From Arthrobacter agilis (lineage in GTDB: Bacteria; Actinomycetota; Actinomycetes; Actinomycetales; Micrococcaceae), in NCBI RefSeq assembly GCF_006494655.1, contig NZ_VHIM01000005.1:1-64000 (forward strand): a stretch of 64,000 nucleotides of DNA, written 5' to 3'. Positions 1 to 64,000 of the stretch are shown here, piece after piece. Each line of letters begins with the position of its first letter. Position 1 is the stretch's first letter. A model generated the notes under the pieces. It was not told the DNA's origin and made no database searches. It was given only the letters and a program-made list of their open reading frames with translations. The position numbers and the translations under genes are program-made.

Positions 1-1
1 C

Positions 2-124
2 AACGGACGGCTCGAGCACCTCCGCGGATCAGCCCTCGGCTTCCGAAACCTCACCCACTACATCGCCCGCAGCCTCCTCGAATCAGGCGGCTTCAGACCC
101 CAACTGCACTCTTATTTACGATGA
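2..124 (+). CDS. ISL3-family transposase, C-terminal end (partial)
   Basis: The first 40 codons of the window read as the tail of an ISL3-type transposase: an NGRLEHLRG stretch, then NLTHYIARSLLE and GGFRPQLH, ending at TGA. This arrangement is familiar from actinobacterial ISL3 transposases. The rest of the gene lies left of the window, so whether the element is intact cannot be judged. The stop codon falls inside the presumed terminal inverted repeat, as is usual for this family. The assignment rests on recognised sequence only. Confidence 0.75.
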   Translation, partial: NGRLEHLRGSALGFRNLTHYIARSLLESGGFRPQLHSYLR

Positions 125-127
125 GCC
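105..127. repeat. Presumed right terminal inverted repeat of the ISL3 element
   Basis: The last bases of the transposase gene, ending TTTACGATGAGCC, look like the outer end of an ISL3 element (on the other strand it begins GGCTCATCGTAAA). The matching left repeat is outside the window, so the boundary at base 127 is inferred. Confidence 0.5.
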
Positions 128-244
128 GGATTGTAGGTGAGCGAATGTATCGCGCAAAACCTCACAAATTAGAAAAATGGTCAAGGTACAGCCGACGAGT
201 GCCCTTGAGGGCCCTGCGCGCGCTCGGTTGCGCGCAAGGTTGAG

Positions 245-730
245 CAGCGACCTGTCAGCGGGGAGATCTCCGCGGCGATCAACTCCTGACCGACCCAGCC
301 CCACAGCACCGTCCGCAGTTTGTGCTCGCTGTGGAACTCGGCCGCGAAGAAGCATCGCGGCTCCCGACCCCCGCCACTGCACCCGCCTCCATTGATTCGG
401 CGCCGGGGAAGGTCTCGGCGGACGGTTGCGACTGCACCGCAGACCATAAGCGGCTTGGTAGCTAGCTCGGTGAGGGCGCGGTTCTGCCACTGGCCGTAGT
501 CGCAGTCGGTGGTGGCGTTATCGACCCAGGTCTCGGGCTTGTCGGTCTGGTGGTCCAGGATGAACTGCGTGGTCTGCCGGCACCGCTTCAGCGGGTTCGA
601 GACACCACGCGGACGAGGGGCACGACGGCGCGACGGTCGCCAGTCACAGCCACCTGGGCCGCCCGACGTTGTTCAGGATGACACGGGTGGCTCTCACCTG
701 CGGGTGCCGGAAAAACGTGCGGGCGCGCGC
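245..730 (-). pseudogene. Decayed histidine phosphatase (phosphoglycerate-mutase-like)
   Basis: Read leftward, fragments of one histidine-phosphatase protein appear in the right order but in different frames. First comes RHPQVRA (the catalytic RHG region) with LNNVGR near 660-710. AQVAVTGDR and PLVRVVS follow near 600-655. SNPLKRCRQTTQFILDHQ and DCDYGQWQNRALTELA lie at about 445-600, and FPGAES near 400. At least two frameshifts are needed to join them; one falls at the VVS/SNP junction near 600. The catalytic RHG reads RHP. The ISL3 end adjoins it, so transposition damage or an IS-associated deletion is plausible. No full-length product is possible. Confidence 0.6.
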
Positions 731-804
731 GGGGCGACCATCGTCGTCGGAACTGTGACGCAGTGGGAACAAGCACCCCACTTCATGCGTTAGCATCGAT
801 GTAT

Positions 805-903
805 CAAGGGGAGTACTCCCGTCTGTGATCGGCCCGTCAATACGGATGCACTGAAGCATCCCGGGCCCGTCGGTTCCGGTTCGTCCGGGCGGAGGAGACC
901 TTG
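805..903 (+). promoter_or_regulatory. yybP-ykoY-type manganese riboswitch upstream of terC
   Basis: The leader has the hallmarks of this class. A closing stem pairs CAAGG (805-809) with CCTTG (899-903). A GGGGAGTA loop segment follows the 5' arm, there is a CCGTCAATACGG segment at about 833-845, and GGAGGAGACC lies just before the 3' arm. These are the conserved L1 and L3 elements of the Mn2+-sensing aptamer. The next gene is terC, a usual target of the class. The terC start is about 38 bases downstream, so control of translation is as likely as control of termination. Confidence 0.82.
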
Positions 904-941
904 GCGCCATTGCCCGACGCCTACCCTCTGGAGCACCCCTC

Positions 942-2024
942 ATGCAGATCACCCCGACCATCTGGTTGATCACCATCGCCGTGACGATCCTCTTCTTCGT
1001 CTACGAGTTCTTCGCGCACGTGCGCAAACCCCACGAACCGACCATCGGCGAATCCGCCCGCTGGTCGGCCTTCTACATCGGCCTGGCCCTGCTGTTCGGC
1101 GTCGGGATCGGCGTCGTCTCCGGCTGGAGGTTCGGCGGCGAGTACTTCGCCGGCTACCTGACCGAGAAAGCCCTCTCGATCGACAACCTGTTCGTCTTCC
1201 TCATCGTGATGACAGGCTTCGCGGTGCCGAAGAAGTACCAGCAGAAGGTGCTGATGGTGGGCATCATCATCGCCCTGATCCTCCGCGGAGCGTTCATCGC
1301 CATCGGCGCCGGTTTGATCGAGAACTTCTCCTGGATCTTCTACATCTTCGGCGCCCTGCTGCTCTTCCTCGCCTACAAGCAGGCGTTCGGCAGCCACGAA
1401 GCCAACCCGGCCGACGGCAAGTTCATGCAGCTCGTCCGCCGTGTCCTGCCCGTCACGGACGAGTACCACGAGGACAAGCTCACCGTGAAGAAGGACGGCA
1501 AGCGCTGGGTGACCCCCATGCTGCTGACCATCATCGCGATCGGCTTCGTGGACCTGATCTTCGCCGTCGACTCCATCCCCGCGATCTACGGCCTCACCAA
1601 CGAGGCGTATATCGTCTTCACCGCCAACGCCTTCGCCCTCATGGGCCTGCGCCAGCTGTACTTCCTCATCGGCGGCCTGCTCGAGCGCCTGGTCTACCTG
1701 GCGCAGGGCCTCGCCGTCATCCTCGCGTTCATCGGCGTGAAGCTCGTGTTCCACGCCCTGCACGTCAACGAGCTGTCCTTCATCAACGGCGGCGAGCCGC
1801 TCCTCTGGGTTCCCGAGATTCCCATCTGGTTCTCGCTCCTCTTCATCGGGGCCACCATCACGGTCGCCACGGTCGCCAGCCTCATGAAGACCAAGGGCGA
1901 CGACGCGAAGAAGGACCGCGACCAGGTCGAGGGCGAGCCTGTCATCGCGGCGGATGCCGAGAATGGCACGGATGCTACCGACGTCGACGACACCACGAGC
2001 ACGACGGCGCGACCTTCCAAGTAG
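942..2024 (+). CDS. terC: TerC/Alx-family integral membrane protein
   Basis: This 360-residue protein belongs to the TerC family, whose members are linked to tellurium resistance and, for Alx/TerC/MeeF types, to manganese export at the membrane. It shows about nine hydrophobic segments and the two family signatures with acidic residues in membrane helices: EKALSIDNLFVF (about residue 75) and DLIFAVDSIPAIYG (about residue 205). The C-terminal 45 residues are polar and acidic with Asp/Thr runs. The ATG has a GGAG ten bases upstream and lies directly behind the Mn-type riboswitch, which supports Mn2+ export as the role here. A strong hairpin follows the stop. Confidence 0.93.
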   Translation: MQITPTIWLITIAVTILFFVYEFFAHVRKPHEPTIGESARWSAFYIGLALLFGVGIGVVSGWRFGGEYFAGYLTEKALSIDNLFVFLIVMTGFAVPKKYQQKVLMVGIIIALILRGAFIAIGAGLIENFSWIFYIFGALLLFLAYKQAFGSHEANPADGKFMQLVRRVLPVTDEYHEDKLTVKKDGKRWVTPMLLTIIAIGFVDLIFAVDSIPAIYGLTNEAYIVFTANAFALMGLRQLYFLIGGLLERLVYLAQGLAVILAFIGVKLVFHALHVNELSFINGGEPLLWVPEIPIWFSLLFIGATITVATVASLMKTKGDDAKKDRDQVEGEPVIAADAENGTDATDVDDTTSTTARPSK

Positions 2025-2038
2025 CCGCCACTGACGAG

Positions 2039-2072
2039 CGTCCCGGCTGCCTTTTCGAAGGCGGCCGGGACG
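2039..2072 (+). terminator. Terminator of terC
   Basis: A GC-rich inverted repeat, CGTCCCGGCTGCC against GGCGGCCGGGACG with a TTTTCGA-type loop, starts 15 bases after the terC stop and is followed by TTTCG. Confidence 0.75.
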
Positions 2073-2266
2073 TTTCGCGTGGGTCAGGCGGAATTACTCG
2101 TGCCCACCCTCTGTTCCGGAGAGAGACGGGTTCCAAGGTTCACGGTGTGAGTGCGACCACCCGAAGCGGTGGGTGAGCGCAATGCTGTGCCCTCGTTCCT
2201 GTCCCACCTGCCGGGACTGCACGGTCCTCGGCAGCACCGAACACAAGATGTTGGAGTTGATGCGCT

Positions 2267-3196
2267 ATCAAAGCAATCGGAGTCACCGAATTCGGCGGTC
2301 CTGACGCACTGACCGTCCACGACCTTCCCGAGCGGCACCCAGGTGCGAAGGAGGTCCGGATCCGGGTCAGCGCGGCCGCGGTCAGCCCGACGGACACGAA
2401 TGTGCGCACGGGAGCCTATGACATGAGCCAGTCCGAGCCGCCCTACCTGCCCGGCATGGACGCAGCCGGTGTCATCGACGAGGTCGGCCCCGGCAGTGCG
2501 TGGACGGTCGGGGACGAGGTCATGGCCATCGCCCTTCCGCTCGGTGAGCACGGCGGTGCGTATGCGGAATACCTCGTGGCCTCCGATGACTCGATCGCGC
2601 GCATCCCCTCGTCGAGCACGCTCGAGGAAGCGGCCACGATCCCGATGAACGGGCTCACAGCCGTGCAGATCCTGGATTTCGCCGCTCTGGAACCGGGGCA
2701 GGTCATCGCTGTCACTGGTGCCGCCGGAACGCTCGGCAACTACACGGTCCAGCTCGCCAAGCAGCAGGGACTGACGGTCATCGCGGACGCGGCACCGAAG
2801 GATCGCGCTCTGGTCGAGAGCCTCGGCGCCGATCACATCTTCGACCGGGGCGAAGGCCTCGCCGGCCGCATCAGGGAGGTCTTCCCGGACGGTGTCGACG
2901 CCGTCGCGGACACAGCGCTCCTGCACGACGACGTCGTCCCGGCCCTGCGGGACGGCGGAGTCTTCATCTCCGTGCGCGGCTGGAAAGGCGAGCCGACCCG
3001 CGACATCCGCTTCGAGGCTGCCTGGGTGTTCGACGAGTACCACTCGCAGGCCAAGCTCGACTCCTTGCGGCAGGCCGTCGAGGACGGAGTGCTGACCCCT
3101 CGCGTGGCCGACGTCCTGCCCGCTGAAGAGGCACCCGAGGCCCACCGACGCCTGGAGGCAGGCGGCGTCCGTGGTCGGCTGGTACTGGCGTTCTAG
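2267..3196 (+). CDS. Zinc-independent quinone-reductase-like alcohol dehydrogenase (MDR family), start codon ATC
   Basis: This is a medium-chain dehydrogenase/reductase of the quinone oxidoreductase type. A GroES-like N-terminus (AIGVTEFGGPDAL, then PGMDAAGVIDEVG) is followed by a Rossmann NADPH site (GAAGTLGNYTVQLAKQ) and a C-terminal ELAF-like end, LVLAF. Homology continues upstream of the first orthodox start (GTG at 2402) to an in-frame ATC at 2267, where relatives have ATG-Lys-Ala-Ile. That gives 310 residues, normal for the family; the GTG start would lose about 45 residues of the first domain. A TGA lies just upstream in frame, and GGAG sits about ten bases before the ATC. Either ATC is used as a rare start, or the gene is damaged and makes a truncated product. 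Confidence 0.75.
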   Translation: MKAIGVTEFGGPDALTVHDLPERHPGAKEVRIRVSAAAVSPTDTNVRTGAYDMSQSEPPYLPGMDAAGVIDEVGPGSAWTVGDEVMAIALPLGEHGGAYAEYLVASDDSIARIPSSSTLEEAATIPMNGLTAVQILDFAALEPGQVIAVTGAAGTLGNYTVQLAKQQGLTVIADAAPKDRALVESLGADHIFDRGEGLAGRIREVFPDGVDAVADTALLHDDVVPALRDGGVFISVRGWKGEPTRDIRFEAAWVFDEYHSQAKLDSLRQAVEDGVLTPRVADVLPAEEAPEAHRRLEAGGVRGRLVLAF

Positions 3197-3233
3197 CGGG
3201 TCCGTGATCTGAGCACTTCGACTTGAGCACTCC

Positions 3234-3267
3234 GAGCGGGGGCTGTCCGTCAGGGCGGCCCCCGCTC
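3234..3267. terminator. Bidirectional terminator hairpin
   Basis: A ten-base perfect stem, GAGCGGGGGC against GCCCCCGCTC with a 14-base loop, lies between the convergent oxidoreductase and the first importer operon. Confidence 0.7.
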
Positions 3268-3361
3268 GCGTAGAGCGACGAGTGCTCGGCGAAGTATCAG
3301 AGCAGGACGGGCGGCGTCGAGTCGGCAGGCAGGGGCGTCGGACCCCGACCGCCGTCGCGCG

Positions 3362-4285
3362 TCAGCCCTTCACGGCCCCCTGCGTCACGCCCTCCATCAC
3401 CCAGCGCTGGGTGAAGAGGAACACGATGATCGCCGGGGCCATCGCCATCAGGTAGGACGCGAAGGAGACGTTGTAGTTGCTGCTGAACTGCGTCTGGAAG
3501 ATGTTCTGCAGCACCGGCAGCGTCTGCAGCGACGGGTCCGAGGTGATCAGCGACGGCATCATGAAGTCGTTCCACGAGGCGAGGAACGCGAAGATGCCGA
3601 CGGTCGCGCTCATGGGTGCGAGTAGCGGGAAGATCAGCTGCCAGAAGGTCTGCCAGGTGGAGGCGCCGTCGATCCTCGCGCTCTCCTCCAGCTCGGCCGG
3701 GATGGAGCGGAGGAACGCCGTGAACAGCAGGATGCTGAAGCTCAGCTGGAACATGATGTGCAGCAGGGTGACGCCGAGCGGGTTATCGAGTCCCACGAGG
3801 CCCGTGAGCTGGATCTGGGGGAGCGCGACGACGGGGAACGGGATGAACATGGCCCCGAGCAGGTAGTAGAAGGACCAGCGGAACAGGCGCCGATCCCAGT
3901 TGCGCGAGATGGCGAAGGACGCGAGGGCGCCGAGGATGATGGTGCCCACCACGGAGCCGGCGGTGATGAGGATCGAGACCAGGAAGGCCCGCGGATAATC
4001 CGTGAGCGTCCAGGCAGTGACGAAGCCCTCCACACTGAAGGGGGCCGGCAGGGAGAACGCGTTCCCGTCCACCGACTGCGACTGCGTCTTGAAGGCCATC
4101 GAGATGGTGACGTACAGCGGGATGACCACGGTGACCGCGCACAGGAGCAGCACGATGGTCAGGGACCAGCTGGAGTTCCCGCTCCGTCCCTCGGAGCCGC
4201 GCCGCGACCGGCGTCGTGTTCCCTTGCCCTCCGCGGTGGCGGCGGCGTCGATGTCCCGGGCGACGAGTGCTGGCTGGACTGACAT
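3362..4285 (-). CDS. Carbohydrate ABC transporter permease (MalG type)
   Basis: This 307-residue permease has six hydrophobic segments after a basic, Ser/Arg-rich cytoplasmic tail. The EAA loop that contacts the ATPase reads ELEESARIDGASTWQTFWQLIFP at about residues 205-227, typical of the MalG/CUT1 branch. It ends QGAVKG, a common terminus of MalG proteins. Its ATG overlaps the upstream permease stop (TGATG), so the pair is translationally coupled. No ATPase gene accompanies it; as in many actinobacteria a shared MsiK-type ATPase elsewhere probably energises it. The substrate is not determinable from sequence. Confidence 0.93.
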   Translation of the reverse strand: MSVQPALVARDIDAAATAEGKGTRRRSRRGSEGRSGNSSWSLTIVLLLCAVTVVIPLYVTISMAFKTQSQSVDGNAFSLPAPFSVEGFVTAWTLTDYPRAFLVSILITAGSVVGTIILGALASFAISRNWDRRLFRWSFYYLLGAMFIPFPVVALPQIQLTGLVGLDNPLGVTLLHIMFQLSFSILLFTAFLRSIPAELEESARIDGASTWQTFWQLIFPLLAPMSATVGIFAFLASWNDFMMPSLITSDPSLQTLPVLQNIFQTQFSSNYNVSFASYLMAMAPAIIVFLFTQRWVMEGVTQGAVKG

Positions 4286-5217
4286 CAGCGGGCGTTCCTT
4301 CCACGAGTGAGGCGGAGCTGGATGAGGGAGATGACCACCACGATGATGAAGAACATGGTGGCGTTCGCCATCTGGTAGGCGTAGTCGCCGCCGGTGAAGC
4401 CCGTGACGATGGTCATGGGGATGCTGCGGGTCGCGGTGCCGGGTCCGCCGTCGGTGAGGCCCACGATGACGTCGTAGGCGTTCAAAAAGTTCTTGAAGCC
4501 GAGAATCACGTTGATGAAGATGTACCCGGCGACCAGGGGGACGGTGATCCGCAGGAGCTGCTGCCATTTGCCGGCGCCGTCGAGGTCCGCTGCCTCGTAC
4601 ACGTCTCCCGGGATGGCGAGGAGCCCGGCGATGTAGATCAGGAGCGTGCCCGGCACGGCCTGCCAGGCGGTCACGATCACGATGGCGATCCAGGCGAGAT
4701 CCGGATTGGCGAGGATACTGCTGCTCAGCGTCTCCGATCCCACCGCCTGGCCGAAGGTCGGGAGCGAGTTGGAGAACAGGAAGTTGAAGACGTAGGCGAT
4801 GATGATGCCCGAGACCACCATGGGGATCACGAAGATGGTGCGCAGGCCCGTCTTGACCTTGATCTTCGCCGTCAGGCCGACGGCCAGCAGGAACGCGATG
4901 ATGTTCACGACGATCACCGTGCAGGTGGCGAACCCGAAGGTGAACAGATAGCTCTGCACGATCGCGGGGTCCGAGAACATGGCGATGTAGTTGATCAGGC
5001 CCACGAACTCCCACTCACCGAAGCCGATGGAATTCGTGAAGCTGAAGAAGATGCCGATCAGCGCCGGCAGGGTGATCGCCAGCGTGAAGATGATGAGGCT
5101 CGGGAGGAGGAAGGCGTAGTAGATCCCCTCGACCCCCGGTCGTCTCCTCGGACGCGCTGTCGAGGGTCTCGCTGCGTGGCTGGTCCGGGCCGGCGGTGCC
5201 GCCGTCGTCTTCGTCAT
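4285..5217 (-). CDS. Carbohydrate ABC transporter permease (MalF type)
   Basis: This is a permease of about 310 residues with an Ala/Pro/Arg-rich N-terminal tail and six membrane segments. The EAA loop reads YEAADLDGAGKWQQLLRITVP. The chosen ATG at 5217 has AGGAG seven bases upstream; an earlier in-frame start would add about 21 Pro/Arg residues without a ribosome site. It sits between the binding protein and the MalG-type partner, one base overlapping the latter. CUT1 partners of this type import oligosaccharides or monosaccharide derivatives. Confidence 0.93.
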   Translation of the reverse strand: MTKTTAAPPARTSHAARPSTARPRRRPGVEGIYYAFLLPSLIIFTLAITLPALIGIFFSFTNSIGFGEWEFVGLINYIAMFSDPAIVQSYLFTFGFATCTVIVVNIIAFLLAVGLTAKIKVKTGLRTIFVIPMVVSGIIIAYVFNFLFSNSLPTFGQAVGSETLSSSILANPDLAWIAIVIVTAWQAVPGTLLIYIAGLLAIPGDVYEAADLDGAGKWQQLLRITVPLVAGYIFINVILGFKNFLNAYDVIVGLTDGGPGTATRSIPMTIVTGFTGGDYAYQMANATMFFIIVVVISLIQLRLTRGRNAR

Positions 5218-5276
5218 GCTCGGCTCCTGGGGGAATCGTCTCGGCGGGGGAGGGCTGGGGAGAACCTGTCGGCGGG

Positions 5277-6542
5277 TCACTGGCGGAGCGCCAGCCGGGC
5301 CCAGTCGCCGTCGAGCGTGCTGAGCGCGCTCTCCACGTCCCCGCCGAGGGCCACGCCCTGCAGGTAGTTGGCAGCCGGGATGGTCTGCGGGATCGCCTGG
5401 GACGGCCCCTGGTAGAAGTCCGCGGTGTCGTAGTACTCCTTCATGCCGAGAATGCGCGGATCCGTGACCGGGGCCGCGTCCACGGTGGTGCCGTAGCCGA
5501 GCTGCGCGGCGTTGTACTCGTCCATCACGTCCTGCTGGAAGAGGAAGCTGAGGAACTCACGTGCCCCCTCCTTGCTGCCCGACGCCTCGGGGATCCACGC
5601 GGCGAGGTCGATGTTCACGCGGACCCGGAGGTCCTCCGGGTCGTCCGTCATCGGCAGGGGGAAGGTCCCGAGGTCCAGATCCGGGCTGGTCTTCGCGATC
5701 TCGCCGAACGCCCACGGCCCCTGCAGGTACATCGCGGCCTCGCCACGCGCGAAGGCGAGGTTGCCGTCGCCGTACGTCTTGGACGGGGCATCGGAGTTCG
5801 TGTACTTCTCGATGAGCTCCTGCATGGTCCCGACCGGCTCCGCGAGGGTCTTCTCGAAGGACACCTCCGACTCGGGCCCGACCTCCGTGCCGAGGGAGTC
5901 CAGTTCGTCGTAGAAGCCGGCGACGTCGACGTCCCCGCCCACCGTGTAGTCGAAGAAGCCCTGCGCCACGGTCCACGGGTCCTGGAACGTGCCGTAGAAC
6001 GGCGTGATCCCGGCTGTGGTCAGGGCGTCACACACCGCGATGAGCTCCTCGTAGGTCTGCGGGACCTCCAGCCCCTGCGCCTCGAAGATCTCCTTGTTGT
6101 AGATGACGGAGGCCGCCATGACGGAGTAGGGCAGCACGCTGGTGCGCCCGGGATAGGTGGCGTACTGGTCCACCAGCTCCTGCACCTCGGGCAGGATGCG
6201 CTCGGCCTCGGGCATGTCCGAGAGATCGCTGAGTGCGCCGCGCTCCATGAAGCGGGCCATCTCCATGTTGTAGTTCAGCAGTCCGAGGTCCGGCGGGTTG
6301 CCGCGGAGGAAGCCGGCCTGCAGGTTCGACGACGAATCGAGGACCACCTCGACGCCGTCCTGGGACGCGTTGTACTCGCTGATGAGCTCGTTGAAGTAGG
6401 GGATGGCCTCGGGTTTGCTGAGGTGGAATCGGACCGTCTCCGGACCGCCGCTCCCGGCGCAGCCGGCCAGCGCCGAGGCGGTCAGGAGGAGGCCGAGGGA
6501 TGCTGCCAGCGCTCGGGGTGCGCGGCGTGGGCTTCTGGGCAC
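5277..6542 (-). CDS. Sugar ABC transporter substrate-binding lipoprotein
   Basis: This 421-residue extracellular solute-binding protein (family 1) starts at GTG with AAGGA seven bases upstream. A twin-Arg-like basic n-region, a hydrophobic core and the lipobox LAGC (Cys28) indicate lipidation. The mature part carries the usual alternating lobes and an aromatic-rich C-terminal half (EYYDTADFYQG) suited to stacking on a sugar. It is the first gene of the three-gene importer and is transcribed away from the ROK regulator, which probably controls it. Confidence 0.93.
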   Translation of the reverse strand: MPRSPRRAPRALAASLGLLLTASALAGCAGSGGPETVRFHLSKPEAIPYFNELISEYNASQDGVEVVLDSSSNLQAGFLRGNPPDLGLLNYNMEMARFMERGALSDLSDMPEAERILPEVQELVDQYATYPGRTSVLPYSVMAASVIYNKEIFEAQGLEVPQTYEELIAVCDALTTAGITPFYGTFQDPWTVAQGFFDYTVGGDVDVAGFYDELDSLGTEVGPESEVSFEKTLAEPVGTMQELIEKYTNSDAPSKTYGDGNLAFARGEAAMYLQGPWAFGEIAKTSPDLDLGTFPLPMTDDPEDLRVRVNIDLAAWIPEASGSKEGAREFLSFLFQQDVMDEYNAAQLGYGTTVDAAPVTDPRILGMKEYYDTADFYQGPSQAIPQTIPAANYLQGVALGGDVESALSTLDGDWARLALRQ

Positions 6543-6587
6543 GTCGTTGTCCTTACCGATCTCATCGTCGAGTAGTAATTTCTGCCA

Positions 6588-6604
6588 TTAGATCTAGCGA
6601 CTAA
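6588..6604. promoter_or_regulatory. Candidate ROK operator between importer and regulator
   Basis: The 114-base divergent intergenic stretch is AT-rich compared with its surroundings and contains an imperfect inverted repeat, TTAGATC-TAG-CGACTAA. A CATAAT hexamer at 6619-6624 could be the -10 element for the ROK gene. The arms match only in part, so this is tentative. Confidence 0.4.
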
Positions 6605-6656
6605 ATCAAGTGTGCTGACATAATGGTCCAACACGATCACAAAGGGGTCAAGTACC

Positions 6657-7883
6657 TTGTCGACGACGACTCACCTCACCACCGGGCCACCACGGGCGAG
6701 CCTCGACGCCCTGCTGGCCTTCGCGTGGGAGTCCGGCGTCTTCGTGAGCGCCGACGCCATGGCAGCGACCGGCCTCACCCGGACCACCACGATCGACGCC
6801 CTCGACGAGCTGATCGACATCGGCCTGCTGCGCGAACTTCCCAACGCCCGCGCCGTCGGTGAGTACCGGAAGGGGCGCCCGTCCCGCCGTTTCGACCTGC
6901 GATCGGATGCCGCCGTCGTGGTCGGGATGCACGCGGGCCGATCCCACCTGACCACCACCATCGCCGACCTGCGCGGAAACCCCATCGCCACCGAGATGCG
7001 CGAGATCGACGGCTCCGACGACAGCCCCACCTCCCGGCGCGACGCCGTCCTCACCGCCATCGACTCCGCTCTGCTCGCTGCCGGACAGACACGACAGGGC
7101 GTGCTGGCCGCCTGCCTGGGCATCCCCGCGCCGGTCGATGCGCACGGGAACTCGCCGAGTCATCGCGACGCGTTCTGGCAGCGCATGAACCCAGACCTCC
7201 GCTCGATGCTCGAGGATTGGGTGCCGATCGTCCGGCTCGAGAACGACGCCTCGCTCGCCGCGATCGCCGAGGGCGCGGTGGGTGCGGCAACGGGCTGCCG
7301 AGACTATGTCGTTCTCCTCGCGGGGGACCGGTTCGGCGCAGGCGTGGTGATGGACGGGCGGCTGCTGCGCGGCGCCCACGGCGGAGCCGGCGAGATGGCG
7401 GCATTCGGCAAGGTGCTCGACGTCGGGAGCGCCAACGGCATGGGATCGCGGCTCACGGAGTGGGTACGCGAGGCCGCCGCCGCGGGGGAGCTCCCGCCGG
7501 GCCACCCGCTCGTGGGCCTCCCCGAGGATCAGCTCACCGGCCGTGCGGCGCTCGACTTGGCGAGGTCGGGCGATGCATGGTCCCGCAGCATCGTGGAACG
7601 CGGCGGCGAACTTATGGCCCGCATCACGGCGGTGTTCGGGAGCCTCTACGATCCGTCGCGCGTGATCGTGGCCGGGGCCGTTGCCGAGGACCTCGACCAG
7701 GTGGCCGAGGTGGCGCGAGCCCTCCTGCCGGCCGAGGTGGACCTCGCGGTCCCGGAGCTCGTCCTCTCATCCCTCGGTGCGGGCTCCGTCGCCACCGGCG
7801 CCGTCCACGCCGCGGTGGAGTCCGCCCGGGCGGACGTGCTGCACCTCGGCGTCGTGCCGCAGCTGCTCGCCGCGGCCCGGTAG
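6657..7883 (+). CDS. ROK-family transcriptional regulator
   Basis: This 408-residue protein joins an N-terminal winged helix-turn-helix (about residues 10-75, with LTRTTTIDALDELIDIGLL) to a ROK domain. The ROK part begins near AAVVVGMHAGRSHLTTTIADLRG and includes LENDASLAAIAEG and GGAGEMAAFG. Start is TTG with AGGGG upstream. Regulators of this kind bind a sugar or sugar phosphate. The zinc-site Cys residues found in many ROK kinases are missing (there is no CxCGxxGC motif after GGAGE), so catalytic activity is unlikely and a pure regulatory role is favoured. It diverges from the importer at 3362-6542. Confidence 0.9.
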   Translation: MSTTTHLTTGPPRASLDALLAFAWESGVFVSADAMAATGLTRTTTIDALDELIDIGLLRELPNARAVGEYRKGRPSRRFDLRSDAAVVVGMHAGRSHLTTTIADLRGNPIATEMREIDGSDDSPTSRRDAVLTAIDSALLAAGQTRQGVLAACLGIPAPVDAHGNSPSHRDAFWQRMNPDLRSMLEDWVPIVRLENDASLAAIAEGAVGAATGCRDYVVLLAGDRFGAGVVMDGRLLRGAHGGAGEMAAFGKVLDVGSANGMGSRLTEWVREAAAAGELPPGHPLVGLPEDQLTGRAALDLARSGDAWSRSIVERGGELMARITAVFGSLYDPSRVIVAGAVAEDLDQVAEVARALLPAEVDLAVPELVLSSLGAGSVATGAVHAAVESARADVLHLGVVPQLLAAAR

Positions 7884-8053
7884 GCCGGAGGTTCTCGGCG
7901 CGGGCCGGCGGCAGATGGAGTGTCCCTGGGTGCGGCGTCGTGCACGCGTTTTACCGAAGGAGCGTCGAATCCGCGGCGTGTTGCCTCCCGACACGCCTCG
8001 TGCCGCTGAAGCGCGAGCACGAAGCTACGCGCGCGGGGTACAACCGGCCGGAA

Positions 8054-9274
8054 TCAGCAGGGGCGCCAGGTCTTTCCGCCGGGCGCATAGCACCGGGGGC
8101 CGTTGTAGCCCGGGTAGGGGTTGTCCGCGGCGGGGGGAGCGGGCGCAGGCGGTGCCGGCGGGACGTAGGGCGCGGGAACGGGTGGAAGGTTCGCGATCCG
8201 ATCCCTTTCCGCCGCTTCCGCCGCGAGACGATCGGCCTCCGCCCGCGCATTCGCCTCTGCAGCGAGCCGATCCGCCTCGACGCGCGCCGCCGCGTCGGCT
8301 GCCACCCGATCGGCTTCGACGCGGGCTGCTTCAGCCACCCTGGCGGCCTCTGCCTCGGCGGCCACCCGAGCAGCCTCCGCAGCTGCCTTCGCGGCGGCGT
8401 CGGCCTCCGCCTTCTTGCGCTGAGCCGCCGCTTCGGCGTCGCGCAGTGCTTTGCCCTTGGCGGTCGTCGTGGTGAGGGTCTGCTCGCCCTTCGTGATCGT
8501 CCTGTCGAGGTCTGCCAGCAGCGCCGTGGTGCCGGCAGCGCCCAGCGCGAGCACGCGCACCGAGTCCTTTCCGGCCCCGATCCCTTCGCGGACGGCCTTC
8601 GCCACCGTCAGTGCGGCGAGAATCCCCGCTGCCGTCGCCGAGGCCGATGCTGCCGAGTCCCCCACCGGCGCCGCGGTGGCGGAGGCCAGGGTCTGCAGGG
8701 CCTCGGCCGCCTCGGAAGGCAGGGTGCAGCCCACCGCAGGGTCCAGGAGGCCGACGCCGTCGGCCGTCGCCTCGCTGTAGGCGGCCTGGACGTCGTCGTA
8801 GTACTTCCTGTTCGGCTCGATCAGGACCGGCACGCCGAGTCCCACCCGGGCAAGCTCCGCGTTGACCAGGGTGCTGTCCTCGACGAACACGGCGGCGAGC
8901 ACACGGCCGTACCGATCGGTGCGTTCGACGTCGAAATCCAGGGCGACGGCGGTGCCCGGCGGCGTCAGGTCTTCGAGCTTCTCCGTCGCCTCCACGCCGA
9001 GGCACTCGACGGGCTTGTCCGGGTGCTTGGTCTCCGGGGTGTCCACATTCAGCAGACGGACGGTCTGGTCCTCGCCGTCGAAGGCGATGACGAGCGTGTC
9101 GCCGTCGATGACCCGCACCACGGTCCCGGACACGAACGCGGCGTCGGTGGCGCCCGTGTCACTCGACGCCGCGGCGGTCTCGGCTGGAGGGGTGCAGCCG
9201 GTGAGCGTCGACGAGGCGATGGCCGCGGTGAGGAAGGCAGCAGGAAGGAGGGCGCGAAGGCGGGGAGGTGTCAT
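8054..9274 (-). CDS. Thermonuclease-like lipoprotein with Ala/Glu/Arg coiled coil
   Basis: The 406-residue product has a signal peptide with lipobox LTGC (Cys27). A staphylococcal-nuclease-type domain follows at about residues 45-190: DGDTLVIAFDG, VRLLNVDTPE and TDRYGRVLA provide the Arg/Glu/Arg catalytic set. An Ala-rich linker leads to a highly charged Ala/Glu/Arg helix of about 100 residues. The end is Pro-rich with YPGYNGPRCYAPGGKTWRPC, a Cys-pair motif resembling the small domains trailing other secreted nucleases. It probably degrades extracellular DNA or RNA at the cell surface. ATG 9274 is preferred over an upstream in-frame start because the signal peptide begins there. Confidence 0.85.
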   Translation of the reverse strand: MTPPRLRALLPAAFLTAAIASSTLTGCTPPAETAAASSDTGATDAAFVSGTVVRVIDGDTLVIAFDGEDQTVRLLNVDTPETKHPDKPVECLGVEATEKLEDLTPPGTAVALDFDVERTDRYGRVLAAVFVEDSTLVNAELARVGLGVPVLIEPNRKYYDDVQAAYSEATADGVGLLDPAVGCTLPSEAAEALQTLASATAAPVGDSAASASATAAGILAALTVAKAVREGIGAGKDSVRVLALGAAGTTALLADLDRTITKGEQTLTTTTAKGKALRDAEAAAQRKKAEADAAAKAAAEAARVAAEAEAARVAEAARVEADRVAADAAARVEADRLAAEANARAEADRLAAEAAERDRIANLPPVPAPYVPPAPPAPAPPAADNPYPGYNGPRCYAPGGKTWRPC

Positions 9275-9394
9275 GGATCTTTTCTGGCGGTGCGGAGGGT
9301 CCTGAAAAGCGTATCCTCGGGGTCCGCGGTTCCCAGTCAGGTTCTGCGCCAGATTGCCCAAGGATGTTCGAACACCGTCACTCGCTGAGCGCAC

Positions 9395-9431
9395 AGGAGG
9401 GCCCCGGGACGCCACGTCCCGGGGCCCTCCT
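9395..9431. terminator. Very strong terminator hairpin
   Basis: A 17-base perfect stem (AGGAGGGCCCCGGGACG and its complement) with a CCA loop lies directly downstream of the leftward coiled-coil gene and upstream of the nuclease gene. Confidence 0.8.
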
Positions 9432-9450
9432 CACTCCATGCGGTCGATCG

Positions 9451-11781
9451 TCAGGCGACGCACCCCCCGAGCAGGATCTGCCCGTCGATGGCCTTGATCT
9501 GCAGCTGGACCGCGCCGAGCTTCTCCCCGAGTGCCTTCACCGTCGCCTTCTGCGCGGCGATCGCGTCCTTGTTCGACTTCTTCTGCCCTTCGAGCTCGCG
9601 GAGGACGTTCTGCGCGGACGTCACCTGCTGGTCGATGGTCGTCAGCTGGGCCTGCAGGGACTTGAGCTGGGTCTCGGTGGCCGTGATCTCGTTGTTGAGG
9701 CCGTCCAATTGCGCGAGGAGCGGAGCGACGCGGCCCTGCAGCGTCAGGATCTCCGACTCCTTGCCGGCGATACCCGAGTTCAGGGTGGCCAGCGCCGCGA
9801 CCAGCCGATCCATCTCGGTGTTGAGCGCGACGATCTCCGCCTGCTTGTCCGACAGCGCCGTGGATGCACTGTCGGCGGCAGCCTGCAGGGCGGGCAGCCG
9901 GTCCTGCAGGCCGGTCAGCTCCGCTGTCTTCGCGGTCACCGCGTCGGTGGCGGACGCCAGCCGAGCCTCGGCACCCGAAAGATCGCTGCGCAGTCCATTC
10001 AGGACGTCCTTCTGCATGACCACGGCGGCCTCGGCTGCAGCGACGCCGTCGGTCAGGCCGGTCAGCTCGGCCACGAGGCCGGCGACCACTGCTTCCTGGG
10101 CCACGACAGCGCTTCCGGCGTTCTCAGCCGCGGTGACGAGAGCCGGCAGCTGATCCTGCAGCAGGGAGACCTCGCCCTGCTGGGTGGCAACCAGAGCCCG
10201 CGCATCGGTCAGCGCGGTCTGCAGGGCCGGCACCTGGGACTTCAGCGCTGCGACGTCGGCTTCCTTGGAAGCGAGGGTCGCGTTGGCGGTGGTCAGCGTC
10301 GCCTGCAGCGGCGCGGCTTCGCGCTGGAGGGCCGAGCTCTCGCCCTGCTTCGCCAGCAACTGCCCATTGAGCGTATCCACCTGCGTCTTGAGGCCGTTCA
10401 GGTCACCCTGCAGACCCGAGATCTGGGCGCTCTTGTCCGTGATCTTGGTGTTCACCGTCGCCAGCTCCGTGGTTTTCTGCGTCACGGCGGCCTCGAGCTC
10501 GCGCTTGCGCGGCGTATTGCCCTTGATGGCGTCGATCTCCTTTGTCAGCGACGCGATCTCGCTCTGCAGCTTCGTCTTCTCCGTTGCCAGCGCCGCCAGC
10601 TCGTTCTGTGCCGCCGTCAGCGCGGCCTGCTTCGCCGCCACCTCGCTGCTCTTCGTCGCGATGTCCTTCTCGAGCTGCGTGATCCGGGCGGCGACCGTGG
10701 TCTGGAGCGTGGTGTTCGCCGTGACAGCGTCGGAGGCCGTCGTGGCAGCTGTGCGGAGTTGCACGAGGGTTGCTTCGCCTGCGGAGACGGCGGTCTCCTG
10801 CGCCGCGACGGCGTCGGCAGCGCGTGTGGCTGCTGCCTGGCGGGTGGCCAGTTCGGACTGGGCGTCCGTGATGGCCGTGTTCTTCGCGGTGACAGCCGCG
10901 GCTGCAGCCTCGGCGTCGGCCTGCCGTGCCGTGAGGGTGTCTCCGGCCTCGTCAATGCCCGCGCGGAGCGCGTCGAGATCCGCCTGAGCCGTGGTGCCGG
11001 CAGCGACGAGTTGTCCCAGGCGGTCCTCGCCGTCCGTGACGGCTTTCTGGGCTGCGGTGACGGCGTCGGAGGCCTGCTGTGCCGCGACGGTCAGGTCTGC
11101 CACGTCGCTCTTCGCCGTCGCGATCATCTCGTTCTGGCTCGCGACCTCTCCCGCGGCCTGGGCTGCAGTGGCTTCGAGGCCGAGGAGCTCCTCGCTCGCG
11201 ATCCGTACGGTGTTCCGCTGGGCGTCCACCGCGGCGGTTGCTGCCGTGGCCTGCTGCCGGAGGTCGGCCGCCGCCGCTTCGGCGTCGGCCAGCTGCGCCT
11301 GCACCGGCGCGAGGGCCTCGACGGCGATCGCCTGCTGCGACGTCAGAGTCGCGAGCTGATTGGTCGTGGTGGCGATGGCGCGGGTGACGTCTGCCTGCTG
11401 TCCGGCCAGCGTCTCCAGGGCGTTCTGGGTCTCGGTGGCGGCTGCGGCGAGGCGTGCCTCCTCGGCGTCGAGGGCGGCAAGCGCCGTGTTCGCCTCGGCG
11501 ATCTGGGCCTTCAGCGTGGTGGCGTTCGCCTGCAACGCGATCTTGTCCGCCTGCAGCTTCGTGATGACGTCGGCATTCTTCTTCGCGGCGGCCTTGAGGA
11601 GGTTCTCCTGCACCGTCCCGCGGTGAGCGAGCTGGTTGACCACACCGTTGCACATGCCCGACGTGGGGCTGGTGGCGGCCGAGGCCTGCGGGGCGATGAA
11701 CAGTGCACCACCGAGTAGCCCGGGCAGCAGGACGGCGATGGCGAGGCGGCGGGTCGGGGTTGCGGCGAGACGAGTGCGCAC
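9451..11781 (-). CDS. Large secreted coiled-coil protein
   Basis: This 776-residue protein has a Sec signal peptide (basic start, long hydrophobic core, cleavage near PQASAA) and then almost continuous heptad-like Ala/Leu/Gln/Glu/Thr coiled coil. No catalytic domain is recognisable. The mature chain has only two cysteines, one just after the signal (GMCNGVV) and one three residues from the end (GGCVA). GTG 11781 was chosen because AGGAG lies five bases upstream and the signal peptide starts there. Segments recur with variation (ADVAALKSQVPALQTAL, AELTGLQDRLPALQAA), pointing to growth by internal duplication. A structural envelope or surface-fibre role is an inference; I know of no functional homologue. 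Confidence 0.85.
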   Translation of the reverse strand: MRTRLAATPTRRLAIAVLLPGLLGGALFIAPQASAATSPTSGMCNGVVNQLAHRGTVQENLLKAAAKKNADVITKLQADKIALQANATTLKAQIAEANTALAALDAEEARLAAAATETQNALETLAGQQADVTRAIATTTNQLATLTSQQAIAVEALAPVQAQLADAEAAAADLRQQATAATAAVDAQRNTVRIASEELLGLEATAAQAAGEVASQNEMIATAKSDVADLTVAAQQASDAVTAAQKAVTDGEDRLGQLVAAGTTAQADLDALRAGIDEAGDTLTARQADAEAAAAAVTAKNTAITDAQSELATRQAAATRAADAVAAQETAVSAGEATLVQLRTAATTASDAVTANTTLQTTVAARITQLEKDIATKSSEVAAKQAALTAAQNELAALATEKTKLQSEIASLTKEIDAIKGNTPRKRELEAAVTQKTTELATVNTKITDKSAQISGLQGDLNGLKTQVDTLNGQLLAKQGESSALQREAAPLQATLTTANATLASKEADVAALKSQVPALQTALTDARALVATQQGEVSLLQDQLPALVTAAENAGSAVVAQEAVVAGLVAELTGLTDGVAAAEAAVVMQKDVLNGLRSDLSGAEARLASATDAVTAKTAELTGLQDRLPALQAAADSASTALSDKQAEIVALNTEMDRLVAALATLNSGIAGKESEILTLQGRVAPLLAQLDGLNNEITATETQLKSLQAQLTTIDQQVTSAQNVLRELEGQKKSNKDAIAAQKATVKALGEKLGAVQLQIKAIDGQILLGGCVA

Positions 11782-11827
11782 GGATGCTCCTGAGTGAGTA
11801 AGGGCAGCTACGTCGCCGCCTCCCCAA

Positions 11828-11913
11828 AGGTAGGGAGCCACGCTCGGGCGCGACACAGTGGTACGTACGCCATCCGCCGTCCCCGCTACTTGCATCGGGG
11901 CTCCCAGCTACCT
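11828..11913 (-). promoter_or_regulatory. Long inverted repeat, possible structured leader of the coiled-coil gene
   Basis: AGGTAGGGAGCC at 11828-11839 is complementary to GGCTCCC-AGC-TACCT at 11899-11913, apart from a three-base bulge. Inside the right arm a second hairpin pairs CCCCG (11881) with CGGGG (11896). On the coding strand this would fold upstream of the GTG at 11781. It matches no riboswitch class I know. Confidence 0.4.
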
Positions 11914-12012
11914 ATCAGGAAATACCAAGCCGGCTGAGCCTTGCGAGCCCGTCCGGCGCGGCCGTCAGCCGCAGCGATCCATAGGGCAGGACGGCGGGCT
12001 CCTCCCTGGTCC

Positions 12013-12987
12013 TCAGGCGCGGGGAGGCCGCGCCACCAGGACCTCTCCGGCGCCGTCGAGCTCCAGCGGGCCCGCCCCGGCGGGCACCAGCCAGGTACTC
12101 CCTGACGGAGCCGGCCGGCCGGACAGGGCCAGCGGACCCCCGGTGACCACCAGCACGGCGAAGCCCGGATCGAGCCTGACCGGACCGTCCACGGGCACGC
12201 GTTCGAGGCGGAAGAACGCGTCCGCCTCGGGCGGGAAGGCGGAGCCCGACGGCGGTGCGGCGCGTACCAGCCTGCCGAGCGCTTCGCGCGGGAGTGCACG
12301 TCGATCGACAGCCGTCAGCGCCAGCTCGAAGCCGAGGCCGAGATGCCCGTGGGCCGCGCCGTCGAGCGCGAAGTCCCGCCATTCCAGCAGGATCGACAGG
12401 TCCTCCGGTTGCTGCAGCTCGAGCAGCAGCACGCCCTCGCCGATCGCATGGAGGACGCCCGGCGGAACGAGGACGACGTTGCCGGGGGTCACCGGCACCT
12501 CGTGCAGCAGGCCCAGCAGCACGTCGACGTCCTGTGCTTCCACGAGGCGGGCGAGGTCGGCCTCGCCGACGTCCCGCGTCAGCCCGAGATGCACCGTTCC
12601 GCCGCTCAGTATGTACCAGGCCTCGGCCTTGCCGTGGCTGTGCCCGAGGTGCTGCACCGCAAAGGCGTCGTCGGGATGCGCGTGGACCGGTAGTCGCTGG
12701 CCGGCGTCGAGCAGTTTCACCAGGAGCCGCACATCCCCGTCCCAGCGCGCCGCGTGGTCCGTACCGAGCCAGTACGCGGGGTCGGCGGCGACGGCGTCCC
12801 GCAGGAGCGTCCTGTCGGCCAGACGCGTGAGGCCGAGCTCCTGCTCCCCGAAAATGGTGGTGGTGGAGCCGATCCAGTCCTCCGGCTCGAACGCGGCATC
12901 GGACGCCTCGCCACGGAAGGACGAGATCCGCGACCCACCGCGGTAGAAGCGCTCGGGTGGGCGGTTGGAGTGGAGGCGTTCGATCAT
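12013..12987 (-). CDS. manA: Mannose-6-phosphate isomerase, class I
   Basis: This 324-residue cupin enzyme interconverts mannose 6-phosphate and fructose 6-phosphate. The zinc site is visible as LPVHAHPDD, KAEAWY and GVLHAIGEG. It is the last gene of the leftward operon with the importer, aldolase and sugar kinase, and its ATG overlaps the kinase stop by four bases. That placement suggests the imported sugar, or one form of it, is mannose-like, or that fructose 6-phosphate is the common node feeding the kinase. Confidence 0.92.
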   Translation of the reverse strand: MIERLHSNRPPERFYRGGSRISSFRGEASDAAFEPEDWIGSTTTIFGEQELGLTRLADRTLLRDAVAADPAYWLGTDHAARWDGDVRLLVKLLDAGQRLPVHAHPDDAFAVQHLGHSHGKAEAWYILSGGTVHLGLTRDVGEADLARLVEAQDVDVLLGLLHEVPVTPGNVVLVPPGVLHAIGEGVLLLELQQPEDLSILLEWRDFALDGAAHGHLGLGFELALTAVDRRALPREALGRLVRAAPPSGSAFPPEADAFFRLERVPVDGPVRLDPGFAVLVVTGGPLALSGRPAPSGSTWLVPAGAGPLELDGAGEVLVARPPRA

Positions 12988-14183
12988 GGCTGCGGCTCGC
13001 GGACGGGCGCATGGACCACGAGGAAACCTCCCACGAAGCTGTCACCCAGTCCGATGGTCGTCGGCATCGCCGTGTCGATGCGGAAGGCGGGGACTCCGAC
13101 CGAGCCGGCGATCTTCCGTTCCACGCCCGCCACGACGTCCTCGCCCCGGGCGCTGCGCGGGAGGAGCGCTGTCGCCTCGAAATCGGCTGCTGTAAAGGCG
13201 TCGCCGAGCCGGAATCGTGTTGCCGCCATCTGCACGGCGCTGGTCAGGGCCGTTCGGTGCCGCGCGGCGGCCGGGCCGACGGCGATGGCCCAGTGCTGCG
13301 TGTGGACCAGCAGTGCCGGCACCGGGATGAGCCGTTGCACCGCGAGAAGAGCCGCGGCGACATCGGAGGCGTCCAGCAGATCGACCGGCCGGTCGACGTA
13401 CTCCTGCAGTTCGTCCTCGTTCATGCCGTACACATCGATGCGTGGCAGCAGGTGCGCCCAGATCCGCCGGGCGAACCGGCGGACGTAGAAGCCAGCGTCC
13501 TCGTAGTAGAGAAGTGCATCGGCAGGCAGTTGCACCAGCGCCGCATCGAGGTCGGTGAGGCGCCGTTCGAGCAGTATCTCGTCCTGCATGGTGTTGAAGC
13601 CCGAGACGAGGAAGGCGCCCGCGTCGGTCAGGGCTTCCCCGAGCTCCGGCGAGATAGCCATGCGGCGGTTCGGCGGATCGTTGGCGAAGATCAGGCGGTT
13701 CGACGACGGCGAGACGATCTCGCCGTCGTCGAACCGGATGACGGTGCCCGCCGGGTACTGCACGATCAGATGCGGGTCGAGGGTGTCCTCGGCGGCCGAA
13801 CTGACCCAGGAGATGGACGGCGGCATGAGGCGCCGCACATGATCGTCCATGCTGACGAGGTGCTGAACGCTCGGGATGCCGAGCCTGTCGAGCGCGATCC
13901 CGGCGCGCACCCCGGTGCCGCCGAGGGTGATCTCGGTGGTGAAGCGGTCCGCGAACCGCTTCACCACATCGGACGAGGCGACGAAGCGCTCGCCGCCGGC
14001 GCCGTCGACCACGAAGGCGAGGATGGTGACCACGAGCGAGCGCTCGTCCACGATCGGCGCCGTCGTGGTGAGCTCCCGGCGCCGGATGCCGAACCGGGCA
14101 GCCAGCGAGCCGATGACCCTCGCGTCCCACCGCACCTCGTAGTCCACCGTCCCGCCGAGTCCGAGGACGAGCGTTCTTCCCAT
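12984..14183 (-). CDS. ADP-dependent phosphofructokinase/glucokinase-family sugar kinase
   Basis: This 399-residue protein has the ribokinase-like architecture of the ADP-dependent kinases. It has an N-terminal LGGTVDYEV, a GGTGVRAGIALDRLG sugar-site loop, the metal-binding VYGMNEDEL (NxxE-type) and a C-terminal TIGLGDSFVGGF with the catalytic Asp of GxGD. Family members use ADP rather than ATP to phosphorylate glucose or fructose 6-phosphate. Start 14183 has AAAGGA eight bases upstream; a longer reading adds 18 residues without support. Next to a class II aldolase and ManA, phosphorylation of a hexose 6-phosphate to the bisphosphate is the likeliest role. Specificity for ADP is not provable here. 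Confidence 0.8.
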   Translation of the reverse strand: MGRTLVLGLGGTVDYEVRWDARVIGSLAARFGIRRRELTTTAPIVDERSLVVTILAFVVDGAGGERFVASSDVVKRFADRFTTEITLGGTGVRAGIALDRLGIPSVQHLVSMDDHVRRLMPPSISWVSSAAEDTLDPHLIVQYPAGTVIRFDDGEIVSPSSNRLIFANDPPNRRMAISPELGEALTDAGAFLVSGFNTMQDEILLERRLTDLDAALVQLPADALLYYEDAGFYVRRFARRIWAHLLPRIDVYGMNEDELQEYVDRPVDLLDASDVAAALLAVQRLIPVPALLVHTQHWAIAVGPAAARHRTALTSAVQMAATRFRLGDAFTAADFEATALLPRSARGEDVVAGVERKIAGSVGVPAFRIDTAMPTTIGLGDSFVGGFLVVHAPVREPQP

Positions 14184-14253
14184 CGCACCGATCCTTTCCC
14201 GTCCGTTGGTCGGCCCTGCGCCAGCCTGTGTCAGCATGCGCCCGGCAGTGTGC

Positions 14254-15117
14254 TCAGTACAGCTTCGCCTTGCCGTCCGCGCCGAACAGGTCGATCTTCT
14301 CCGCGGCCGTGACCTTGAGGGCCGCGATGGCCTCGGGCTGGATGGCGTTCGGCTCCCGCAGCCGCTCGTCCGTGCCCAGGATGCGCCGCATGGCGTTGTG
14401 GTAGGAGACCTTGATGTCGCTGGAGATGTTGATCTTGTTGATGCCGAGGCTCACGGCGCGGGCCAGTTCGCTGTCCGGGTTCGCAGACCCGCCGTGCAGC
14501 ACGAGGGGAATCCGGACGGCCGCCTTGATCTCCTCGAGGAGGTCGTGGCGCAGCTCGGGGTTCTTCTCGGCCGGGTACAGGCCGTGCGAGGTACCGATGG
14601 CGATCGCCAGGCTGTCCACGCCGGTCTCCTGGACGAACCGGACGGCGTCGTCGGTGTTGGTGTAGATGATCTCGGCGGCGCCGGATTCCCCGTAGCTGTC
14701 ATTGGCGCCGATGGTGCCGAGCTCGCCCTCGACCTGGATACCGACGGCGTGTGCTGCCTCGACGACCTTGCGGGTCAGGGACACGTTCTCGTCGAAGGGG
14801 AGCAGCGAGGCATCGATCATGACCGAGGTGAAGCCGGCCTGGATGGCGGTGATCATCTGCTCGTACGTTCCGCCGTGGTCCCAGTGGATCGCCACGGGGA
14901 CACTGGATCGGTGGGCACGGCTGCGCATGGCGGCCACGAGGTCGGTGGTGATATGGGAGACCTCGTCCGGGTGGATGGCGATGATGACCGGGGCCTCCTT
15001 CTCCTCGCTGATGTCCATGACGCCGTTGAACATGGCCCAGTCGCTGATGTTGAACGCGGGAATGGCGAAGTTGTGTTCGTTGGCGATATCGAGGATGGAC
15101 TTACCGGTGTACAGCAC
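14254..15117 (-). CDS. Class II fructose/tagatose-bisphosphate aldolase
   Basis: This 287-residue Zn-dependent aldolase is of the GatY/KbaY/FbaA type. It shows AFNISDWAMFNGVM near the start, the first zinc ligands in VAIHWDHGG, the SVMIDAS phosphate-site strand, an EGELGTIG loop and the later zinc ligand in LVLHGGSANP, followed by KINISSDIK. Start is GTG with AAGGAG seven bases upstream. It lies between the permease and the ADP-type kinase, so it should cleave the bisphosphate the kinase makes. Fructose versus tagatose specificity is not resolved by the sequence. Confidence 0.92.
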   Translation of the reverse strand: MLYTGKSILDIANEHNFAIPAFNISDWAMFNGVMDISEEKEAPVIIAIHPDEVSHITTDLVAAMRSRAHRSSVPVAIHWDHGGTYEQMITAIQAGFTSVMIDASLLPFDENVSLTRKVVEAAHAVGIQVEGELGTIGANDSYGESGAAEIIYTNTDDAVRFVQETGVDSLAIAIGTSHGLYPAEKNPELRHDLLEEIKAAVRIPLVLHGGSANPDSELARAVSLGINKINISSDIKVSYHNAMRRILGTDERLREPNAIQPEAIAALKVTAAEKIDLFGADGKAKLY

Positions 15118-15161
15118 TGTGATTCTCCTTGGATTGATGACGTGCGAAGGGTGGTGTGGGG

Positions 15162-16007
15162 TCAGCTCTTGACGGAGCCCGCGGTCAGGCCGCTGATGAA
15201 GAAGCGCTGCAGGACCAGGAAGAGGATCAGCACGGGGATGGAGCCGAGAATGCTCATCGCCATGATCTGGTTCCACTCGTACGAGTGCTGGCCCATGAGC
15301 AACTGGATGCCGATCGGAACGGTGCGCATCTCCGTGGTGCGGGTGAGCGTGAGGGCGAAGAGGTACTCGTTCCAGGCGATCATGAAGGTGTAGATGCCCA
15401 CCGAGACGATGCCCGGCACGGAGATGGGGACGAGGACGCGCCACAGGGCGGTGAGGGAACCGGCGCCGTCGACCCGCACGGCCTCGTCGAGCTCACGGGG
15501 CAGGGTGTTCATGTAGCCGGTCATCATGATGATGGCGTAGGGCAGCGTGAAGACCATGTAGGTGAAGATGAGGCCCGGGTAGGTGTTGTAGAGGCCGAGG
15601 GCCACCACCAGACCGAAGTACGGGATCAGCAGGGTGATGGGCGGGACGGCTTGCACGCTGATGATGACGACGTTCAGGACCCGCTTGCCGCGGAACTCGA
15701 ACCGGCTGAACGCGTAGGCGGCGTGGATGGCCACCAGGAGCGTCAGGATGGTGACGGCTCCGGCCACCAGGTAGCTGTTGAAGAAGAACCGGAGGGTCTC
15801 GGAGTTCGTGAGGATCGCGGTGTACGCATCGAACGAGAACGAACCCGTGATGAGCCTGGGCGGCAGCTCGAAGATCTCCGTGTTGGACTTGAAGGAGCTG
15901 GACAGCATCCAGAGCACGGGGCCCGCGGCGAACACCGCCCCGAGGAGCAGGCCTGCCAGGACACCGGATTTCGCCAGGCGTGTGCGGCGTTGCGTGGTCA
16001 TCGTCAT
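15162..16007 (-). CDS. Carbohydrate ABC transporter permease (MalG type)
   Basis: A 281-residue permease with six membrane segments. Its EAA loop reads ELDEAVRVDGAGSLTALWRVLVP and it ends ISGLTAGSVKS, a common MalG-type terminus. It follows its MalF-type partner by one base and precedes the aldolase. An in-frame ATG at 16001 is an alternative start two codons downstream. No ATPase is encoded in the operon. Confidence 0.93.
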   Translation of the reverse strand: MTMTTQRRTRLAKSGVLAGLLLGAVFAAGPVLWMLSSSFKSNTEIFELPPRLITGSFSFDAYTAILTNSETLRFFFNSYLVAGAVTILTLLVAIHAAYAFSRFEFRGKRVLNVVIISVQAVPPITLLIPYFGLVVALGLYNTYPGLIFTYMVFTLPYAIIMMTGYMNTLPRELDEAVRVDGAGSLTALWRVLVPISVPGIVSVGIYTFMIAWNEYLFALTLTRTTEMRTVPIGIQLLMGQHSYEWNQIMAMSILGSIPVLILFLVLQRFFISGLTAGSVKS

Positions 16008-16008
16008 G

Positions 16009-16935
16009 TCAATCCCTCGCTTTCTGGTGACGCACGTAGAGGACGGCCAGGACCAGCGACATCAGCAGGATCAGCACCGCGGCGGTGGCCGCGAGCGAGA
16101 AGTCGTAGTTCGCGAAGGCCAGCTTGTAGGTGTAGGTGCTGAGCATCTCGGTGACGTCGATGGGCCCTCCACCCGTGGTCAGCCAGATCAGCGCGAACTG
16201 CTGGGACGTCCAGATCAGGTCGAGCAGCAGGAGGCTGATGATGATGGGTCGCAGCTGGGGGATGGTCACGTTCCAGAAGCGCTGCACCTGGCTGGCGCCG
16301 TCGATGCTCGCCGCCTCGTGGAGGTCCTGCGGAATACCCTGCAGGCCTGCCAGGAGGCTGACCATGAAGAAGGGGTAACCCGCCCAGATGTTGATGAAGG
16401 TCACCGTGCCGAGCGCGAGCTGCGGATCGGCGAGCCACTCCACGTCCGTGTTCAGCAGGAAGTTCACGATGCCGTTGGGGGAGAGGACCATGCGCCACAG
16501 GACGGCGATGACGGCGGCGGTGAACAGCCAGGGCAGGGCGTACAGGGCCCGGAAGACAGCCCGGGAGGTGACGCTGATCAGCGGGCTGTTCAGCAGCAGG
16601 GCGAAGGTGAGGCCGAGCACCAGGTGGACCGCGACGCTGACGGTGGAGAAGAAGACGGTGTTGCCGGTGGCCTTCCAGAACGCCGGGTCCGTCAGCACGG
16701 TGACGTAGTTGGCGGTCCCGGTGAACTCTGAGGACGACCTCAGGATCACGTTGTCCTGGAAGGAGTAGCCGATGACCATCACGATCGGCACGATCATGAG
16801 GACGAACAGCAGGATCAGGGTGGGGGCGAGGAAACCGTAGGACTCACCGGCACGGCGTAGACGACGGCGCTTCCTGGGTAGTGCCCCGGTGACGAGGGTC
16901 TCGGGGTCGGGAGGGGTCAGGGTGCGGAGGCTCAT
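16009..16935 (-). CDS. Carbohydrate ABC transporter permease (MalF type)
   Basis: A 308-residue permease with a basic cytoplasmic tail (RKRRRLRRAGE) and six hydrophobic segments. The EAA loop reads LHEAASIDGASQVQRFWNVTIP. It lies behind the binding-protein gene, separated from it by a hairpin that may lower expression relative to the binding protein. The ribosome site before the ATG is weak (AAGG about 12 bases away). Confidence 0.93.
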   Translation of the reverse strand: MSLRTLTPPDPETLVTGALPRKRRRLRRAGESYGFLAPTLILLFVLMIVPIVMVIGYSFQDNVILRSSSEFTGTANYVTVLTDPAFWKATGNTVFFSTVSVAVHLVLGLTFALLLNSPLISVTSRAVFRALYALPWLFTAAVIAVLWRMVLSPNGIVNFLLNTDVEWLADPQLALGTVTFINIWAGYPFFMVSLLAGLQGIPQDLHEAASIDGASQVQRFWNVTIPQLRPIIISLLLLDLIWTSQQFALIWLTTGGGPIDVTEMLSTYTYKLAFANYDFSLAATAAVLILLMSLVLAVLYVRHQKARD

Positions 16936-16957
16936 GGGGTGACGACCTTGCTAGGGG

Positions 16958-16988
16958 GTCGGGTGCCGCGTGGGGCGCGGCACCCGAC
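16958..16988 (-). terminator. Intercistronic hairpin after the binding-protein gene
   Basis: A 12-base perfect stem, GTCGGGTGCCGC against GCGGCACCCGAC, lies between the binding-protein stop and the first permease. There is no U-tract. Such elements usually stabilise the upstream message or stop part of transcription, giving an excess of binding protein. Confidence 0.65.
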
Positions 16989-17007
16989 CCGATTTGGAAA
17001 GGAGGAC

Positions 17008-18309
17008 CTAGAACTCGCCCTCCCACTCCGTCTGCGCCTTCTCGAGCGCCTCGGAGAGGGACTGCTGACCGTCGAAGGCGGATTGCAGCTGGGCCCCGAG
17101 CTGCCGCATCAATTCCTCCGCCACGGGCAGGCCGACGAACTCGTTGGCCGGGTAGCCCGCCTGGTAGATGTCGAAGGCGTCCTTGAAGAGGTCGTCGTCC
17201 TCGACGAAGGCGGGAACGGATTCGGTGTTCCCGGGGAAGGCGTTCGCCATGGTCGAGAGCTCCGAGTTCGTCTCCTCGCTCATCAGGAAGGAGACCAGCT
17301 TGGCGGCGGCGTCCTTGTTCTCGGAGTTCTCCGAGATGCCGATCCCCCAGGAGGCGTAGGGGATGCCGCGCTCGCCGGTGTAGTCGTCGGCAGCGGGGAC
17401 GGCGGAGATGGAGAAAGCCAGATCCGGGTTGCTCTCCCGGATGAGATTGATGTGGGCGAGGGAGTCGATCATCATGCCGACCCGCCCGTTGGTGAACTCC
17501 TCGACCTTGTCCTGCTCCTTCATGGTGAAGCTGCCGGGAGCAATCACGTCGTCGTCCCACATGCCGCCGATGAACTCGACGGCCGACGTGACGTCATCGT
17601 TCGTGAGATCCGGCTGACCGTCGTCGAGCATGGTGCCACCGGAGGCCCACGCCCACGACATCACATCGTTCTGGACGCCGTTCGGCGCTTCGAGGGACAG
17701 GGGGAGCACCCACCCGGCGGCGTCGCCGTCGAGGTCCGAGATGCTCTTGGCAGCGTCGGCGAATTCGGAGCGCGTCTCGGGGGGAGCGTCCACGCCGGCC
17801 TCGGCCAGCAGCTCGTCGTTGGTGAACATGGGGTAGACGAAGTTCACGACCGGGACCATGTAGGTGCTGTCGTCGACCTTCACCTGGCTCACCAGCTGGC
17901 TGTCGTCGAACCCGGCCTCCTCGAGGAGGGGAGTGAGGTCGGCGATGACGCCCTGCTCCGCGAAGTCGCTGACCCAGGCGCCGTCCAGGCCGACGACGTC
18001 GGGCATGGTCCCGGAGGCCGCGCCGGCGAACAGCTGCTCCTTCGTGGAGGCGTAGGGGCCGCTGACGAGGTCCACGGTGATGCCCGGGTTCTCCTCCTCG
18101 AAGGTGTCGATCAGGGCACGGAACTCGCCGTCGGGGAGCTCGGGCTCCCACCACTGGGCGAACTCGATGGTGACGTCGCCATCGGCGGCGTCGGACCCGG
18201 AGCCGGAGCTGCCCGACCCGCACGCCGTGAGTGCGAGAATCGAGACGGCGGTGGTGGCAATGCCGGTGAACAGGGTTGCGCGGTGACGCATGCGCCGATG
18301 GGTGGACAT
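17008..18309 (-). CDS. Sugar ABC transporter substrate-binding lipoprotein
   Basis: A 433-residue family 1 solute-binding protein. The start at 18309 (GGAG five bases upstream) begins a signal peptide with lipobox LTAC (Cys30), followed by a Gly/Ser linker. The mature protein contains IEFAQWWEPELPDGEF and a KEQLFAGAASGTMPDVVGLDG segment typical of CUT1 binding proteins. It is the first gene of the operon that continues through two permeases, aldolase, ADP-type kinase and ManA, and it diverges from the DeoR regulator. Confidence 0.93.
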   Translation of the reverse strand: MSTHRRMRHRATLFTGIATTAVSILALTACGSGSSGSGSDAADGDVTIEFAQWWEPELPDGEFRALIDTFEEENPGITVDLVSGPYASTKEQLFAGAASGTMPDVVGLDGAWVSDFAEQGVIADLTPLLEEAGFDDSQLVSQVKVDDSTYMVPVVNFVYPMFTNDELLAEAGVDAPPETRSEFADAAKSISDLDGDAAGWVLPLSLEAPNGVQNDVMSWAWASGGTMLDDGQPDLTNDDVTSAVEFIGGMWDDDVIAPGSFTMKEQDKVEEFTNGRVGMMIDSLAHINLIRESNPDLAFSISAVPAADDYTGERGIPYASWGIGISENSENKDAAAKLVSFLMSEETNSELSTMANAFPGNTESVPAFVEDDDLFKDAFDIYQAGYPANEFVGLPVAEELMRQLGAQLQSAFDGQQSLSEALEKAQTEWEGEF

Positions 18310-18358
18310 CAGGTCTCCTCGTTGAGATGTGCGATCTTTCGCTGGATTATGCTTTTTC

Positions 18359-18494
18359 TTGCTGCTTTCTCCACGATTGTGCGCGCGATCACAAGGGTCC
18401 GTCAAGAGCTCGACGAGAAAAAGACGCGCCAAACAGCAACCGACGTCAATTTGTGCTCGTCGAAAGCGCAATTAATTGCTGTTTCATGCTGTTT
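18359..18494. promoter_or_regulatory. DeoR-type operator repeats in the divergent promoter
   Basis: Copies of a TTGCTGTTT-like motif recur between the importer operon and the DeoR gene: TTGCTGCTTT at 18359, its complement AAACAGCAA at 18431, TTGCTGTTT at 18476 and ATGCTGTTT at 18486. The last two are ten bases apart, one helical turn, in the same orientation. Repeated short motifs of this kind are typical of DeoR-family operators. Confidence 0.6.
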
Positions 18495-18533
18495 CTTCGG
18501 CCGCATGAACCGTCGTGTGTTACAGATGAGGGC

Positions 18534-19349
18534 ATGACATCGCAGGAATTGCAGCGCGTCCGCCAGTTACCGGCCGGGCGGAAGGCGGACCTCGCCGCCT
18601 ATGTTGACGAGGTGGGCCGGGTGACGGTGGCCGATCTTGCCGCCCACTTCGCAGTCTCCATCGACACGATCCGGCGCGACCTCGACCAACTGGACCGTGA
18701 GAACGTCCTGATCCGGACGCACGGTGGTGCCGTCAGCACCTCGGAGCGGGCAGGCCGGGACCGGGAGATCGATGTGCGGCTCAGCATGCAGACGGCGGAG
18801 AAGGAGGCGATCGCCCACGCGGCCGTCGATCTCGTGGCCGACGGATCGGTGCTGATGATCAACGCGGGGACCACGAGTCTGGCCGTCGCCAGGGCGCTCC
18901 GTAACCACCGCAACCTGACGATCGCCACGAACAACCTCCGGATCCCGGCGGAAATCTCGCCGTCCGTGTTCCGTGACCTCTATATGTTCGGTGGGGCCGT
19001 GCGGACGCTGACCCAGGCGACGACGGGCCCGGTGACCCTCGGCATGAGCGGAAGCACGCCGGAAATGGACATCCGCTGCGACATGGCGCTGATCGCCGTC
19101 GGTGCTGTGGACGCGTCAGGATTCTCGACCTCGAACCTCGGGGACGCCGCAATGATGGCCGAGATGATCAGCCGGGCCGAGCGCACCGCCATCCTCGCCG
19201 ACTCGACCAAGCTCGATCGCAGGCTCTTCGCGCAGATCGTCCCGCTCGAGGGTGCCGACTACCTGATCACGGACCGGGCGCCGTCATCGGGACTCGCTGC
19301 AGCCCTCGATGCAGCCGGCGTGACGGTGATCCTCCCCGACGGGGAGTGA
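18534..19349 (+). CDS. DeoR-family transcriptional regulator
   Basis: A 271-residue repressor. The N-terminal helix-turn-helix (VTVADLAAHFAVSIDTIRRDL, then LIRTHGGAV) is the classic DeoR signature. The C-terminal sugar-phosphate-sensing domain shows INAGTTS and ILADSTKL. The ATG at 18534 has GAGGG three bases upstream. Being divergent from the importer/aldolase/ADP-kinase operon, it most likely represses that operon and is relieved by a phosphorylated intermediate of the same pathway. Confidence 0.93.
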   Translation: MTSQELQRVRQLPAGRKADLAAYVDEVGRVTVADLAAHFAVSIDTIRRDLDQLDRENVLIRTHGGAVSTSERAGRDREIDVRLSMQTAEKEAIAHAAVDLVADGSVLMINAGTTSLAVARALRNHRNLTIATNNLRIPAEISPSVFRDLYMFGGAVRTLTQATTGPVTLGMSGSTPEMDIRCDMALIAVGAVDASGFSTSNLGDAAMMAEMISRAERTAILADSTKLDRRLFAQIVPLEGADYLITDRAPSSGLAAALDAAGVTVILPDGE

Positions 19350-19404
19350 GGCGCGGGCGTCCGGGGAGGGAGCGGGCAGCTCCATGACGCGGGATGGAGA
19401 GATG

Positions 19405-19429
19405 GCGGGGCCGCGGACGGCGGCCCCGC
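19405..19429. terminator. Terminator between convergent DeoR and RpiB-like genes
   Basis: A ten-base perfect stem (GCGGGGCCGC, loop GGACG, GCGGCCCCGC) sits between the two convergent stops and can serve both directions. Confidence 0.7.
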
Positions 19430-19436
19430 GCCGGCG

Positions 19437-19901
19437 TCAGTGCTTCTCGTACCCGCTGATCGCGTCCACCTTCGCTGCCGACGCGCTGGAGGTATCGAAG
19501 GTGTAGCCGAGCCACTCCTTCGCGAGGCGGCGGGCGAGCTCCACGCCGATCACGCGCTGACCCATGCAGAGCACCTGCGCGTTGTTGCTCAGCACGGAGC
19601 GCTCCACGGAGTAGGAATCATGGGCGGTCACGGCGCGGACGCCGGCCACCTTGTTGGCCGAGATGGCCACGCCGAGGCCGGTGCCGCAGATCAGCAGGGC
19701 ACGGTCCGCCTCCCCGCTCTCCACCTTCCGGGCTGCGTCCACGGCGATGTGCGGGTAGTCGGTGTTCTCCGAGCGGGAGATGCCGACGTCCACCACGCTC
19801 TCCACGCGCTCGTCCGCCTCGAGGTCCTTGAGCAGGACCTCCTTGTAGTCCAGCCCGGCTTCATCGCTACCGATCACGATGCGCATTTTCTTCTCGCTCA
19901 T
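19437..19901 (-). CDS. RpiB/LacAB-family isomerase, probable erythrulose-4-phosphate isomerase
   Basis: A 154-residue sugar-phosphate isomerase of the RpiB family. It has [11 protein letters not shown] at the start, the active-site Cys72 in [14 protein letters not shown], and [18 protein letters not shown]. RpiB relatives act on ribose 5-, allose 6- or tetrulose phosphates. Here the gene ends an operon of a TPI-like isomerase and a DhaK-type kinase. That trio is known from erythritol/threitol catabolism (EryI/DerI, EryH/LerI and the erythrulose kinases), so conversion of D-erythrulose 4-phosphate to D-erythrose 4-phosphate is the best guess. A GAGGA ribosome site precedes the ATG. Confidence 0.85.
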
Positions 19902-19942
19902 GTCCTCTTCCTCTTCCTTCTGTGGATGGCAGGTGGTGCTGA

Positions 19943-20692
19943 TCAGGAGCCGGTGGCTCGGCGGAGCAGCTGAAGATAGCCGTCCAGCTCCCAGGCGGTG
20001 CGTCCGACGAACAGTCCGTCGACGTGGTCGATACCCAGCAGGTCGGTTGCGTTGTCGAGGCTGACCGACCCGCCGTACAGCAGGCCCGCCACGCCTCCGC
20101 CGTACTCCTGCCCGAGCGCGGCGAACGGTTCCGCCAGCTCCTCGACGGTGGCGGGCCGCCCGTGCTCGCCGATCGCCCAGATGGGTTCGTAGGCGATCAG
20201 GACCCGGGCCCGCTGGTCGTCGTCGAGCCCCTCGAGCGCGCGGGATGCCTGCTCGAGGATGTAGGGGGTGGAGCGGCCGCGGTCCTTCACATCGCCCGGT
20301 TCGCCGATGCAGAGCAGGGGAGTGAGTCCGTGGCGCAGGGTGGCGGCCACCTTGAGGCGCACCGTCCGGTCCGTCTCGCCGAAGTGCTCTCGCCGCTCGG
20401 AGTGGCCGATCTCGACCAGGCGTGCGCCGGCGTCGGCGACCTGCGGGACGGAGAGCTCGCCGGTCCAGGCTCCCGCATCCTCCCAGTGGGCGTTCTGGGC
20501 GCCGACCAGCACCCTGCTGTCGTCGGCGAGGATCCCGGCGACGGCGGCGATCGCCGTCGCGGGCGGAATGACGAAGGGCTGGACGTCGCCGAGCTCCTGT
20601 CCCGAGAGGCCCGCGACCAGTCCCCGCGCATAGTCGCGGGCCTCATCGAGGGTCTTGTTCATCTTCCAGCTGGTGCCGACCCAGATGGTCAC
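19943..20692 (-). CDS. Triosephosphate-isomerase-like protein, probable erythrulose-1-phosphate isomerase
   Basis: A 249-residue TIM-barrel protein with all TPI catalytic residues: Lys10 (TSWKMNK), His97 (EIGHSERR) and Glu169 (AYEPIWAIG), plus LLYGGSVS for the phosphate. The N-terminal GTSWKMNKT in place of the housekeeping GNWKMN is typical of the LerI/EryH branch that epimerises L-erythrulose 1-phosphate to D-erythrulose 4-phosphate. GTG start overlaps the upstream kinase stop (GTGA), implying coupling. Acting on DHAP as an ordinary TPI remains possible. Confidence 0.87.
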
Positions 20693-22431
20693 GGCTGCTG
20701 CTTCGCGCCGGCCGCACCGAAGTGGTCCGCCAGGGCCGCCATCAGCAGGGAGAAGGAGATGGCACCCGGATCGGGTGTGCCGACACTCTTCTCACCCAGC
20801 ACCCTCGAACGGCCGAGGCGCGCGGTGATGTCCGCGGTCGCGTCGGCGGCCTCGCGGGCCACGGCGGCCGCCCTGCCGGTCGACTCCGCTGCATCGGAGG
20901 ACGCCTGGAACTCGGTCTCGAGTGCCTCGCGGAAGGGAACGATGGCGTCGACCATGGTCTTGTCGCCGGGCTCGGCGCCACCGAGGCGACGTATCGCGTC
21001 GGTGCCGGTGAGCAGCGCCCGGACGACGTCGTCGGGCGTGGTGCCGCGGGCGTCGTCGAATACGCTGCCCGCGGCGGTGAGGGCAGCGCCCCACAGGGCG
21101 CCGGACGTACCGCCGGCCTCCTCCGCCCACGCGTCACCGGCATGGAGCAGGACGGTCCGGGCACCGGCGCCCTTGTCGAGAGCCGCCCGGGCGGCCTCCG
21201 CCGCTCCGCGCGTCCCGAAGGCCATGCCCTGCCCGTGGTCGCCGTCGCCGGCGACGGCGTCGAGCTTCCCGAAGTACTCCTGGTGCTCGGACGCCGTGGC
21301 CCGCAGGACCTCGAGGGCCTCCACGATGGACTGCGCGACCTCCCGGGACTCGGGGGAGGACTCCGGAATGGCTTCCTCGCCGGGGGTGTGGACGGACGTT
21401 CGTTGCGTGCGCTCGGTCGAGTCCGGAGCTCCGCGGCGGAACGCGGGAGTGTCGGCCGGCGCGAGCCAGAACTGTTCGAGCTCGTCGTCGAGGAAGACGA
21501 CCGTGAGCGACAGGCCGGCCATGTCGAGGCTGGTGACGTGCTCGCCCACCTCGGGTGCCACCACGGTGAGTCCCTTCTCGGCGAACCGCTCGGCCAGGCG
21601 GCCGTAGGCGAGGAAGAGTTCCTCGTACTTGACGCTGCCGAGGCCGTTCAGGACGACGCCCACGCGCCCCTGGTAGCCGCCGTCGGAACGCTCCGGTTCC
21701 TCCTCCAGCACGCCGTCGAGGAGCAGGTCCGCGACCTCGCTGCCCGTCCCGAGCGGAACCTCGCGGATGCCCGGTTCCCCGTGGATCCCCAGCCCAATGG
21801 CCATCTCGCCGTCGGGCACGTGGAAGAGCGCCCCGTCCGCGCCGGGAAGCGTGCACCCCTCGAACGCGACGCCGAAGGACCGCGTGGCGTCGTTCGCCTT
21901 CCAGGCCACGCGCTCGGCCTCGTCGATGTCGGCTCCGGCCTCGATGGCCGCGCCCGCGATCTTGAACACCACGAGGTCACCGGCGACACCGCGCCGGTCA
22001 CGGTGGTCCTCGGCAGGACCGGAGGCGATGTCGTCGGACACCCGGATGATCCTGACGTCCACGCCCTCCGCCCGGAGCTTCTCCGCGGCCTGCCCGAAGT
22101 GCAGCACGTCACCGGCGTAGTTGCCGAAGCCCAGGATCACACCGCCCCCGTTCTCGGCCGAACGCGATACCGAGTACACCTGCGAGGCCGACGGCGAGGA
22201 GAAGATGTTGCCGCACGGCGCCCCGTGGCCCATACCCGGGCCGATCCACCCCGCGAAGGCCGGGTAGTGCCCCGAACCGCCACCGATCACCAGGGCCGGC
22301 TGGCCCTGCGGGGTCTCGGTGGAGCGCACCACCCCGCCGTGCGCCAGCACCACGTGCTCGGGATGCGCCGCGGCGTAGCCCCGCAGGGCGTCGGTGGCGA
22401 ACTGCTCGGGATCATTCACAAGGTAGGTCAT
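20689..22431 (-). CDS. DhaK-DhaL fusion kinase, probable erythrulose (or dihydroxyacetone) kinase
   Basis: A 580-residue ATP-type kinase. The N-terminal DhaK domain has GGGSGHYPAF (His55), NYAGD (Asp108) and GIHGEPG (His217, the residue that binds the keto sugar covalently). The C-terminal DhaL domain begins near residue 360, has the Mg-ATP site in GDGDHGQGM and continues to EEAGGTSGALWG. The HYPAF segment, in place of HEPAH of true dihydroxyacetone kinases, resembles erythrulose kinases. It lies between the dehydrogenase and the TPI-like gene, so the keto sugar made upstream is phosphorylated here. Confidence 0.9.
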   Translation of the reverse strand: MTYLVNDPEQFATDALRGYAAAHPEHVVLAHGGVVRSTETPQGQPALVIGGGSGHYPAFAGWIGPGMGHGAPCGNIFSSPSASQVYSVSRSAENGGGVILGFGNYAGDVLHFGQAAEKLRAEGVDVRIIRVSDDIASGPAEDHRDRRGVAGDLVVFKIAGAAIEAGADIDEAERVAWKANDATRSFGVAFEGCTLPGADGALFHVPDGEMAIGLGIHGEPGIREVPLGTGSEVADLLLDGVLEEEPERSDGGYQGRVGVVLNGLGSVKYEELFLAYGRLAERFAEKGLTVVAPEVGEHVTSLDMAGLSLTVVFLDDELEQFWLAPADTPAFRRGAPDSTERTQRTSVHTPGEEAIPESSPESREVAQSIVEALEVLRATASEHQEYFGKLDAVAGDGDHGQGMAFGTRGAAEAARAALDKGAGARTVLLHAGDAWAEEAGGTSGALWGAALTAAGSVFDDARGTTPDDVVRALLTGTDAIRRLGGAEPGDKTMVDAIVPFREALETEFQASSDAAESTGRAAAVAREAADATADITARLGRSRVLGEKSVGTPDPGAISFSLLMAALADHFGAAGAKQQP

Positions 22432-22482
22432 GGGTCCGGCTCTCCAGGCGTGGTCTGATCGGGGGCGTCGGGCGGGGCGGCC

Positions 22483-23475
22483 TCAGCTGGTGGTCGAGCC
22501 CAGGCCGTCCTCCGCTGTGGACTCCTCCACGGGGCTGGGACCGAGATCCTTGAGCAGTCCGGCCATCGCGACGTAGGCCTTGTTGCGGTACGCCACGAGC
22601 TCGTCCGTCCGCTCGGCCGGGATGTCGAGGAACCCTTCGCCCGACTTGGTGCCCAGCTTCCCGGCGTCCACGAGGTCCTGGAGGATCTGCGGCGTGGCGA
22701 AGCGCTCGGGAAAGGAGGTCTGCAGGGACGCGTAGCAGAAGGCGTAGACGTCCAGCCCGGCCATGTCGGCGATGGCGAAGGGGCCGAAGAACGGCAGGCG
22801 GAAGCCGAACGTGGTCCGCACGAGGGTGTCCACGTCCTCCGCCGAGGCGATGCCCTCCTCGACGACCTGCGCCGCCTCGTGGAACAGCGCGTACTGGAGG
22901 CGGTTGAGGACGAACCCGGTCACGTCCTTGACGACGGCGGCCTTCTTGCCCGTCAGCTCCACGATCCCGCGCGCCACCTCGATGGTCTCCGATGTCGTTC
23001 CGGCGTGCGGGATGACCTCGACGCCGGGGATGAAGGGCGCGGGGTTGGAGAAGTGCACGCCGAGGAACCGCCCCGGGTTCTCGACCGCCTCGGCCAGTGT
23101 CGCGATGAGGATGGTGGAGGTGTTGGAGCCGATCACCGCGTCGGCGGGCGCTGCGTCACTGATGCGGCGCAGGGTGCTGTGCTTGATGTCGATGACCTCC
23201 GGCACGGCCTCCTCGATGTAGGAGGCATCAGCGACGGCGTCCTCGATGCTCGGGGCTGCCCGCAGGTTGTCACGGAGCCGCTGCACGGCGTCCTCGGGAA
23301 ACAACCCGTCGGCAACGAAGCGCTCCGCCTCGCCGAGCAGGCGTTCGAGGTTCTTCTCGGCGATCTCCTGCGACACGTCGGCGAGGGCCACCTGCGCGCC
23401 GCCGAGGGCCAGCACCTGCGCGATGCCTCCACCCATGTATCCCGAACCGACAACTGCCACTGAACGTTGGGCCAT
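22483..23475 (-). CDS. 3-hydroxyacyl-CoA-dehydrogenase-like hydroxyacid dehydrogenase
   Basis: A 330-residue NAD-dependent dehydrogenase. A Rossmann domain (GSGYMGGG at residues 10-17), SNTST, the catalytic His141 in GVHFSNPAP and a C-terminal helical domain (KDVTGFVLNRLQ) are present. Relatives oxidise the 3-hydroxyl of acyl-CoAs, but the fold also includes L-gulonate 3-dehydrogenase, which acts on a free aldonate. With a GntP aldonate permease and a keto-sugar kinase as neighbours, oxidation of an aldonate at C3 is more likely than fatty-acid metabolism. Start 23475 has AGGAG at suitable distance; the ATG at 23484 abuts the ribosome site. Confidence 0.88.
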   Translation of the reverse strand: MAQRSVAVVGSGYMGGGIAQVLALGGAQVALADVSQEIAEKNLERLLGEAERFVADGLFPEDAVQRLRDNLRAAPSIEDAVADASYIEEAVPEVIDIKHSTLRRISDAAPADAVIGSNTSTILIATLAEAVENPGRFLGVHFSNPAPFIPGVEVIPHAGTTSETIEVARGIVELTGKKAAVVKDVTGFVLNRLQYALFHEAAQVVEEGIASAEDVDTLVRTTFGFRLPFFGPFAIADMAGLDVYAFCYASLQTSFPERFATPQILQDLVDAGKLGTKSGEGFLDIPAERTDELVAYRNKAYVAMAGLLKDLGPSPVEESTAEDGLGSTTS

Positions 23476-23558
23476 GAGCCGCATCTCCTCTGATGTGCTG
23501 TGGGGGTCTGGTGACCTCGTGCCCGTGCCTCAAAGGGCGGGCAAAACGTGAACCGTAT

Positions 23559-23568
23559 TCCTATAGGA
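23559..23568. promoter_or_regulatory. Operator palindrome 1 (TCCTATAGGA)
   Basis: A perfect ten-base palindrome 84 bases upstream of the dehydrogenase start. It resembles GntR/FadR-type operators and overlaps a TATAGG/TATTCC promoter-like hexamer. A second copy lies 91 bases away. Confidence 0.65.
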
Positions 23569-23648
23569 TCTACGCCACGCGCAGGGGGTGTCAACCGAAA
23601 GTCCGCCGCTCCCGACGACGGGACGATTTTCCTGTCGCGGTCGCCAAT

Positions 23649-23660
23649 ATCCTATAGGGT
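23649..23660. promoter_or_regulatory. Operator palindrome 2 (ATCCTATAGGGT)
   Basis: A near-perfect twelve-base palindrome with the same CCTATAGG core, 77 bases before the GntP permease start, overlapping a TATCCT -10-like hexamer. The pair flanks the divergent promoters, so one regulator probably controls both directions. No GntR gene is adjacent. Confidence 0.65.
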
Positions 23661-23737
23661 GGTGCCCATTCCCCTCCGGAGAAGGGCTTCCGCACCCGCT
23701 GCGCTGGCCCACCGATGCGATCAAAGGTGCTCACATT

Positions 23738-25162
23738 ATGCAGATCCATGTGCCGGCGGCCACGGCCGACGCCCTCGTGCTCGCGGAGCGGCCCACCTGG
23801 GCGCTCCTGCTGATCGCCGTCCTGGCGATCGCCGCCCTCCTGCTGCTCATCATCAAGCTGCGCGTCCACGCGTTCTTCGCCCTGATCATCATCAGCGTCC
23901 TCACGGCGCTCGCCGCAGGTATCGGGGTGGGTGACGTGATCGGCGTGGTGATCGCAGGTTTCAGTACCACCGTGGGCAACGTGGCCCTGCTCGTCGGATT
24001 CGGCGCGGTGCTCGGCCGGCTCGTCGAGATCTCCGGTGGCGCGCAGGTGCTCGCGGACGCCATGCTCCGCCGGTTCGGCGAGAAACGCGCACCGCTCGCG
24101 CTGGCCGTCGCCTCGCTCTTCTACGCCTTCCCGATCTTCCTCGATGCGGGCTTCATCGTGATGCTGCCCATCATCTACACGGTCGCCCGCCGTCTCGGCG
24201 GATCCTTCATGCTGTACGTCCTGCCGTCCATCGGCGCCTTCCTGATGATGCACGCGCTGACGCCGCCCCACCCGGGCCCGACGGCGGCCGCCACCGTGAT
24301 GGGCGCCGATGTCGGCATGGTGGTGCTGATCGCCCTCCTGGTGGGGCTGCCCACCTGGTACCTCGCCGGGTATCGGCTGAGCCTGATCATCGCCAAGCGC
24401 TACCCGAACATGCCCGTGCCGAACCTGCTGGGCCAGGCGAACCTCGACGAGGACACGCCCCGACCGGGTTTCTGGACCATCATCTTCGTTCTGCTGCTGC
24501 CCCTGGTCCTCATCTTCTTCAACACCCTGTTCACCACCCTCGAGGCGGACGGAGCGGTCGACGCGGAGAACGGGCTCTTCCAGATCTCCCGGCTGATCGG
24601 CAACACGCCGGTTGCCCTGCTCATCGCGACGCTGTTCGCGATGTTCCTGCTCTACATCCGGCCCCGTCGGGGGAGCGGCAAGGTGGGAGGCGCCCTCGAG
24701 GACCTGGTGGACAACTCCCTGGCTCCCGTGTGCTCGATCATCCTCATCACCGGTGCCGGTGGCGCCTTCGGTCGTGTCCTCACGGAGACCGGCATCGGCT
24801 CCACGATCGCAGGAGGCCTCAACGCCATGGGGCTGCCCGTGATCCTCGCCGGCTTCCTCGTCGCCGTCGCCTTCCGGGTGGCGCAGGGTTCGGCGACGGT
24901 CGCTGCCACCACTGCCGGGTCCATCATGGCGCCGGCCGTGGTGGAGCTTGGTCTCTCGGGCATCGCGCTGGCGGCCATCGTGGTCGCGATCTCCGCGGGC
25001 TCCATCACGTTCTCGCACGTCAACGATTCCGGTTTCTGGCTGATCGGGAAGTTCTGCGGCTTCGACACGCTGACCACCCTGAAGACCTGGAGCGTCATCG
25101 CCACGGCGATCGGGTTCATGGCCTTCGCCCTGGCCTGGATCGTCTACGCACTCGCAGCCTGA
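23738..25162 (+). CDS. GntP-family gluconate/aldonate:H+ symporter
   Basis: A 474-residue permease with about 12-14 membrane segments. GntP signatures are visible: FGAVLGRLVEISGGAQVLA, FYAFPIFLDAGFIVMLPI, HALTPPHPGPTAAA and ITFSHVNDSGFWLIGKF. Family members import gluconate, idonate, fructuronate, glycerate and similar hydroxy acids. The ATG at 23738 has AAAGGTG nine bases upstream; an earlier in-frame ATG would add a hydrophilic stretch overlapping the promoter. It diverges from the dehydrogenase/kinase operon, whose substrate it probably brings in. Confidence 0.92.
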   Translation: MQIHVPAATADALVLAERPTWALLLIAVLAIAALLLLIIKLRVHAFFALIIISVLTALAAGIGVGDVIGVVIAGFSTTVGNVALLVGFGAVLGRLVEISGGAQVLADAMLRRFGEKRAPLALAVASLFYAFPIFLDAGFIVMLPIIYTVARRLGGSFMLYVLPSIGAFLMMHALTPPHPGPTAAATVMGADVGMVVLIALLVGLPTWYLAGYRLSLIIAKRYPNMPVPNLLGQANLDEDTPRPGFWTIIFVLLLPLVLIFFNTLFTTLEADGAVDAENGLFQISRLIGNTPVALLIATLFAMFLLYIRPRRGSGKVGGALEDLVDNSLAPVCSIILITGAGGAFGRVLTETGIGSTIAGGLNAMGLPVILAGFLVAVAFRVAQGSATVAATTAGSIMAPAVVELGLSGIALAAIVVAISAGSITFSHVNDSGFWLIGKFCGFDTLTTLKTWSVIATAIGFMAFALAWIVYALAA

Positions 25163-25247
25163 GACGCCGGTCGCCCGACGCCCGCCGCGTCCTCCACCGC
25201 CCGCACCCCACTACGGCCCTCCCGCCACCGACCCCGAGGAGAACACC

Positions 25248-26189
25248 ATGACCCCCACACCCGAGACCTGGCCGATCGGCGCCGCCCTGCTCAATTTCAC
25301 CGGCGTCACCGCCGACGGACGGGACCGCACGACGGCGGGCGCCGAGGCCTGGAAGCAGACCCTCCGCGAAGTGCGCTCCGCGGGGTTCGACCACGTGGAC
25401 CTCACCGACTCCTGGGTGCGCCCGGCGGACCTCGACAGCGACGGCCGCAAGGACCTGCTGGCGGTGGCCCGCTCCTACGATCTCGCCTTCAGCGACATCG
25501 CCGTCACCCGCAAGAGCGTGATCACCCCGGACGAGGACCAGGCGCAGCGCAACATCGCCTACACGAAGCGGACCATCGACGCAGCCGCCGATCTCGAAGC
25601 ACCGATGGTCTGCCTCGGGCTCCACGATCCGTTCACGGACGCGCAGAAGGAGGCCACCTGGTTCTGGCTGGCAGAGGGCGCGGAGGACGCCGATACCCAG
25701 GAGAACCGGGACAAGGCAGCCACCCGGTTCCGCGACCTCGGCGAGTACGCCGCAGCGCGGGGCGTCAGCATCTCCCTGGAGATGTACGAGGGCACGTTCC
25801 TCGGCACGGCGGACAGCTCCGTGCAGCTGGTCACCGCCGTGGACCTGCCCAACGTGGGGCTCTGCCCCGACATCGGCAACATCGTGCGGCTGCATCGAGA
25901 GGTGGAGGACTGGCGGGAGATGCTGACCAAGATGCTGCCGCACACCAACTACTGGCAGCTCAAGAACTACTTCCGGGACTACGACCCCGCGACGGGCTCC
26001 TATGCCTCGGCGCCGGCCCCGCTGGCCCTCGGCTTCATCAATTACCGCGAGGCCATCGGCATGGCGGTGGAGAGCGGCTTCGACGGACCCATGTGCGTGG
26101 AGCACTACGGCGGAGACGGCCTGAGTGTCACCGCCATGAACCGCGACTACATCCGCGAGATCCTGAAGGCGAAGCTCCCGGAGGCCTGA
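25248..26189 (+). CDS. Sugar phosphate isomerase/epimerase (xylose-isomerase-like TIM barrel)
   Basis: A 313-residue AP-endonuclease-2/xylose-isomerase-like barrel. Metal-site residues are visible in SLEMYEG (Glu), GLCPDIGN (Asp), HTNYWQLKNYF (His) and MCVEHYGGD (Glu/His). A strong GAGGAG precedes the ATG, 85 bases behind the GntP permease, so the two are probably co-transcribed. Relatives include hydroxypyruvate isomerase and 2-oxo-tetronate isomerase, consistent with work on a keto-acid intermediate, but the reaction is not fixed by sequence. Confidence 0.85.
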   Translation: MTPTPETWPIGAALLNFTGVTADGRDRTTAGAEAWKQTLREVRSAGFDHVDLTDSWVRPADLDSDGRKDLLAVARSYDLAFSDIAVTRKSVITPDEDQAQRNIAYTKRTIDAAADLEAPMVCLGLHDPFTDAQKEATWFWLAEGAEDADTQENRDKAATRFRDLGEYAAARGVSISLEMYEGTFLGTADSSVQLVTAVDLPNVGLCPDIGNIVRLHREVEDWREMLTKMLPHTNYWQLKNYFRDYDPATGSYASAPAPLALGFINYREAIGMAVESGFDGPMCVEHYGGDGLSVTAMNRDYIREILKAKLPEA

Positions 26190-26224
26190 CGCGCAGGCGG
26201 CCCGTCACGGCGACGTCGCGACGT

Positions 26225-26313
26225 CGTCAGGAAGCAGCGTCGTCGCGTCGCGTCGCGTTGCGTCGCGTCGCGGCGTCAGGAAGCGGCGTCGTCACGGCGC
26301 CGCGTCAGGAAGC
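26225..26313. repeat. GTCGC pentamer tract with three copies of CGTCAGGAAGC
   Basis: CGTCAGGAAGC occurs at 26225, 26274 and 26303. Between the first two lies a tandem run of CGTCG/GTCGC units (about 26238-26272). The third copy overlaps the end of the LacI gene and encodes its last residues and stop, so the others look like duplicated gene ends. Confidence 0.8.
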
Positions 26314-27345
26314 AGCGCCCGACGGCGGGGCGGTCGAGGAACGGACGATGAGGTGGGTGGCGAGCTCGACCCGCATGGAATCTGGTTTCTCGCCGCCGAT
26401 CTCGCGCAGGAGTGCGCGGACCGCCGTCCGGCCCATGTCGCGGAGCGGCTGTGCCACGGTGGTGAGCTGGGGGGACGTCTGCTCGCTCGGGTAGGTGCCG
26501 TCGAAGCCCACTACGCTCAAGTCACGCGGCACTGCCACGCCGCGTGCGTGGGCCTCGGCGAGCACCCCCACCGCGATGCTGTCGGAGGAGGCGAAGATGG
26601 CCTGGGGCGGCTCGGCCAGGCCCAGGAGCCGATCCAGGCCCCGCCGCCCCGTCTCGGAGTCGAACGTGCCGGCCAGGACGTAGTCCTCCGACACCCCGAG
26701 GCCCCGCTCGAGGAGCGCAGCGACGTAGCCGTGCTCGCGGTCCTGGCTGCACTCCGCGCTGGCGGGCCCACCGATGAAGGCGATGCGCGTGTGTCCCAGT
26801 CCGAGGAGATGTTCGGTGGCCGCCTTCCCGCCGGACCAGTTGGTGGCGCCCACGCTCGCCACCCCCGGGCCGGGCGGATTGATGGGATCGATCACGACGA
26901 CGGCGATGCCGCGCTGCTTCACCTCCCTGATCTCCCGGGGTGTCCAGCGGGAGGTGACGAGCAGCAGCCCGCGGCGCCCCTGCGCCTGCATCTTCTCTGC
27001 GCGCTCGACCGCCGGGAGATGCGTGTGTCCGGTCTTCGACAGGACGATCTCCGCACCGCTGCCCTCGGCGCTCTCGAGGATGCCGTCCATGACCTCGGCG
27101 TAGTACGCCGTGGTCACGCTGTCCACGGCGACGTCGATCAGGGTGGAGGGCGACGGCGCCAGGGCATGGCGCTGGCCGGGCGGCCGGTAGTCGGACTGCC
27201 GAAGTGCGTCCAGGACACGCTTCCGGGTGGCCGGCGCAACATCCTCCCGCGCGTTGATCACCTTCGAGACCGTGGGGATGGACACTCCGGCCAGGGCTGC
27301 GACCGACGCGAGGGTGGCCCGCGCCCGTATCTCCGTCTCCGACAA
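26305..27345 (-). CDS. LacI-family transcriptional repressor
   Basis: A 346-residue regulator. The N-terminal helix-turn-helix reads TLASVAALAGVSIPTVSKVIN, with the hinge near KRVLDALRQSDYRP, followed by a periplasmic-binding-protein-like sensor (DSVTTAYYAEVMDGI, GLLLVTSRWT, RIAFIGGP, DLSVVGFDGT). TTG start with AAGGA ten bases upstream. It diverges from the importer operon at 27625 and a LacI-type palindrome lies between them, so control of that operon is likely. The tail PPSGAAS lies in a duplicated sequence. Confidence 0.92.
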   Translation of the reverse strand: MSETEIRARATLASVAALAGVSIPTVSKVINAREDVAPATRKRVLDALRQSDYRPPGQRHALAPSPSTLIDVAVDSVTTAYYAEVMDGILESAEGSGAEIVLSKTGHTHLPAVERAEKMQAQGRRGLLLVTSRWTPREIREVKQRGIAVVVIDPINPPGPGVASVGATNWSGGKAATEHLLGLGHTRIAFIGGPASAECSQDREHGYVAALLERGLGVSEDYVLAGTFDSETGRRGLDRLLGLAEPPQAIFASSDSIAVGVLAEAHARGVAVPRDLSVVGFDGTYPSEQTSPQLTTVAQPLRDMGRTAVRALLREIGGEKPDSMRVELATHLIVRSSTAPPSGAAS

Positions 27346-27504
27346 TGTTTCGACATCCTTCCGCAGTCCTGATGGCCCAGCAATACGTTCTTCCGCGCCG
27401 GGTTGGCCTGACCTGCTGCAGCATGTTCGTTATCCGACCGGTACTGCGCAGCATTGACCTCCCGGTGTGATGCAGGTTACTTTACTCTTGTTAGTTTGTT
27501 GTTA

Positions 27505-27519
27505 TCGAAAACTTTTCGA
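27505..27519. promoter_or_regulatory. LacI-type operator
   Basis: TCGAAAA-C-TTTTCGA is a perfect inverted repeat with seven-base arms around a central C, about 105 bases before the binding-protein start, directly behind an AT-rich promoter-like stretch (27477-27504). Confidence 0.7.
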
Positions 27520-27624
27520 ACACCTTCCGCAGCGTGGCGGTCAGCGACCGCGTAGCCGCGGAGTTGACCTGCCCACCTCAGCCAGCCGTCCTGCTCCGGC
27601 TGAGTCGACGTAACGGAAGAACTG

Positions 27625-28944
27625 ATGACCATGCGAACCAGAACCAGCCTCATCTCCGCAGCCTCCGCCATCACCCTGGCGCTCAGCCTATCCGCCTGCG
27701 GTTCCAGTGGACCGTCGGATCCCACGGCCAACACGGAATCCCCCTCGATGTGGGCCCTGACGGGCAGCAGCGAGGACATCTTCCGCTCGTCCGTCGAGCG
27801 CTGGAACGAGGAGAACCCGGACGACTCGATCAACCAGGAATTCTTCGCGAACGACGCCTACAAGACCAAGGTCCGCACCGCCGTCGGCGCCGGCGAGGGG
27901 CCCACGTTCATCTACGGCTGGGGCGGCGGGGTCCTGAAGTCCTACGTGGACGCCGGCCACGTCAGCGAGCTGGACCAGTTCCTCGCGGACAACCCCGACG
28001 TGAAGGACCGCTACATCCCCTCCGTCCTCGAGAACGGCGTGATCGACGGGAAGACCTACGCCCTGCCGAACAACAACATGCAGCCCGTGGTGCTCTACTA
28101 CAACAAGGAGCTCTTCGAGCAGATCGGCGCCGAGCCCCCCGAGACCTGGGAGGAGCTCATGGCCCTGGTGCCGCAGTTCAACGACGCCGGGATAGCGCCC
28201 TTCGCGCTCGCCGGGCAGTCCAAGTGGCCCAACCTGATGTGGCTCTCCTACCTCGTGGACAGGATCGGCGGTCCCGAGGTCTTCCAGTCCATCCTCGACG
28301 GCGAGGAGGACGCCTGGTCCGATCCCGCGGTCATCGAGGCACTCACCAAGATCCAGGAACTGGTGGACGCCGACGGGTTCGTGAACGGCTTCTCCTCGAT
28401 CGCGGCCGACGCCGGAGCCGACAGCGCGCTGCTCTACACGGACCGTGCGGCGATGATGCTCCACGGCGGCTGGGTCTACCAGAACCTCAAGAACGACGCC
28501 CCGGAGTTCGTCGAGTCGGACGCCGTCGGGTTCGTCCCCTTCCCCGCCGTGGAGGGTGGCGAGGGCGATCCCGAGAACGTCGTCGGGAACCCGGCGAACA
28601 TGTGGTCGCTGTCCACCGATGCCACCGACGAGCAGAGGGACGCGGCGCTGAACTACCTGAAGGACGGACTCTTCAGCGAGGAGTACACGCAGGCCATGAT
28701 CGATTCCGGCGCCGTCCCCGCCGTCAACGGCATCGAGGACCAGCTCGCGGCCTCCGAGGACAAGGACTTCGTGGAGTTCGTCTACGGCCTGGCCCAGGAC
28801 GCGCCCAGCTTCCAGCTCTCCTGGGACCAGGCGCTGAGCCCCGCCCAGGGCGACGCGATGCTGGCCAACCTCGACCAGATCTTCATCGGCCAGATCACGC
28901 CCGAGCAGTTCGCCGAGAACATGAACGCAACCCTCGGCGAATGA
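27625..28944 (+). CDS. Sugar ABC transporter substrate-binding lipoprotein
   Basis: A 439-residue family 1 binding protein with signal peptide and lipobox LSAC (Cys25). The mature part holds PTFIYGWGGGVLKSYVDAG and ALPNNNMQPVVLYYNKELFEQIG, typical of CUT1 binding proteins. GGAAG precedes the ATG. It is the first gene of a seven-gene run of overlapping or closely spaced genes (27625-34825): two permeases, two dehydrogenases, an isomerase and a ThuA-like protein, controlled in all likelihood by the divergent LacI. Confidence 0.93.
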   Translation: MTMRTRTSLISAASAITLALSLSACGSSGPSDPTANTESPSMWALTGSSEDIFRSSVERWNEENPDDSINQEFFANDAYKTKVRTAVGAGEGPTFIYGWGGGVLKSYVDAGHVSELDQFLADNPDVKDRYIPSVLENGVIDGKTYALPNNNMQPVVLYYNKELFEQIGAEPPETWEELMALVPQFNDAGIAPFALAGQSKWPNLMWLSYLVDRIGGPEVFQSILDGEEDAWSDPAVIEALTKIQELVDADGFVNGFSSIAADAGADSALLYTDRAAMMLHGGWVYQNLKNDAPEFVESDAVGFVPFPAVEGGEGDPENVVGNPANMWSLSTDATDEQRDAALNYLKDGLFSEEYTQAMIDSGAVPAVNGIEDQLAASEDKDFVEFVYGLAQDAPSFQLSWDQALSPAQGDAMLANLDQIFIGQITPEQFAENMNATLGE

Positions 28945-29858
28945 GTACCGTCCTGAAGCCCAAACCCATGATGAAGGCTCGGGGGGCGCGCACCGAAGGC
29001 CCCTCGGCCTGGATGGTGGTGCCGGCCCTCGTCTTCTTCGTGACCTTCGCCGTCGTGCCCCTCCTCGGGGTGGTCTTCCTCAGCTTCACCAACTGGAACG
29101 GCCTCGGCGCCATCACCTGGGCCGGGCTCGAGAGCTGGCAGACCGCGCTCACGGACAGCGTGACGATGAACGCGCTCGTCGTCACGCTGAAGATCATGGT
29201 GTTCTCGCTCCTGGTCCAGGTACCGATCAGCCTCCTGCTGGGAGTCTTCACAGCAGGAGGCCAGCGGTACCGGGCGGTGCTGGCGGTGCTGTACTTCGTG
29301 CCGCTGCTGCTCTCCTCCGCCGCCGTGGCGATCGCCTTCAAGGCGCTGCTGGATCCCAACTTCGGGATGGGTCCGGGCCTCGGCATCCCGGCGCTGGCGC
29401 AGAACTGGCTGGGCAATCCCGATCTGGTGCTCTTCGTGGTCATCTTCGTGATCGCCTGGCAGTTCGTGCCCTTCCACACGCTCATCTACCAGGGTGGCGT
29501 GCGGCAGATCCCGGCCTCGTTCTACGAGGCGGCGCAGATCGACGGCGCCGGCCGGATGCAGCAGTTCTTCCACATCACGCTGCCCCAGCTCAAATACACC
29601 ATCATCACGTCCTCCACCCTGATGGTGCTGGGCTCGCTGGCCTACTTCGACCTGATCTTCATCCTCACGGCAGGCGGCCCCGGCTACGCGACCAGGCTCC
29701 TCCCGCTGCACATGTACCTCACGGGCTTCCGGGCCAATGACATGGGCGCGGCAAGTGCCCTCGGGGTGATCCTCGTGGTGATCGGGCTGGGCCTGGCCCT
29801 CATCCTGCAGCGGCTCGGCGGCAGGAACCGCAGCGCAAGCCAGTTGGAAGGAGCATAG
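28941..29858 (+). CDS. Carbohydrate ABC transporter permease (MalF type)
   Basis: A 305-residue permease with six membrane segments and the EAA loop FYEAAQIDGAGRMQQFFHITLP. Its ATG overlaps the binding-protein stop (ATGA), so the genes are coupled. It ends with a short basic tail (RLGGRNRSASQ). The ATPase is missing from the operon. Confidence 0.93.
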   Translation: MSTVLKPKPMMKARGARTEGPSAWMVVPALVFFVTFAVVPLLGVVFLSFTNWNGLGAITWAGLESWQTALTDSVTMNALVVTLKIMVFSLLVQVPISLLLGVFTAGGQRYRAVLAVLYFVPLLLSSAAVAIAFKALLDPNFGMGPGLGIPALAQNWLGNPDLVLFVVIFVIAWQFVPFHTLIYQGGVRQIPASFYEAAQIDGAGRMQQFFHITLPQLKYTIITSSTLMVLGSLAYFDLIFILTAGGPGYATRLLPLHMYLTGFRANDMGAASALGVILVVIGLGLALILQRLGGRNRSASQLEGA

Positions 29859-29860
29859 CC

Positions 29861-30757
29861 ATGGCCTTGGTCACGGAAACCGGAACGTCCCGCGGTACCG
29901 GGGGTGCCCGGCAGGAGCAGGCAGCGGGCAAGGGATCGGGACGGCAGACCCCCAACGTCCTCGGCGGCCTGGGCGGGTGGGTCTGGCTCGTCCTCATCAT
30001 CCTTCCCGTCTACTACGTGGTCATCACGAGCCTGAAGAACCAGTCGGGATTCTTCGGCTCGAATCCGCTGGCACCGCCCACGGACCCGACGCTGGCGAAC
30101 TACCGGACCGTTCTGGAAGCTGACTTCGTCCAGTACTTCGTGAACAGTGTGATCGTGACCCTCGGGAGCGTGATCCCCGCGGTGGCCGTGTCCTTCATGG
30201 CGGCGTACGCCGTGGTGAGGGGCCGTGGCCGGATCATCGCGTCGGCCCACACGCTGTTCCTGCTGGGACTCGCCATCCCGCTGCAGGCGACCATCATCCC
30301 GATCTACTTCATGATCACCAGGGCCAGCCTGTACGACACCCTGCTGGCGCTGATCCTGCCGTCGATCGCCTTCGCCATCCCCATCTCCGTGCTGATCCTG
30401 TCCAACTTCCTGCGGGACGTCCCCCGGGAGCTGTTCGAATCGATGCGGCTGGACGGCTGCTCGGAGTTCACCATGATGTGGCGCCTGGCGCTGCCCCTGG
30501 TCCGGCCGGCGGTGGTCACCATCGCCATCTACAACGCCCTGAACGTGTGGAACGGCTTCCTCTTCCCGCTGATCCTCACCCAGAGCCCCGACAAGCGGGT
30601 CCTCCCGCTCTCGCTCTGGGCCTTCCAGGACGAGTTCACGGTCAACATCCCGGCGGTGCTCGCCGCCGTCGTCCTCTCCACCCTCCCCCTGGTGGTCCTC
30701 TACGCGCTGGCACGCCGCCAGCTCGTCAGCGGCCTCACCGCGGGCTTCAACAAGTAG
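29861..30757 (+). CDS. Carbohydrate ABC transporter permease (MalG type)
   Basis: A 298-residue permease with a Gly/Ser/Thr-rich cytoplasmic start, six membrane segments and an EAA loop reading LFESMRLDGCSEFTMMWRLALP, in which the usual EAA Ala positions are Ser and Met. It ends VSGLTAGFNK. AAGGAG lies seven bases before the ATG, two bases after the partner's stop. Confidence 0.93.
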   Translation: MALVTETGTSRGTGGARQEQAAGKGSGRQTPNVLGGLGGWVWLVLIILPVYYVVITSLKNQSGFFGSNPLAPPTDPTLANYRTVLEADFVQYFVNSVIVTLGSVIPAVAVSFMAAYAVVRGRGRIIASAHTLFLLGLAIPLQATIIPIYFMITRASLYDTLLALILPSIAFAIPISVLILSNFLRDVPRELFESMRLDGCSEFTMMWRLALPLVRPAVVTIAIYNALNVWNGFLFPLILTQSPDKRVLPLSLWAFQDEFTVNIPAVLAAVVLSTLPLVVLYALARRQLVSGLTAGFNK

Positions 30758-30779
30758 AACGAAAGGAAGGTCCCGCTTC

Positions 30780-31961
30780 ATGACCTCCACGTCACCAGCC
30801 GCCCTGCGCGTCGGGATGGTCGGCTACGCCTTCATGGGTGCCATGCACTCCCACGCGTGGCGCACCGCTCCACGCTTCTTCGACCTGCCGCTCCAGCCGG
30901 AGCTCGCCGTCCTCGCCGGGCGCGATGCGGCCGCCGTGAAGACGGCGGCCGACACCTTCGGCTGGCGGGATACCGAAACGGACTGGCGAGCACTGATCGA
31001 ACGCGACGACGTCGACCTGATCGACATCTGCACTCCGGGGAATACTCACGCCGAGATCGCGATCGCGGCCCTCGAGGCCGGGAAGCACGTGCTCTGCGAG
31101 AAGCCGCTCGCCAACTCGGTCGAGGAGGCCGAGCGGATGACGGCGGCCGCCCGGGAGGCCGAGGCGAGGGGCGTGTTCGCGATGTGCGGCTTCTCCTACC
31201 GCCGCACCCCGGCCCTGACGCTGGCACGCCGGCTCGTCGAGCAGGGGCGCCTCGGGACCGTCCGGCACGTGCGTGCCCAGTACCTGCAGGACTGGCTCTC
31301 GGACGAGACCTCGCCCATGACGTGGCGGCTCGACCGCGAGAAGTCCGGCTCCGGCGCACTCGGTGACATCGGTGCGCACAGCATCGACGCGGCGCAGTAC
31401 GTCACCGGGCTCCAGATCTCCGGGGTGTCCGGGCTGCTGAACACCTTCGTCCACGAGCGTCCGCTGAGCGGCGCGCGGTCGGGGCTGGGCGGGTCGGGCG
31501 CCGCCGACTCCGGGATGGGGCAGGTCACGGTGGACGACGCTGCGATCTTCAGCGCGCGGTTCGACGGCGGCGCGATCGGGGCCTTCGAGGCCACCCGCTT
31601 CGCGCTCGGCAGGAAGAACTCCATGCGGCTGGAGGTCAACGGGACGCTCGGCTCGCTCGCCTTCGACTTCGAGCACATGAACTCGCTCGAGTTCTACGAC
31701 GGCACCCAGCCGCAGGAGACGGCCGGCTTCAGCACCATCAACGTGACCGAACCCGTGCACCCCTACACCGGCAACTGGTGGCCCGCGGGGCACGGCCTCG
31801 GGTACGAGCACGGCTTCACGCACCAGGTGGTGGATCTCGTCCAGGCGATCGCCGACGCGCGGACGCCGTCGCCCTCCTTCGAGGACGCGCTGCAGGTGCA
31901 GAAGGTCCTGCGCGCCGTCGAGCGCAGTTCCGCGGAGGACGCGGGGTGGCAGCATGTCTGA
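30780..31961 (+). CDS. Gfo/Idh/MocA-family NAD(P)-dependent oxidoreductase
   Basis: A 393-residue sugar dehydrogenase. The Rossmann part starts MVGYAFMGAMHSHAW, the EKPLANS motif supplies the catalytic Lys, and GDIGAHSIDAAQY gives the conserved Asp/His pair. Large C-terminal loops (SGARSGLGGSGAADSG) are typical of glycoside- or inositol-active members. It follows the importer and overlaps the next isomerase gene by eight bases. Oxidation of the imported sugar, perhaps to a 3-keto form, is the likely step. Confidence 0.9.
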   Translation: MTSTSPAALRVGMVGYAFMGAMHSHAWRTAPRFFDLPLQPELAVLAGRDAAAVKTAADTFGWRDTETDWRALIERDDVDLIDICTPGNTHAEIAIAALEAGKHVLCEKPLANSVEEAERMTAAAREAEARGVFAMCGFSYRRTPALTLARRLVEQGRLGTVRHVRAQYLQDWLSDETSPMTWRLDREKSGSGALGDIGAHSIDAAQYVTGLQISGVSGLLNTFVHERPLSGARSGLGGSGAADSGMGQVTVDDAAIFSARFDGGAIGAFEATRFALGRKNSMRLEVNGTLGSLAFDFEHMNSLEFYDGTQPQETAGFSTINVTEPVHPYTGNWWPAGHGLGYEHGFTHQVVDLVQAIADARTPSPSFEDALQVQKVLRAVERSSAEDAGWQHV

Positions 31962-33030
31962 CGCCATCAACGGTGGAGGCGGCATCGCAGCCCGCCCCGT
32001 GACGCTGTTCACCGGCCAGTGGGCGGACCTCCCGTTCGAGGAGGTGGCACGCCTGGCAGGGGAGTGGGGGTACGACGGACTCGAGATCGCCTGCTGGGGC
32101 GACCACCTGGACCCGGTTCGGGCCGCCCATGACGACGCCTACGTCCAGGACCGGCTCCGCATCCTCGCGGAGAACGACCTCGCGGTCCATGCCATCGCGA
32201 TCCACCTCACCGGCCAGGTCGTCTGCGACGACCCGATCGACGAGCGCCACCAGGGAATCCTCGCGCCCGAGGTCTGGGGCGACGGCGACGCCGAGGGTGT
32301 CCGGCAGCGGGCCGCCGACGTCGTGAAGGATGCCGCACGGGCGGCGGCCAGGCTCGGCGCGACGACGGTCACGGGCTTCACCGGCTCCTCCATCTGGAAG
32401 TACGTGGCGATGTTCCCGCCGGCCTCCGAGGACATGATCACGCGTGGGTACGAGGACTTCGCCGCGCGGTGGAATCCGATCATGGACGTGTTCGATGCCG
32501 AAGGGGTCCGGTTCGCGCTCGAGGTGCACCCCTCCGAGATCGCCTACGACTACTGGACGGCGCAGCGCACCCTGGAGGTGATGCGGGACCGCCCCGGCTT
32601 CGGCCTGAACTTCGATCCGTCCCACTTCATGTGGCAGGACCTCGACCCGGTGATGTTCCTGCAGGACTTCGCGCCGCACATCTTCCACGTCCACGTGAAG
32701 GAATCGGTGCGGAACCTGAACGGCAGGAACGGCCGCCTCGGCTCGCACCTCGCGTGGGGCGATCCGCGCCGCGGCTGGGACTTCGTCACCGCCGGGCACG
32801 GCGACGTGCCGTGGGAGCCGATCTTCCGCATGCTGAACTCCATCGGCTATGCCGGCCCCACGAGTATCGAGTGGGAGGACGCCGGGATGGACCGGCTGAC
32901 GGGCGCGCCCCGGGCGCTGGCCCTCGTGCGGCACCTGTCGACCATCGCGCCGCCCGCGGCGTCCTTCGACGCCGCGTTCTCCTCAGCACCCCCGACCAAC
33001 GATTCCACCCCCAGGAAAGAGGCACCATGA
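31954..33030 (+). CDS. Sugar phosphate isomerase/epimerase (TIM barrel)
   Basis: A 358-residue xylose-isomerase-like barrel. Expected metal ligands appear in FALEVHPSEIAYDY (Glu/His), GLNFDPSHFMWQ (Asp/His), HIFHVHVKE (His) and PTSIEWEDAG (Glu). Members next to Gfo/Idh/MocA and ThuA genes often act on keto-sugars as isomerases, epimerases or lyases. The ATG lies within the preceding gene, and the stop overlaps the ThuA-like ATG (ATGA). The C-terminal 25 residues are low-complexity. Confidence 0.9.
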   Translation: MSDAINGGGGIAARPVTLFTGQWADLPFEEVARLAGEWGYDGLEIACWGDHLDPVRAAHDDAYVQDRLRILAENDLAVHAIAIHLTGQVVCDDPIDERHQGILAPEVWGDGDAEGVRQRAADVVKDAARAAARLGATTVTGFTGSSIWKYVAMFPPASEDMITRGYEDFAARWNPIMDVFDAEGVRFALEVHPSEIAYDYWTAQRTLEVMRDRPGFGLNFDPSHFMWQDLDPVMFLQDFAPHIFHVHVKESVRNLNGRNGRLGSHLAWGDPRRGWDFVTAGHGDVPWEPIFRMLNSIGYAGPTSIEWEDAGMDRLTGAPRALALVRHLSTIAPPAASFDAAFSSAPPTNDSTPRKEAP

Positions 33031-33722
33031 CCACGAAGGAAGCCCTCGTCGTCCGAGGCGGGTGGGACGGACACCAGCCCATCGAGGCGACGGACCGTTT
33101 CATCCCGTTCCTCCGCGACAACGGATACAGCGTCCGCGTCGAGGAGTCCCCGAAGATCTACGCGGACGCCGACTACATGGCGTCCGTGGACCTGATCCTC
33201 CAGTGCAACACCATGAACACCATCGAGAAGGACGAGTTCGCCGGCCTCCGCTCCGCCATCGAAGCGGGCACGGGACTGGCGGGCTGGCACGGCGGCATCG
33301 CCGATTCCTACCGCAACGAGTCCGACTACCTGCACCTGATCGGCGGGCAGTTCGCGTGCCATCCGGGCAAGCACCCGGACGAGCGGACGGGGGAGCAGTC
33401 CGACAACTACGTGCCGTACCGCGTCACGATGCTGCCGGCCGCGGCCGAGCATCCGATCACCCGCGGGATCGGCGATTTCGACCTGGTGACAGAACAGTAC
33501 TGGGTGCTCGCGGACGACTACATCGACGTCCTCGCGACCACCACCCAGGCCGTCCGCGAGTGGGACCCCTGGAACCGGCCGGTGACCTCCCCGGCCATCT
33601 GGACCCGCCAGTGGGGTGAGGGACGGATCTTCGTCTCGACCCCGGGACACCGCGTCGAGATCCTCGATGACCCGAACGTCCGCACCATCATCGAAAGGGG
33701 TTTGCTGTGGGCGAGCCGCTGA
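33027..33722 (+). CDS. ThuA-like protein
   Basis: A 231-residue glutamine-amidotransferase-fold protein of the ThuA group. VVRGGWDGHQPIEATDRF marks the start, GLAGWHGGIADSYRN the central strand and turn, and GGQFACHPG the part that follows. ThuA works with ThuB, a Gfo/Idh/MocA enzyme, in rhizobial trehalose/sucrose use by way of 3-keto-disaccharides. The same partnership is present here, with dehydrogenases on both sides. It overlaps the previous gene by four bases and the next by 16. Confidence 0.88.
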   Translation: MTTKEALVVRGGWDGHQPIEATDRFIPFLRDNGYSVRVEESPKIYADADYMASVDLILQCNTMNTIEKDEFAGLRSAIEAGTGLAGWHGGIADSYRNESDYLHLIGGQFACHPGKHPDERTGEQSDNYVPYRVTMLPAAAEHPITRGIGDFDLVTEQYWVLADDYIDVLATTTQAVREWDPWNRPVTSPAIWTRQWGEGRIFVSTPGHRVEILDDPNVRTIIERGLLWASR

Positions 33723-34825
33723 ACATCGGAATCATCGGCTGCGGAGCGATCGTGGCCCAGTACCTGAAGACCCTGCCCCACCTGCCGTCCGTGACCCTCC
33801 GGGCGGTGGCCGATCTCGATCTCGCCCGCGCGGAGGCGGTGGCCGCCGAGCAGGAGGGTGTGCGGGCACTGACCGTCGACGAGCTGCTGGCGGATCCGGA
33901 GGTGGACACGGTCCTGAACCTGACCATCCCGGCGGCGCACGCGGAGATCGCGCTGCGGGCCATCGCGGCGGGCAAGAACGTGTACGGGGAGAAGCCCCTC
34001 GCCATGACCACCGACGAGGCCCGCACCGTCCTCGACGCCGCGGAGAAAGCCGGCGTCCGGGTGGGCTGCGCGCCCGACACCGTGCTGGGGACGGGGATCC
34101 AGACGGCCCGCCACGCCATCGACACCGGCATGATCGGCCGGCCCATCTCGGCGAGCGCCACCATGGTGACGCCGGGGCACGAACGGTGGCACCCCAACCC
34201 GGACTTCTACTACGTTCCCGGGGGCGGACCGCTCCTGGACATGGGCCCCTACTACGTGAGCGCCCTGGTCACCCTGCTGGGACCGGTCTCCTCGGTGATC
34301 GGCGCGGCGAGCCACACGCGCGCGGAGCGGACCATCGGCAGCGGTCCGCGGGAGGGCGAGACCGTGCCCGTCACGATCGACACCCACGTCACGGGTGTGC
34401 TGGTGCACGAGTCCGGTGCGCTCTCCACGCTGATCATGAGCTTCGACGCCGTGCAGACGAGATCCTCGAACATCGAGATCCACGGGGAACTCGCAAGCCT
34501 CACCGTCCCGGACCCCAACTACTTCGAGGGCGAGGTGTCGATCTGCGCTCTGGGGAACCGGGAGGTCGGGTGGGACGCCGTCCCCAGCTCGGCGGGCTAT
34601 ATCGACGCCGGCAGGGGATACGGGCTCGCGGACATGGCGCTGGCGTCACCCGGTGAGGAGCACCGCGCCAACGGGACGCTCGCCTTTCACGTGCTCGACG
34701 TCATGGAGTCCCTCCTGCGCTCGGCCGAGCAGGGAGCCTCGGTCCCGGTGCGGAGTACGGCGGCCCGGCCGAGGCCCGTACCCCTCACGTCCCTGACGGA
34801 GCTGCTGGAGGACGCGACCAGCTAG
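33707..34825 (+). CDS. Gfo/Idh/MocA-family oxidoreductase
   Basis: A 372-residue oxidoreductase. NIGIIGCGAIVAQYL opens the Rossmann fold and YGEKPLAMT carries the EKP Lys. The usual Asp-x-Gly-x-His reads LLDMGPYYVSAL, with Tyr where many members have the catalytic His; this occurs in one known subgroup, so it is not necessarily inactive. GTG start with GAAAGGGG upstream. It is the last gene of the operon and ends shortly before a strong two-way terminator. Confidence 0.9.
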   Translation: MGEPLNIGIIGCGAIVAQYLKTLPHLPSVTLRAVADLDLARAEAVAAEQEGVRALTVDELLADPEVDTVLNLTIPAAHAEIALRAIAAGKNVYGEKPLAMTTDEARTVLDAAEKAGVRVGCAPDTVLGTGIQTARHAIDTGMIGRPISASATMVTPGHERWHPNPDFYYVPGGGPLLDMGPYYVSALVTLLGPVSSVIGAASHTRAERTIGSGPREGETVPVTIDTHVTGVLVHESGALSTLIMSFDAVQTRSSNIEIHGELASLTVPDPNYFEGEVSICALGNREVGWDAVPSSAGYIDAGRGYGLADMALASPGEEHRANGTLAFHVLDVMESLLRSAEQGASVPVRSTAARPRPVPLTSLTELLEDATS

Positions 34826-34846
34826 GCCCCTCCATCGAACCGTGCC

Positions 34847-34894
34847 CGGGCCTGCCGCGCCGCCACCCGTACGGGAGGCGACGCGGCAGGCCCG
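34847..34894. terminator. Long bidirectional terminator
   Basis: CGGGCCTGCCGCG (34847-34859) pairs with CGCGGCAGGCCCG (34882-34894). The interior continues pairing (CGCC, CCC/GGG, GGCG with A mismatches) to a GTAC centre. It fills the space between the convergent dehydrogenase and GH18-like genes. Confidence 0.8.
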
Positions 34895-34896
34895 TG

Positions 34897-36462
34897 TCAG
34901 CCCTCCTCCGATTCCTGCTCGACGATTTTCAGCACGGCGGCGTCGTCGAGCTTCTGCCAGGGTGAGGCGTCGGAGCCCTGGACGGCGGCCTCGGGGCTGT
35001 CGCTCTGGCTCCACCACTTCGCCTCGAACACCTTGCCGTCGACGAGGATGCGGTCGCCGCGCTCGTAGACCGCCTTCGCATCCCATACCGGGTACAGGCC
35101 GGCCGGCGCGGTGACCGCGGGGACGGGCCGCTCGTTCGGCAGCACCGGGCCGAGGAGCGTCCACGGTGTCTCCTCCGCCTGCAGCACCGGATCGTTCGGC
35201 AGATCGCCCTGCGTCCAGTACTTCGCGACGTACACGTTGCCCTGCCACACCACGCGGTCGTCCTCGCGGTAGGTGCCGACGTCGGACCAGATCGGGTAGG
35301 GGCTCGTCTTCGGATCGTCCTCGACGAGGGCCTCCGGTGTCTCCTCGACCACGGGTTCGTCGGAGAGCGTCGCGGCGCGGCCGTCGAAGCCCTCGCCGAG
35401 CAGGGGCGCGAACAGCAGCCCCTGCTGGTCGATGCCGCTGCAGGCGTCCGAGACCACGGTGGTGTCCGCGTAGTTCTCGCTGCAGGTGCCGTCGCGGTTC
35501 AGCGACCACAGGGACATCCGGCCGGCCCCGCGCTCGGTCGCGAAGGTGTTGAAGGCCTTGGCGTCGTCGAGCGTGAACACCTCGCCCTTGACGTCGTTCT
35601 GCCCGATCATCGGCGTGAGGCCGATCTTCCGCCAGGCGGCCTGCGGGCCGATCTCGATGCCCGCCCGCTGGTACAGCACCTGCAACTGGCGGTGCGTGGC
35701 GTCGGCGGCGTTCTGCGAGGCCGTCAGCATGTCCGTCCCCTCGGGCCGGCTGGCACCGTAGTCCATGGTCATGACGTTCACCCCGGCGAGGTCGACGCCG
35801 GCCTCGAGGAACTGCGCGACGGCTGCAGTGCCCTCGGCGGTCATCCCGGTGGGGGCCACGGGAAGTGTCAGCCACACGTTGAGCGGAGTGTCGGAATCGG
35901 CGCGCTCGGCCTGCAGCGTCGCCATCGCCTCGGCGCGGCGCTTCCCGGCGGCGGTGTCGCGCAGGTTCTCTCCCTCGATGTCGAGGTCCACGGTGGAGAG
36001 CTCGTACCGGTCGATGACGTCGGCGTACGCGTCCGCCAGGTCCTCCGGATCGGTGCAGGAGGTGGCGAGTTCGTCGTTGAGGAGCCCGCCGAAGGACACG
36101 ATGACCTCGCCGCCGTTCTGCGCCATGCGTGCCACGCGGCGGTCCAGATCGAGTGCCGCCTCGGCCTCGTCCAGCCCGTAGTAGGTTCCCCAGGAGGGCT
36201 CGCACGGGTCGGTCTTCGCCGCGACGATGAAGGACAGCACCACGCTGCCGCCCGTCTTCACGGCGGGATCCTCGAAGGCGTACGACGGCGTCGCGGTCAC
36301 GTCCACGTACCCGGCGAAGAACGCCCCCGTGCTCTCGGCGACGCGGGCGTCCTCCCAGCGGTTGAAGCCGGAGAGGCCGCCGATCGCGACGGCTGCGACA
36401 ACGGCGGACAGCAGGGACAGGCGGACGAAGGACAGCCTCCGGCCGGGAAAACGAGTAGACAC
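34897..36462 (-). CDS. Secreted GH18 chitinase-like protein with two C-terminal carbohydrate-binding modules
   Basis: A 521-residue exported protein. It has an N-terminal membrane/signal segment (residues 12-30), then a GH18-type barrel with IVSFGG (residues 121-126) and the catalytic DxDxE as Asp159, Asp161, Glu163 (TVDLDIEGE), and MTMDYG later. Two modules near the end (YPIWSDVGTYREDDRVVWQG and YPVWDAKAVYERGDRILVDG) are chitin-binding-type repeats with exposed Trp/Tyr. GTG start. It diverges from a cellulose-synthase-like glycosyltransferase, so it may trim that enzyme's polymer rather than digest external chitin. Confidence 0.87.
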   Translation of the reverse strand: MSTRFPGRRLSFVRLSLLSAVVAAVAIGGLSGFNRWEDARVAESTGAFFAGYVDVTATPSYAFEDPAVKTGGSVVLSFIVAAKTDPCEPSWGTYYGLDEAEAALDLDRRVARMAQNGGEVIVSFGGLLNDELATSCTDPEDLADAYADVIDRYELSTVDLDIEGENLRDTAAGKRRAEAMATLQAERADSDTPLNVWLTLPVAPTGMTAEGTAAVAQFLEAGVDLAGVNVMTMDYGASRPEGTDMLTASQNAADATHRQLQVLYQRAGIEIGPQAAWRKIGLTPMIGQNDVKGEVFTLDDAKAFNTFATERGAGRMSLWSLNRDGTCSENYADTTVVSDACSGIDQQGLLFAPLLGEGFDGRAATLSDEPVVEETPEALVEDDPKTSPYPIWSDVGTYREDDRVVWQGNVYVAKYWTQGDLPNDPVLQAEETPWTLLGPVLPNERPVPAVTAPAGLYPVWDAKAVYERGDRILVDGKVFEAKWWSQSDSPEAAVQGSDASPWQKLDDAAVLKIVEQESEEG

Positions 36463-36664
36463 AGGAACCCCAGATCATCGTGACAGCAGTCGAGGGAACA
36501 GCGCGTGAGAAGGGCGCTCAGCTGCTTGAACCTTAAATGATACTGTTATCGGCGTCACATACGGTTCGCGCGGCTGCATCATGTCGGACGCAGGGCGTAG
36601 TGGGCACAATCGGGTCTCACGGATGGATGCTCACGGGCGTCCTCCGCCAACTGCTGGGGTAGAT

Positions 36665-39100
36665 ATGTCCAAGAACCGCACCACTGTGCCGTCGTCCGAC
36701 GGCAACCGCTCCGATCGTCCGTCGCCTGCGACGGAGGACTCCGCATCGACCTCCGCGCAGGGTGCCCGATCGGGGAACGTCCTGACCGCGGAGAGCCCCG
36801 CCGGCACCGGCCCGGCGCGTCGTCGCCAGTGGGGGGCGGAGCGGAGGTCGGAACCGCTCTCGATCGTGCACCCGACGCCGTCGTCACGGAAGATCGCCCT
36901 GGGCCGGATCGCCATCGTCACGACGGTGCTCGCCTGGCTGACCTACATCATCACGACGATCGTGCGGGAGTTCGCCAACAACCCCAACGCCGGCTTCCGG
37001 TTCCAGCTCGAGGCGACGTCGTACCTGATCGTCGTCACGTTCCTGACCTTCTCGGCGCTGATGTACCTGCTGGCCCGCCAGGGGGCGCTCTACCGGTTCC
37101 GGGACCACCGCCGGGTGCCGCGCGGTGAGCTGGACCGCCACTTCGCCGACCACCACGAGGCCATCACGGTCCTGGTCCCCTCCTACGCGGAGGAGCCCGC
37201 CGTGGTCCGCGCCACCCTGTGGTCCGCGGCGCTGCAGGAGTTCCCCAACATCCGCGTGGTGCTGCTCCTGGATGATCCACCGCACCCGAAGGATCCCGTG
37301 ATCCGGCAGCGCCTCGATGCCACGCGCGCCCTGAGCCTCGAGATCGAGTCGGCCCTGCTCGAGCCGTCCACCCGCGCCACCGCCGCGCTGGCCGCGTTCG
37401 AGGAGGCGCTCGCCGGGCGTGGCGCGGACGCCCCGCCGTCGTGCGCCGATCTTCCCCCGCTCATCGCGGCCTACGAGTCGGCCGCGGTCTGGCTCGAGGA
37501 CATGGCGGACACGGAACGCGTGGAGGACCACGTGGACGAGTTCTTCGTGGATCTGGTCATCATGGGGCTGGCCCGTGAGCTGCGCCTGACCATGTACGCG
37601 CTCGACGCCGCACTGGTCCAGGAGCAGTGCCCGGAACCGGACCGCGTGCGGGAGCTGTACGTGCGGCTGGTCCGCATCTTCAACACACGGCTCGAGACCT
37701 TCGAGCGCAAGGCGTACGCGTCCCTCTCCCACGAGGCGAACAAGGCCATGAACCTCAACGCCTACATCTCCCTCATGGGCCAGCGCTGGCGGAAGGAGCA
37801 GGTCGCCACCGGCACGGTGCTGCGCCCCTTGGCCGACGGCGAGACGGCCGACGGCGACGACGTCCTGGACGTCCCCGACTCCACCTACCTGCTCACGCTC
37901 GACGCCGATTCCCTGCTGCTGCGCGACTACTGCGTGCGGCTCGTGCACCTCCTGGAATCGCCCGGCAACGAGCGCATCGCGGTCACGCAGACCCCGTACT
38001 CGTCCTTCCGTGGAGCGCCGACGCGCATCGAACGCGTGGCCGGGGCGTCCACGGACATCCAGCACATCCTGCACCAGGGCATGACCTACTACGGCGCCAC
38101 GTTCTGGGTGGGTGCCAACGCCGTCATCCGGAAGACGGCGGTGGAGGACATCGTCGAGGTCGAGAACGTGGGCGGCTTCGAGATCAAGACCTACATCCAG
38201 GACCGCACCGTCATCGAGGACACCGAATCGAGCGTGGATCTCGGGACGCACGGCTGGACGCTCATGAACTACCCGGAGCGCCTGAGCTACAGCGCCACGC
38301 CGCCGGACTTCGGCTCCCTCGTGGTCCAGCGCCGGCGCTGGGCCAACGGCGGCCTGCTGATCCTGCCGAAACTGTGGAACCAGCTACGACGACGGCGCCA
38401 CCTGCGCGAGCAGGTGCTGTTCCGGGAGGTGCTGCTGCGGGTCAACTACATGGCATCCATCGCCTGGGCCAGCTTCGGGCTGCTGTTCCTCCTCGCCTAC
38501 CCCTACGACAGCAGGCTGCTGAGCCCCGTGGTCTTCCTCGCCGCCGCGCCGTACTTCCTGGCGATGGGCAGCGACCTCCGCGACTGCGGGCACCGCTTCT
38601 CGGACATCTTCCGGATCTACGGCTTCAACCTGGTGCTGCTGCCGGTCAACCTCGCCGGGGTGCTGAAGTCCATCCAGCAGGCCTTCACGGGGGAGAAGAT
38701 CCCGTTCGTCCGGACGCCCAAGGTGAAGGACCGCACGGCGGCTCCCGGACTGTACGTCCTGATCCCGTATCTGATCGTGGCGTTCTCGCTGCTGACCCTC
38801 GCACGGGACGTGATGGTGCAGAACTGGGGCAACGCCGTCTTCGCCGGGCTGAATGCGATGCTCGCGGCAGGAGCCATCCGCGCCTACATCGGCATCAGCA
38901 ACTCGGTGGTGGACATGTGGCTCGGCGTCCTGAACTGGCTGTACGTTGCGCCACGGGTGAAGAAGGTCGAGGAGTCGAAGGTCATCCCGAAGACGGCGGC
39001 CGAGGCGGACTGGGAAGCGATCCTGTACCACGGCGACCGTCGCCTCAACCGCGACCTGCGGTCTGATCACGACCGCCGCCGTCGGGCCGGAATCCGCTAG
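36665..39100 (+). CDS. Cellulose-synthase-like family 2 glycosyltransferase, membrane-bound
   Basis: An 811-residue processive-type glycosyltransferase. It has a polar N-terminal tail, two membrane helices (about residues 78-155), and a cytoplasmic GT2 domain with ITVLVPSYAEEP, LLTLDADSLLL and the product-site VQRRRW. A long helical insert separates the first and second Asp motifs, and four or more membrane helices follow. The start at 36665 has GGGG upstream; longer in-frame starts exist 28 codons earlier. Such enzymes make beta-linked exopolysaccharides such as cellulose, hyaluronan or poly-GlcNAc. The product is unknown. Confidence 0.87.
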   Translation: MSKNRTTVPSSDGNRSDRPSPATEDSASTSAQGARSGNVLTAESPAGTGPARRRQWGAERRSEPLSIVHPTPSSRKIALGRIAIVTTVLAWLTYIITTIVREFANNPNAGFRFQLEATSYLIVVTFLTFSALMYLLARQGALYRFRDHRRVPRGELDRHFADHHEAITVLVPSYAEEPAVVRATLWSAALQEFPNIRVVLLLDDPPHPKDPVIRQRLDATRALSLEIESALLEPSTRATAALAAFEEALAGRGADAPPSCADLPPLIAAYESAAVWLEDMADTERVEDHVDEFFVDLVIMGLARELRLTMYALDAALVQEQCPEPDRVRELYVRLVRIFNTRLETFERKAYASLSHEANKAMNLNAYISLMGQRWRKEQVATGTVLRPLADGETADGDDVLDVPDSTYLLTLDADSLLLRDYCVRLVHLLESPGNERIAVTQTPYSSFRGAPTRIERVAGASTDIQHILHQGMTYYGATFWVGANAVIRKTAVEDIVEVENVGGFEIKTYIQDRTVIEDTESSVDLGTHGWTLMNYPERLSYSATPPDFGSLVVQRRRWANGGLLILPKLWNQLRRRRHLREQVLFREVLLRVNYMASIAWASFGLLFLLAYPYDSRLLSPVVFLAAAPYFLAMGSDLRDCGHRFSDIFRIYGFNLVLLPVNLAGVLKSIQQAFTGEKIPFVRTPKVKDRTAAPGLYVLIPYLIVAFSLLTLARDVMVQNWGNAVFAGLNAMLAAGAIRAYIGISNSVVDMWLGVLNWLYVAPRVKKVEESKVIPKTAAEADWEAILYHGDRRLNRDLRSDHDRRRRAGIR

Positions 39101-39161
39101 CTGCACGAGCCCACGTCCGCGCGCGTCTGCTCACGGCGCGAGGCGCCGGCGTGAGACGCCG

Positions 39162-39176
39162 CGGGACGGCGTCCCG
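39162..39176 (+). terminator. Short hairpin after the glycosyltransferase
   Basis: CGGGAC-GGC-GTCCCG, about 60 bases after the stop. It is a short stem with no U-tract, so termination is only suggested. Confidence 0.35.
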
Positions 39177-39325
39177 ACCGTCGGCACGGCAGCGGCGGCC
39201 CCCAGCATGAAATCCTGCCCCAATCCTGTGCTGATGGTGCATGAAAAGCAGGATGACTGCCACACAGCCGAGCGATCATTGAAGGGGCACGATCCGCACG
39301 ACCGACAGCGCGAGGGGGACACGAC

Positions 39326-39853
39326 ATGGCACTGCTCACGGCACCCGCACGGGCCGGGAACCGCCGCCTCCCGCGCCCCCTGCGGGAGGCGGAACTCCAG
39401 CGGCTCCGCTCACTCGACCGAACCGGGCTGATGGAGTCGGGGGACGAGGAACGCTTCGACCGGCTCACGCGCCGCGCCCGTGCGCTCTTCGGGGTGAGCG
39501 CGGCGAGCATCTCCCTCGTGGCGGATGACCACCAGTACCTGAAGTCGGTGATGGGATCGCTGACCCGCGTCATCCCCCGGGACGCCTCCTTCTGCTCGGT
39601 GGCCATCGAGGGTGAGACCGACCTGATCGTCACCGACACCCTTGAGCATCCCCGGTTCCGGTCCAATGCCTTCGTGGTGCAGGCTCCCTTCATCCGCTTC
39701 TACGCCGGCGTGCCGCTGCGCGGTCCGGGCGGATGGTTCATCGGCAGCATGTGCATCCTCGACACGGCGCCGCGCACCCTCTCCACGCTCGACCTGCGCC
39801 TGCTGCGGAACCTGGCAGTGGAGGCGGAGCTGGAGATCAACGCGGCATCCTGA
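39326..39853 (+). CDS. GAF-domain protein
   Basis: A 175-residue single-domain GAF protein. LFGVSAASISLVADDHQYLKS is followed by FCSVAIEGE, VVQAPFIRFYAGVPLRGPGGWFIGSMCILD and RTLSTLDLRLLRNLA, the pattern seen in GAF sensors attached to histidine kinases and diguanylate cyclases. Here no output domain is present. It may bind a small ligand or be a remnant of a longer signalling protein. A GGGGGACAC ribosome-like site precedes the ATG. Neighbours give no functional clue. Confidence 0.85.
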   Translation: MALLTAPARAGNRRLPRPLREAELQRLRSLDRTGLMESGDEERFDRLTRRARALFGVSAASISLVADDHQYLKSVMGSLTRVIPRDASFCSVAIEGETDLIVTDTLEHPRFRSNAFVVQAPFIRFYAGVPLRGPGGWFIGSMCILDTAPRTLSTLDLRLLRNLAVEAELEINAAS

Positions 39854-39887
39854 CGCGGAACACCGAGGCGTCGTTCACCAGCGGGTC

Positions 39888-41273
39888 TCAGCGGCTGGTT
39901 GCGCGCTCCGCAGCGGTGGGCTCCCCGGGCAGATCGGTGCCCCGGATGGATTCGCCTGCGGTCTCCCGCGCGAACGGCAGAGCCGCCATCCCGACCAGGC
40001 AGGCCGCCATCATGTAGAACGCCGGCACCAGGAGGTTGCCCGTGGCGGCGATCAGGGCGTCGTTCACAAGCGGGGCCGTGCCGCCGAAGACCGCCGTCGC
40101 CAGGTTGTAGGTGATCGCGAATCCCGCGAACCGCACCTGGGTGGGGAACATGGCGGGGAAGGTCGCGGAGATGGTGGCCAGCTGCAGGACGTACAGCACC
40201 CCGAGGACCGCGAACCCGATCAGCGCACCGACGAACCCGGTGCCCATCAGCAGGTACATCGGGATGGCCGCGACGAACAGCCCGCCCATGGAGGTCCACC
40301 ACATGGGCTTGCGGCCCACCCTGTCGGAGAGCCTGCCCGCGAACGGGATGAGGCACATCATGACGAGCTGCCCGACGAGGATCAGCGTCAGGGAACCGTC
40401 CGCGCTCAGGCCGATCCGTGTCTCGAGGTAGGTGGGCATGTAGCTGAGCAGGGTGTAGTTGGCCACGTTCAGGGCGATCACGAGCCCGGCCATGGCGAGC
40501 ATGGGACGCCAGTACTGCGAGACGAGGTCCTTCAGCTTCGAACCGGCACCCTGGGCCTCGGCGTCGTCCTCGAACTCACGGAAGACCGGCGTGTCCTCGA
40601 GCTTGGAGCGTAGGTAGAGGCCGATCAGGCCCATGGGCCCCGCGATGAGGAACGGCAGGCGCCAACCCCACTCGTTCATGGTCTGCTCGCCGAGGATGAG
40701 CTGCAGGAAGAGGGTGATTGCGGTGCCGAGCGCGAATCCGAAGATCGTGCCGAATTCGAGGAAGCTCCCGAAGAAGCCCCGCTTCCTGTCGGGGGAGTAC
40801 TCCGCCATGAAGGTGGCCGCGCCGCCGTACTCGCCGCCCGTGGAGAAGCCCTGCACCAGGCGCAGGAACACCAGCAGCGCCGGGGCCCAGTAGCCGATCT
40901 GGCTGAAGGTGGGCAGCAGCCCGATGCAGAAGGTGGCCCCGGCCATCAGCATGATGGTGAGGGCCAGGACCTTCCGCCGCCCCAACCGGTCCCCGAGGGG
41001 GCCCCAGACGAATCCCCCCAGCGGTCGGACGAGGAAGGAGACCGCGAAGGTGGCGAGAGCCCAGATGGTCCCCGAGCCCTCGTCGCCGCCGGGAAAGAAG
41101 TTCGCGGTGATGTAACCGACGACGACGGCGTAGACGCCGTAGTCGAACCACTCGGTGGCGTTGCCGACGGCGGATGCGCCGATGGCCTTCCGGATGGTCT
41201 TCCGCCCCTCGGGGGTCTCGGTCTGCGGGACGGTGTAGGTCCCGTCCTCCGGGGTGTTCTCTGCGGATGCCAT
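39888..41273 (-). CDS. MFS transporter, metabolite:H+ symporter (MHS) family
   Basis: A 461-residue transporter with 12 membrane segments. The family markers are GNATEWFDYGVY (helix 1), GDRLGRRKVL (loop 2-3), RLVQGFSTGGEYGGAATFMAEY and GRLSDRVGRKP (loop 8-9), as in ProP, KgtP and ShiA. It probably imports a carboxylate or compatible solute with protons. AGGAGG ends 11 bases before the ATG at 41273; the in-frame GTG at 41285 directly abuts that site and is unlikely. Ends with a polar tail. Confidence 0.9.
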   Translation of the reverse strand: MASAENTPEDGTYTVPQTETPEGRKTIRKAIGASAVGNATEWFDYGVYAVVVGYITANFFPGGDEGSGTIWALATFAVSFLVRPLGGFVWGPLGDRLGRRKVLALTIMLMAGATFCIGLLPTFSQIGYWAPALLVFLRLVQGFSTGGEYGGAATFMAEYSPDRKRGFFGSFLEFGTIFGFALGTAITLFLQLILGEQTMNEWGWRLPFLIAGPMGLIGLYLRSKLEDTPVFREFEDDAEAQGAGSKLKDLVSQYWRPMLAMAGLVIALNVANYTLLSYMPTYLETRIGLSADGSLTLILVGQLVMMCLIPFAGRLSDRVGRKPMWWTSMGGLFVAAIPMYLLMGTGFVGALIGFAVLGVLYVLQLATISATFPAMFPTQVRFAGFAITYNLATAVFGGTAPLVNDALIAATGNLLVPAFYMMAACLVGMAALPFARETAGESIRGTDLPGEPTAAERATSR

Positions 41274-41412
41274 GCGGGCGGCCACCTCCTGTGTCAGGTC
41301 CTGTCAGGTCGTCTCAGGGGTGGGACGCCACGACGGCCGGACCCTCCCCAAGGGCCTTCAACGCTACTCAGCCTGCTGATGGATGGCTAGCCGGCCCGGC
41401 CTCCCGCCTCGC

Positions 41413-42876
41413 TCACGTGCCGCAGTAGGTGGTGTACGCGCCGAAGTCCTCCGGCGGTCCGGCCGCATAGCGCTCGAGCCCGGGGCGTTCGTCGAACGGT
41501 CGGCGCAGCACGTCGACGAGCCGGTCCAGCGGCTCGAGGTCGCCGCCGGTCGCGGACCCGAGCGCTTCCTCGACCAGATGGTTCCGCGGGATGTAGACCG
41601 GGTTCACGGCGTCCATCGCGTCGGCATCGGGGTGCAGCGCGAGCCAGCGTTCCGCCCAGGCGTCGAACGCGGCGACGTCGAGCACCCTGTCCCGGGCGGG
41701 CCGCGCGTCACCGCGGGCCGCCGAGGAGAGTCCCCGGAAGAAGGTGGAGTAGTCCACATGGTTCTCCTGCAGCAGGGTGAGCACGTCGTTGGCGAGCGGG
41801 GACGCGACCCCGTCGGCGACCCCGTCGGGCAGTCCGAGCTTGGCCTTCATCCCGGCGAGCCACACACCGCTGTACCGGGGGCGGAACTCCTCGAGGGCGG
41901 CGACGGCGGCCGCCACCGCTGCGTCCTGGTCCTCGCCGATGAGCGGGAGAAGAGCTTCGGCGAGGCGCGCGAGGTTCCACTCGGCGATCAGGGGCTGGTT
42001 GGCGTAGGCGTAGCGTCCCGCGTGGTCGATGGAGCTGTAGACGGCGGCGTAGTCGAACACGTCCATGAAGGCGCAGGGCCCGTAGTCGATGGTCTCGCCG
42101 GAGATGGTCATGTTGTCCGTGTTCATCACGCCGTGGATGAAACCTGTGAGCATCCACTGCGCCACGAGGGTGGCCTGCGCCGTCACGACCGATGAGAAGA
42201 GCGCGAGATACGGGTTGTCGGCGTCGACCGCGGACGGGTAGTGGCGGTCGATGGCGTGGCCGGCGAGCCGCCGGAGGAGGTCCTGGTCGCCGCTCGCCGC
42301 GGCGTACTGGAAACTGCCGACGCGCAGGTGGCTGCGGGCGACGCGGGTGAGGAGCGCACCGGGCAGCACGGTCTCGCGCTGTACGTCGCGCCCCGTGGCG
42401 ACGACGGCGAGGGACCGCGTGGTGGGGATGCCCAGGGCTTCCATGGCCTCGCTGATGACGTACTCGCGGAGCATGGGCCCGACGACGGCGAGCCCGTCAC
42501 CACCGCGGGCGAACGGCGTGCGGCCGGAGCCTTTCAGGTGGACGTCGCGGACGTTCCCGTCGGCGTCGGTGATCTCGCCGAGGAGCAGCGCGCGGCCGTC
42601 GCCGAGGCGCGGGTTGAAGCTGCCGAACTGGTGGCCGGAGTAGGCCTGCGCCACCGGCGTCGCACCCTCGGGTACGGCGTTGCCCGTGAGGAAGGCGAGC
42701 CCCTCGGCGGAGCGGAGGAACGCGACGTCGAAGCCGAGGTGCTCCGCGAGCGACTCGTTGAGGGCGAGGAGGCGCGGCGCGGGGGCGGCGTCCGCCTGCC
42801 ACGCGACCGCCAGTTCGGGAAGCTCCCGCGCGAAGCGACCATCGAAGGTGACCCTGGACTGGAGAGGTACGCTCAT
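41413..42876 (-). CDS. selO: Protein adenylyltransferase SelO (YdiU/UPF0061)
   Basis: A 487-residue pseudokinase-fold AMPylator. The signatures are [54 protein letters not shown] and [27 protein letters not shown], the last carrying the metal-binding Asn/Asp pair. SelO transfers AMP to Ser/Thr/Tyr of partner proteins, with links to redox stress. The C-terminus is YCGT; the Cys lies near where many SelO proteins have a redox Cys or selenocysteine. The ATG at 42876 is set by family length; the ribosome site (GGTGGACGG) is weak. Confidence 0.94.
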
Positions 42877-42902
42877 CCGTCCACCGTACGCCCGCAGCGG
42901 CC

Positions 42903-42942
42903 GGCGGTTCCGGGCACCTGGGCGCTGGTCCCCGGAACCGCC
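42903..42942. other. Long hairpin between selO and the small basic gene
   Basis: A 12-base perfect stem (GGCGGTTCCGGG with CCCGGAACCGCC, 16-base loop) lies between divergent genes, just before a TAAACT -10-like hexamer at 42949. A terminator is not expected here; it may be a regulatory or leftover structure. Confidence 0.5.
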
Positions 42943-43005
42943 GACGGGTAAACTACTAAGCCACCTGATCTTCCGGGTGCGAACAGGACGATCGAAGGAG
43001 ATCCC

Positions 43006-43173
43006 ATGGGAATCAGCAGCATGGTCAAGAACGCGGCCAGCCGCTACCTCGGCCGATCCGGCAGGGGCACGACGACGGGCCGCACCGGAGGTGCATCCGG
43101 CGGGCGGCGCGGCACGCCGATGCCCTCCGGCAAGGCAGGCGGCATGATCCGCAATCTGCTCAACCGGCGGTAG
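43006..43173 (+). CDS. Small basic protein of unknown function (55 residues)
   Basis: GAAGGAGATCCC followed by ATG opens a 55-codon frame starting [16 protein letters not shown] and ending [11 protein letters not shown]. The middle is Gly/Arg/Thr/Ser-rich. Short amphipathic ends ([12 protein letters not shown] and MIRNLLNR) flank a flexible basic core, so membrane, RNA or DNA binding is possible. The near-ideal ribosome site, a promoter-like TAAACT at 42949 and a strong hairpin right after the stop support a real gene. I do not recognise the family. Confidence 0.72.
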
Positions 43174-43184
43174 CCGCACGGTCC

Positions 43185-43214
43185 CGGGCCCTGTTCCCCA
43201 GGGAATAGGGCCCG
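43185..43214 (+). terminator. Terminator of the small basic gene
   Basis: CGGGCCCTGTTCCC-CA-GGGAATAGGGCCCG, a 14-base stem with one G-T pair, starts 12 bases after the stop and ends about 20 bases before the DsbA-family gene. Confidence 0.7.
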
Positions 43215-43237
43215 AGCCCACCGCCGTTGTGCCGGAC

Positions 43238-43933
43238 ATGAAGATTGAGATCTGGTCAGATGTGAAGTGCCCGTGGTGTTTCGTGGGCAAGCGCCGCTTC
43301 GAGAAAGCCCTCGCGGACTTCCCGCACAAGGACGGCGTCGAGGTGACGTGGAAGAGCTATCAGCTGGATCCGGGCCTTCCGGACCACTACGACGGCACGG
43401 AGCAGCAGTACCTCGCCGAGCGCAAGGGCATCGATCCGGACCAGGTCCGCCAGATGTGGGAACACCTCGCCCAGCAGGCGGCGGGCGAAGGGCTCGACTT
43501 CGACTTCGACCGCATCGTGGTGGGCAACAGTTTCACAGCGCACCGCTTCCTGCACCTGGCGTCCTCCCACGGGCGGGGTGGCGCGGCCAAGGAGGCCATC
43601 ATGTCGGCCCACTTCGAGCAGGGCCTCGACACGTCCGACGTCGACATCCTCGTCTCCCTCGGCACCGGGATCGGACTGGACGAGGAGGAGATCCGGGCAA
43701 CCGTGGCAGGGGACCGGTTCGCCGACGATGTGCGCCGGGACATCGAGGAAGCCCGCACGATCGGTGTGCAGGGCGTCCCGTTCTTCGTCATCGACCGGAA
43801 GTACGGTATCTCGGGGGCCCAGCCCTCCGAGCTGTTCCGTCAGGCCCTCGACCAGGCGTGGCAGGAGGCCCACCCGCTGGTGTCGCTGACGCCCTCGGCC
43901 GACGGTCCGGCCTGCGGACCGGACGGCTGCTAG
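43238..43933 (+). CDS. DsbA-family (FrnE-like) oxidoreductase
   Basis: A 231-residue thioredoxin-fold protein without signal peptide. [16 protein letters not shown] holds the CPWC active site, and [21 protein letters not shown] is the cis-Pro loop and end typical of FrnE/2-hydroxychromene isomerase-like proteins. A cytoplasmic thiol-disulfide role in redox stress is likely. The C-terminus has an extra Cys pair (CGPDGC). ATG 43238 is chosen on alignment; a GTG three codons earlier is possible and neither has a clear ribosome site. Confidence 0.9.
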
Positions 43934-44211
43934 CCGCGACGATCAGCGGCGCGGCGGCGCACCCCCGCCGGGGGACGCCCCTGCGCCATCAGCCGCAGGT
44001 CCTCCTGGACCCGGTCGAGTTCCCGCCGTCGCTGTGCCCCGAGCTCCTCCGGAGCCGGCCGGTCGCGTCGTACCGTGGCGTGGCGCGAGGGTTCGGCCTC
44101 GGCCCGCGCCTCCGACCCCTCCCGTGGGGGCATAGTCCCCTGCGGTGGCGCGTCGAGATGTGTCGATCCCTCGCCCTGCAGGGGGTCGAAGAACAGTCCG
44201 TTGCGTTCCAT
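43930..44211 (-). CDS. Small charged hypothetical protein (93 residues)
   Basis: GGAGGAGCC directly before ATG at 44211 opens a 93-residue frame: MERNGLFFDPLQGEG, a Pro/Glu/Arg-rich centre, then a helical RRRELDRVQEDLRLM and an Arg-rich end. Its TAG shares the palindrome CTAG with the stop of the convergent DsbA-family gene. The ribosome site and neighbour geometry support it; no known family is recognised. Confidence 0.65.
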   Translation of the reverse strand: MERNGLFFDPLQGEGSTHLDAPPQGTMPPREGSEARAEAEPSRHATVRRDRPAPEELGAQRRRELDRVQEDLRLMAQGRPPAGVRRRAADRRG

Positions 44212-44291
44212 GGCTCCTCCGGTTCCGGTCGTGCACCCGAGCGTAGCCCGGTCGTGTTTCCAGCTGTTTTCGGGGCCTGTCGACCGATGGG

Positions 44292-45137
44292 TCAGGGAAG
44301 CCCGGCGGCGCGCAGGAGCGCCCCGCCGCCGTCGTCGAAACGGGCCACCGCCCAGGCGAGGCCGCCGACGGCGTAGAGGGAGACGGGAACCAGGAGGCAC
44401 CACTCGCGCAGGGAGCCCGCGTTCCCCAGCAGCGGCAGGGCGAGGTTGCCGTTGGGCCGCCAGACCTGCGCGAGGATCGGGACCCCGGCGAGACGGCGCG
44501 GGCGCCTGATGCGCAGCGGATACACCGGGTTGCAGCCACCCGTGGTCAGCAGATCGCCGAGGATGTGGACCACGACGCCGATCCCCACGGCCAGCGGGAA
44601 CCAGAACTGCTCCTCCGGGGCGAAGGCCGTGATGAACGCGCCGGCGGTGAGGCCGACGGCCCACGGGGATTTGCGCAGGTTGTCGGGAATGATCTTCAGC
44701 GCCTTCGCGGCGAAGGAGACGAGCAGCACGGTCAGCAGCCCCGCCCCCGGATAGACGGTGCCGAACTGCTGTGTCTCCACCGTCCACAGTCCGGCGACGA
44801 ACGCGCATCCGACGAAGGCGATGACCCCGAGCAACGAGTGCGTTCCCTTGCGGTGTCCGCCGGAGACCGCACCGACCGCCGAGCAGAAGACATTGGACAG
44901 CGGCGGAAGGGAGTGGGCAATCGTGGCGCTGCGATGATCGGCGTCGGGCAGCAGGGCTGCCCCCGCGGTGACAAGCGCGCCGGTGACCACCCCCACCGGG
45001 CTCACCTCCAGCAGCCCGAGACCGAGGGTCACGGTCTCCGGAAGGACGGGGAGGTGCGGCCCGGCGTGCAGGTCGACGCGTGTCGTGACGGCGATCCAGG
45101 CGGCGGCGCCGCAGGCGGCATGGTGGGCGCCCATCAT
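44292..45137 (-). CDS. Membrane-bound metal-dependent hydrolase (YdjM/DUF457 type)
   Basis: A 281-residue polytopic protein. GAHHAACGAAAW, PDADHRSATIAHSLPP and GGHRKGTHSLLG carry the conserved His/Asp residues of the LexA-regulated YdjM family, and a later VVHILGDLLTTGGCNPVYPL adds further His/Asp. The start at 45137 has AAAGGA eight bases upstream. The biological substrate of the family is unclear, and no LexA box was seen upstream. Confidence 0.85.
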   Translation of the reverse strand: MMGAHHAACGAAAWIAVTTRVDLHAGPHLPVLPETVTLGLGLLEVSPVGVVTGALVTAGAALLPDADHRSATIAHSLPPLSNVFCSAVGAVSGGHRKGTHSLLGVIAFVGCAFVAGLWTVETQQFGTVYPGAGLLTVLLVSFAAKALKIIPDNLRKSPWAVGLTAGAFITAFAPEEQFWFPLAVGIGVVVHILGDLLTTGGCNPVYPLRIRRPRRLAGVPILAQVWRPNGNLALPLLGNAGSLREWCLLVPVSLYAVGGLAWAVARFDDGGGALLRAAGLP

Positions 45138-45327
45138 GGCGGGAATCCTTTCGGCGACGGACCTCCGGCTCGGAAACGCGGCCGGGGGCAAGGGCCCATC
45201 CTGCCGCGTGCCACCGTCACTATCGCTCCGGCGAGCGGGTCCCTGCGGCCGGGGCCCCGGTCAGGCCGGCAGGAGGGCGAGATCCTCGTCGAGGAATGGG
45301 ACGGCCGCGCAGACGGTTCCCGCAGGC

Positions 45328-46329
45328 ATGCCCCTTCCCTTCGCCGCCGTGTCCATCCTCGACCGCGCCCAGTCGCGGAGCGGCTCGAGCGAGGCGCAGA
45401 CCCTCGAGCACGTCCTGGGGCGCGCCGAGCAGGCCGAACGGCTCGGTTACCGTCGGTTCTGGGTTGCTGAGCACCACGGGGTCCCGGGCATCGCCGGGTC
45501 CGCGCCCGCCGTGCTGGCCGCGGCGGTGGCAGCGCGGACGACGACGATCCGCGTGGGGACCGGAGGCATCATGCTCCCGAACCATCAGCCCCTCGTGGTC
45601 GCCGAGCAGGCGGCAACCCTGGCGGCGCTGTCCGAAGGGCGCTTCGACCTCGGCCTGGGCCGCTCCCTCGGGTTCACGCAGGCCGTCCGGGCGGCCCTGC
45701 GGACAGGGCACGAGGATGCCCGGCGCTTCGACCGGGACCTCGCCGACCTGCTCGCGTTCCTCGACGGCTCCGCGCCTGTCACGGCCCGCCCGCAGGACCG
45801 CGGCACGACGCCGGTGTTCGTGCTGGCCACGGGGCGCGGCCTGGCGGCCGCGGCGCGCGCCGGGCTCGCCGTCGTCGTCGGCGGGCCCGTGCTGCTGCAG
45901 GATCCCGACGGCGCGCTGGAGCGCTATCGCGCCGACTTCCGTCCCTCCCGCTGGTGGGAGCGGCCGTACGTGGTCGCCTCCCTGAACGTCGCGGTGGCGG
46001 CAACGGCGGCGGACGCCCGCCACCTGCTGATGCCGGAAGCACGTGCACTGGCTGCCTCGCGGACGAAAGGCTCGTTCCCGCCGCTCGAGGCTGAGACCGG
46101 CCTCCCGCTTACCAAGCGGGAGGCCGATCTCGTGGAGGCGTCGCTCGCCTCATCGATCCACGGGACTGCGCTGGAGGTGGAACGGGGCCTGGCGGACCTG
46201 CAGCACCGGACCGGCGCGGACGAACTGCTCGTCAGCGGCGGCGCCCATGATCTCGAGGCGCAGCGACGCTCCGATGAGGCTCTGGCGATGCTGATGGGCC
46301 GACCGCCTGCCGGGCGTCAGCCGGAGTAG
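45328..46329 (+). CDS. LLM-class flavin-dependent oxidoreductase (luciferase-like)
   Basis: A 333-residue bacterial-luciferase-fold enzyme. It starts SILDRAQSRSGSSEA, then GYRRFWVAEHHGVPGIAGSAPAVLAAAVAARTTTIRVGTGGIMLPNHQPLVVAEQ, the family's most conserved block, and FDLGLGRSLG. It uses reduced flavin to oxidise an unknown substrate. The ATG at 45328 matches relatives but lacks a good ribosome site. Its last 13 bases overlap the convergent small repeat protein. Confidence 0.9.
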   Translation: MPLPFAAVSILDRAQSRSGSSEAQTLEHVLGRAEQAERLGYRRFWVAEHHGVPGIAGSAPAVLAAAVAARTTTIRVGTGGIMLPNHQPLVVAEQAATLAALSEGRFDLGLGRSLGFTQAVRAALRTGHEDARRFDRDLADLLAFLDGSAPVTARPQDRGTTPVFVLATGRGLAAAARAGLAVVVGGPVLLQDPDGALERYRADFRPSRWWERPYVVASLNVAVAATAADARHLLMPEARALAASRTKGSFPPLEAETGLPLTKREADLVEASLASSIHGTALEVERGLADLQHRTGADELLVSGGAHDLEAQRRSDEALAMLMGRPPAGRQPE

Positions 46330-46580
46330 GTGTAGTACCCGCCGAGCTGAGGGGCGAACGTCGCGGTGGACACATAGGTGCCGCGGCGGAGCGCGCTGAC
46401 GCGTCCGGCGCGTTCGTCGGCGGAGCTCGTCACGTAGGCGCCCTCGGTGTCCGGCCGTGGCGTCGGGGTGGTCACGTAGGTGCCCGCCGACCGTCGTGCG
46501 GCGTCGGCCCCAGTGGTTCGTCCGGGCTGTGGGGAGGTGGTGGGGCGTCGGGTGATGGTGGGGCGATCGATGATCGTCAT
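46317..46580 (-). CDS. Small protein with GTYV-type repeats (87 residues)
   Basis: GAAGGATGCCTCC then ATG starts an 87-residue frame. A basic Thr/Arg/Pro-rich first third precedes repeated strands GTYVTT, GAYVTS and GTYVST spaced about 17-19 residues apart, closing with GGYYTYSG. The spaced Gly-x-Tyr-Val units look like a small repeat fold or surface motif. Its end overlaps the convergent monooxygenase gene. Family unknown to me; the ribosome site and repeats support expression. Confidence 0.72.
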   Translation of the reverse strand: MTIIDRPTITRRPTTSPQPGRTTGADAARRSAGTYVTTPTPRPDTEGAYVTSSADERAGRVSALRRGTYVSTATFAPQLGGYYTYSG

Positions 46581-46700
46581 GGAGGCATCCTTCGGTCGGT
46601 GGCACCACTCGGAAGCGGTGAAGTTCGTTGGCGGCGGTCGGGCGCGGAAGGTGGTGAACCAGGCGTCGTACCGCGACCTGCCGTCCTATCAGGCTAATTC

Positions 46701-46723
46701 TTATTATGAGTAACTCAAAATAA
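46701..46723. promoter_or_regulatory. AT-rich 23-base near-palindrome, candidate operator
   Basis: TTATTATGAGT-A-ACTCAAAATAA matches its reverse complement except for one base pair. It stands out as very AT-rich in GC-rich DNA, between the divergent GTYV-repeat and aminotransferase genes, with a TGAGTAACTCA core typical of dimeric regulators (MarR/HxlR-like sites have similar form). Confidence 0.65.
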
Positions 46724-46820
46724 ACGGCACGTACGATGCATCACACCGGTGGGGCGTGGTGCGGCCGTCCGCCGGAATCGGGCGCCCAGGCGCTGGCGCC
46801 CGGACCGTAAGGTGGGCGGC

Positions 46821-47957
46821 ATGGACACTACGGGGACCGATGACACCGCCGCTTTCGCCAGCTACCAGAGCGCCTTCTCCGAGCCTCCCGGCTACCTGAA
46901 CTTCGCCAGCTTCGGGCCGCCGTCGAGCAGGGTCGCGGACCGGCTGGCGGACCTCCTGCACACGGCCGGGCATGCCTCCTCCGACGCGATGGCCCACCTG
47001 CAGGGCGAGGAGCTGCGGGCCAGGTCCGCCTTCTCGCGACTCACCGGCTTTCCCCTCGACCGGGTGGGGTTGACCGGGAGTACGTCCCTGGGGCTGTTCC
47101 AGGTGGCCTTCGGACTTGCCCGGGGTACGGTGCTGGTCGGCGCCGGGGAGTTCCCCTCCAACCACTACCCCTGGCTGCGGACGGCCGAGGCCGGGCGCGC
47201 CCGGATCGCCCTGATCGGCGAGCCCGGCACGCAGATGACGCCGGACGCCGTCGCCCGCTCGCTCGGGGACGACACCGTGGCCGTGAGCGTGAGCGCAGTC
47301 GACTTCCGCACCGGCTACCGGGCTGACCTCGCCGGCATTCGTGAGGTGATCGGCCCGGATCGGCTCCTCGTGGTCGACGGCATCCAGGCCTTCGGCGTCG
47401 TCGACGCGGCGTGGGCGCCGGCGGACGTCCTGATCTCCGGTGCACAGAAGTGGGTGCGGGGCGCGTGGGGAGTGGCCGGGATCGCGATGTCGGAGCAGGC
47501 CCTGGCGCGGCTCGAGCCCGTGCTGACCGGCTGGACGGGTGTCGCCGATGCCTACCGGTACGACGGCGAGGAGCATGCACCCCTGCCCGGTGCGGGGCGC
47601 TTCTCCATCTCCAACCTCTCGCCCTACGCCACCGGCGCCTTCGCCGAGGCCCTCGAACTGATGGAGTCCGTGGGCGTGGCAGCGATCGAGGGCCTCGTCT
47701 CGACGCATGCACAGGCGCTGATCACGCAGCTCGACGACGCCGGGGTGCCCGTCCTCTCGCCCCGGGACCGCGCCGAGCGGGCAGGGATCGTGGTCGCCGG
47801 GGTGCGGGGACGCGCGGAGGAGGCACACGCGGCGCTGGCGGCCGCCGGCATCACCGCGACCCGCCATGGGGACAGCCGCATCCGTCTCTCCGTCCATGCG
47901 ACCACGCGCTCGGAGGCGCTCGGCGAGGCTGCCGGGGTGCTGGCAGGGTTCGTGTGA
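46821..47957 (+). CDS. Class V aminotransferase-like PLP enzyme
   Basis: A 378-residue fold-type I PLP protein of the cysteine-desulfurase/isopenicillin-N-epimerase group. It has YLNFASFGPPS near the N-terminus, LTGSTSLGLFQ for the cofactor phosphate, VVDGIQAFGVVD with the PLP-contacting Asp, and the Schiff-base Lys in LISGAQKWVRG. AAGGTG precedes ATG 46821; an upstream in-frame extension is Arg-rich and unlikely. Desulfurase activity is doubtful because no active-site Cys loop is evident. Confidence 0.9.
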   Translation: MDTTGTDDTAAFASYQSAFSEPPGYLNFASFGPPSSRVADRLADLLHTAGHASSDAMAHLQGEELRARSAFSRLTGFPLDRVGLTGSTSLGLFQVAFGLARGTVLVGAGEFPSNHYPWLRTAEAGRARIALIGEPGTQMTPDAVARSLGDDTVAVSVSAVDFRTGYRADLAGIREVIGPDRLLVVDGIQAFGVVDAAWAPADVLISGAQKWVRGAWGVAGIAMSEQALARLEPVLTGWTGVADAYRYDGEEHAPLPGAGRFSISNLSPYATGAFAEALELMESVGVAAIEGLVSTHAQALITQLDDAGVPVLSPRDRAERAGIVVAGVRGRAEEAHAALAAAGITATRHGDSRIRLSVHATTRSEALGEAAGVLAGFV

Positions 47958-48161
47958 GCGGCGCACTATAGACCGCGGCTCCTCCGTGCGCCAGAGTCGC
48001 ACCGATTGCCGGCTCTCCGGCCGCGACGGGCTCCCACAATGTCCCAGCCCGGTGCTAACGTCCCCTGCAGAACGTGTGACCTAGGCAACATGTTCGTCGG
48101 CCCAGGCGTCTGACCTGGGCAGGTACCACCTCAGCTGGGACATTTTGACGAAGGAGACCCC

Positions 48162-50000
48162 TTGAAATTCACCTCTCGGACCCGGGGGCTGCGGTGCGCT
48201 CTGGCGCTCGCCGTGACCAGCGCCGTCGTGCTCGCCCCCGTGAGCGCGCAGGCCACCCCCGGCACGGCGGCGGACTCGCCGACCGCCGACCCGACCGCAT
48301 CCTCCCTGACTGCCTCGCCGGGCGCCGACGGTGCAGCGGCCACACTCGACGACCGCTCGGATCCCGCCGCAGAGGAACGCCGCGACCTCAACCAGCAGGC
48401 CGTGGAGCAGGTGATCTCCGGCGAGGCGAAGGTCGAGGACCGCAACGGCTCCAAGGCGGTCAAGGTGGCTCCGGGCCAGTGGGCCCAGTACGGCCTGCAG
48501 GACAGCGACCAGATCCTGTCCTTCCTCGTCGACTTCGGAACCACGCCGGACCCCCGCTTCCCCACCGCCCCTGCCGGCCCCACGCACAACACCATCCAGG
48601 AACCGAACCGGGCCGTGGACAACTCCACCTACTGGTCCGACACCTTCGACCGCGACCACTACCTCGACATGTTCTTCAGCGAGGAGGACGAGTCACTCAA
48701 GGGTGTCTACGAGGAGATGTCGAGCGGCCGCTACACGGTGGACGGTGACGTCAGCGACTGGGTGACCGTCCCGTACTCGTCGGCCAGCTACGGCGAGACC
48801 GAGAGCCAGGCGGACATGACCCGCTTCGTACAGGACACCGCGGACGCCTGGTACGACTCCCAGATCGCCGCGGGCAAGACAGCCGCCGAGATCGACGCCT
48901 ACCTGGCCACGTTCGACCAGTGGGACCGCTACGACTACGACAACGACGGCGACTTCAACGAGCCCGACGGGTACATCGACCACTTCCAGGCGATCCACGC
49001 GGGCGAGGGCGAGGAGGCAGGCGCGGCGTCGTCGGCCATCTGGTCGCACCGCTGGGCCGTGGGCCAGGCGGGTCGCGGGACCTCCGGACCCGCAGCGAAC
49101 CCCTACGGTGGCATCAAGATCGGCGACTCGAAGGTCTGGATCCGTGATTACACCACGGAGCCCGAGAACGGCGGCCTGGGCGTCTTCGCCCACGAGTACG
49201 GGCACGATCTGGGACTGCCCGACCTGTACGACACGAGCGGCGGCGAGAACGGCACAGGCTTCTGGACCCTCATGAGCTCGGGCTCGTGGCTCGGCCACGG
49301 AGACGGTGCGATCGGCACCAAGCCCAACCACATGGGTGCCTGGGAGAAGCTGCAGCTCGGCTGGCTGGATTACGACGTCGCCACCGCCGGCGTGAAGTCG
49401 ACCCACAAGATCGGCCCGTCCTTCCACGCCACGAAGGCGCCGCAGGCCGTCGTCGTGAACCTGCCGAAGGACGCCGCGGGGAACAACCGTTTCTACATCG
49501 CCGAGAACCGGGTCTACGCCGGGTACGACGCCACACTCGCCGAGGGCCCGTACAACTTCGGCTGGGCGGCCACGGCGCCGGACACGGTGGAGCACTACCC
49601 GTACCAGGACGGCCTGAGCATCACCTACTGGAACACGGCCCAGCGCAACAACAACACGCGCCAGCACCCCGGTGCGGGCCTTGCCCTGCCCGTGGATGCC
49701 CATCCCGCGGCGCTCACCTGGTCCGACGGCACCGTGGTGCGCAACCGTATCCAGAGCTTCGATGCGACCTTCGGCAAACAGGCTACGGATGTGCTGTCCC
49801 TGCACCGCGAGACCGCTGCCGGCATGACGACGCTCACCGCGCCGTCACGGCCGGGCGTGCCGGTGTTCGATGACACGAACCCGAACGCCTACTACGACGC
49901 CACGAATCCGCAGGGGTCCGTCGTCGTCGCCGGTTCGGGAACGAAGATCGAGGTCGTGCAGTCCAACTCGAAGGGCATGCTGACCCTCCAGGTCCGCTGA
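48162..50000 (+). CDS. Secreted M6-family (immune inhibitor A-like) metalloprotease
   Basis: A 612-residue exported zinc protease. TTG start with AAGGAG upstream, a signal peptide ending near APVSAQA, an Ala/Thr/Asp-rich propeptide, and the M6 catalytic domain with HEYGHDLGLPDLYD (His344, Glu345, His348) and the downstream MSSGSWLG. DYDNDGDFNEPDGYIDH resembles a Ca-binding loop. Such enzymes degrade extracellular protein. The neighbouring GH3 glycosidase suggests a secreted-hydrolase neighbourhood. Confidence 0.93.
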   Translation: MKFTSRTRGLRCALALAVTSAVVLAPVSAQATPGTAADSPTADPTASSLTASPGADGAAATLDDRSDPAAEERRDLNQQAVEQVISGEAKVEDRNGSKAVKVAPGQWAQYGLQDSDQILSFLVDFGTTPDPRFPTAPAGPTHNTIQEPNRAVDNSTYWSDTFDRDHYLDMFFSEEDESLKGVYEEMSSGRYTVDGDVSDWVTVPYSSASYGETESQADMTRFVQDTADAWYDSQIAAGKTAAEIDAYLATFDQWDRYDYDNDGDFNEPDGYIDHFQAIHAGEGEEAGAASSAIWSHRWAVGQAGRGTSGPAANPYGGIKIGDSKVWIRDYTTEPENGGLGVFAHEYGHDLGLPDLYDTSGGENGTGFWTLMSSGSWLGHGDGAIGTKPNHMGAWEKLQLGWLDYDVATAGVKSTHKIGPSFHATKAPQAVVVNLPKDAAGNNRFYIAENRVYAGYDATLAEGPYNFGWAATAPDTVEHYPYQDGLSITYWNTAQRNNNTRQHPGAGLALPVDAHPAALTWSDGTVVRNRIQSFDATFGKQATDVLSLHRETAAGMTTLTAPSRPGVPVFDDTNPNAYYDATNPQGSVVVAGSGTKIEVVQSNSKGMLTLQVR

Positions 50001-50012
50001 CCCTTCATAGCG

Positions 50013-50054
50013 ACACAGGAAGAGCCGGGACGGATGTCCCGGCTCTTCCTGTGT
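50013..50054. terminator. 19-base-stem bidirectional terminator
   Basis: ACACAGGAAGAGCCGGGAC and its exact complement around a GGAT loop separate the convergent protease and glycosidase genes. Confidence 0.85.
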
Positions 50055-50067
50055 TCCACGAGGGCGA

Positions 50068-52866
50068 TCAGCGGATGGTGACGGTCCCCTTCAGGGTGGC
50101 GTCCGCGGAGGACGTCCCGACGTAGACCGGCACGTCACCGGTCGGCGTCACCCAGGCGTCGGTCTCCGAGTCCCAGTAGGAGAAGGCGCGCGGGTCGAGG
50201 TCGACCGAGACCTTGGCGGTCTTGCCCGCCGCGATGTCCACCTTCGCGAAACCGGCGAGCTGCCGTGACGGCGTGGCGACCGCCGTCGTCGGGAGCGCAC
50301 CGACGTAGACCTGCACGGTCTCCTTACCGGCACGGGCGCCGGTGTTGGCGACGTCGACGGTCACCTTGACGTTCGCCGTGCCGCCGTTCTTCACGGGCTT
50401 GCCCGAGGAGCTCACCTTGAGCTTCGAGTACCCGAAGTCGGTGTAGCTCAGGCCGTGACCGAAGGAGAACTGCGGGGTGATACCCGCGGCGAGGAACCCG
50501 CGGTAACCGATGTTGACGTCGTCGGCGAAGACCGTCGAGCGGTTCAGGCCCGGGAAGAGGGCGGGGTCCGCGGTCGGCGTCGAGGCGTCATCGGTCGCGA
50601 ACGTCACGGGGAGCTTGCCCGAGGGGTTGACGTCGCCGAAGAGCACGCGGGCGATCGCAGCGCCCTGCTCCTGTCCGCCGTACCAGCCGGCGACGACGGA
50701 CGGGACACCGCCCAGCCACGGCATGTTCACCGAGCCGGTGGTGTTCAGGACGACGACGGTGCGCGGGTTCGCGGCGGAGACGGCCTCGATGAGGTCGTCC
50801 TGCTCGTTGGCCAGGGTCAGCGTGTTCTTGTCGCGGCCTTCGCCCACGTAGTCACGGGCGAAGACGACGGCGACATCCGACGCCTTGGCCGCGGCGACGG
50901 CATCGGCCACCGCCGGCGTCACGACGTCCTCGGGGTGCTCCCAGGTCATCACGAGATCGGCAGCGGATTCCTGGTCGGGATCGCTCCCGTTGTTGGCGTA
51001 CTCGACGCGCAGGTCGTGGGCTTCGCCTGCCTCGAGTTGCAGGGCGAGGCTGGAGTCCGTCCGGACTGCGTGGGGGTCGGAGGCATCGATGACCTCTTCA
51101 CCGTCGAGGAACAGGCGTGCGGTGCCGAAGCCGGTCAGCGAGAGGGTGTACTCGCCGGTGGCAGGTGCCGTGATGGTGCCGGACCAGCGTGCGGTCAGCG
51201 GTCCGCCGAACGGGTAGCCCGGGATCTTCGGCACGTTCGAGCCGTACAGTCCGTCGAGGGCGAGGAACCCGGCACTCATGGCGATCTGGTCCTCGACGCG
51301 GGTGACGGTGGGCGTGCCCGCCGTGTCGGCGCCGTTGAACCAGTACTCGGCCGTGATGCCGGTGGCCGTCGGCTGACCCGCGGGAGCGAGTACGGAGGAC
51401 GGCACGGCTGCTCCGCTGAGGGAGTGGGCCGGGCCCACGGGATCGGTGCCCTCCGCGTAGGTGACCTCGATGCCGTCACCGGCTCGCGCCGTGATGGCGT
51501 CCAGCGGCGTGGAGACGTTCGTGGGCTTGACCACCGAGCTGCCGCCTCCGGTCGCGAGGGCGTCGGCTTCCGGGCCGATCACGGCGACCGAGGAGAGGGC
51601 GGAGGTGTCGAGCGGCAGTGCCTTCGATGCCGATCCGGCCGCGGCCTGGTTCTTGAGCAGGACGACCGACTGCTCGGACACTTCCTGCGCCACGGCCATG
51701 CCTGCCGCCGTGTCGATCGGGGTGACCGCGACCGGGGTGTCGAAGCTGCCGAACTCGAACATGGTGCGCAGGATGCGGTGCACCTTGTCGTCGATGGTGG
51801 CCATGCTGACCTCGCCGCGGTTGACGGCGTCGATGAGCGGCTGACCGAAGAACGCTGCGGCGGGGAATTCGACGTCGAGGCCGGCATTGGCGGCGTCGAC
51901 GGTGCTGTGGTTCGCTGCGTAGTCGGTCTGGATGAAGCCCTTGAAGCCGTAGTCCTCCTTGAGGATCTCGAAGACCTCGGAGCTCTCGCAGGCGTAGACG
52001 TTGTTGACCTTGTTGAAGGAGCACATGGCGGAACCGACGCCGGCCTTGATGGCGGCCTCGATGGGCGCGAGGTACACCTCGCGGAGCGCGCGTTCGCTGA
52101 CCTCGACATTGCCGCCGTTCAGGCGGGACTCTTCCTGCGCGTACGCAGCTGGGTGCTTGACGGTGGCGACGACGTCGTGCGCCTGGACGGCCTCGACCTC
52201 GGCAGCGAGGAGCTTCGAGGTCAGGCGGGGATCCTCGCCGAGACTCTCGAACGCGCGGCCCCAGCGGGCGTCGCGGACGAGGTCACCCGTCGGGCCGAGC
52301 AGCCCGTTCTGGCCCGAGGCGCGCGTCTCCGCTCCGAGGATGTCGCCGTACTTCGCGGCGAGGTCCGTGTCCCAGGTGGCGCCGAGCGCGAGCGGTGCCG
52401 GGAGGGCCGTGGCCATACCGCCGTTGGTCGCCTGGTTCGTGACGCGGACACCGGCTCCGGCATCGGTGAGGAGCAGCGCGGGGATGCCGAGGCGCTCCAG
52501 GGGTGCGATGTAGAACGCGGTCTCGCCGCTGAACTCGCCGTGCAGGCGGGACACCTTCTCCTCGAGCGTCATCTGCCCCAGGAGGAGGTCTGCGCGCTCA
52601 TCGGAGGAGAGCTTGGTGTTCATCCAGGCACCGTCGACGGGAGCGACGGTGGTCTTCCTGCCGGAACCGTTCCGCAGGGCTTTCTCGCGGGCGTCCTGCT
52701 GGGCGCCGCGGCCGGCGCCGTTGTTGTTCTCCGAGCGGGAGGGTGAGTCGGTGGGCGGTGCTGCGACGGCCGGGAGGCCCGCGCCGATGGTGACGGCGAG
52801 AGCGAGGGCGCTCGACGTGAGGGCGAGGGCCGTGTGGCTCCTGCGCCGGAAGATTTTCGTGGTCAA
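50068..52866 (-). CDS. Secreted GH3 beta-glycosidase with PA14 insert
   Basis: A 932-residue exported glycosidase. TTG start with GAGGA six bases upstream, then a signal peptide (cleavage near PAVAA). The GH3 N-terminal barrel carries VKHPAAYAQEESR and the nucleophile Asp315 in GFIQTDYAANHS. A PA14 domain (ITAEYWFNGAD to GTARLFLDGEE, about residues 500-640) interrupts the second GH3 domain, which resumes with VVFARDYVGEG and VVLNTTGSVNMPW. A C-terminal Fn3-like domain follows. PA14 inserts are linked to substrate choice in plant- and fungal-glycan beta-glucosidases. A longer in-frame start would place the signal peptide internally. Confidence 0.92.
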   Translation of the reverse strand: MTTKIFRRRSHTALALTSSALALAVTIGAGLPAVAAPPTDSPSRSENNNGAGRGAQQDAREKALRNGSGRKTTVAPVDGAWMNTKLSSDERADLLLGQMTLEEKVSRLHGEFSGETAFYIAPLERLGIPALLLTDAGAGVRVTNQATNGGMATALPAPLALGATWDTDLAAKYGDILGAETRASGQNGLLGPTGDLVRDARWGRAFESLGEDPRLTSKLLAAEVEAVQAHDVVATVKHPAAYAQEESRLNGGNVEVSERALREVYLAPIEAAIKAGVGSAMCSFNKVNNVYACESSEVFEILKEDYGFKGFIQTDYAANHSTVDAANAGLDVEFPAAAFFGQPLIDAVNRGEVSMATIDDKVHRILRTMFEFGSFDTPVAVTPIDTAAGMAVAQEVSEQSVVLLKNQAAAGSASKALPLDTSALSSVAVIGPEADALATGGGSSVVKPTNVSTPLDAITARAGDGIEVTYAEGTDPVGPAHSLSGAAVPSSVLAPAGQPTATGITAEYWFNGADTAGTPTVTRVEDQIAMSAGFLALDGLYGSNVPKIPGYPFGGPLTARWSGTITAPATGEYTLSLTGFGTARLFLDGEEVIDASDPHAVRTDSSLALQLEAGEAHDLRVEYANNGSDPDQESAADLVMTWEHPEDVVTPAVADAVAAAKASDVAVVFARDYVGEGRDKNTLTLANEQDDLIEAVSAANPRTVVVLNTTGSVNMPWLGGVPSVVAGWYGGQEQGAAIARVLFGDVNPSGKLPVTFATDDASTPTADPALFPGLNRSTVFADDVNIGYRGFLAAGITPQFSFGHGLSYTDFGYSKLKVSSSGKPVKNGGTANVKVTVDVANTGARAGKETVQVYVGALPTTAVATPSRQLAGFAKVDIAAGKTAKVSVDLDPRAFSYWDSETDAWVTPTGDVPVYVGTSSADATLKGTVTIR

Positions 52867-53167
52867 GAGTGTTCCTCGTGCGTAGTGCGGATGAGATGAC
52901 CTGATGAGGAGCGGCAGCACTGCGGACGGCACCTGGGCCTCCGTGGACCAGCACTGTTCGTGCGCCACGGCGCGCAGGAAGTAAAACCAGGTCGAACTCA
53001 ACTCTTGCAGGTGGGGACTTCTCGAATCGGGCTCTGGACTACCCGAAAATCACGGCCGACACTCGACTTCCGTGCGGTACTACGCGGGCCGACGAGGGGA
53101 TGTGCCGGTGCCGGCCCGGAGGACCAAATGCTCCGGCACGGGCGCCGGATCAGTGGGCGGAACGCCC
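52867..53167. other. 301-base intergenic stretch between GH3 and the Pro/Ser-rich gene
   Basis: This holds the leader of the GH3 gene and the 3' end region of the upstream leftward gene. Apart from the hairpin at 53108-53139 I see no gene, palindromic operator or RNA element. Confidence 0.5.
53108..53139 (-). terminator. Possible terminator of the Pro/Ser-rich gene
   Basis: GTGCCGG at 53108 pairs with CCGGCAC at 53133; an alternative pairing is CCGGAG with CTCCGG. It lies about 30 bases beyond the stop of the leftward gene. Confidence 0.45.
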
Positions 53168-53950
53168 CTAGTGCGTGCGGCGGGACCGGCGGGGCTGCGC
53201 GACGACGGCGATGGCCAGCGCCAGCGCGACGGCCACGAGGCTGAGCACGCCCGCGGCGACGTACCGCACCGCGGTGCCGTTGCTCGTGCCGGCGCTGGCC
53301 TCGATCTCCGCGACGGGTCCGGGTGACGACGACGTCGTCGCGGCCGGGGACGGCGTCACCGCGCTGGTGTCGGAACTCGTGTCGATGGACCTCGGACCGG
53401 GGATGCCGGTGCCTCCGGAGCCGCGGCTTCCCGCGCCCTGGCCGCCGATACCGGCGCCGTCGACCGCCGGGGCGGCTCCGCCGGCGCCCCTCGCGGGTGC
53501 CGGGCCGGCCGGGGACGTCTCCGAGGGTGACGGCGCCGGGGTCGACTCGGCGTCACCGGAGGGGGAGGGCGAGGGCGAGGGCACGGTGTCGCTCGGGGCC
53601 GGCTCGGAGTCCGCCTCCGGGGCGGCAGGCGACGCCGACGGGGCGGGCACCGGGCTCGTGGAATCCGACGGTGCGGGTGCGGGGTCGGGTACGACCGGCG
53701 GGACTGCGGGGTCGGGTACGACCGGGACGGCAGGATCGACGGGTGGAGTCGGGTCGGTGACCGGCGCCGGGGATTGTACCGGCGGGGCGACCGGTTGCCC
53801 CGGGTCCTTCAGCGCCGCGGCGGGCGGGGGCACTGCCGGTCCGCCCGTCCGGAGGGCGGGTTCGGTGGGCTGCGCGACGGCGGCGGCCGCTGTCGGGAGC
53901 AGGAGTCCGCCGCTGAGGGCCAGGGCTGTGAGGGCGTGGGAGGCGCGCAT
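53168..53950 (-). CDS. Pro/Ser-rich secreted protein with C-terminal membrane anchor
   Basis: A 260-residue low-complexity surface protein: signal peptide (ALTALALSGGLLLPTAAAAVAQ), a Pro/Ala/Ser/Thr/Asp-rich stalk with PVVPDPAVPPVVPDPAPAPSDS-like repeats, a Gly-rich segment, then a membrane helix (VAAGVLSLVAVALALAIAVVA) and basic tail QPRRSRRTH. The C-terminal order of linker, helix and basic residues resembles sortase substrates, but no LPxTG-type motif is seen, so plain membrane anchoring is likelier. Function unknown. Confidence 0.75.
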   Translation of the reverse strand: MRASHALTALALSGGLLLPTAAAAVAQPTEPALRTGGPAVPPPAAALKDPGQPVAPPVQSPAPVTDPTPPVDPAVPVVPDPAVPPVVPDPAPAPSDSTSPVPAPSASPAAPEADSEPAPSDTVPSPSPSPSGDAESTPAPSPSETSPAGPAPARGAGGAAPAVDGAGIGGQGAGSRGSGGTGIPGPRSIDTSSDTSAVTPSPAATTSSSPGPVAEIEASAGTSNGTAVRYVAAGVLSLVAVALALAIAVVAQPRRSRRTH

Positions 53951-54023
53951 GGCGGGGTCTTTTCGGCGGGAAGCAGGGTGGCGACGGATCAGTGCGAAGT
54001 AGCCTGACGATCCTCTGGACATC

Positions 54024-54455
54024 TTACGCGGGGCGGAGGTCTTCGCCCACCCCTCCCGGGCGGAAGACGAAGTACCGGTAGGCGACATAGCGGAAGACGT
54101 TCCCGAGAAGCACGCCGACCACATTGGCCGAGATGTTGTTCGCGAGGGGGCTGGTCAGCCCCAGGATGTAGTGCGAGACCACGAGGCAGGCGGCGGCGAT
54201 CCCGAGGCCCACGAGATTGGTGAGCCCGAACAGGATGGCTTCCTGGTGCTTGGGCCGGCCGCCGAACTGCCGGAAGGTGAGGTAGCGGCTGCCGACCCAC
54301 GAGACGCCGGTGGCCAGGATCACGGACACCACCTTCGAGGTGATGGGCCCCACCCCGAAACCGGAGGACAGGATGTTGAAGACCGAGATGTCCACGATGA
54401 ACGCCACGGTGCCGACGGCGGTGAAGGAGCCCAGCCGCCTCATGACTCCGCGCAA
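54024..54455 (-). CDS. GtrA-family membrane protein
   Basis: A 143-residue protein with four membrane helices of the GtrA/DPMS group. It opens RRLGSFTAVGTVAFIVDISVFNIL, has VSWVGSRYLTFRQFGG and ends NVFRYVAYRYFVFRPG. GtrA proteins are thought to flip or help carry polyprenyl-linked sugars for cell-wall glycans. TTG 54455 has AGGAGG five bases upstream; ATG 54443 is four codons shorter and is the alternative. Confidence 0.85.
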   Translation of the reverse strand: MRGVMRRLGSFTAVGTVAFIVDISVFNILSSGFGVGPITSKVVSVILATGVSWVGSRYLTFRQFGGRPKHQEAILFGLTNLVGLGIAAACLVVSHYILGLTSPLANNISANVVGVLLGNVFRYVAYRYFVFRPGGVGEDLRPA

Positions 54456-54576
54456 CGTACCCTCCTGCTCATCGATGACGGTCCAGTCTACGCCGTTGGT
54501 TGCGGAGGCAACTATTTGCAGAGCCTCCGGTCTGCAGTATCGCCATCCGGGCCGGGCATCGCGGTGCCGCGCATGA

Positions 54577-54606
54577 AGGCCCGCCCACCAGCAGGTGGAC
54601 GGGCCT
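54577..54606 (-). terminator. Terminator of the superoxide dismutase gene
   Basis: AGGCCCGCCCACC and GGTGGACGGGCCT form a 13-base stem with one mismatch and an AGCA loop, about 30 bases beyond the leftward stop. Confidence 0.65.
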
Positions 54607-54637
54607 CGATCAGTGCTGCCGGTGTGCGGCGGTGGTG

Positions 54638-55267
54638 CTAGTGGCCGGGGGTGATGAGGGTGCTGGCCCCGCTGGTCGCCGCCTGGAAGCGGGACTGGAC
54701 ATCGGCCCAGTTCACCAGCTTCCACCACGCCTTGACGTAGTCGGGCTTCACGTTCACGTAGTCCAGGTAGAAGGCGTGCTCCCACATGTCCAGCATCAGC
54801 AGCGGAATGGTCCCCACAGGCACGTTGCCCTGCTGGTCGTAGAGCTGCTCGATCACGATGTTCTTCCCCAGCGGCTCGTACGCCAGCACAGCCCACCCGG
54901 AGCCCTGCAGGGACGTCGCCGCCGCCGTGAAGTGGGCCTGGAACGCGTCGAAGGACCCGAACGCATCCGCCAGGGCCGCCGCGAGCTCACCCTCGGGCTT
55001 GTCGCCGCCCTCGGGAGACATGTTCTTCCAGAAGATGCTGTGGTTGACCACACCACCCACATGGAACGCGAGGTCCTTGGAGAGCTTCGGGATGGTCGCG
55101 AACGACCCCTTCTCCCGGGCCTCGGCGAGCTGCGCCAGGGCGTCATTGGCGCCCTTGACGTAGGTGGCCTGGTGCTTGGAGTGATGCAGCTCCATGATCC
55201 GGCCCGAGATGTGCGGCTCCAGGGCCGCGTAGTCGTAGTCAAGATCCGGCAGTACGTATTCGCTCAC
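54638..55267 (-). CDS. sodA: Superoxide dismutase, Mn/Fe type
   Basis: A 209-residue cytoplasmic enzyme that converts superoxide to oxygen and peroxide. Metal ligands are visible in [14 protein letters not shown] (first His), [18 protein letters not shown] (second His) and [13 protein letters not shown] (Asp and third His). [19 protein letters not shown] is standard. GTG start with AGGAGG upstream. It lies downstream of the flavin reductase and SoxR genes, an oxidative-stress grouping, though with its own leader. Confidence 0.96.
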
Positions 55268-55319
55268 GTCATCCTCCTGGTGGTGGTGCTGGGTGGTGTT
55301 CCGGTGGTCGTGCGATGGA

Positions 55320-55853
55320 TCAGTCCATCAGCGACTGATCATCCAGCCGATGGTAGGAACGGTTGTGGTAGACGAGCGGCGCGATCCCGGCGTCGTCCCC
55401 TGCCTGCTCGATGGACAGCACCTCCGCGGCAAGGATCATCGAGCCGCCCACGGGCAGGCGGTGCAGGATGTGGCAGCGCAGCGCCCAGGGGGCCTCCGTC
55501 AGCAGCGGTTCGCCGGTGGGCAGGGCATGCCAGGCCGTGGCGGGCCCGAAGCGGTCCGCGCCGCGCGTCGCGAAAAGCCGGGCGATGCCGAGCTGGTCGG
55601 CTCCGAGCAGGTGGACGACCAGCGTCCCGGCATCGACCAGGACGGCTGCGGACGCCGACGCCGTCGAGACCGAGAACGCGAGGACCGGTGGATCGGCCGA
55701 GACCGAGGTGACCGAGGACGCCGTCAGTCCCACCGGGCCCCCGGCGCCGAGGGCTGTGATGACCGCGATCCCCGCCGGGTGGGCGCGGAAGGCGTCCTTG
55801 AAGAGGTCGGCGGTCGGCACCACGTGGTCCATCGAAGCTGTCATATGCTCCAC
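55320..55853 (-). CDS. Flavin reductase-like FMN-binding protein
   Basis: A 177-residue flavin-reductase-domain protein: [37 protein letters not shown] and [11 protein letters not shown] are the usual FMN-binding blocks. Starts with GTG 55853 (GAGG seven bases upstream); ATG 55844 is possible. A perfect SoxR box lies directly upstream, so it is likely induced by redox-active compounds. It may supply reduced flavin or detoxify quinones. Confidence 0.9.
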
Positions 55854-55859
55854 GCTAGA

Positions 55860-55879
55860 ACCTCAACATTGGTTGAGGT
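55860..55879. promoter_or_regulatory. SoxR box
   Basis: ACCTCAAC-ATTG-GTTGAGGT has perfect eight-base arms. The CCTCAA/TTGAGG half-sites are the hallmark of SoxR operators. It lies seven bases before the flavin reductase start and 13 bases from the soxR stop. Confidence 0.88.
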
Positions 55880-55891
55880 CAAATCTGGCGA

Positions 55892-56332
55892 TCACGGCTC
55901 GAGGAGGGTTGACGGAACACCCCGGCGCCCGGCGTCGTCGTTCGGGTTGACGAAACCGCAGGTGGCCAGCGACAGGCAACCGCAGCCGATGCAGCCGCCC
56001 AGGCGGTCACGCAGATGCTCCAGCTGGGCGATCCTCTGCTCGATCTCCTGCCGCCAGGCCGCCGAGAGCCGCTGCCAGTCCTCCTGGTCGGGAACGCCGT
56101 CCGTCGGCAGTTCCCCGAAGGCCGTCGCGACGGTCGCGAGCGGGATCCCTGCGCGCTGGGCCGCCCGGATGACGGCGACGCGGCGGAGGACCGAGCGGTC
56201 GTACCGGCGCTGGTTGCCCGACGTGCGCTCGCTACGGATGAGGCCCTGCCGCTCGTAGAAGTGCAGGGCCGAGACCGTCATGCCGCTGCGCGCGGCGAGC
56301 TGTCCCACCGTGAGGTCCTGGTCGCTCGGCAC
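55892..56332 (-). CDS. soxR: Redox-sensing MerR-family regulator SoxR
   Basis: A 146-residue SoxR. The MerR helix-turn-helix reads TVGQLAARSGMTVSALHFYERQGLI, followed by a dimerisation helix and the [2Fe-2S] site CIGCGCLSLATC (Cys spacing 2-1-5). GTG start with AAGGAGG upstream. It senses oxidation by redox-active compounds. The SoxR box is downstream of the gene, before the flavin reductase, so regulation of that neighbour is implied rather than classic divergent autoregulation. Confidence 0.94.
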   Translation of the reverse strand: MPSDQDLTVGQLAARSGMTVSALHFYERQGLIRSERTSGNQRRYDRSVLRRVAVIRAAQRAGIPLATVATAFGELPTDGVPDQEDWQRLSAAWRQEIEQRIAQLEHLRDRLGGCIGCGCLSLATCGFVNPNDDAGRRGVPSTLLEP

Positions 56333-56357
56333 GTCGTCCTCCTTCGGGCCGCCGTCG

Positions 56358-57215
56358 CTACTGCCCGAGCAGCTCGCCGACGTACTGCGTGAGCGGTGTG
56401 GTCGGGCGGCCGATGATGCGCGACAGGGTTCCGTCGCTCTCGGCGAGGAGGCCGTCGGAGATGTTCGCGTCGATGGCGGCAACGAACCCCGCCGTGTCCT
56501 CGTCGAGTCCGAAGCCCTTGAGCGCGGCCACGTGCTCGTCGGTGGAGACCTGGTTCACCGTGACGTTGTTCCCGTAGACGTCGGCAACGGCCGTCGCGAG
56601 CTCGTCGACCGACCACGGTTCATCGCCGCCGAGCTCGAGGATCTCGCCCGCGTACTCGTCGGACAGCAGGACGACGGCGGCGGCCTCGGCGTAGTCGCGC
56701 CGCGTGGCGCTGGCCACCCGGCCGCTCCCGGCGCTCGTCAGGATGGTGCCGGTGGCCGTGGCCTGGCGGATGGTGTCGTCGTAGTTCTCCGTGTACCAGT
56801 TGTTGCGCAGCACGGTGTAGGTAAGGCCCGAGCCCTCGAGCAGCCCCTCGGTGGCCTTGTGCTCGGGTGCGAGGACGAGCGCCGACGTCGACGCCTTCGG
56901 TGCGCTCGTGTAGACGAGCGAGGCACCCACCCTGCGGGCGGCGTCGATCACGGCCTTGTGCTGCACCGACCGCTTGCCCACCTCGCTGCCGGAGATGAGG
57001 AGAACCTTCTCGGCGCCGACGAAGGCGTCCTCCAGCGTCGACGGATCCGCGTAGTCGATGTGCGCCGTGCGGACGCCGAGTCCGGCGAGTGCAGCGAGGG
57101 CTTCCGCGTTGCGCCCCCCGGCGACGACGGTGGACGGATCGACGCCGCGGGCCAGCAGTTGCTCCACCACCTGACGGCCGAGGTGTCCGGTGGCTCCGGT
57201 GATGACGATGCTCAT
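56358..57215 (-). CDS. NmrA-type NAD(P)H-dependent quinone-reductase-like protein
   Basis: A 285-residue atypical short-chain dehydrogenase of the NmrA/QOR2 group. It starts MSIVITGATGHLGRQVVEQLL with the GxxGxxG nucleotide loop, then YTSAPKAS and TVLRNNWYTENY as in QOR2. The active-site Tyr-x-x-x-Lys of classical SDRs is absent, as usual in this group. AGGAGG lies before the ATG. It is immediately upstream of soxR, and quinone stress would link the two. Confidence 0.9.
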   Translation of the reverse strand: MSIVITGATGHLGRQVVEQLLARGVDPSTVVAGGRNAEALAALAGLGVRTAHIDYADPSTLEDAFVGAEKVLLISGSEVGKRSVQHKAVIDAARRVGASLVYTSAPKASTSALVLAPEHKATEGLLEGSGLTYTVLRNNWYTENYDDTIRQATATGTILTSAGSGRVASATRRDYAEAAAVVLLSDEYAGEILELGGDEPWSVDELATAVADVYGNNVTVNQVSTDEHVAALKGFGLDEDTAGFVAAIDANISDGLLAESDGTLSRIIGRPTTPLTQYVGELLGQ

Positions 57216-57382
57216 GTGAGTCCTCCTGATCGGGCACCCGTGCGGTGCGTCTACCGGCGGTAACCGGCGGCACGCGAAAACCCTTCCCGGACGTGACCCC
57301 GTGGACAGCGGCGCGGCCAGCCGGTAGGACTGCTGGGGGTGCCTCGACAGGGCGCCGAGCCGACGAGCGAAGGACAGCATCA

Positions 57383-58483
57383 GTGACCGAGCCGCAGAAC
57401 GAGCACGCAACGAACGGCCGGCGCCGGCTGAAGGTGGGGGTGGTGGGCATCGGCTGGGCCGGCCGCCAGCATCTCGACGCCTATGCGAACAGCGAGGACG
57501 TCGAGATCCTCGGCCTGGCCGGGATGGAGCCGGACCTCCTCGCGGAGTTGCAGGCCGAGTACGCGGTGCCGCATGCCGTCGAGCGCTGGGAGGACCTGAT
57601 CGCACTGGACGGTCTCGACGCCGTCAGCGTCGCCGTCCCGACGTTCCTGCACGCACCGATCACCGTCGCCGCCCTGGCCTGCGGACTCCACGTGCTGAGC
57701 GAGAAGCCGATCGCGAGGAACGGCGACGAAGGTCGACTCATGGTCGACGCCGCACGCCAGGCCGGCCGCGTGCTCGACATCGCCTTCAACCACCGCCGCC
57801 GCGGGGACATCGCGGCCCTCAAGCGCGTGATCGACGACGGCACCCTCGGCCGCCCCTACTACGCCAAGGCGTCGTGGCTGCGCCGAGCCGGCATCCCGTC
57901 CCTCGGCAGCTGGTTCACGAACCGTGACATGGCCGGCGGCGGACCGCTCGCGGACATCGGCGTTCACGTCATCGACTACGCACTCCACCTGCTCGGCGAG
58001 CCCAAGGTCCTCTCCGTCACGGCGTCCACCTACTCCGAACTCGGCCCACAGGGCCGCGGCGGTGGAGCGTACGGCCCGCAGGGCGCGGGGTCGGCCTTCG
58101 AGGTCGAGGACTTCGCGTCGGCGTTCATCAGGCTCGACGGCGGCGCGACGCTCCTGGTCGAGGCCGGGTGGGCCGCCTACCGCGACGAGGGCGACGTCAT
58201 GGACTTCCGCGTGTACGGAACCGACGGCGGTGCCGAGCTGAGCCGTGTCGGTTCGCCCGCCGACGCCGTCGAGAGCCTCCACGTCTACACCGAGGACGGC
58301 GACCACGACCCGGAGGTCGGCCCGTCGCTGGGCCACCAGGGCGTCGTCGACGACTTCCTCGCCGCCATCCGTGCCGGCGAATCCGAGTGGGGGCGGCACG
58401 ACGGCTCCGTGGCCCTCGGCCGCGCCCGCATCATCGACGCCTGCTACCTGTCGGCAGCCGAGCACCGGGAGGTCCAGCTCTGA
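57383..58483 (+). CDS. Gfo/Idh/MocA-family NAD(P)-dependent oxidoreductase
   Basis: A 366-residue dehydrogenase: [17 protein letters not shown] nucleotide loop, LSEKPIARN with the catalytic Lys, and [18 protein letters not shown] with the Asp/His pair. GTG start with AAGGA nine bases upstream. It is coupled to the ThuA-like gene by a TGATG overlap, repeating the pairing seen at 33-35 kb. Oxidation of a sugar or glycoside to a keto form is the expected reaction. Confidence 0.9.
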
Positions 58484-59247
58484 TGGAGTTCACCAGTACA
58501 CCGAGCATCGTCGTGTGGAACGAGGGCGTCCACGAGGCCCGCAACGAGCCCGCCACCATCGGCGAGATGTACCCGCAGGGCATCCACGGCGCCATCGCCG
58601 CGTCCCTGGCCGACTACTTCCCGGGTTCGGAGATCTCGACGGCAACCCTGGCCGACCGGGAGCACGGGCTCACGGAGGAGCGGCTCGCCGGCACCGACGT
58701 GCTGCTGTGGTGGGGCCACATAGCCCACGGCGAGGTCGAGGACACGGTCGTGGACCGCGTGCAGCGCCACGTGCTCGGCGGCATGGGGCTCGTCGTGCTC
58801 CACTCCGGCCACTTCTCGAAGATCCTCACGCGCCTGCTCGGCACCACCTGCTCGCTGAATTGGCGGAACGACGGCGAGCGCGAGCTCGTCTGGACGGTCA
58901 AGCCGTCCCATCCGATCGCCGCGGGGATCGAGAGCCCGATCGTCATCCCCGAGCAGGAGATGTACGGCGAGTTGTTCGACATCCCCGAGCCCGACGACCT
59001 CATCTTCATCAGTTCCTTCGAGGGCGGGGAGGTCTTCCGCTCCGGGGTGACGTTCTCCCGCGGGAAGGGCCGCATCTTCTACTTCAGTCCCGGCGACCAG
59101 GAATACCCCGTGTACCACCACCCGCAGATCCGCCGCGTCCTCGCGAACGGCGTCGACTGGGTGGCGCAGCAGGGAAACGACCGGTCCGCACCGCAGGTGG
59201 ACAACCCCGCACGAAACTGGTTCCAGGTGCAGGAACAGGACCAGTAG
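58483..59247 (+). CDS. ThuA-like protein
   Basis: A 254-residue ThuA-group protein, longer than the copy at 33.0 kb. It has [30 protein letters not shown], then [26 protein letters not shown] and a C-terminal [22 protein letters not shown] with several His. Conserved His/Glu residues suggest a metal or acid/base site. It is translationally coupled to the dehydrogenase and followed by a hairpin, so this is a two-gene operon. No transporter is nearby. Confidence 0.88.
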
Positions 59248-59277
59248 CGGACGCCGCTCCCGAGGCGGGAGAGCAAG

Positions 59278-59312
59278 CGCGGCATAGCCGTGGTGCCGGC
59301 CATTATGCCGCG
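59278..59312 (+). terminator. Terminator of the dehydrogenase-ThuA pair
   Basis: CGCGGCATA and TATGCCGCG form a nine-base perfect stem 30 bases after the stop; no U-tract follows. Confidence 0.6.
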
Positions 59313-59373
59313 TCACACGTCCCGTCGACCAGCCCCGCTGCCCAGAAAGTAGTACCCAAGCCCGGTGGGTCCG

Positions 59374-59392
59374 CGTTAGCGTTCGGCTAACG
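59374..59392. promoter_or_regulatory. Inverted repeat upstream of the c-di-GMP gene
   Basis: CGTTAGC-GTTCG-GCTAACG has perfect seven-base arms about 90 bases before the start of the PAS-GGDEF-EAL gene. It could be an operator or a leader hairpin. Confidence 0.45.
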
Positions 59393-59480
59393 GCATGACG
59401 TCCGACGGCGCCTCCTCGGCGGGGCCACGAGCCGCCGGTCCTTCTGCCTGCCACCGTCCATCGATCCGCGGAGTCGCAGC

Positions 59481-61982
59481 ATGATCAATACCGACCGCAG
59501 CGTGTCCGCCCCATCCCTGCCGCCCCAGGCGGCGCCGGAAGCCGACGTGGTCGTGGACCCCGGGTCGGCACCGGCCCTGGAGCGCCGCGCCCTGTTCGAA
59601 TCGGTGGTCACGTACGCGAACGACGTCGTGCTCGTGACGGAAGCGGAGCCGCTCGACGCCGACGCCGGGGGTCCCAGGGTGTTGTACGTGAACCCGGCGT
59701 TCACCCGCATGACGGGGTACGCACCCCACGAGATCATCGGCCGGACCCCGCGCATCCTGCAGTCGTCCGCCACGGATCGCACCGAGCTCGCGCGGCTGCG
59801 TGCGGCGCTGCAGGCCTGGGAGCCGGCGGAGGTGGAGTTGCTCAACGTCCGGAAGGACGGTACGGAATTCTGGGTACAGCTCAACATCACCCCCGTGGCG
59901 GACGAGACCGGCCACATCACCCACTGGATCGCGATCCAGCGGGATATCACCGTCCGCAAGCGCCGCGAACTCTCCCTCCGCGGAATCCTGGACGGCACCT
60001 CGGATCTGCTGGTGGTCCTGAACGAGGGGCGCATCACGGCCGTCAGTTCGGTGTGCCCACGAGTGCTCGGGTTCGAACCCGACGAGTTGCGGGGCAAGCC
60101 CTTCATCAACCTCGTGCATCCCACGAGCCGTGCGGCCGTGCAGGCCTTCGTGGTGGATGCCGCGGTGCACAGCGTCGGAGTTGCCCCGACGCTCAGGGCC
60201 CGTGTGGGGCACCGCGACGGTACGTGGCGCTGGCTGGATCTCGTGGCCGCGGACCTCGGCGGGAGGGCTGGCGCCGACGTCGTCATCTCCTGCGTGGACG
60301 TGACGGACCGTGTCCGGGTCGAGGAGGAACTCGCCGCGACCAACGAACGCTTCCGCAGCGCGTTCGACGACGCCCCGATCGGCATGGCGATGACCTCCCT
60401 CTCCGGCCGCTTCCTGCAGGTCAACAACGCACTGTGCGCGCTGCTGGGGCGGTCGGTGGACGAGATGCTCTCCCTGACGGTGCTGGACATCACGCACCCC
60501 GAGGACGTGGCGCACACCGAGCGGCAGCGGCAGGCCCTCACGAGGGGCTCGCACGACAGCCACCGCCACGAGACGCGCTTCCTCCACTCCGACGACACCG
60601 TGGTGGGTATCCTCCACTCCTCCTCGGTGGTCCGCGATCCACAGGGGGTGCCGACGCTGCTGATCGACCACATCGAGAACATCACGGACCGCCAGGCGTT
60701 CGAGGCCCGGCTCCAGCACCAGGCCCTCCACGACACACTGACAGGCTTGCCGAACCGGGCGCTGTTCATGGACCGGCTGGACCGCGCCCTGACCACCGAG
60801 GGGCCGGACCGCGTGGCCCTGCTCTTCTGCGACGTGGATCGCTTCAAGACCATCAACGACACCTTCGGGCATCATGCGGGAGACCTCGTCCTCACGTCGA
60901 TCGCCCAACGCCTGCAGTCCGCGCTCCGGGCCACGGACACGGTGGCGCGCCTCGGCGGCGACGAGCTGATCGTGCTCTGCACGGCTGCAGGGCCCGACGA
61001 GGCACAGGCCACCGCGGAACGTCTCCGCGACGCGCTCCGCGAACCCATCGCCGTGAGCGGTGCGCTGATCCCCGTGACCATCTCCATCGGTATCGCGCTC
61101 TCCGTCCCTGGACAGAGCACGGCCGAGCAACTCCTCCGCGCCAGCGACGATGCGATGTACGCGGCAAAAGGCTCCGGCAGGAACCAGTACGCCGTCCACG
61201 ACGAGGTGCACAGCGAGAACGCCCGACGACGGCTGCTGGTGCAGGCGTCGCTGCCGCATGCGATCGACCGGGGGGAATTCCGCCTGCACTACCAGCCGCA
61301 GATGGACCTGACCACGGAGGAGCAGGTGGGCAATGAGGCGCTGCTGCGCTGGGACCACCCCGAGCTGGGCGTCCTCAAGCCCGGAGACTTCATCGAGCTG
61401 GCCGAGGAGTCGGGGCTCATGCGCGAGCTCGGCCAGTGGGTGCTCGGGCAGGCCATCACCCGTGCGGCTGCGTGCCTCGCCTCGGGTGACGGGATCGGCG
61501 TGACGTGGATCAACGCGTCCGCGTCAGAACTGGACAGCGAGGGGTTCGCCGCACGCGTCGAGGACGCCCTCGCGCGGCGGGGCGTCCCCGGCCATCGCCT
61601 CGGCATCGAGATCACGGAGAGCGTCGTCATGACCAACCTGACGCGGGCGCACCGCACCCTCAACCGGTTGCGGTCCCTCGGCGTGCAGCTCGCGATCGAC
61701 GACTTCGGGACCGGGTACTCCTCCCTCTCCTACATCGGGCAGTTCCCCGTGGACATCATCAAGATCGACAGCTCGTTCGTCGCGGGCCTGGACAGCCCGG
61801 CGCGCCGCCGGGAGTCCTTCGCGATCGTCACGGCCGTCATCAGCCTCGCGCACTCGCTGGGCATGAAAGTCCTGGCGGAGGGCGTCGAGACCTCCACCCA
61901 GGCACTGATCCTCCACGGCCTCGGCTGCGATCAGGGCCAGGGCTACCTGTACGGCAGGCCCCGGGCCCTGACAATCACCTGA
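59481..61982 (+). CDS. PAS-PAS-PAS-GGDEF-EAL cyclic-di-GMP signalling protein
   Basis: An 833-residue cytoplasmic protein. It has three PAS domains: about residues 40-165 with VLYVNPAFTRMTGYAPHEIIGR, about 170-285, and about 290-415. A GGDEF domain follows with the site as GGDEL (residues 492-496), then an EAL domain with NEALLRW (Glu619), ITESVVM, IDDFGTGYSSLSYI and LAEGVET, all phosphodiesterase residues present. It probably degrades c-di-GMP; the Leu in GGDEL leaves cyclase activity uncertain, and it may only bind GTP. No membrane helices. One of the PAS domains may bind flavin or haem; this is not readable from sequence. Confidence 0.93.
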   Translation: MINTDRSVSAPSLPPQAAPEADVVVDPGSAPALERRALFESVVTYANDVVLVTEAEPLDADAGGPRVLYVNPAFTRMTGYAPHEIIGRTPRILQSSATDRTELARLRAALQAWEPAEVELLNVRKDGTEFWVQLNITPVADETGHITHWIAIQRDITVRKRRELSLRGILDGTSDLLVVLNEGRITAVSSVCPRVLGFEPDELRGKPFINLVHPTSRAAVQAFVVDAAVHSVGVAPTLRARVGHRDGTWRWLDLVAADLGGRAGADVVISCVDVTDRVRVEEELAATNERFRSAFDDAPIGMAMTSLSGRFLQVNNALCALLGRSVDEMLSLTVLDITHPEDVAHTERQRQALTRGSHDSHRHETRFLHSDDTVVGILHSSSVVRDPQGVPTLLIDHIENITDRQAFEARLQHQALHDTLTGLPNRALFMDRLDRALTTEGPDRVALLFCDVDRFKTINDTFGHHAGDLVLTSIAQRLQSALRATDTVARLGGDELIVLCTAAGPDEAQATAERLRDALREPIAVSGALIPVTISIGIALSVPGQSTAEQLLRASDDAMYAAKGSGRNQYAVHDEVHSENARRRLLVQASLPHAIDRGEFRLHYQPQMDLTTEEQVGNEALLRWDHPELGVLKPGDFIELAEESGLMRELGQWVLGQAITRAAACLASGDGIGVTWINASASELDSEGFAARVEDALARRGVPGHRLGIEITESVVMTNLTRAHRTLNRLRSLGVQLAIDDFGTGYSSLSYIGQFPVDIIKIDSSFVAGLDSPARRRESFAIVTAVISLAHSLGMKVLAEGVETSTQALILHGLGCDQGQGYLYGRPRALTIT

Positions 61983-62006
61983 TCGCCCCGTGGGGCCCGC
62001 GATCAG
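61979..62006. terminator. Bidirectional hairpin spanning both stop codons
   Basis: CTGATCGC and GCGATCAG pair around a CCCGTGGGG-rich centre. The rightward TGA (61980-61982) lies in one arm and the leftward stop (62003-62005) in the other. Confidence 0.65.
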
Positions 62007-62788
62007 CTCGCAGGACGGAGCGAGGTGATCATGGCCCGGATGTCCTGGTACTCCTCGGTCTCCATGTAGGCGTGCGGCGTGTCGACATGCATCGGCTGGC
62101 CGGGGTACACGGCGAAGGGATCGTAGATCCCCGTGAAAGCCGCTCCCGAGGGCGGCCAGCTGAAGAAGTGCGCGATCGGGCAGGCGGTGCCGCCGGTCGG
62201 TTCCGGAGCGGAGGTGATCCCGTACACGAGGGTGTTCTGCAGCATCGGGTCGGTCTCGGAGGGGTCCATCCTTCCCTCGAACACGAACCGCGGTGTCCTG
62301 GTCTCCTGGGCGAGAGCCGGCAGGGGCTCGGAGTCCAGGAGCGAGTACGGCATCTCCGCCGGGCAGACCGCCCCGGTGACGAGGTTGGTCTGCAGGGTCG
62401 CTAGGTCACGGCCGGTGCCGTCGCCGATCACGACGGAGACCCCGCCCTGCGGTGCGCCTGCTGCATCGGTCACGGTCCAGTCCTCCGGGTGGTCGAAGGC
62501 GAGGCTGCCGTCCGCCGTCGAGTACGTCGTCCACGCGCCGTCGGCCGACGGATCAGCCGCGCCGGACGGACCGGAGGAAGGCTGCGGGGCGGGCGTCGCG
62601 GACCCGGCGGGTGTCGGCGCGGCTGTCGGCTCGGGGGCAGCCGACGACGTCGTCGTCACGGGCTGCGCATCCGGTGTCTCCTGGTCCGAGCCGGGGGAAT
62701 CGGAGCCTGCACCGCCGCAGGACGAGAGGGTGAGGGCGAGGGCCAGCGCCCCCGAGGACATCAGCGCGGATCCGGCTGAACGACCCAT
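62003..62788 (-). CDS. Lipoprotein of unknown function
   Basis: A 261-residue exported lipoprotein: signal peptide with lipobox LSSC (Cys24), a Ser/Thr/Pro/Ala linker to about residue 85, then a globular domain starting WTTYSTADGSLAFDHPEDWTV. That opening matches secreted proteins of the PsbP/LpqN-like kind, where a FxHPxDW segment begins the fold. The domain has two Cys (AVCPAEM and TACPIAH) that could pair. GAAGGAG precedes the ATG. Role unknown. Confidence 0.82.
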   Translation of the reverse strand: MGRSAGSALMSSGALALALTLSSCGGAGSDSPGSDQETPDAQPVTTTSSAAPEPTAAPTPAGSATPAPQPSSGPSGAADPSADGAWTTYSTADGSLAFDHPEDWTVTDAAGAPQGGVSVVIGDGTGRDLATLQTNLVTGAVCPAEMPYSLLDSEPLPALAQETRTPRFVFEGRMDPSETDPMLQNTLVYGITSAPEPTGGTACPIAHFFSWPPSGAAFTGIYDPFAVYPGQPMHVDTPHAYMETEEYQDIRAMITSLRPAS

Positions 62789-63014
62789 GATTACTCCTTC
62801 GTAGAATGGGTGGATCGCTCCATGGTCACGCTCCGCGCACGGACTGCACAGGAGCGCAACCGAACTGTGGCCTGATGCCCGGAATCGTTGCCGATCCGTG
62901 CATGGCCCGTGACCTCACGGCAATGCGCGGACGGCATCAGGCGCTCGTCGGGGCCTGCTGTCCCGAGGTGCGCCCGGCTGGTCCGGACAGGAGCCGGGTG
63001 CGTAGGGTCGGGTG

Positions 63015-64000
63015 ATGCAGCCCGACGCGATCATCGCCCTCCGCCGCCAGCTCCACTCCCACGCCGAGCCCGGCTTCCTCGAGTACCGCACAGCGTGGGT
63101 CATCCTCGGGACGCTCCGTTCGCTGGGGGTGCCGGCCACCACCGGCGCGGACGCCATCGACGTCACACGCATCGCCCTCCCGCCGACGGACGCCGAACAG
63201 GAGGCGTGGGCGCGGCGCGCTGTCGAGTCGGGCGCACCGGCCGACGACGTCGCCTGGTTCCGGGAGCACGGCACGGCGATCATCGCGGAACTCGAGGGAA
63301 ACCGGCCAGGACCCACGTGGGGCCTGCGCGTGGACATCGACGCCCTGCCCGTCGACGAGGAGACGGCGGAGGACCACCGTCCTGTTGCCGGCGGTTTCCG
63401 CTCCACCACGCCCTACATGCACGCCTGCGGGCATGACGCGCACGCTGCGATCGGCCTCGCGCTCGCGGACCGGCTCCGCGACGGGGACTTCGCTGGGCGC
63501 GTGCGCATCATGTTCCAGCCTGCGGAGGAAGGCGTGCGCGGCGCGCAACCCATGATCGATGCCGGGGTGGCCCGCGGGGTCGACCGCATGCTCGCGGTGC
63601 ATCTCGGCGGCGACCTGCCGACCGGCACCGTGGTGGGCGGAGTCACGGATGCGATGGCCACCACCAAGTGGACTGCGCGCTTCGAGGGTGAGGCCGCGCA
63701 CGCGGCCGCGGCCCCGGAGAAGGGCCGGCACGCCCTGGCGGCCGCGGCGCAGGCCACGCTCGCGATCCTCGGCCTGACCCGCTTCGCGGCGGCGGACACC
63801 CGCGTCAACGTCGGTACCTTCCACGCGGACGGCAGCGCGAACATCATCCCCGCGCTCGCCACCATCACGTACGAGACGCGGTCGACGTCGAACGATGTCC
63901 TGGCGGATCTGAACGGCCGCGCCCGGGCCGCCGTCCAGGGTGCGGCGCAGATGTACGGGGTCACGGCCGAGACGACGGCGTACGGTCGGGCCGCGGTGTC
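63015..64000 (+). CDS. M20 amidohydrolase, AbgA-like (partial, cut by window end)
   Basis: The frame is open from ATG 63015 to the last base (328 codons). IALRRQLHSHAEPGFLEYRTA, the metal site in YMHACGHDAHAAIGLAL, and MFQPAEEG are typical of M20D amidohydrolases. The long insertion after the first strand (ALPPTDAEQEAWARRAVESG) is seen in AbgA, subunit A of p-aminobenzoyl-glutamate hydrolase. The dimerisation lid begins near TTKWTARFEGEAAHAAAAPEKG. The rest lies beyond the window; an AbgB partner might follow. Confidence 0.9.
   Translation, partial: MQPDAIIALRRQLHSHAEPGFLEYRTAWVILGTLRSLGVPATTGADAIDVTRIALPPTDAEQEAWARRAVESGAPADDVAWFREHGTAIIAELEGNRPGPTWGLRVDIDALPVDEETAEDHRPVAGGFRSTTPYMHACGHDAHAAIGLALADRLRDGDFAGRVRIMFQPAEEGVRGAQPMIDAGVARGVDRMLAVHLGGDLPTGTVVGGVTDAMATTKWTARFEGEAAHAAAAPEKGRHALAAAAQATLAILGLTRFAAADTRVNVGTFHADGSANIIPALATITYETRSTSNDVLADLNGRARAAVQGAAQMYGVTAETTAYGRAAV

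Follow-up and report, generated by a model that had tools for sequence, protein, structure and literature searches.

A Putative Regulon for the Catabolism of a Five-Carbon Sugar Acid via L-Erythrulose in Arthrobacter agilis

Gene Content and Organization of the Locus

The window analyzed here is a stretch of 64,000 nucleotides from Arthrobacter agilis (positions 1 to 64,000 of contig NZ_VHIM01000005.1), which harbors a block of six genes arranged in two divergent halves with two copies of a palindrome between them, as shown in Table 1. All six genes and the divergent layout given in a preliminary description of this DNA were recovered with Pfam at their expected places. The TPI and DAK genes overlap by 4 bases, and the start of HCDH is possibly at 23475 instead of 23484. 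The same description had also noted the absence of a polyol dehydrogenase and a polyol importer, which holds within the six-gene block, where Pfam detected no polyol kinase, polyol dehydrogenase or polyol importer, nor a DUF1537 kinase domain among the encoded proteins. ABC sugar systems flank the block at about 15–18.3 kb and 27.6–30.8 kb and are accompanied by their own DeoR and LacI gene. No NCBIfam model naming HCDH or TIMB scored above its cut-off.

Table 1. Features of the gene block in the window.
Feature	Position	Strand	Evidence or location
RpiB-like isomerase (RpiB)	19437..19901	-	Pfam LacAB_rpiB, 157 bits
TPI-like isomerase (TPI)	19943..20692	-	Pfam TIM, 212 bits
DhaK-DhaL fusion kinase (DAK), proposed L-erythrulose 1-kinase of LerK type	20689..22431	-	Pfam Dak1, 354 bits, and Dak2, 147 bits
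3-Hydroxyacid dehydrogenase (HCDH), proposed aldonate 3-dehydrogenase	22483..23484	-	Pfam 3HCDH_N, 165 bits, and 3HCDH, 84 bits
Operator 1, TTCCTATAGGAT	23558..23569	no strand	Upstream of HCDH
Operator 2, ATCCTATAGGGT	23649..23660	no strand	Upstream of GntP
GntP-family sugar-acid permease (GntP)	23738..25162	+	Pfam GntP_permease, 376 bits; NCBIfam TIGR00791 gntP, 349 bits (cut-off 293)
Xylose-isomerase-like TIM barrel (TIMB, PF01261), proposed metal-dependent 3-oxo-acid decarboxylase	25248..26189	+	Pfam AP_endonuc_2, 105 bits

Recurrence of the Gene Set

A total of 126 TIMB loci were examined, six from plasmids and 120 from genomes (40 + 80), of which 121 were distinct by TIMB sequence. The 40 regions came from the 42 best TIMB places, with the window's own and that of genome G118 left out. 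The 80 were the best 80 of at least 572; going by title, over half of them belong to relatives of Arthrobacter, which means that the counts cannot be treated as independent. The neighborhood search proposed in the preliminary description revealed that the gene set recurs, with HCDH in 78 of the 121 distinct loci; counted at the TIMB loci themselves, DAK was present in 71 of these 78, RpiB in 68 and TPI in 65. The association of the six genes is more than chance. The dehydrogenase slot is filled by three families, with PdxA-like genes in 22 further distinct loci and a HIBADH-type gene alone in six, while 15 contained none of the three. A HIBADH-type gene replaces HCDH in three Streptomyces loci and one Goodfellowiella locus, and another member of the HIBADH-type cluster scored 280 bits with the L-threonate dehydrogenase model (cut-off 350). 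The importers near TIMB are of the GntP, TctABC or MFS kind, with ABC systems at some loci. The rhizobial loci carry only PdxA, TIMB and DAK, with TPI and RpiB missing beside the latter two, and some congener loci adjoin DUF1537 and L-threonate-dehydrogenase-like genes. The ORF caller covered 617 of 641 labelled matches; gene labels rest on similarity only and starts are sometimes over-extended, as in L169.

Separately, a GH127 gene was observed at locus L088, and GH39, AKR and SDR genes beside ABC genes at L093; these neighbors hint at sugar-derived acids as possible substrates.

Putative Operator and Probable Additional Regulon Members

The palindrome CCTATAGG was detected at 143 sites in 84 of the 126 TIMB loci, and all 143 are intergenic by our own ORF calls. 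The gene starts within 500 bases of these sites belong to TIMB (75), GntR (44), GntP (9), DAK (8), HCDH (7), MFS2 (6), PdxA (3), TctC (2) and other genes (7), with none for six sites. Sorted by dehydrogenase, 58 of 78 HCDH loci, 12 of 22 PdxA loci and three of six HIBADH loci bear it. This conservation marks the palindrome as the predicted operator of both divergent halves. It is missing from 42 of the 126 loci, including the four alphaproteobacterial ones and most of the Cellulomonas-like group with ABC importers, and the loci lacking it may serve a different substrate.

In the 3.24-Mb genome, the extended palindrome occurs in three places, two of them inside the window and the third on another contig, between a gene for a GntR regulator and an SDR gene, neither of which is present in the window set. 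This third site seems to sit in what is left of another operon. Its SDR and GntR are probably two more parts of the pathway, beyond the six genes of the preliminary description. In the congener loci L079–L083 and L085, a GntR gene lies between HCDH and GntP; it is missing at the window locus.

Signatures of the Isomerases and the Kinase

The window TPI has Ser in place of Asn11 (N11S) and keeps K13, H95 and E165. The substitution was observed in all 12 TPIs from the TIMB loci of 12 relatives and in an additional TPI copy of genome G075 outside its TIMB locus. It also occurs in the TPI encoded at L176, an erythritol locus, and in those of L169, L173, L174 and L175. Further neighbor copies, taken from loci L079 and above only, have Ser at position 11 in 49 of 54 cases, the rest being two Gly and three gaps. 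All 13 housekeeping TPIs retain Asn11, namely those of the 12 relatives and the separate copy of the genome itself. Even so, the window TPI scores 359 bits with NF000722, the TPI model of NCBIfam, above the cut-off of 293. A TPI tree gave no usable root on the housekeeping copies and was left out of the argument.

The operon RpiB carries the CGTG motif, as do the DerI/EryI-type copies, and the housekeeping RpiB has GGSG. It is 64 and 67% identical to the RpiB of L169 and L172, which are actinobacterial apionate-type operons, 41–44% identical to those of L173–L176 and 29% to the housekeeping RpiB of its own genome. The NCBIfam model for DerI gives it 151 bits, short of the cut-off of 240, and the ribose-5-phosphate isomerase model TIGR02133 gives it 198 bits, above the cut-off of 168; the housekeeping RpiB passes the latter model too. 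TPI and RpiB matches with coverage of 80% or less were excluded from the residue counts. The DAK protein retains the GIHGEPG motif and shares 50 and 51% identity with its counterparts in the operons of apionate-type make-up from Pantoea sp. At-9b and Erwinia sp. E602. By resemblance, LerK/LerI/DerI-type enzymes are all present. Judged by the N11S change and the Cys motif, the two isomerases look like tetrulose-phosphate enzymes, as assigned earlier, and not like housekeeping TPI and RpiB, which favors a C5 over a C4 acid as substrate.

Signatures of the Dehydrogenase and the TIM Barrel

The best solved relative of HCDH is a free-acid dehydrogenase (4om8, 169 bits), in support of the earlier view of a free-acid enzyme; the lambda-crystallin structures are weaker relatives (120 and 111 bits). 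The catalytic S/H/E/N motifs are kept in 82–83 of 83 homologues, matches of 75% coverage or less being excluded. Its HFSNP motif reads HFFNP in CoA-annotated relatives. In the alignment column of residue 61, GL was observed in HCDH and in 80 of the 83 homologues, GK in the CoA-annotated 3mog, 9fbd and 6aa8, and a gap in 4j0e. The Lys of GK has a role in CoA binding; its replacement is weak evidence for a free-acid enzyme, since the two other HCDH paralogues of the genome also lack GK.

The closest solved structure to TIMB is 5tnv from M. smegmatis, with Mg bound and a title that names no function. After 5tnv itself, its fold neighbors are mostly isomerases and 3-epimerases, and the NCBIfam matches to TIMB are L-ribulose-5-phosphate 3-epimerases alone (39 bits), so an epimerase or isomerase role is possible. 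BLAST, at thresholds of 1e-4 and 1e-3, did not match TIMB to any OiaC-type barrel, meaning the barrel beside the oxidoisomerase-type gene, which we take to be OiaC. With hhalign, the comparison gave 96.1% with one OiaC-type sequence and 96.6% with four (E 6.7e-10, 213 columns), against 0.6% for the barrel of the erythritol locus. The LExYE motif is present in 41 of 41 TIMB and in the four OiaC-type barrels, which have further flanking motifs in common with TIMB, and is missing from two other proteins annotated as barrel or isomerase. Residue 237, which aligns with the presumed metal-ligand His, is His in 26 of the 41 TIMB and Gln in 15, the window protein among the latter. Judged by these profile matches and motifs, TIMB and the OiaC-type barrel that adjoins an oxidoisomerase-type gene appear to be remotely related.

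Proposed Pathway and Alternative Readings

We consider it probable, at roughly 60%, that the block is a regulon for the catabolism of a five-carbon sugar acid via L-erythrulose. GntP would import the acid, and the HCDH-type enzyme together with the SDR from the other contig would, by the chemistry of their families, oxidize it to a 3-oxo acid. TIMB may then act as a metal-dependent decarboxylase yielding L-erythrulose, a role suggested by its remote homology to, and its same position in the scheme as, the D-apionate-type barrel. The kinase would form L-erythrulose 1-phosphate, the N11S TPI-like enzyme would convert this to D-erythrulose 4-phosphate, and the RpiB-like enzyme would produce D-erythrose 4-phosphate. 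The GntR regulator, acting at the putative operator TCCTATAGGA, would control both divergent transcripts and the SDR. Since this order of isomerases implies L-erythrulose, L-pentonates (L-xylonate, L-lyxonate, L-arabinonate and L-ribonate) are the likeliest linear substrates, and the substrate is perhaps one of them.

A more detailed version is speculative and, taken as a whole, rather unlikely. It would place L-threo-pentonates (L-xylonate and L-lyxonate, obtainable from plant ascorbate) at the entry, with HCDH and SDR as stereo-complementary aldonate 3-dehydrogenases, just as FadB- and FabG-type enzymes form such a pair for 3-hydroxyacyl groups, and TIMB would found a new family of 3-oxo-pentonate decarboxylases. 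In some Arthrobacter, the same operator would control a second importer and a 2-keto-acid-reductase-like gene feeding 2-keto-L-xylonate, and elsewhere PdxA- or HIBADH-type enzymes would perform the dehydrogenase step.

The decarboxylase role of TIMB meets a competing assignment, unlikely in our estimate, in which the barrel epimerizes its substrate or acts as a 2-oxo/3-oxo isomerase (UlaE-like or OtnI type) and CO2 is lost through the dehydrogenase or spontaneously. Enzymes of the PdxA type usually need no partner for decarboxylation, so that the 22 PdxA loci would have no use for a second decarboxylase, which counts against such a role; the epimerase matches and fold neighbors of TIMB and the HIBADH-type replacements in Streptomyces and Goodfellowiella point the same way, whereas the LExYE and flanking motifs shared with the OiaC-type barrel, and the far weaker similarity to the erythritol-locus barrel, speak for a decarboxylase. 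An erythrulose 3-epimerase was also considered and is subsumed under this alternative. Quite unlikely is a C4 route, where a tetronate is oxidized at C3 and decarboxylated to dihydroxyacetone for a DHA kinase and TPI. The family names of DAK and TPI fit it, as do the DUF1537 and L-threonate-dehydrogenase-like neighbors in congeners and the rhizobial loci reduced to PdxA, TIMB and DAK, but dihydroxyacetone phosphate needs neither the N11S TPI, constant across the window and the 12 relatives, nor the retained DerI-kind RpiB.

The block might also represent the known D-apionate pathway itself, comprising import, oxidoisomerization, decarboxylation to L-erythrulose and LerK/LerI/DerI, with which it shares an identical downstream set and logic, an RpiB with 64 and 67% identity to the copies at L169 and L172, both ApnO-type loci, and a remotely homologous barrel. 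This is improbable, as PF16896, which we take, in part from its co-location with OiaX, to be the ApnO oxidoisomerase (located on plasmids with a protein query), has no match in the genome itself and occurs in six of 296 genomes of the phylum. HCDH belongs to another family, without PGDH_C and KARI-like domains, seven of the eight ApnO-type loci lack CCTATAGG, with a single site in L171, and G124 and Paracoccus sp. TOH each carry loci of both kinds, TIMB and ApnO-type, suggesting different substrates. We regard it as very improbable that the block is an erythritol/threitol pathway minus its polyol dehydrogenase, or that a fatty-acid-type HCDH is adjacent by chance; the LerK/LerI/DerI-type enzymes and the HCDH fold would agree with this, yet no polyol importer is among the six genes, the closest solved HCDH relative is not a CoA enzyme, and HCDH is the commonest dehydrogenase at TIMB loci and shares the operator.

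Relation to Known Pathways and Significance

The D-apionate route from D-apionate through 3-oxo-isoapionate to L-erythrulose (ApnO, OiaC, LerK, LerI, DerI) was reportedly described by Carter et al. in 2018. Its OiaC branch resembles the proposed pathway in the C5 acid, the dehydrogenase yielding a 3-oxo acid, the TIM barrel, the DAK kinase, the N11S TPI-like and RpiB-like isomerases and the importer for small acids. The block differs in having HCDH (elsewhere PdxA or HIBADH) instead of PF16896, a barrel that is a remote relative, GntP import, its own operator and an extra SDR; the lack of an ApnO-type gene and the distance of TIMB from the OiaC-type barrel point to a distinct variant. Erythritol/threitol catabolism (LerK/LerI/DerI of M. 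smegmatis; EryH/EryI) ends in the same way, reaching D-erythrose 4-phosphate from L-erythrulose or its phosphate, but uses a polyol dehydrogenase and polyol importer, while entry here would be from an acid. Mammalian CRYL1 is an L-gulonate 3-dehydrogenase, whose step is followed by decarboxylation of 3-keto-L-gulonate; this route likewise has an HCDH-fold enzyme oxidizing an aldonate at C3 and CO2 loss yielding a ketose, but leads from C6 to C5 and then takes another course. The tetronate pathways with DUF1537 kinases, for L-threonate and D-erythronate, also proceed from a sugar acid through a 3-oxo acid and decarboxylation, and their genes adjoin some congener loci, but phosphorylation precedes decarboxylation, the product is dihydroxyacetone phosphate, and the block has no DUF1537 gene.

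The preliminary description knew of no described pathway with the full set, which needs qualifying, since the D-apionate route has almost the same logic, although the exact set was not found described. It did not appear in searches of CC-licensed literature or in passages of PMC6302742, PMC11747546, PMC13001218, PMC10733421, PMC12780249 and PMC6225978.

Members of the TIMB family are encoded at no fewer than 121 distinct loci across Actinobacteria and Alphaproteobacteria, with 5tnv as the sole solved structure. If the proposed pathway is true, models for triose-phosphate isomerase and ribose-5-phosphate isomerase would over-annotate tetrulose-phosphate enzymes, a further route would lead from sugar acids to erythrose 4-phosphate through chain shortening, and the TIMB family would gain a function.

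The six-gene block and its recurrence

The six genes and their placement, as proposed in the preliminary description, were borne out by the gene coordinates and Pfam matches in the window. From the low end, the minus strand carries the genes of an RpiB-like isomerase, a TPI-like isomerase, a DhaK-DhaL fusion kinase (DAK) and a 3-hydroxyacid dehydrogenase (HCDH), and the plus strand carries GntP followed by a xylose-isomerase-like TIM barrel (TIMB), with the TPI-like and kinase genes overlapping by 4 bases. On the flanks of this block, the aldolase has PRK08185 as its best model, under the cut-off, and passes a ketose-bisphosphate aldolase model, and the Gfo/Idh protein is related to levoglucosan dehydrogenase (361 bits vs a cut-off of 650). 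The same LacI/ABC/Gfo-Idh locus adjoins another version of the sugar-acid operon in the congeneric loci L066 and L067.

Location of the operators, the flanking loci and the second GntR-SDR pair
Feature	Location	Sequence	Remark
Operator 1	HCDH-GntP gap of window	TTCCTATAGGAT	
Operator 2	HCDH-GntP gap of window	ATCCTATAGGGT	
Class II aldolase, ABC sugar importer, divergent DeoR regulator	window 14254-19349		one flank of block
LacI, ABC importer, Gfo/Idh protein	window 26305-31961		other flank of block
GntR-SDR pair	L219 (G000:C41:264000-283900), 9137-10701		looks like remnant of second operon copy

A TIMB search across 147 related genomes (E <= 0.001) gave matches in 54, and 42 places, the window's own among them, were matched at E ~3e-64 or better. 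The loci read comprised the regions of 40 of the 42 places, 6 plasmid loci and the best 80 of 572 named-genome loci, and 121 distinct loci were left after identical TIMB genes were removed. In this neighbourhood search, which had been suggested earlier, the module was found to recur across the TIMB loci. HCDH, PdxA and HIBADH are families acting on 3-hydroxy acids, and HCDH and PdxA occurred together in 0/121 distinct loci (best 80 of 572 included). The dehydrogenase families thus swap around a constant barrel and kinase, which is the pattern expected if the step is a 3-hydroxyl oxidation. The set in many Arthrobacter relatives consists of GntR, TIMB, DAK, RpiB, HCDH, SDR, MFS and TPI, and the rhizobial set of GntR, PdxA, TctCBA, TIMB and DAK.

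Partner genes and CCTATAGG by dehydrogenase class, in loci per class (121 distinct TIMB loci, including the best 80 of 572 named-genome loci)
Class	Loci	DAK	RpiB	TPI	SDR	CCTATAGG
HCDH	78	71	68	65	57	58
PdxA-like	22	19	14	15	2	12
HIBADH-like only	6	5	5	1	2	3
None	15	9	7	5	2	

Some loci showed peculiarities of their own. L132 has a second HCDH-like gene (9060-9881, 40% identity) directly upstream of TIMB, in addition to the usual HCDH, and the HCDH-GntP gap of L085 (3957-7700) is ~2.6 kb longer than that of its congeners. L080 (WNZI01000005.1) is a record named Vibrio cholerae 35D that agrees, in length and in where the match lies, with contig 5 of G026, a genome of the window's genus, and the assembly looks mislabelled.

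A shared operator

The two operators lie upstream of HCDH (23558..23569) and of GntP (23649..23660), and their palindromic core, CCTATAGG, was found nowhere else in the 64 kb window. Across the loci read, including the best 80 of 572, 143 sites were detected in 84/126 loci, vs 21.7 expected from mononucleotide shuffles, and all 143 were intergenic by the ORF calls of this analysis. In the 121 distinct loci (the same best 80 of 572 included), the intergenic fraction was 137/137, vs 0.69 for the next palindrome among the eight-base palindromes having at least 20 sites, with ~18% of the sequence being intergenic; CCTATAGG also had the highest locus count among those with four G/C. The genes starting within 500 bases of the sites, again in loci including the best 80 of 572, were TIMB (75), GntR (44), GntP (9), DAK (8), HCDH (7), other genes (7), MFS2 (6), PdxA (3) and TctC (2), and 6 sites had no gene start within this distance. 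Among the comparison loci of D-apionate or erythritol type, CCTATAGG was not found in L169, L170 and L172-L177, and L171 has one site; the four alphaproteobacterial TIMB loci contained none.

A GntR-SDR pair on another contig

A scan of the whole 3.24-Mb genome for WTCCTATAGGR gave the two window sites and one further place, and the reversed-pattern control gave none. This third place, on contig C41, is flanked by a GntR gene and an SDR gene, which are up to 88% and up to 95% identical, respectively, to counterparts inside complete congener operons; on both sides, the sequence around the pair matches the surroundings of the L061 and L063 operons. In the congeneric loci L079-L083 and L085, GntR lies between HCDH and GntP, and the window copy has no GntR. 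We infer that a second operon copy may have lost everything except GntR and SDR, the two genes missing from the window copy. The C41 SDR would then belong to the pathway, and the C41 GntR would regulate the window operon in trans. SDR accompanies HCDH loci (57/78) far above PdxA loci (2/22; best 80 of 572 included), and none was seen within the loci of the congeners L079 and L080.

The dehydrogenase

The closest solved relative of HCDH is 4om8, a free pyridine carboxylate dehydrogenase (169 bits), with CoA enzymes scoring at most 160 bits. Conservation of the motifs with the catalytic Ser, His, Glu and Asn extends to 82-83 of 83 homologues. The window HCDH carries HFSNP and 4om8 HWSNP, vs HFFNP in CoA-annotated relatives and in the two paralogues of the own genome. 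The GK of 3mog, 9fbd and 6aa8 is replaced by GL in the window HCDH and in 80/83 homologues, which is a weak mark, because the two paralogues also have no GK.

Isomerases, product branch and substrate

In the alignment, the window TPI has Ser at the Asn11 position, with Lys13, His95 and Glu165 conserved. Position 11 is Ser in 12/12 TIMB-locus TPIs of relatives, vs Asn in 13/13 housekeeping TPIs (12 relatives and the own genome); 54 further neighbour TPIs have Ser (49), Gly (2) or a gap (3). Ser was also observed in TPIs of the erythritol locus L176 and of L169, L173, L174 and L175, and in an additional TPI that G075 encodes away from its TIMB locus. The operon RpiB shares 64 and 67% identity with the RpiBs of the actinobacterial loci L169 and L172, respectively, 41-44% with the L173-L176 copies and 29% with the second RpiB of its own genome. 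It carries CGTG, as do 97/97 neighbour RpiBs, vs GGSG in the housekeeping copy. The NCBIfam D-erythrulose-4-phosphate isomerase model (cut-off 240 bits) is passed by the L175 RpiB with 258.8 bits, and the window RpiB reaches 151. The window TPI passes the general TPI model (NF000722) and the RpiB the actinobacterial ribose-5-phosphate isomerase model (TIGR02133), both of which are likely to over-annotate the enzymes of window 19437-20692, whose key residues are unlike those of the housekeeping enzymes.

LerI acts on L-erythrulose 1-phosphate and DerI on D-erythrulose 4-phosphate, according to PMC10733421. From the sequences, we read the route as one that would lead to erythrulose phosphates, and this speaks for a five-carbon and against a four-carbon acid; the erythrulose branch proposed in the preliminary description is thus favoured by the N11S TPI and the CGTG RpiB. 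The order of kinase, LerI and DerI implies L-erythrulose and therefore, for a linear acid whose C4 does not change, an L-pentonate.

Neighbour genes might offer faint clues to the substrate. In some Arthrobacter loci, an importer and a 2-keto-acid-reductase-like gene stand under the same operator, and in some, L-threonate-type genes adjoin the TIMB operon. PMC6225978 gives 2-keto-L-xylonate as an oxidation product of ascorbate-derived diketogulonate. Other TIMB loci contain GH127 or GH39 with ABC importers; GH127 is the beta-L-arabinofuranosidase family. In L088 of Actinotalea sp. K2 (7004-8950), a GH127 gene overlaps the HCDH start, and an ABC importer and the TIMB set belong to the same cluster.

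The TIM barrel and the D-apionate pathway

The AlphaFold model of TIMB is a confident TIM barrel (pLDDT 94.9). Its best solved match is the magnesium-bound 5tnv of M. smegmatis (TM 0.93, 44% identity), whose title names no function, and the next 49 matches listed are mostly isomerases and 3-epimerases of 11-18% identity. NCBIfam matches were to 3-epimerase models only (39 bits). At position 237, which aligns with the His presumed to be a metal ligand, 15/41 TIMB sequences have Gln, and so does the window protein. The names ApnO and OiaC and the D-apionate pathway scheme reportedly come from Carter et al. 2018, and that pathway, with its barrel OiaC, is the precedent for a TIM barrel in this place. 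Profile alignment of TIMB gave 96.6% (E 6.7e-10, 213 columns) with four OiaC-type barrels and 96.1% with the single L169 barrel, vs 0.6%, no match, with the barrel of the erythritol locus. The LExYE motif is present in 41/41 TIMB and in all four OiaC-type barrels. Against this relationship, BLAST detected no similarity between TIMB and the OiaC-type barrels, and the 3-epimerase matches and the Gln at position 237 also speak against it.

Operons with PF16896, a TIM barrel, DAK, RpiB and an MFS-type importer were found in Pantoea, Erwinia and two Actinobacteria, all but L172 also with TPI; the PF16896 protein is a PGDH_C with a KARI-like N domain. Sister operons carry PF16896, a DUF1537-type kinase and a protein annotated as 3-oxo-isoapionate-4-phosphate decarboxylase OiaX, the L170 copy of which scores 549 bits vs a model cut-off of 700. 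PMC11747546 groups the kinase for 3-oxoisoapionate and the decarboxylase with D-apionate oxidoisomerase in a single cluster, and PMC6302742 links RuBisCO-like proteins to 3-oxo-isoapionate-4-phosphate. No PF16896 match was obtained in the own genome. G124 has the TIMB/HCDH locus L056 and the ApnO-type locus L172 in separate places, and Paracoccus sp. TOH has the PdxA/TIMB/DAK locus L035 and the ApnO/OiaX locus L177, suggesting two different substrates.

The preliminary description knew of no described pathway with the full set. This has to be narrowed, since the logic matches the D-apionate pathway, and it stands for the gene set, of which no description was found in the openly licensed papers searched. 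Judged by its genes, the predicted window pathway is nonetheless different from the D-apionate pathway: the two have their logic in common and differ in entry enzyme, barrel family and regulator, and probably in substrate too.
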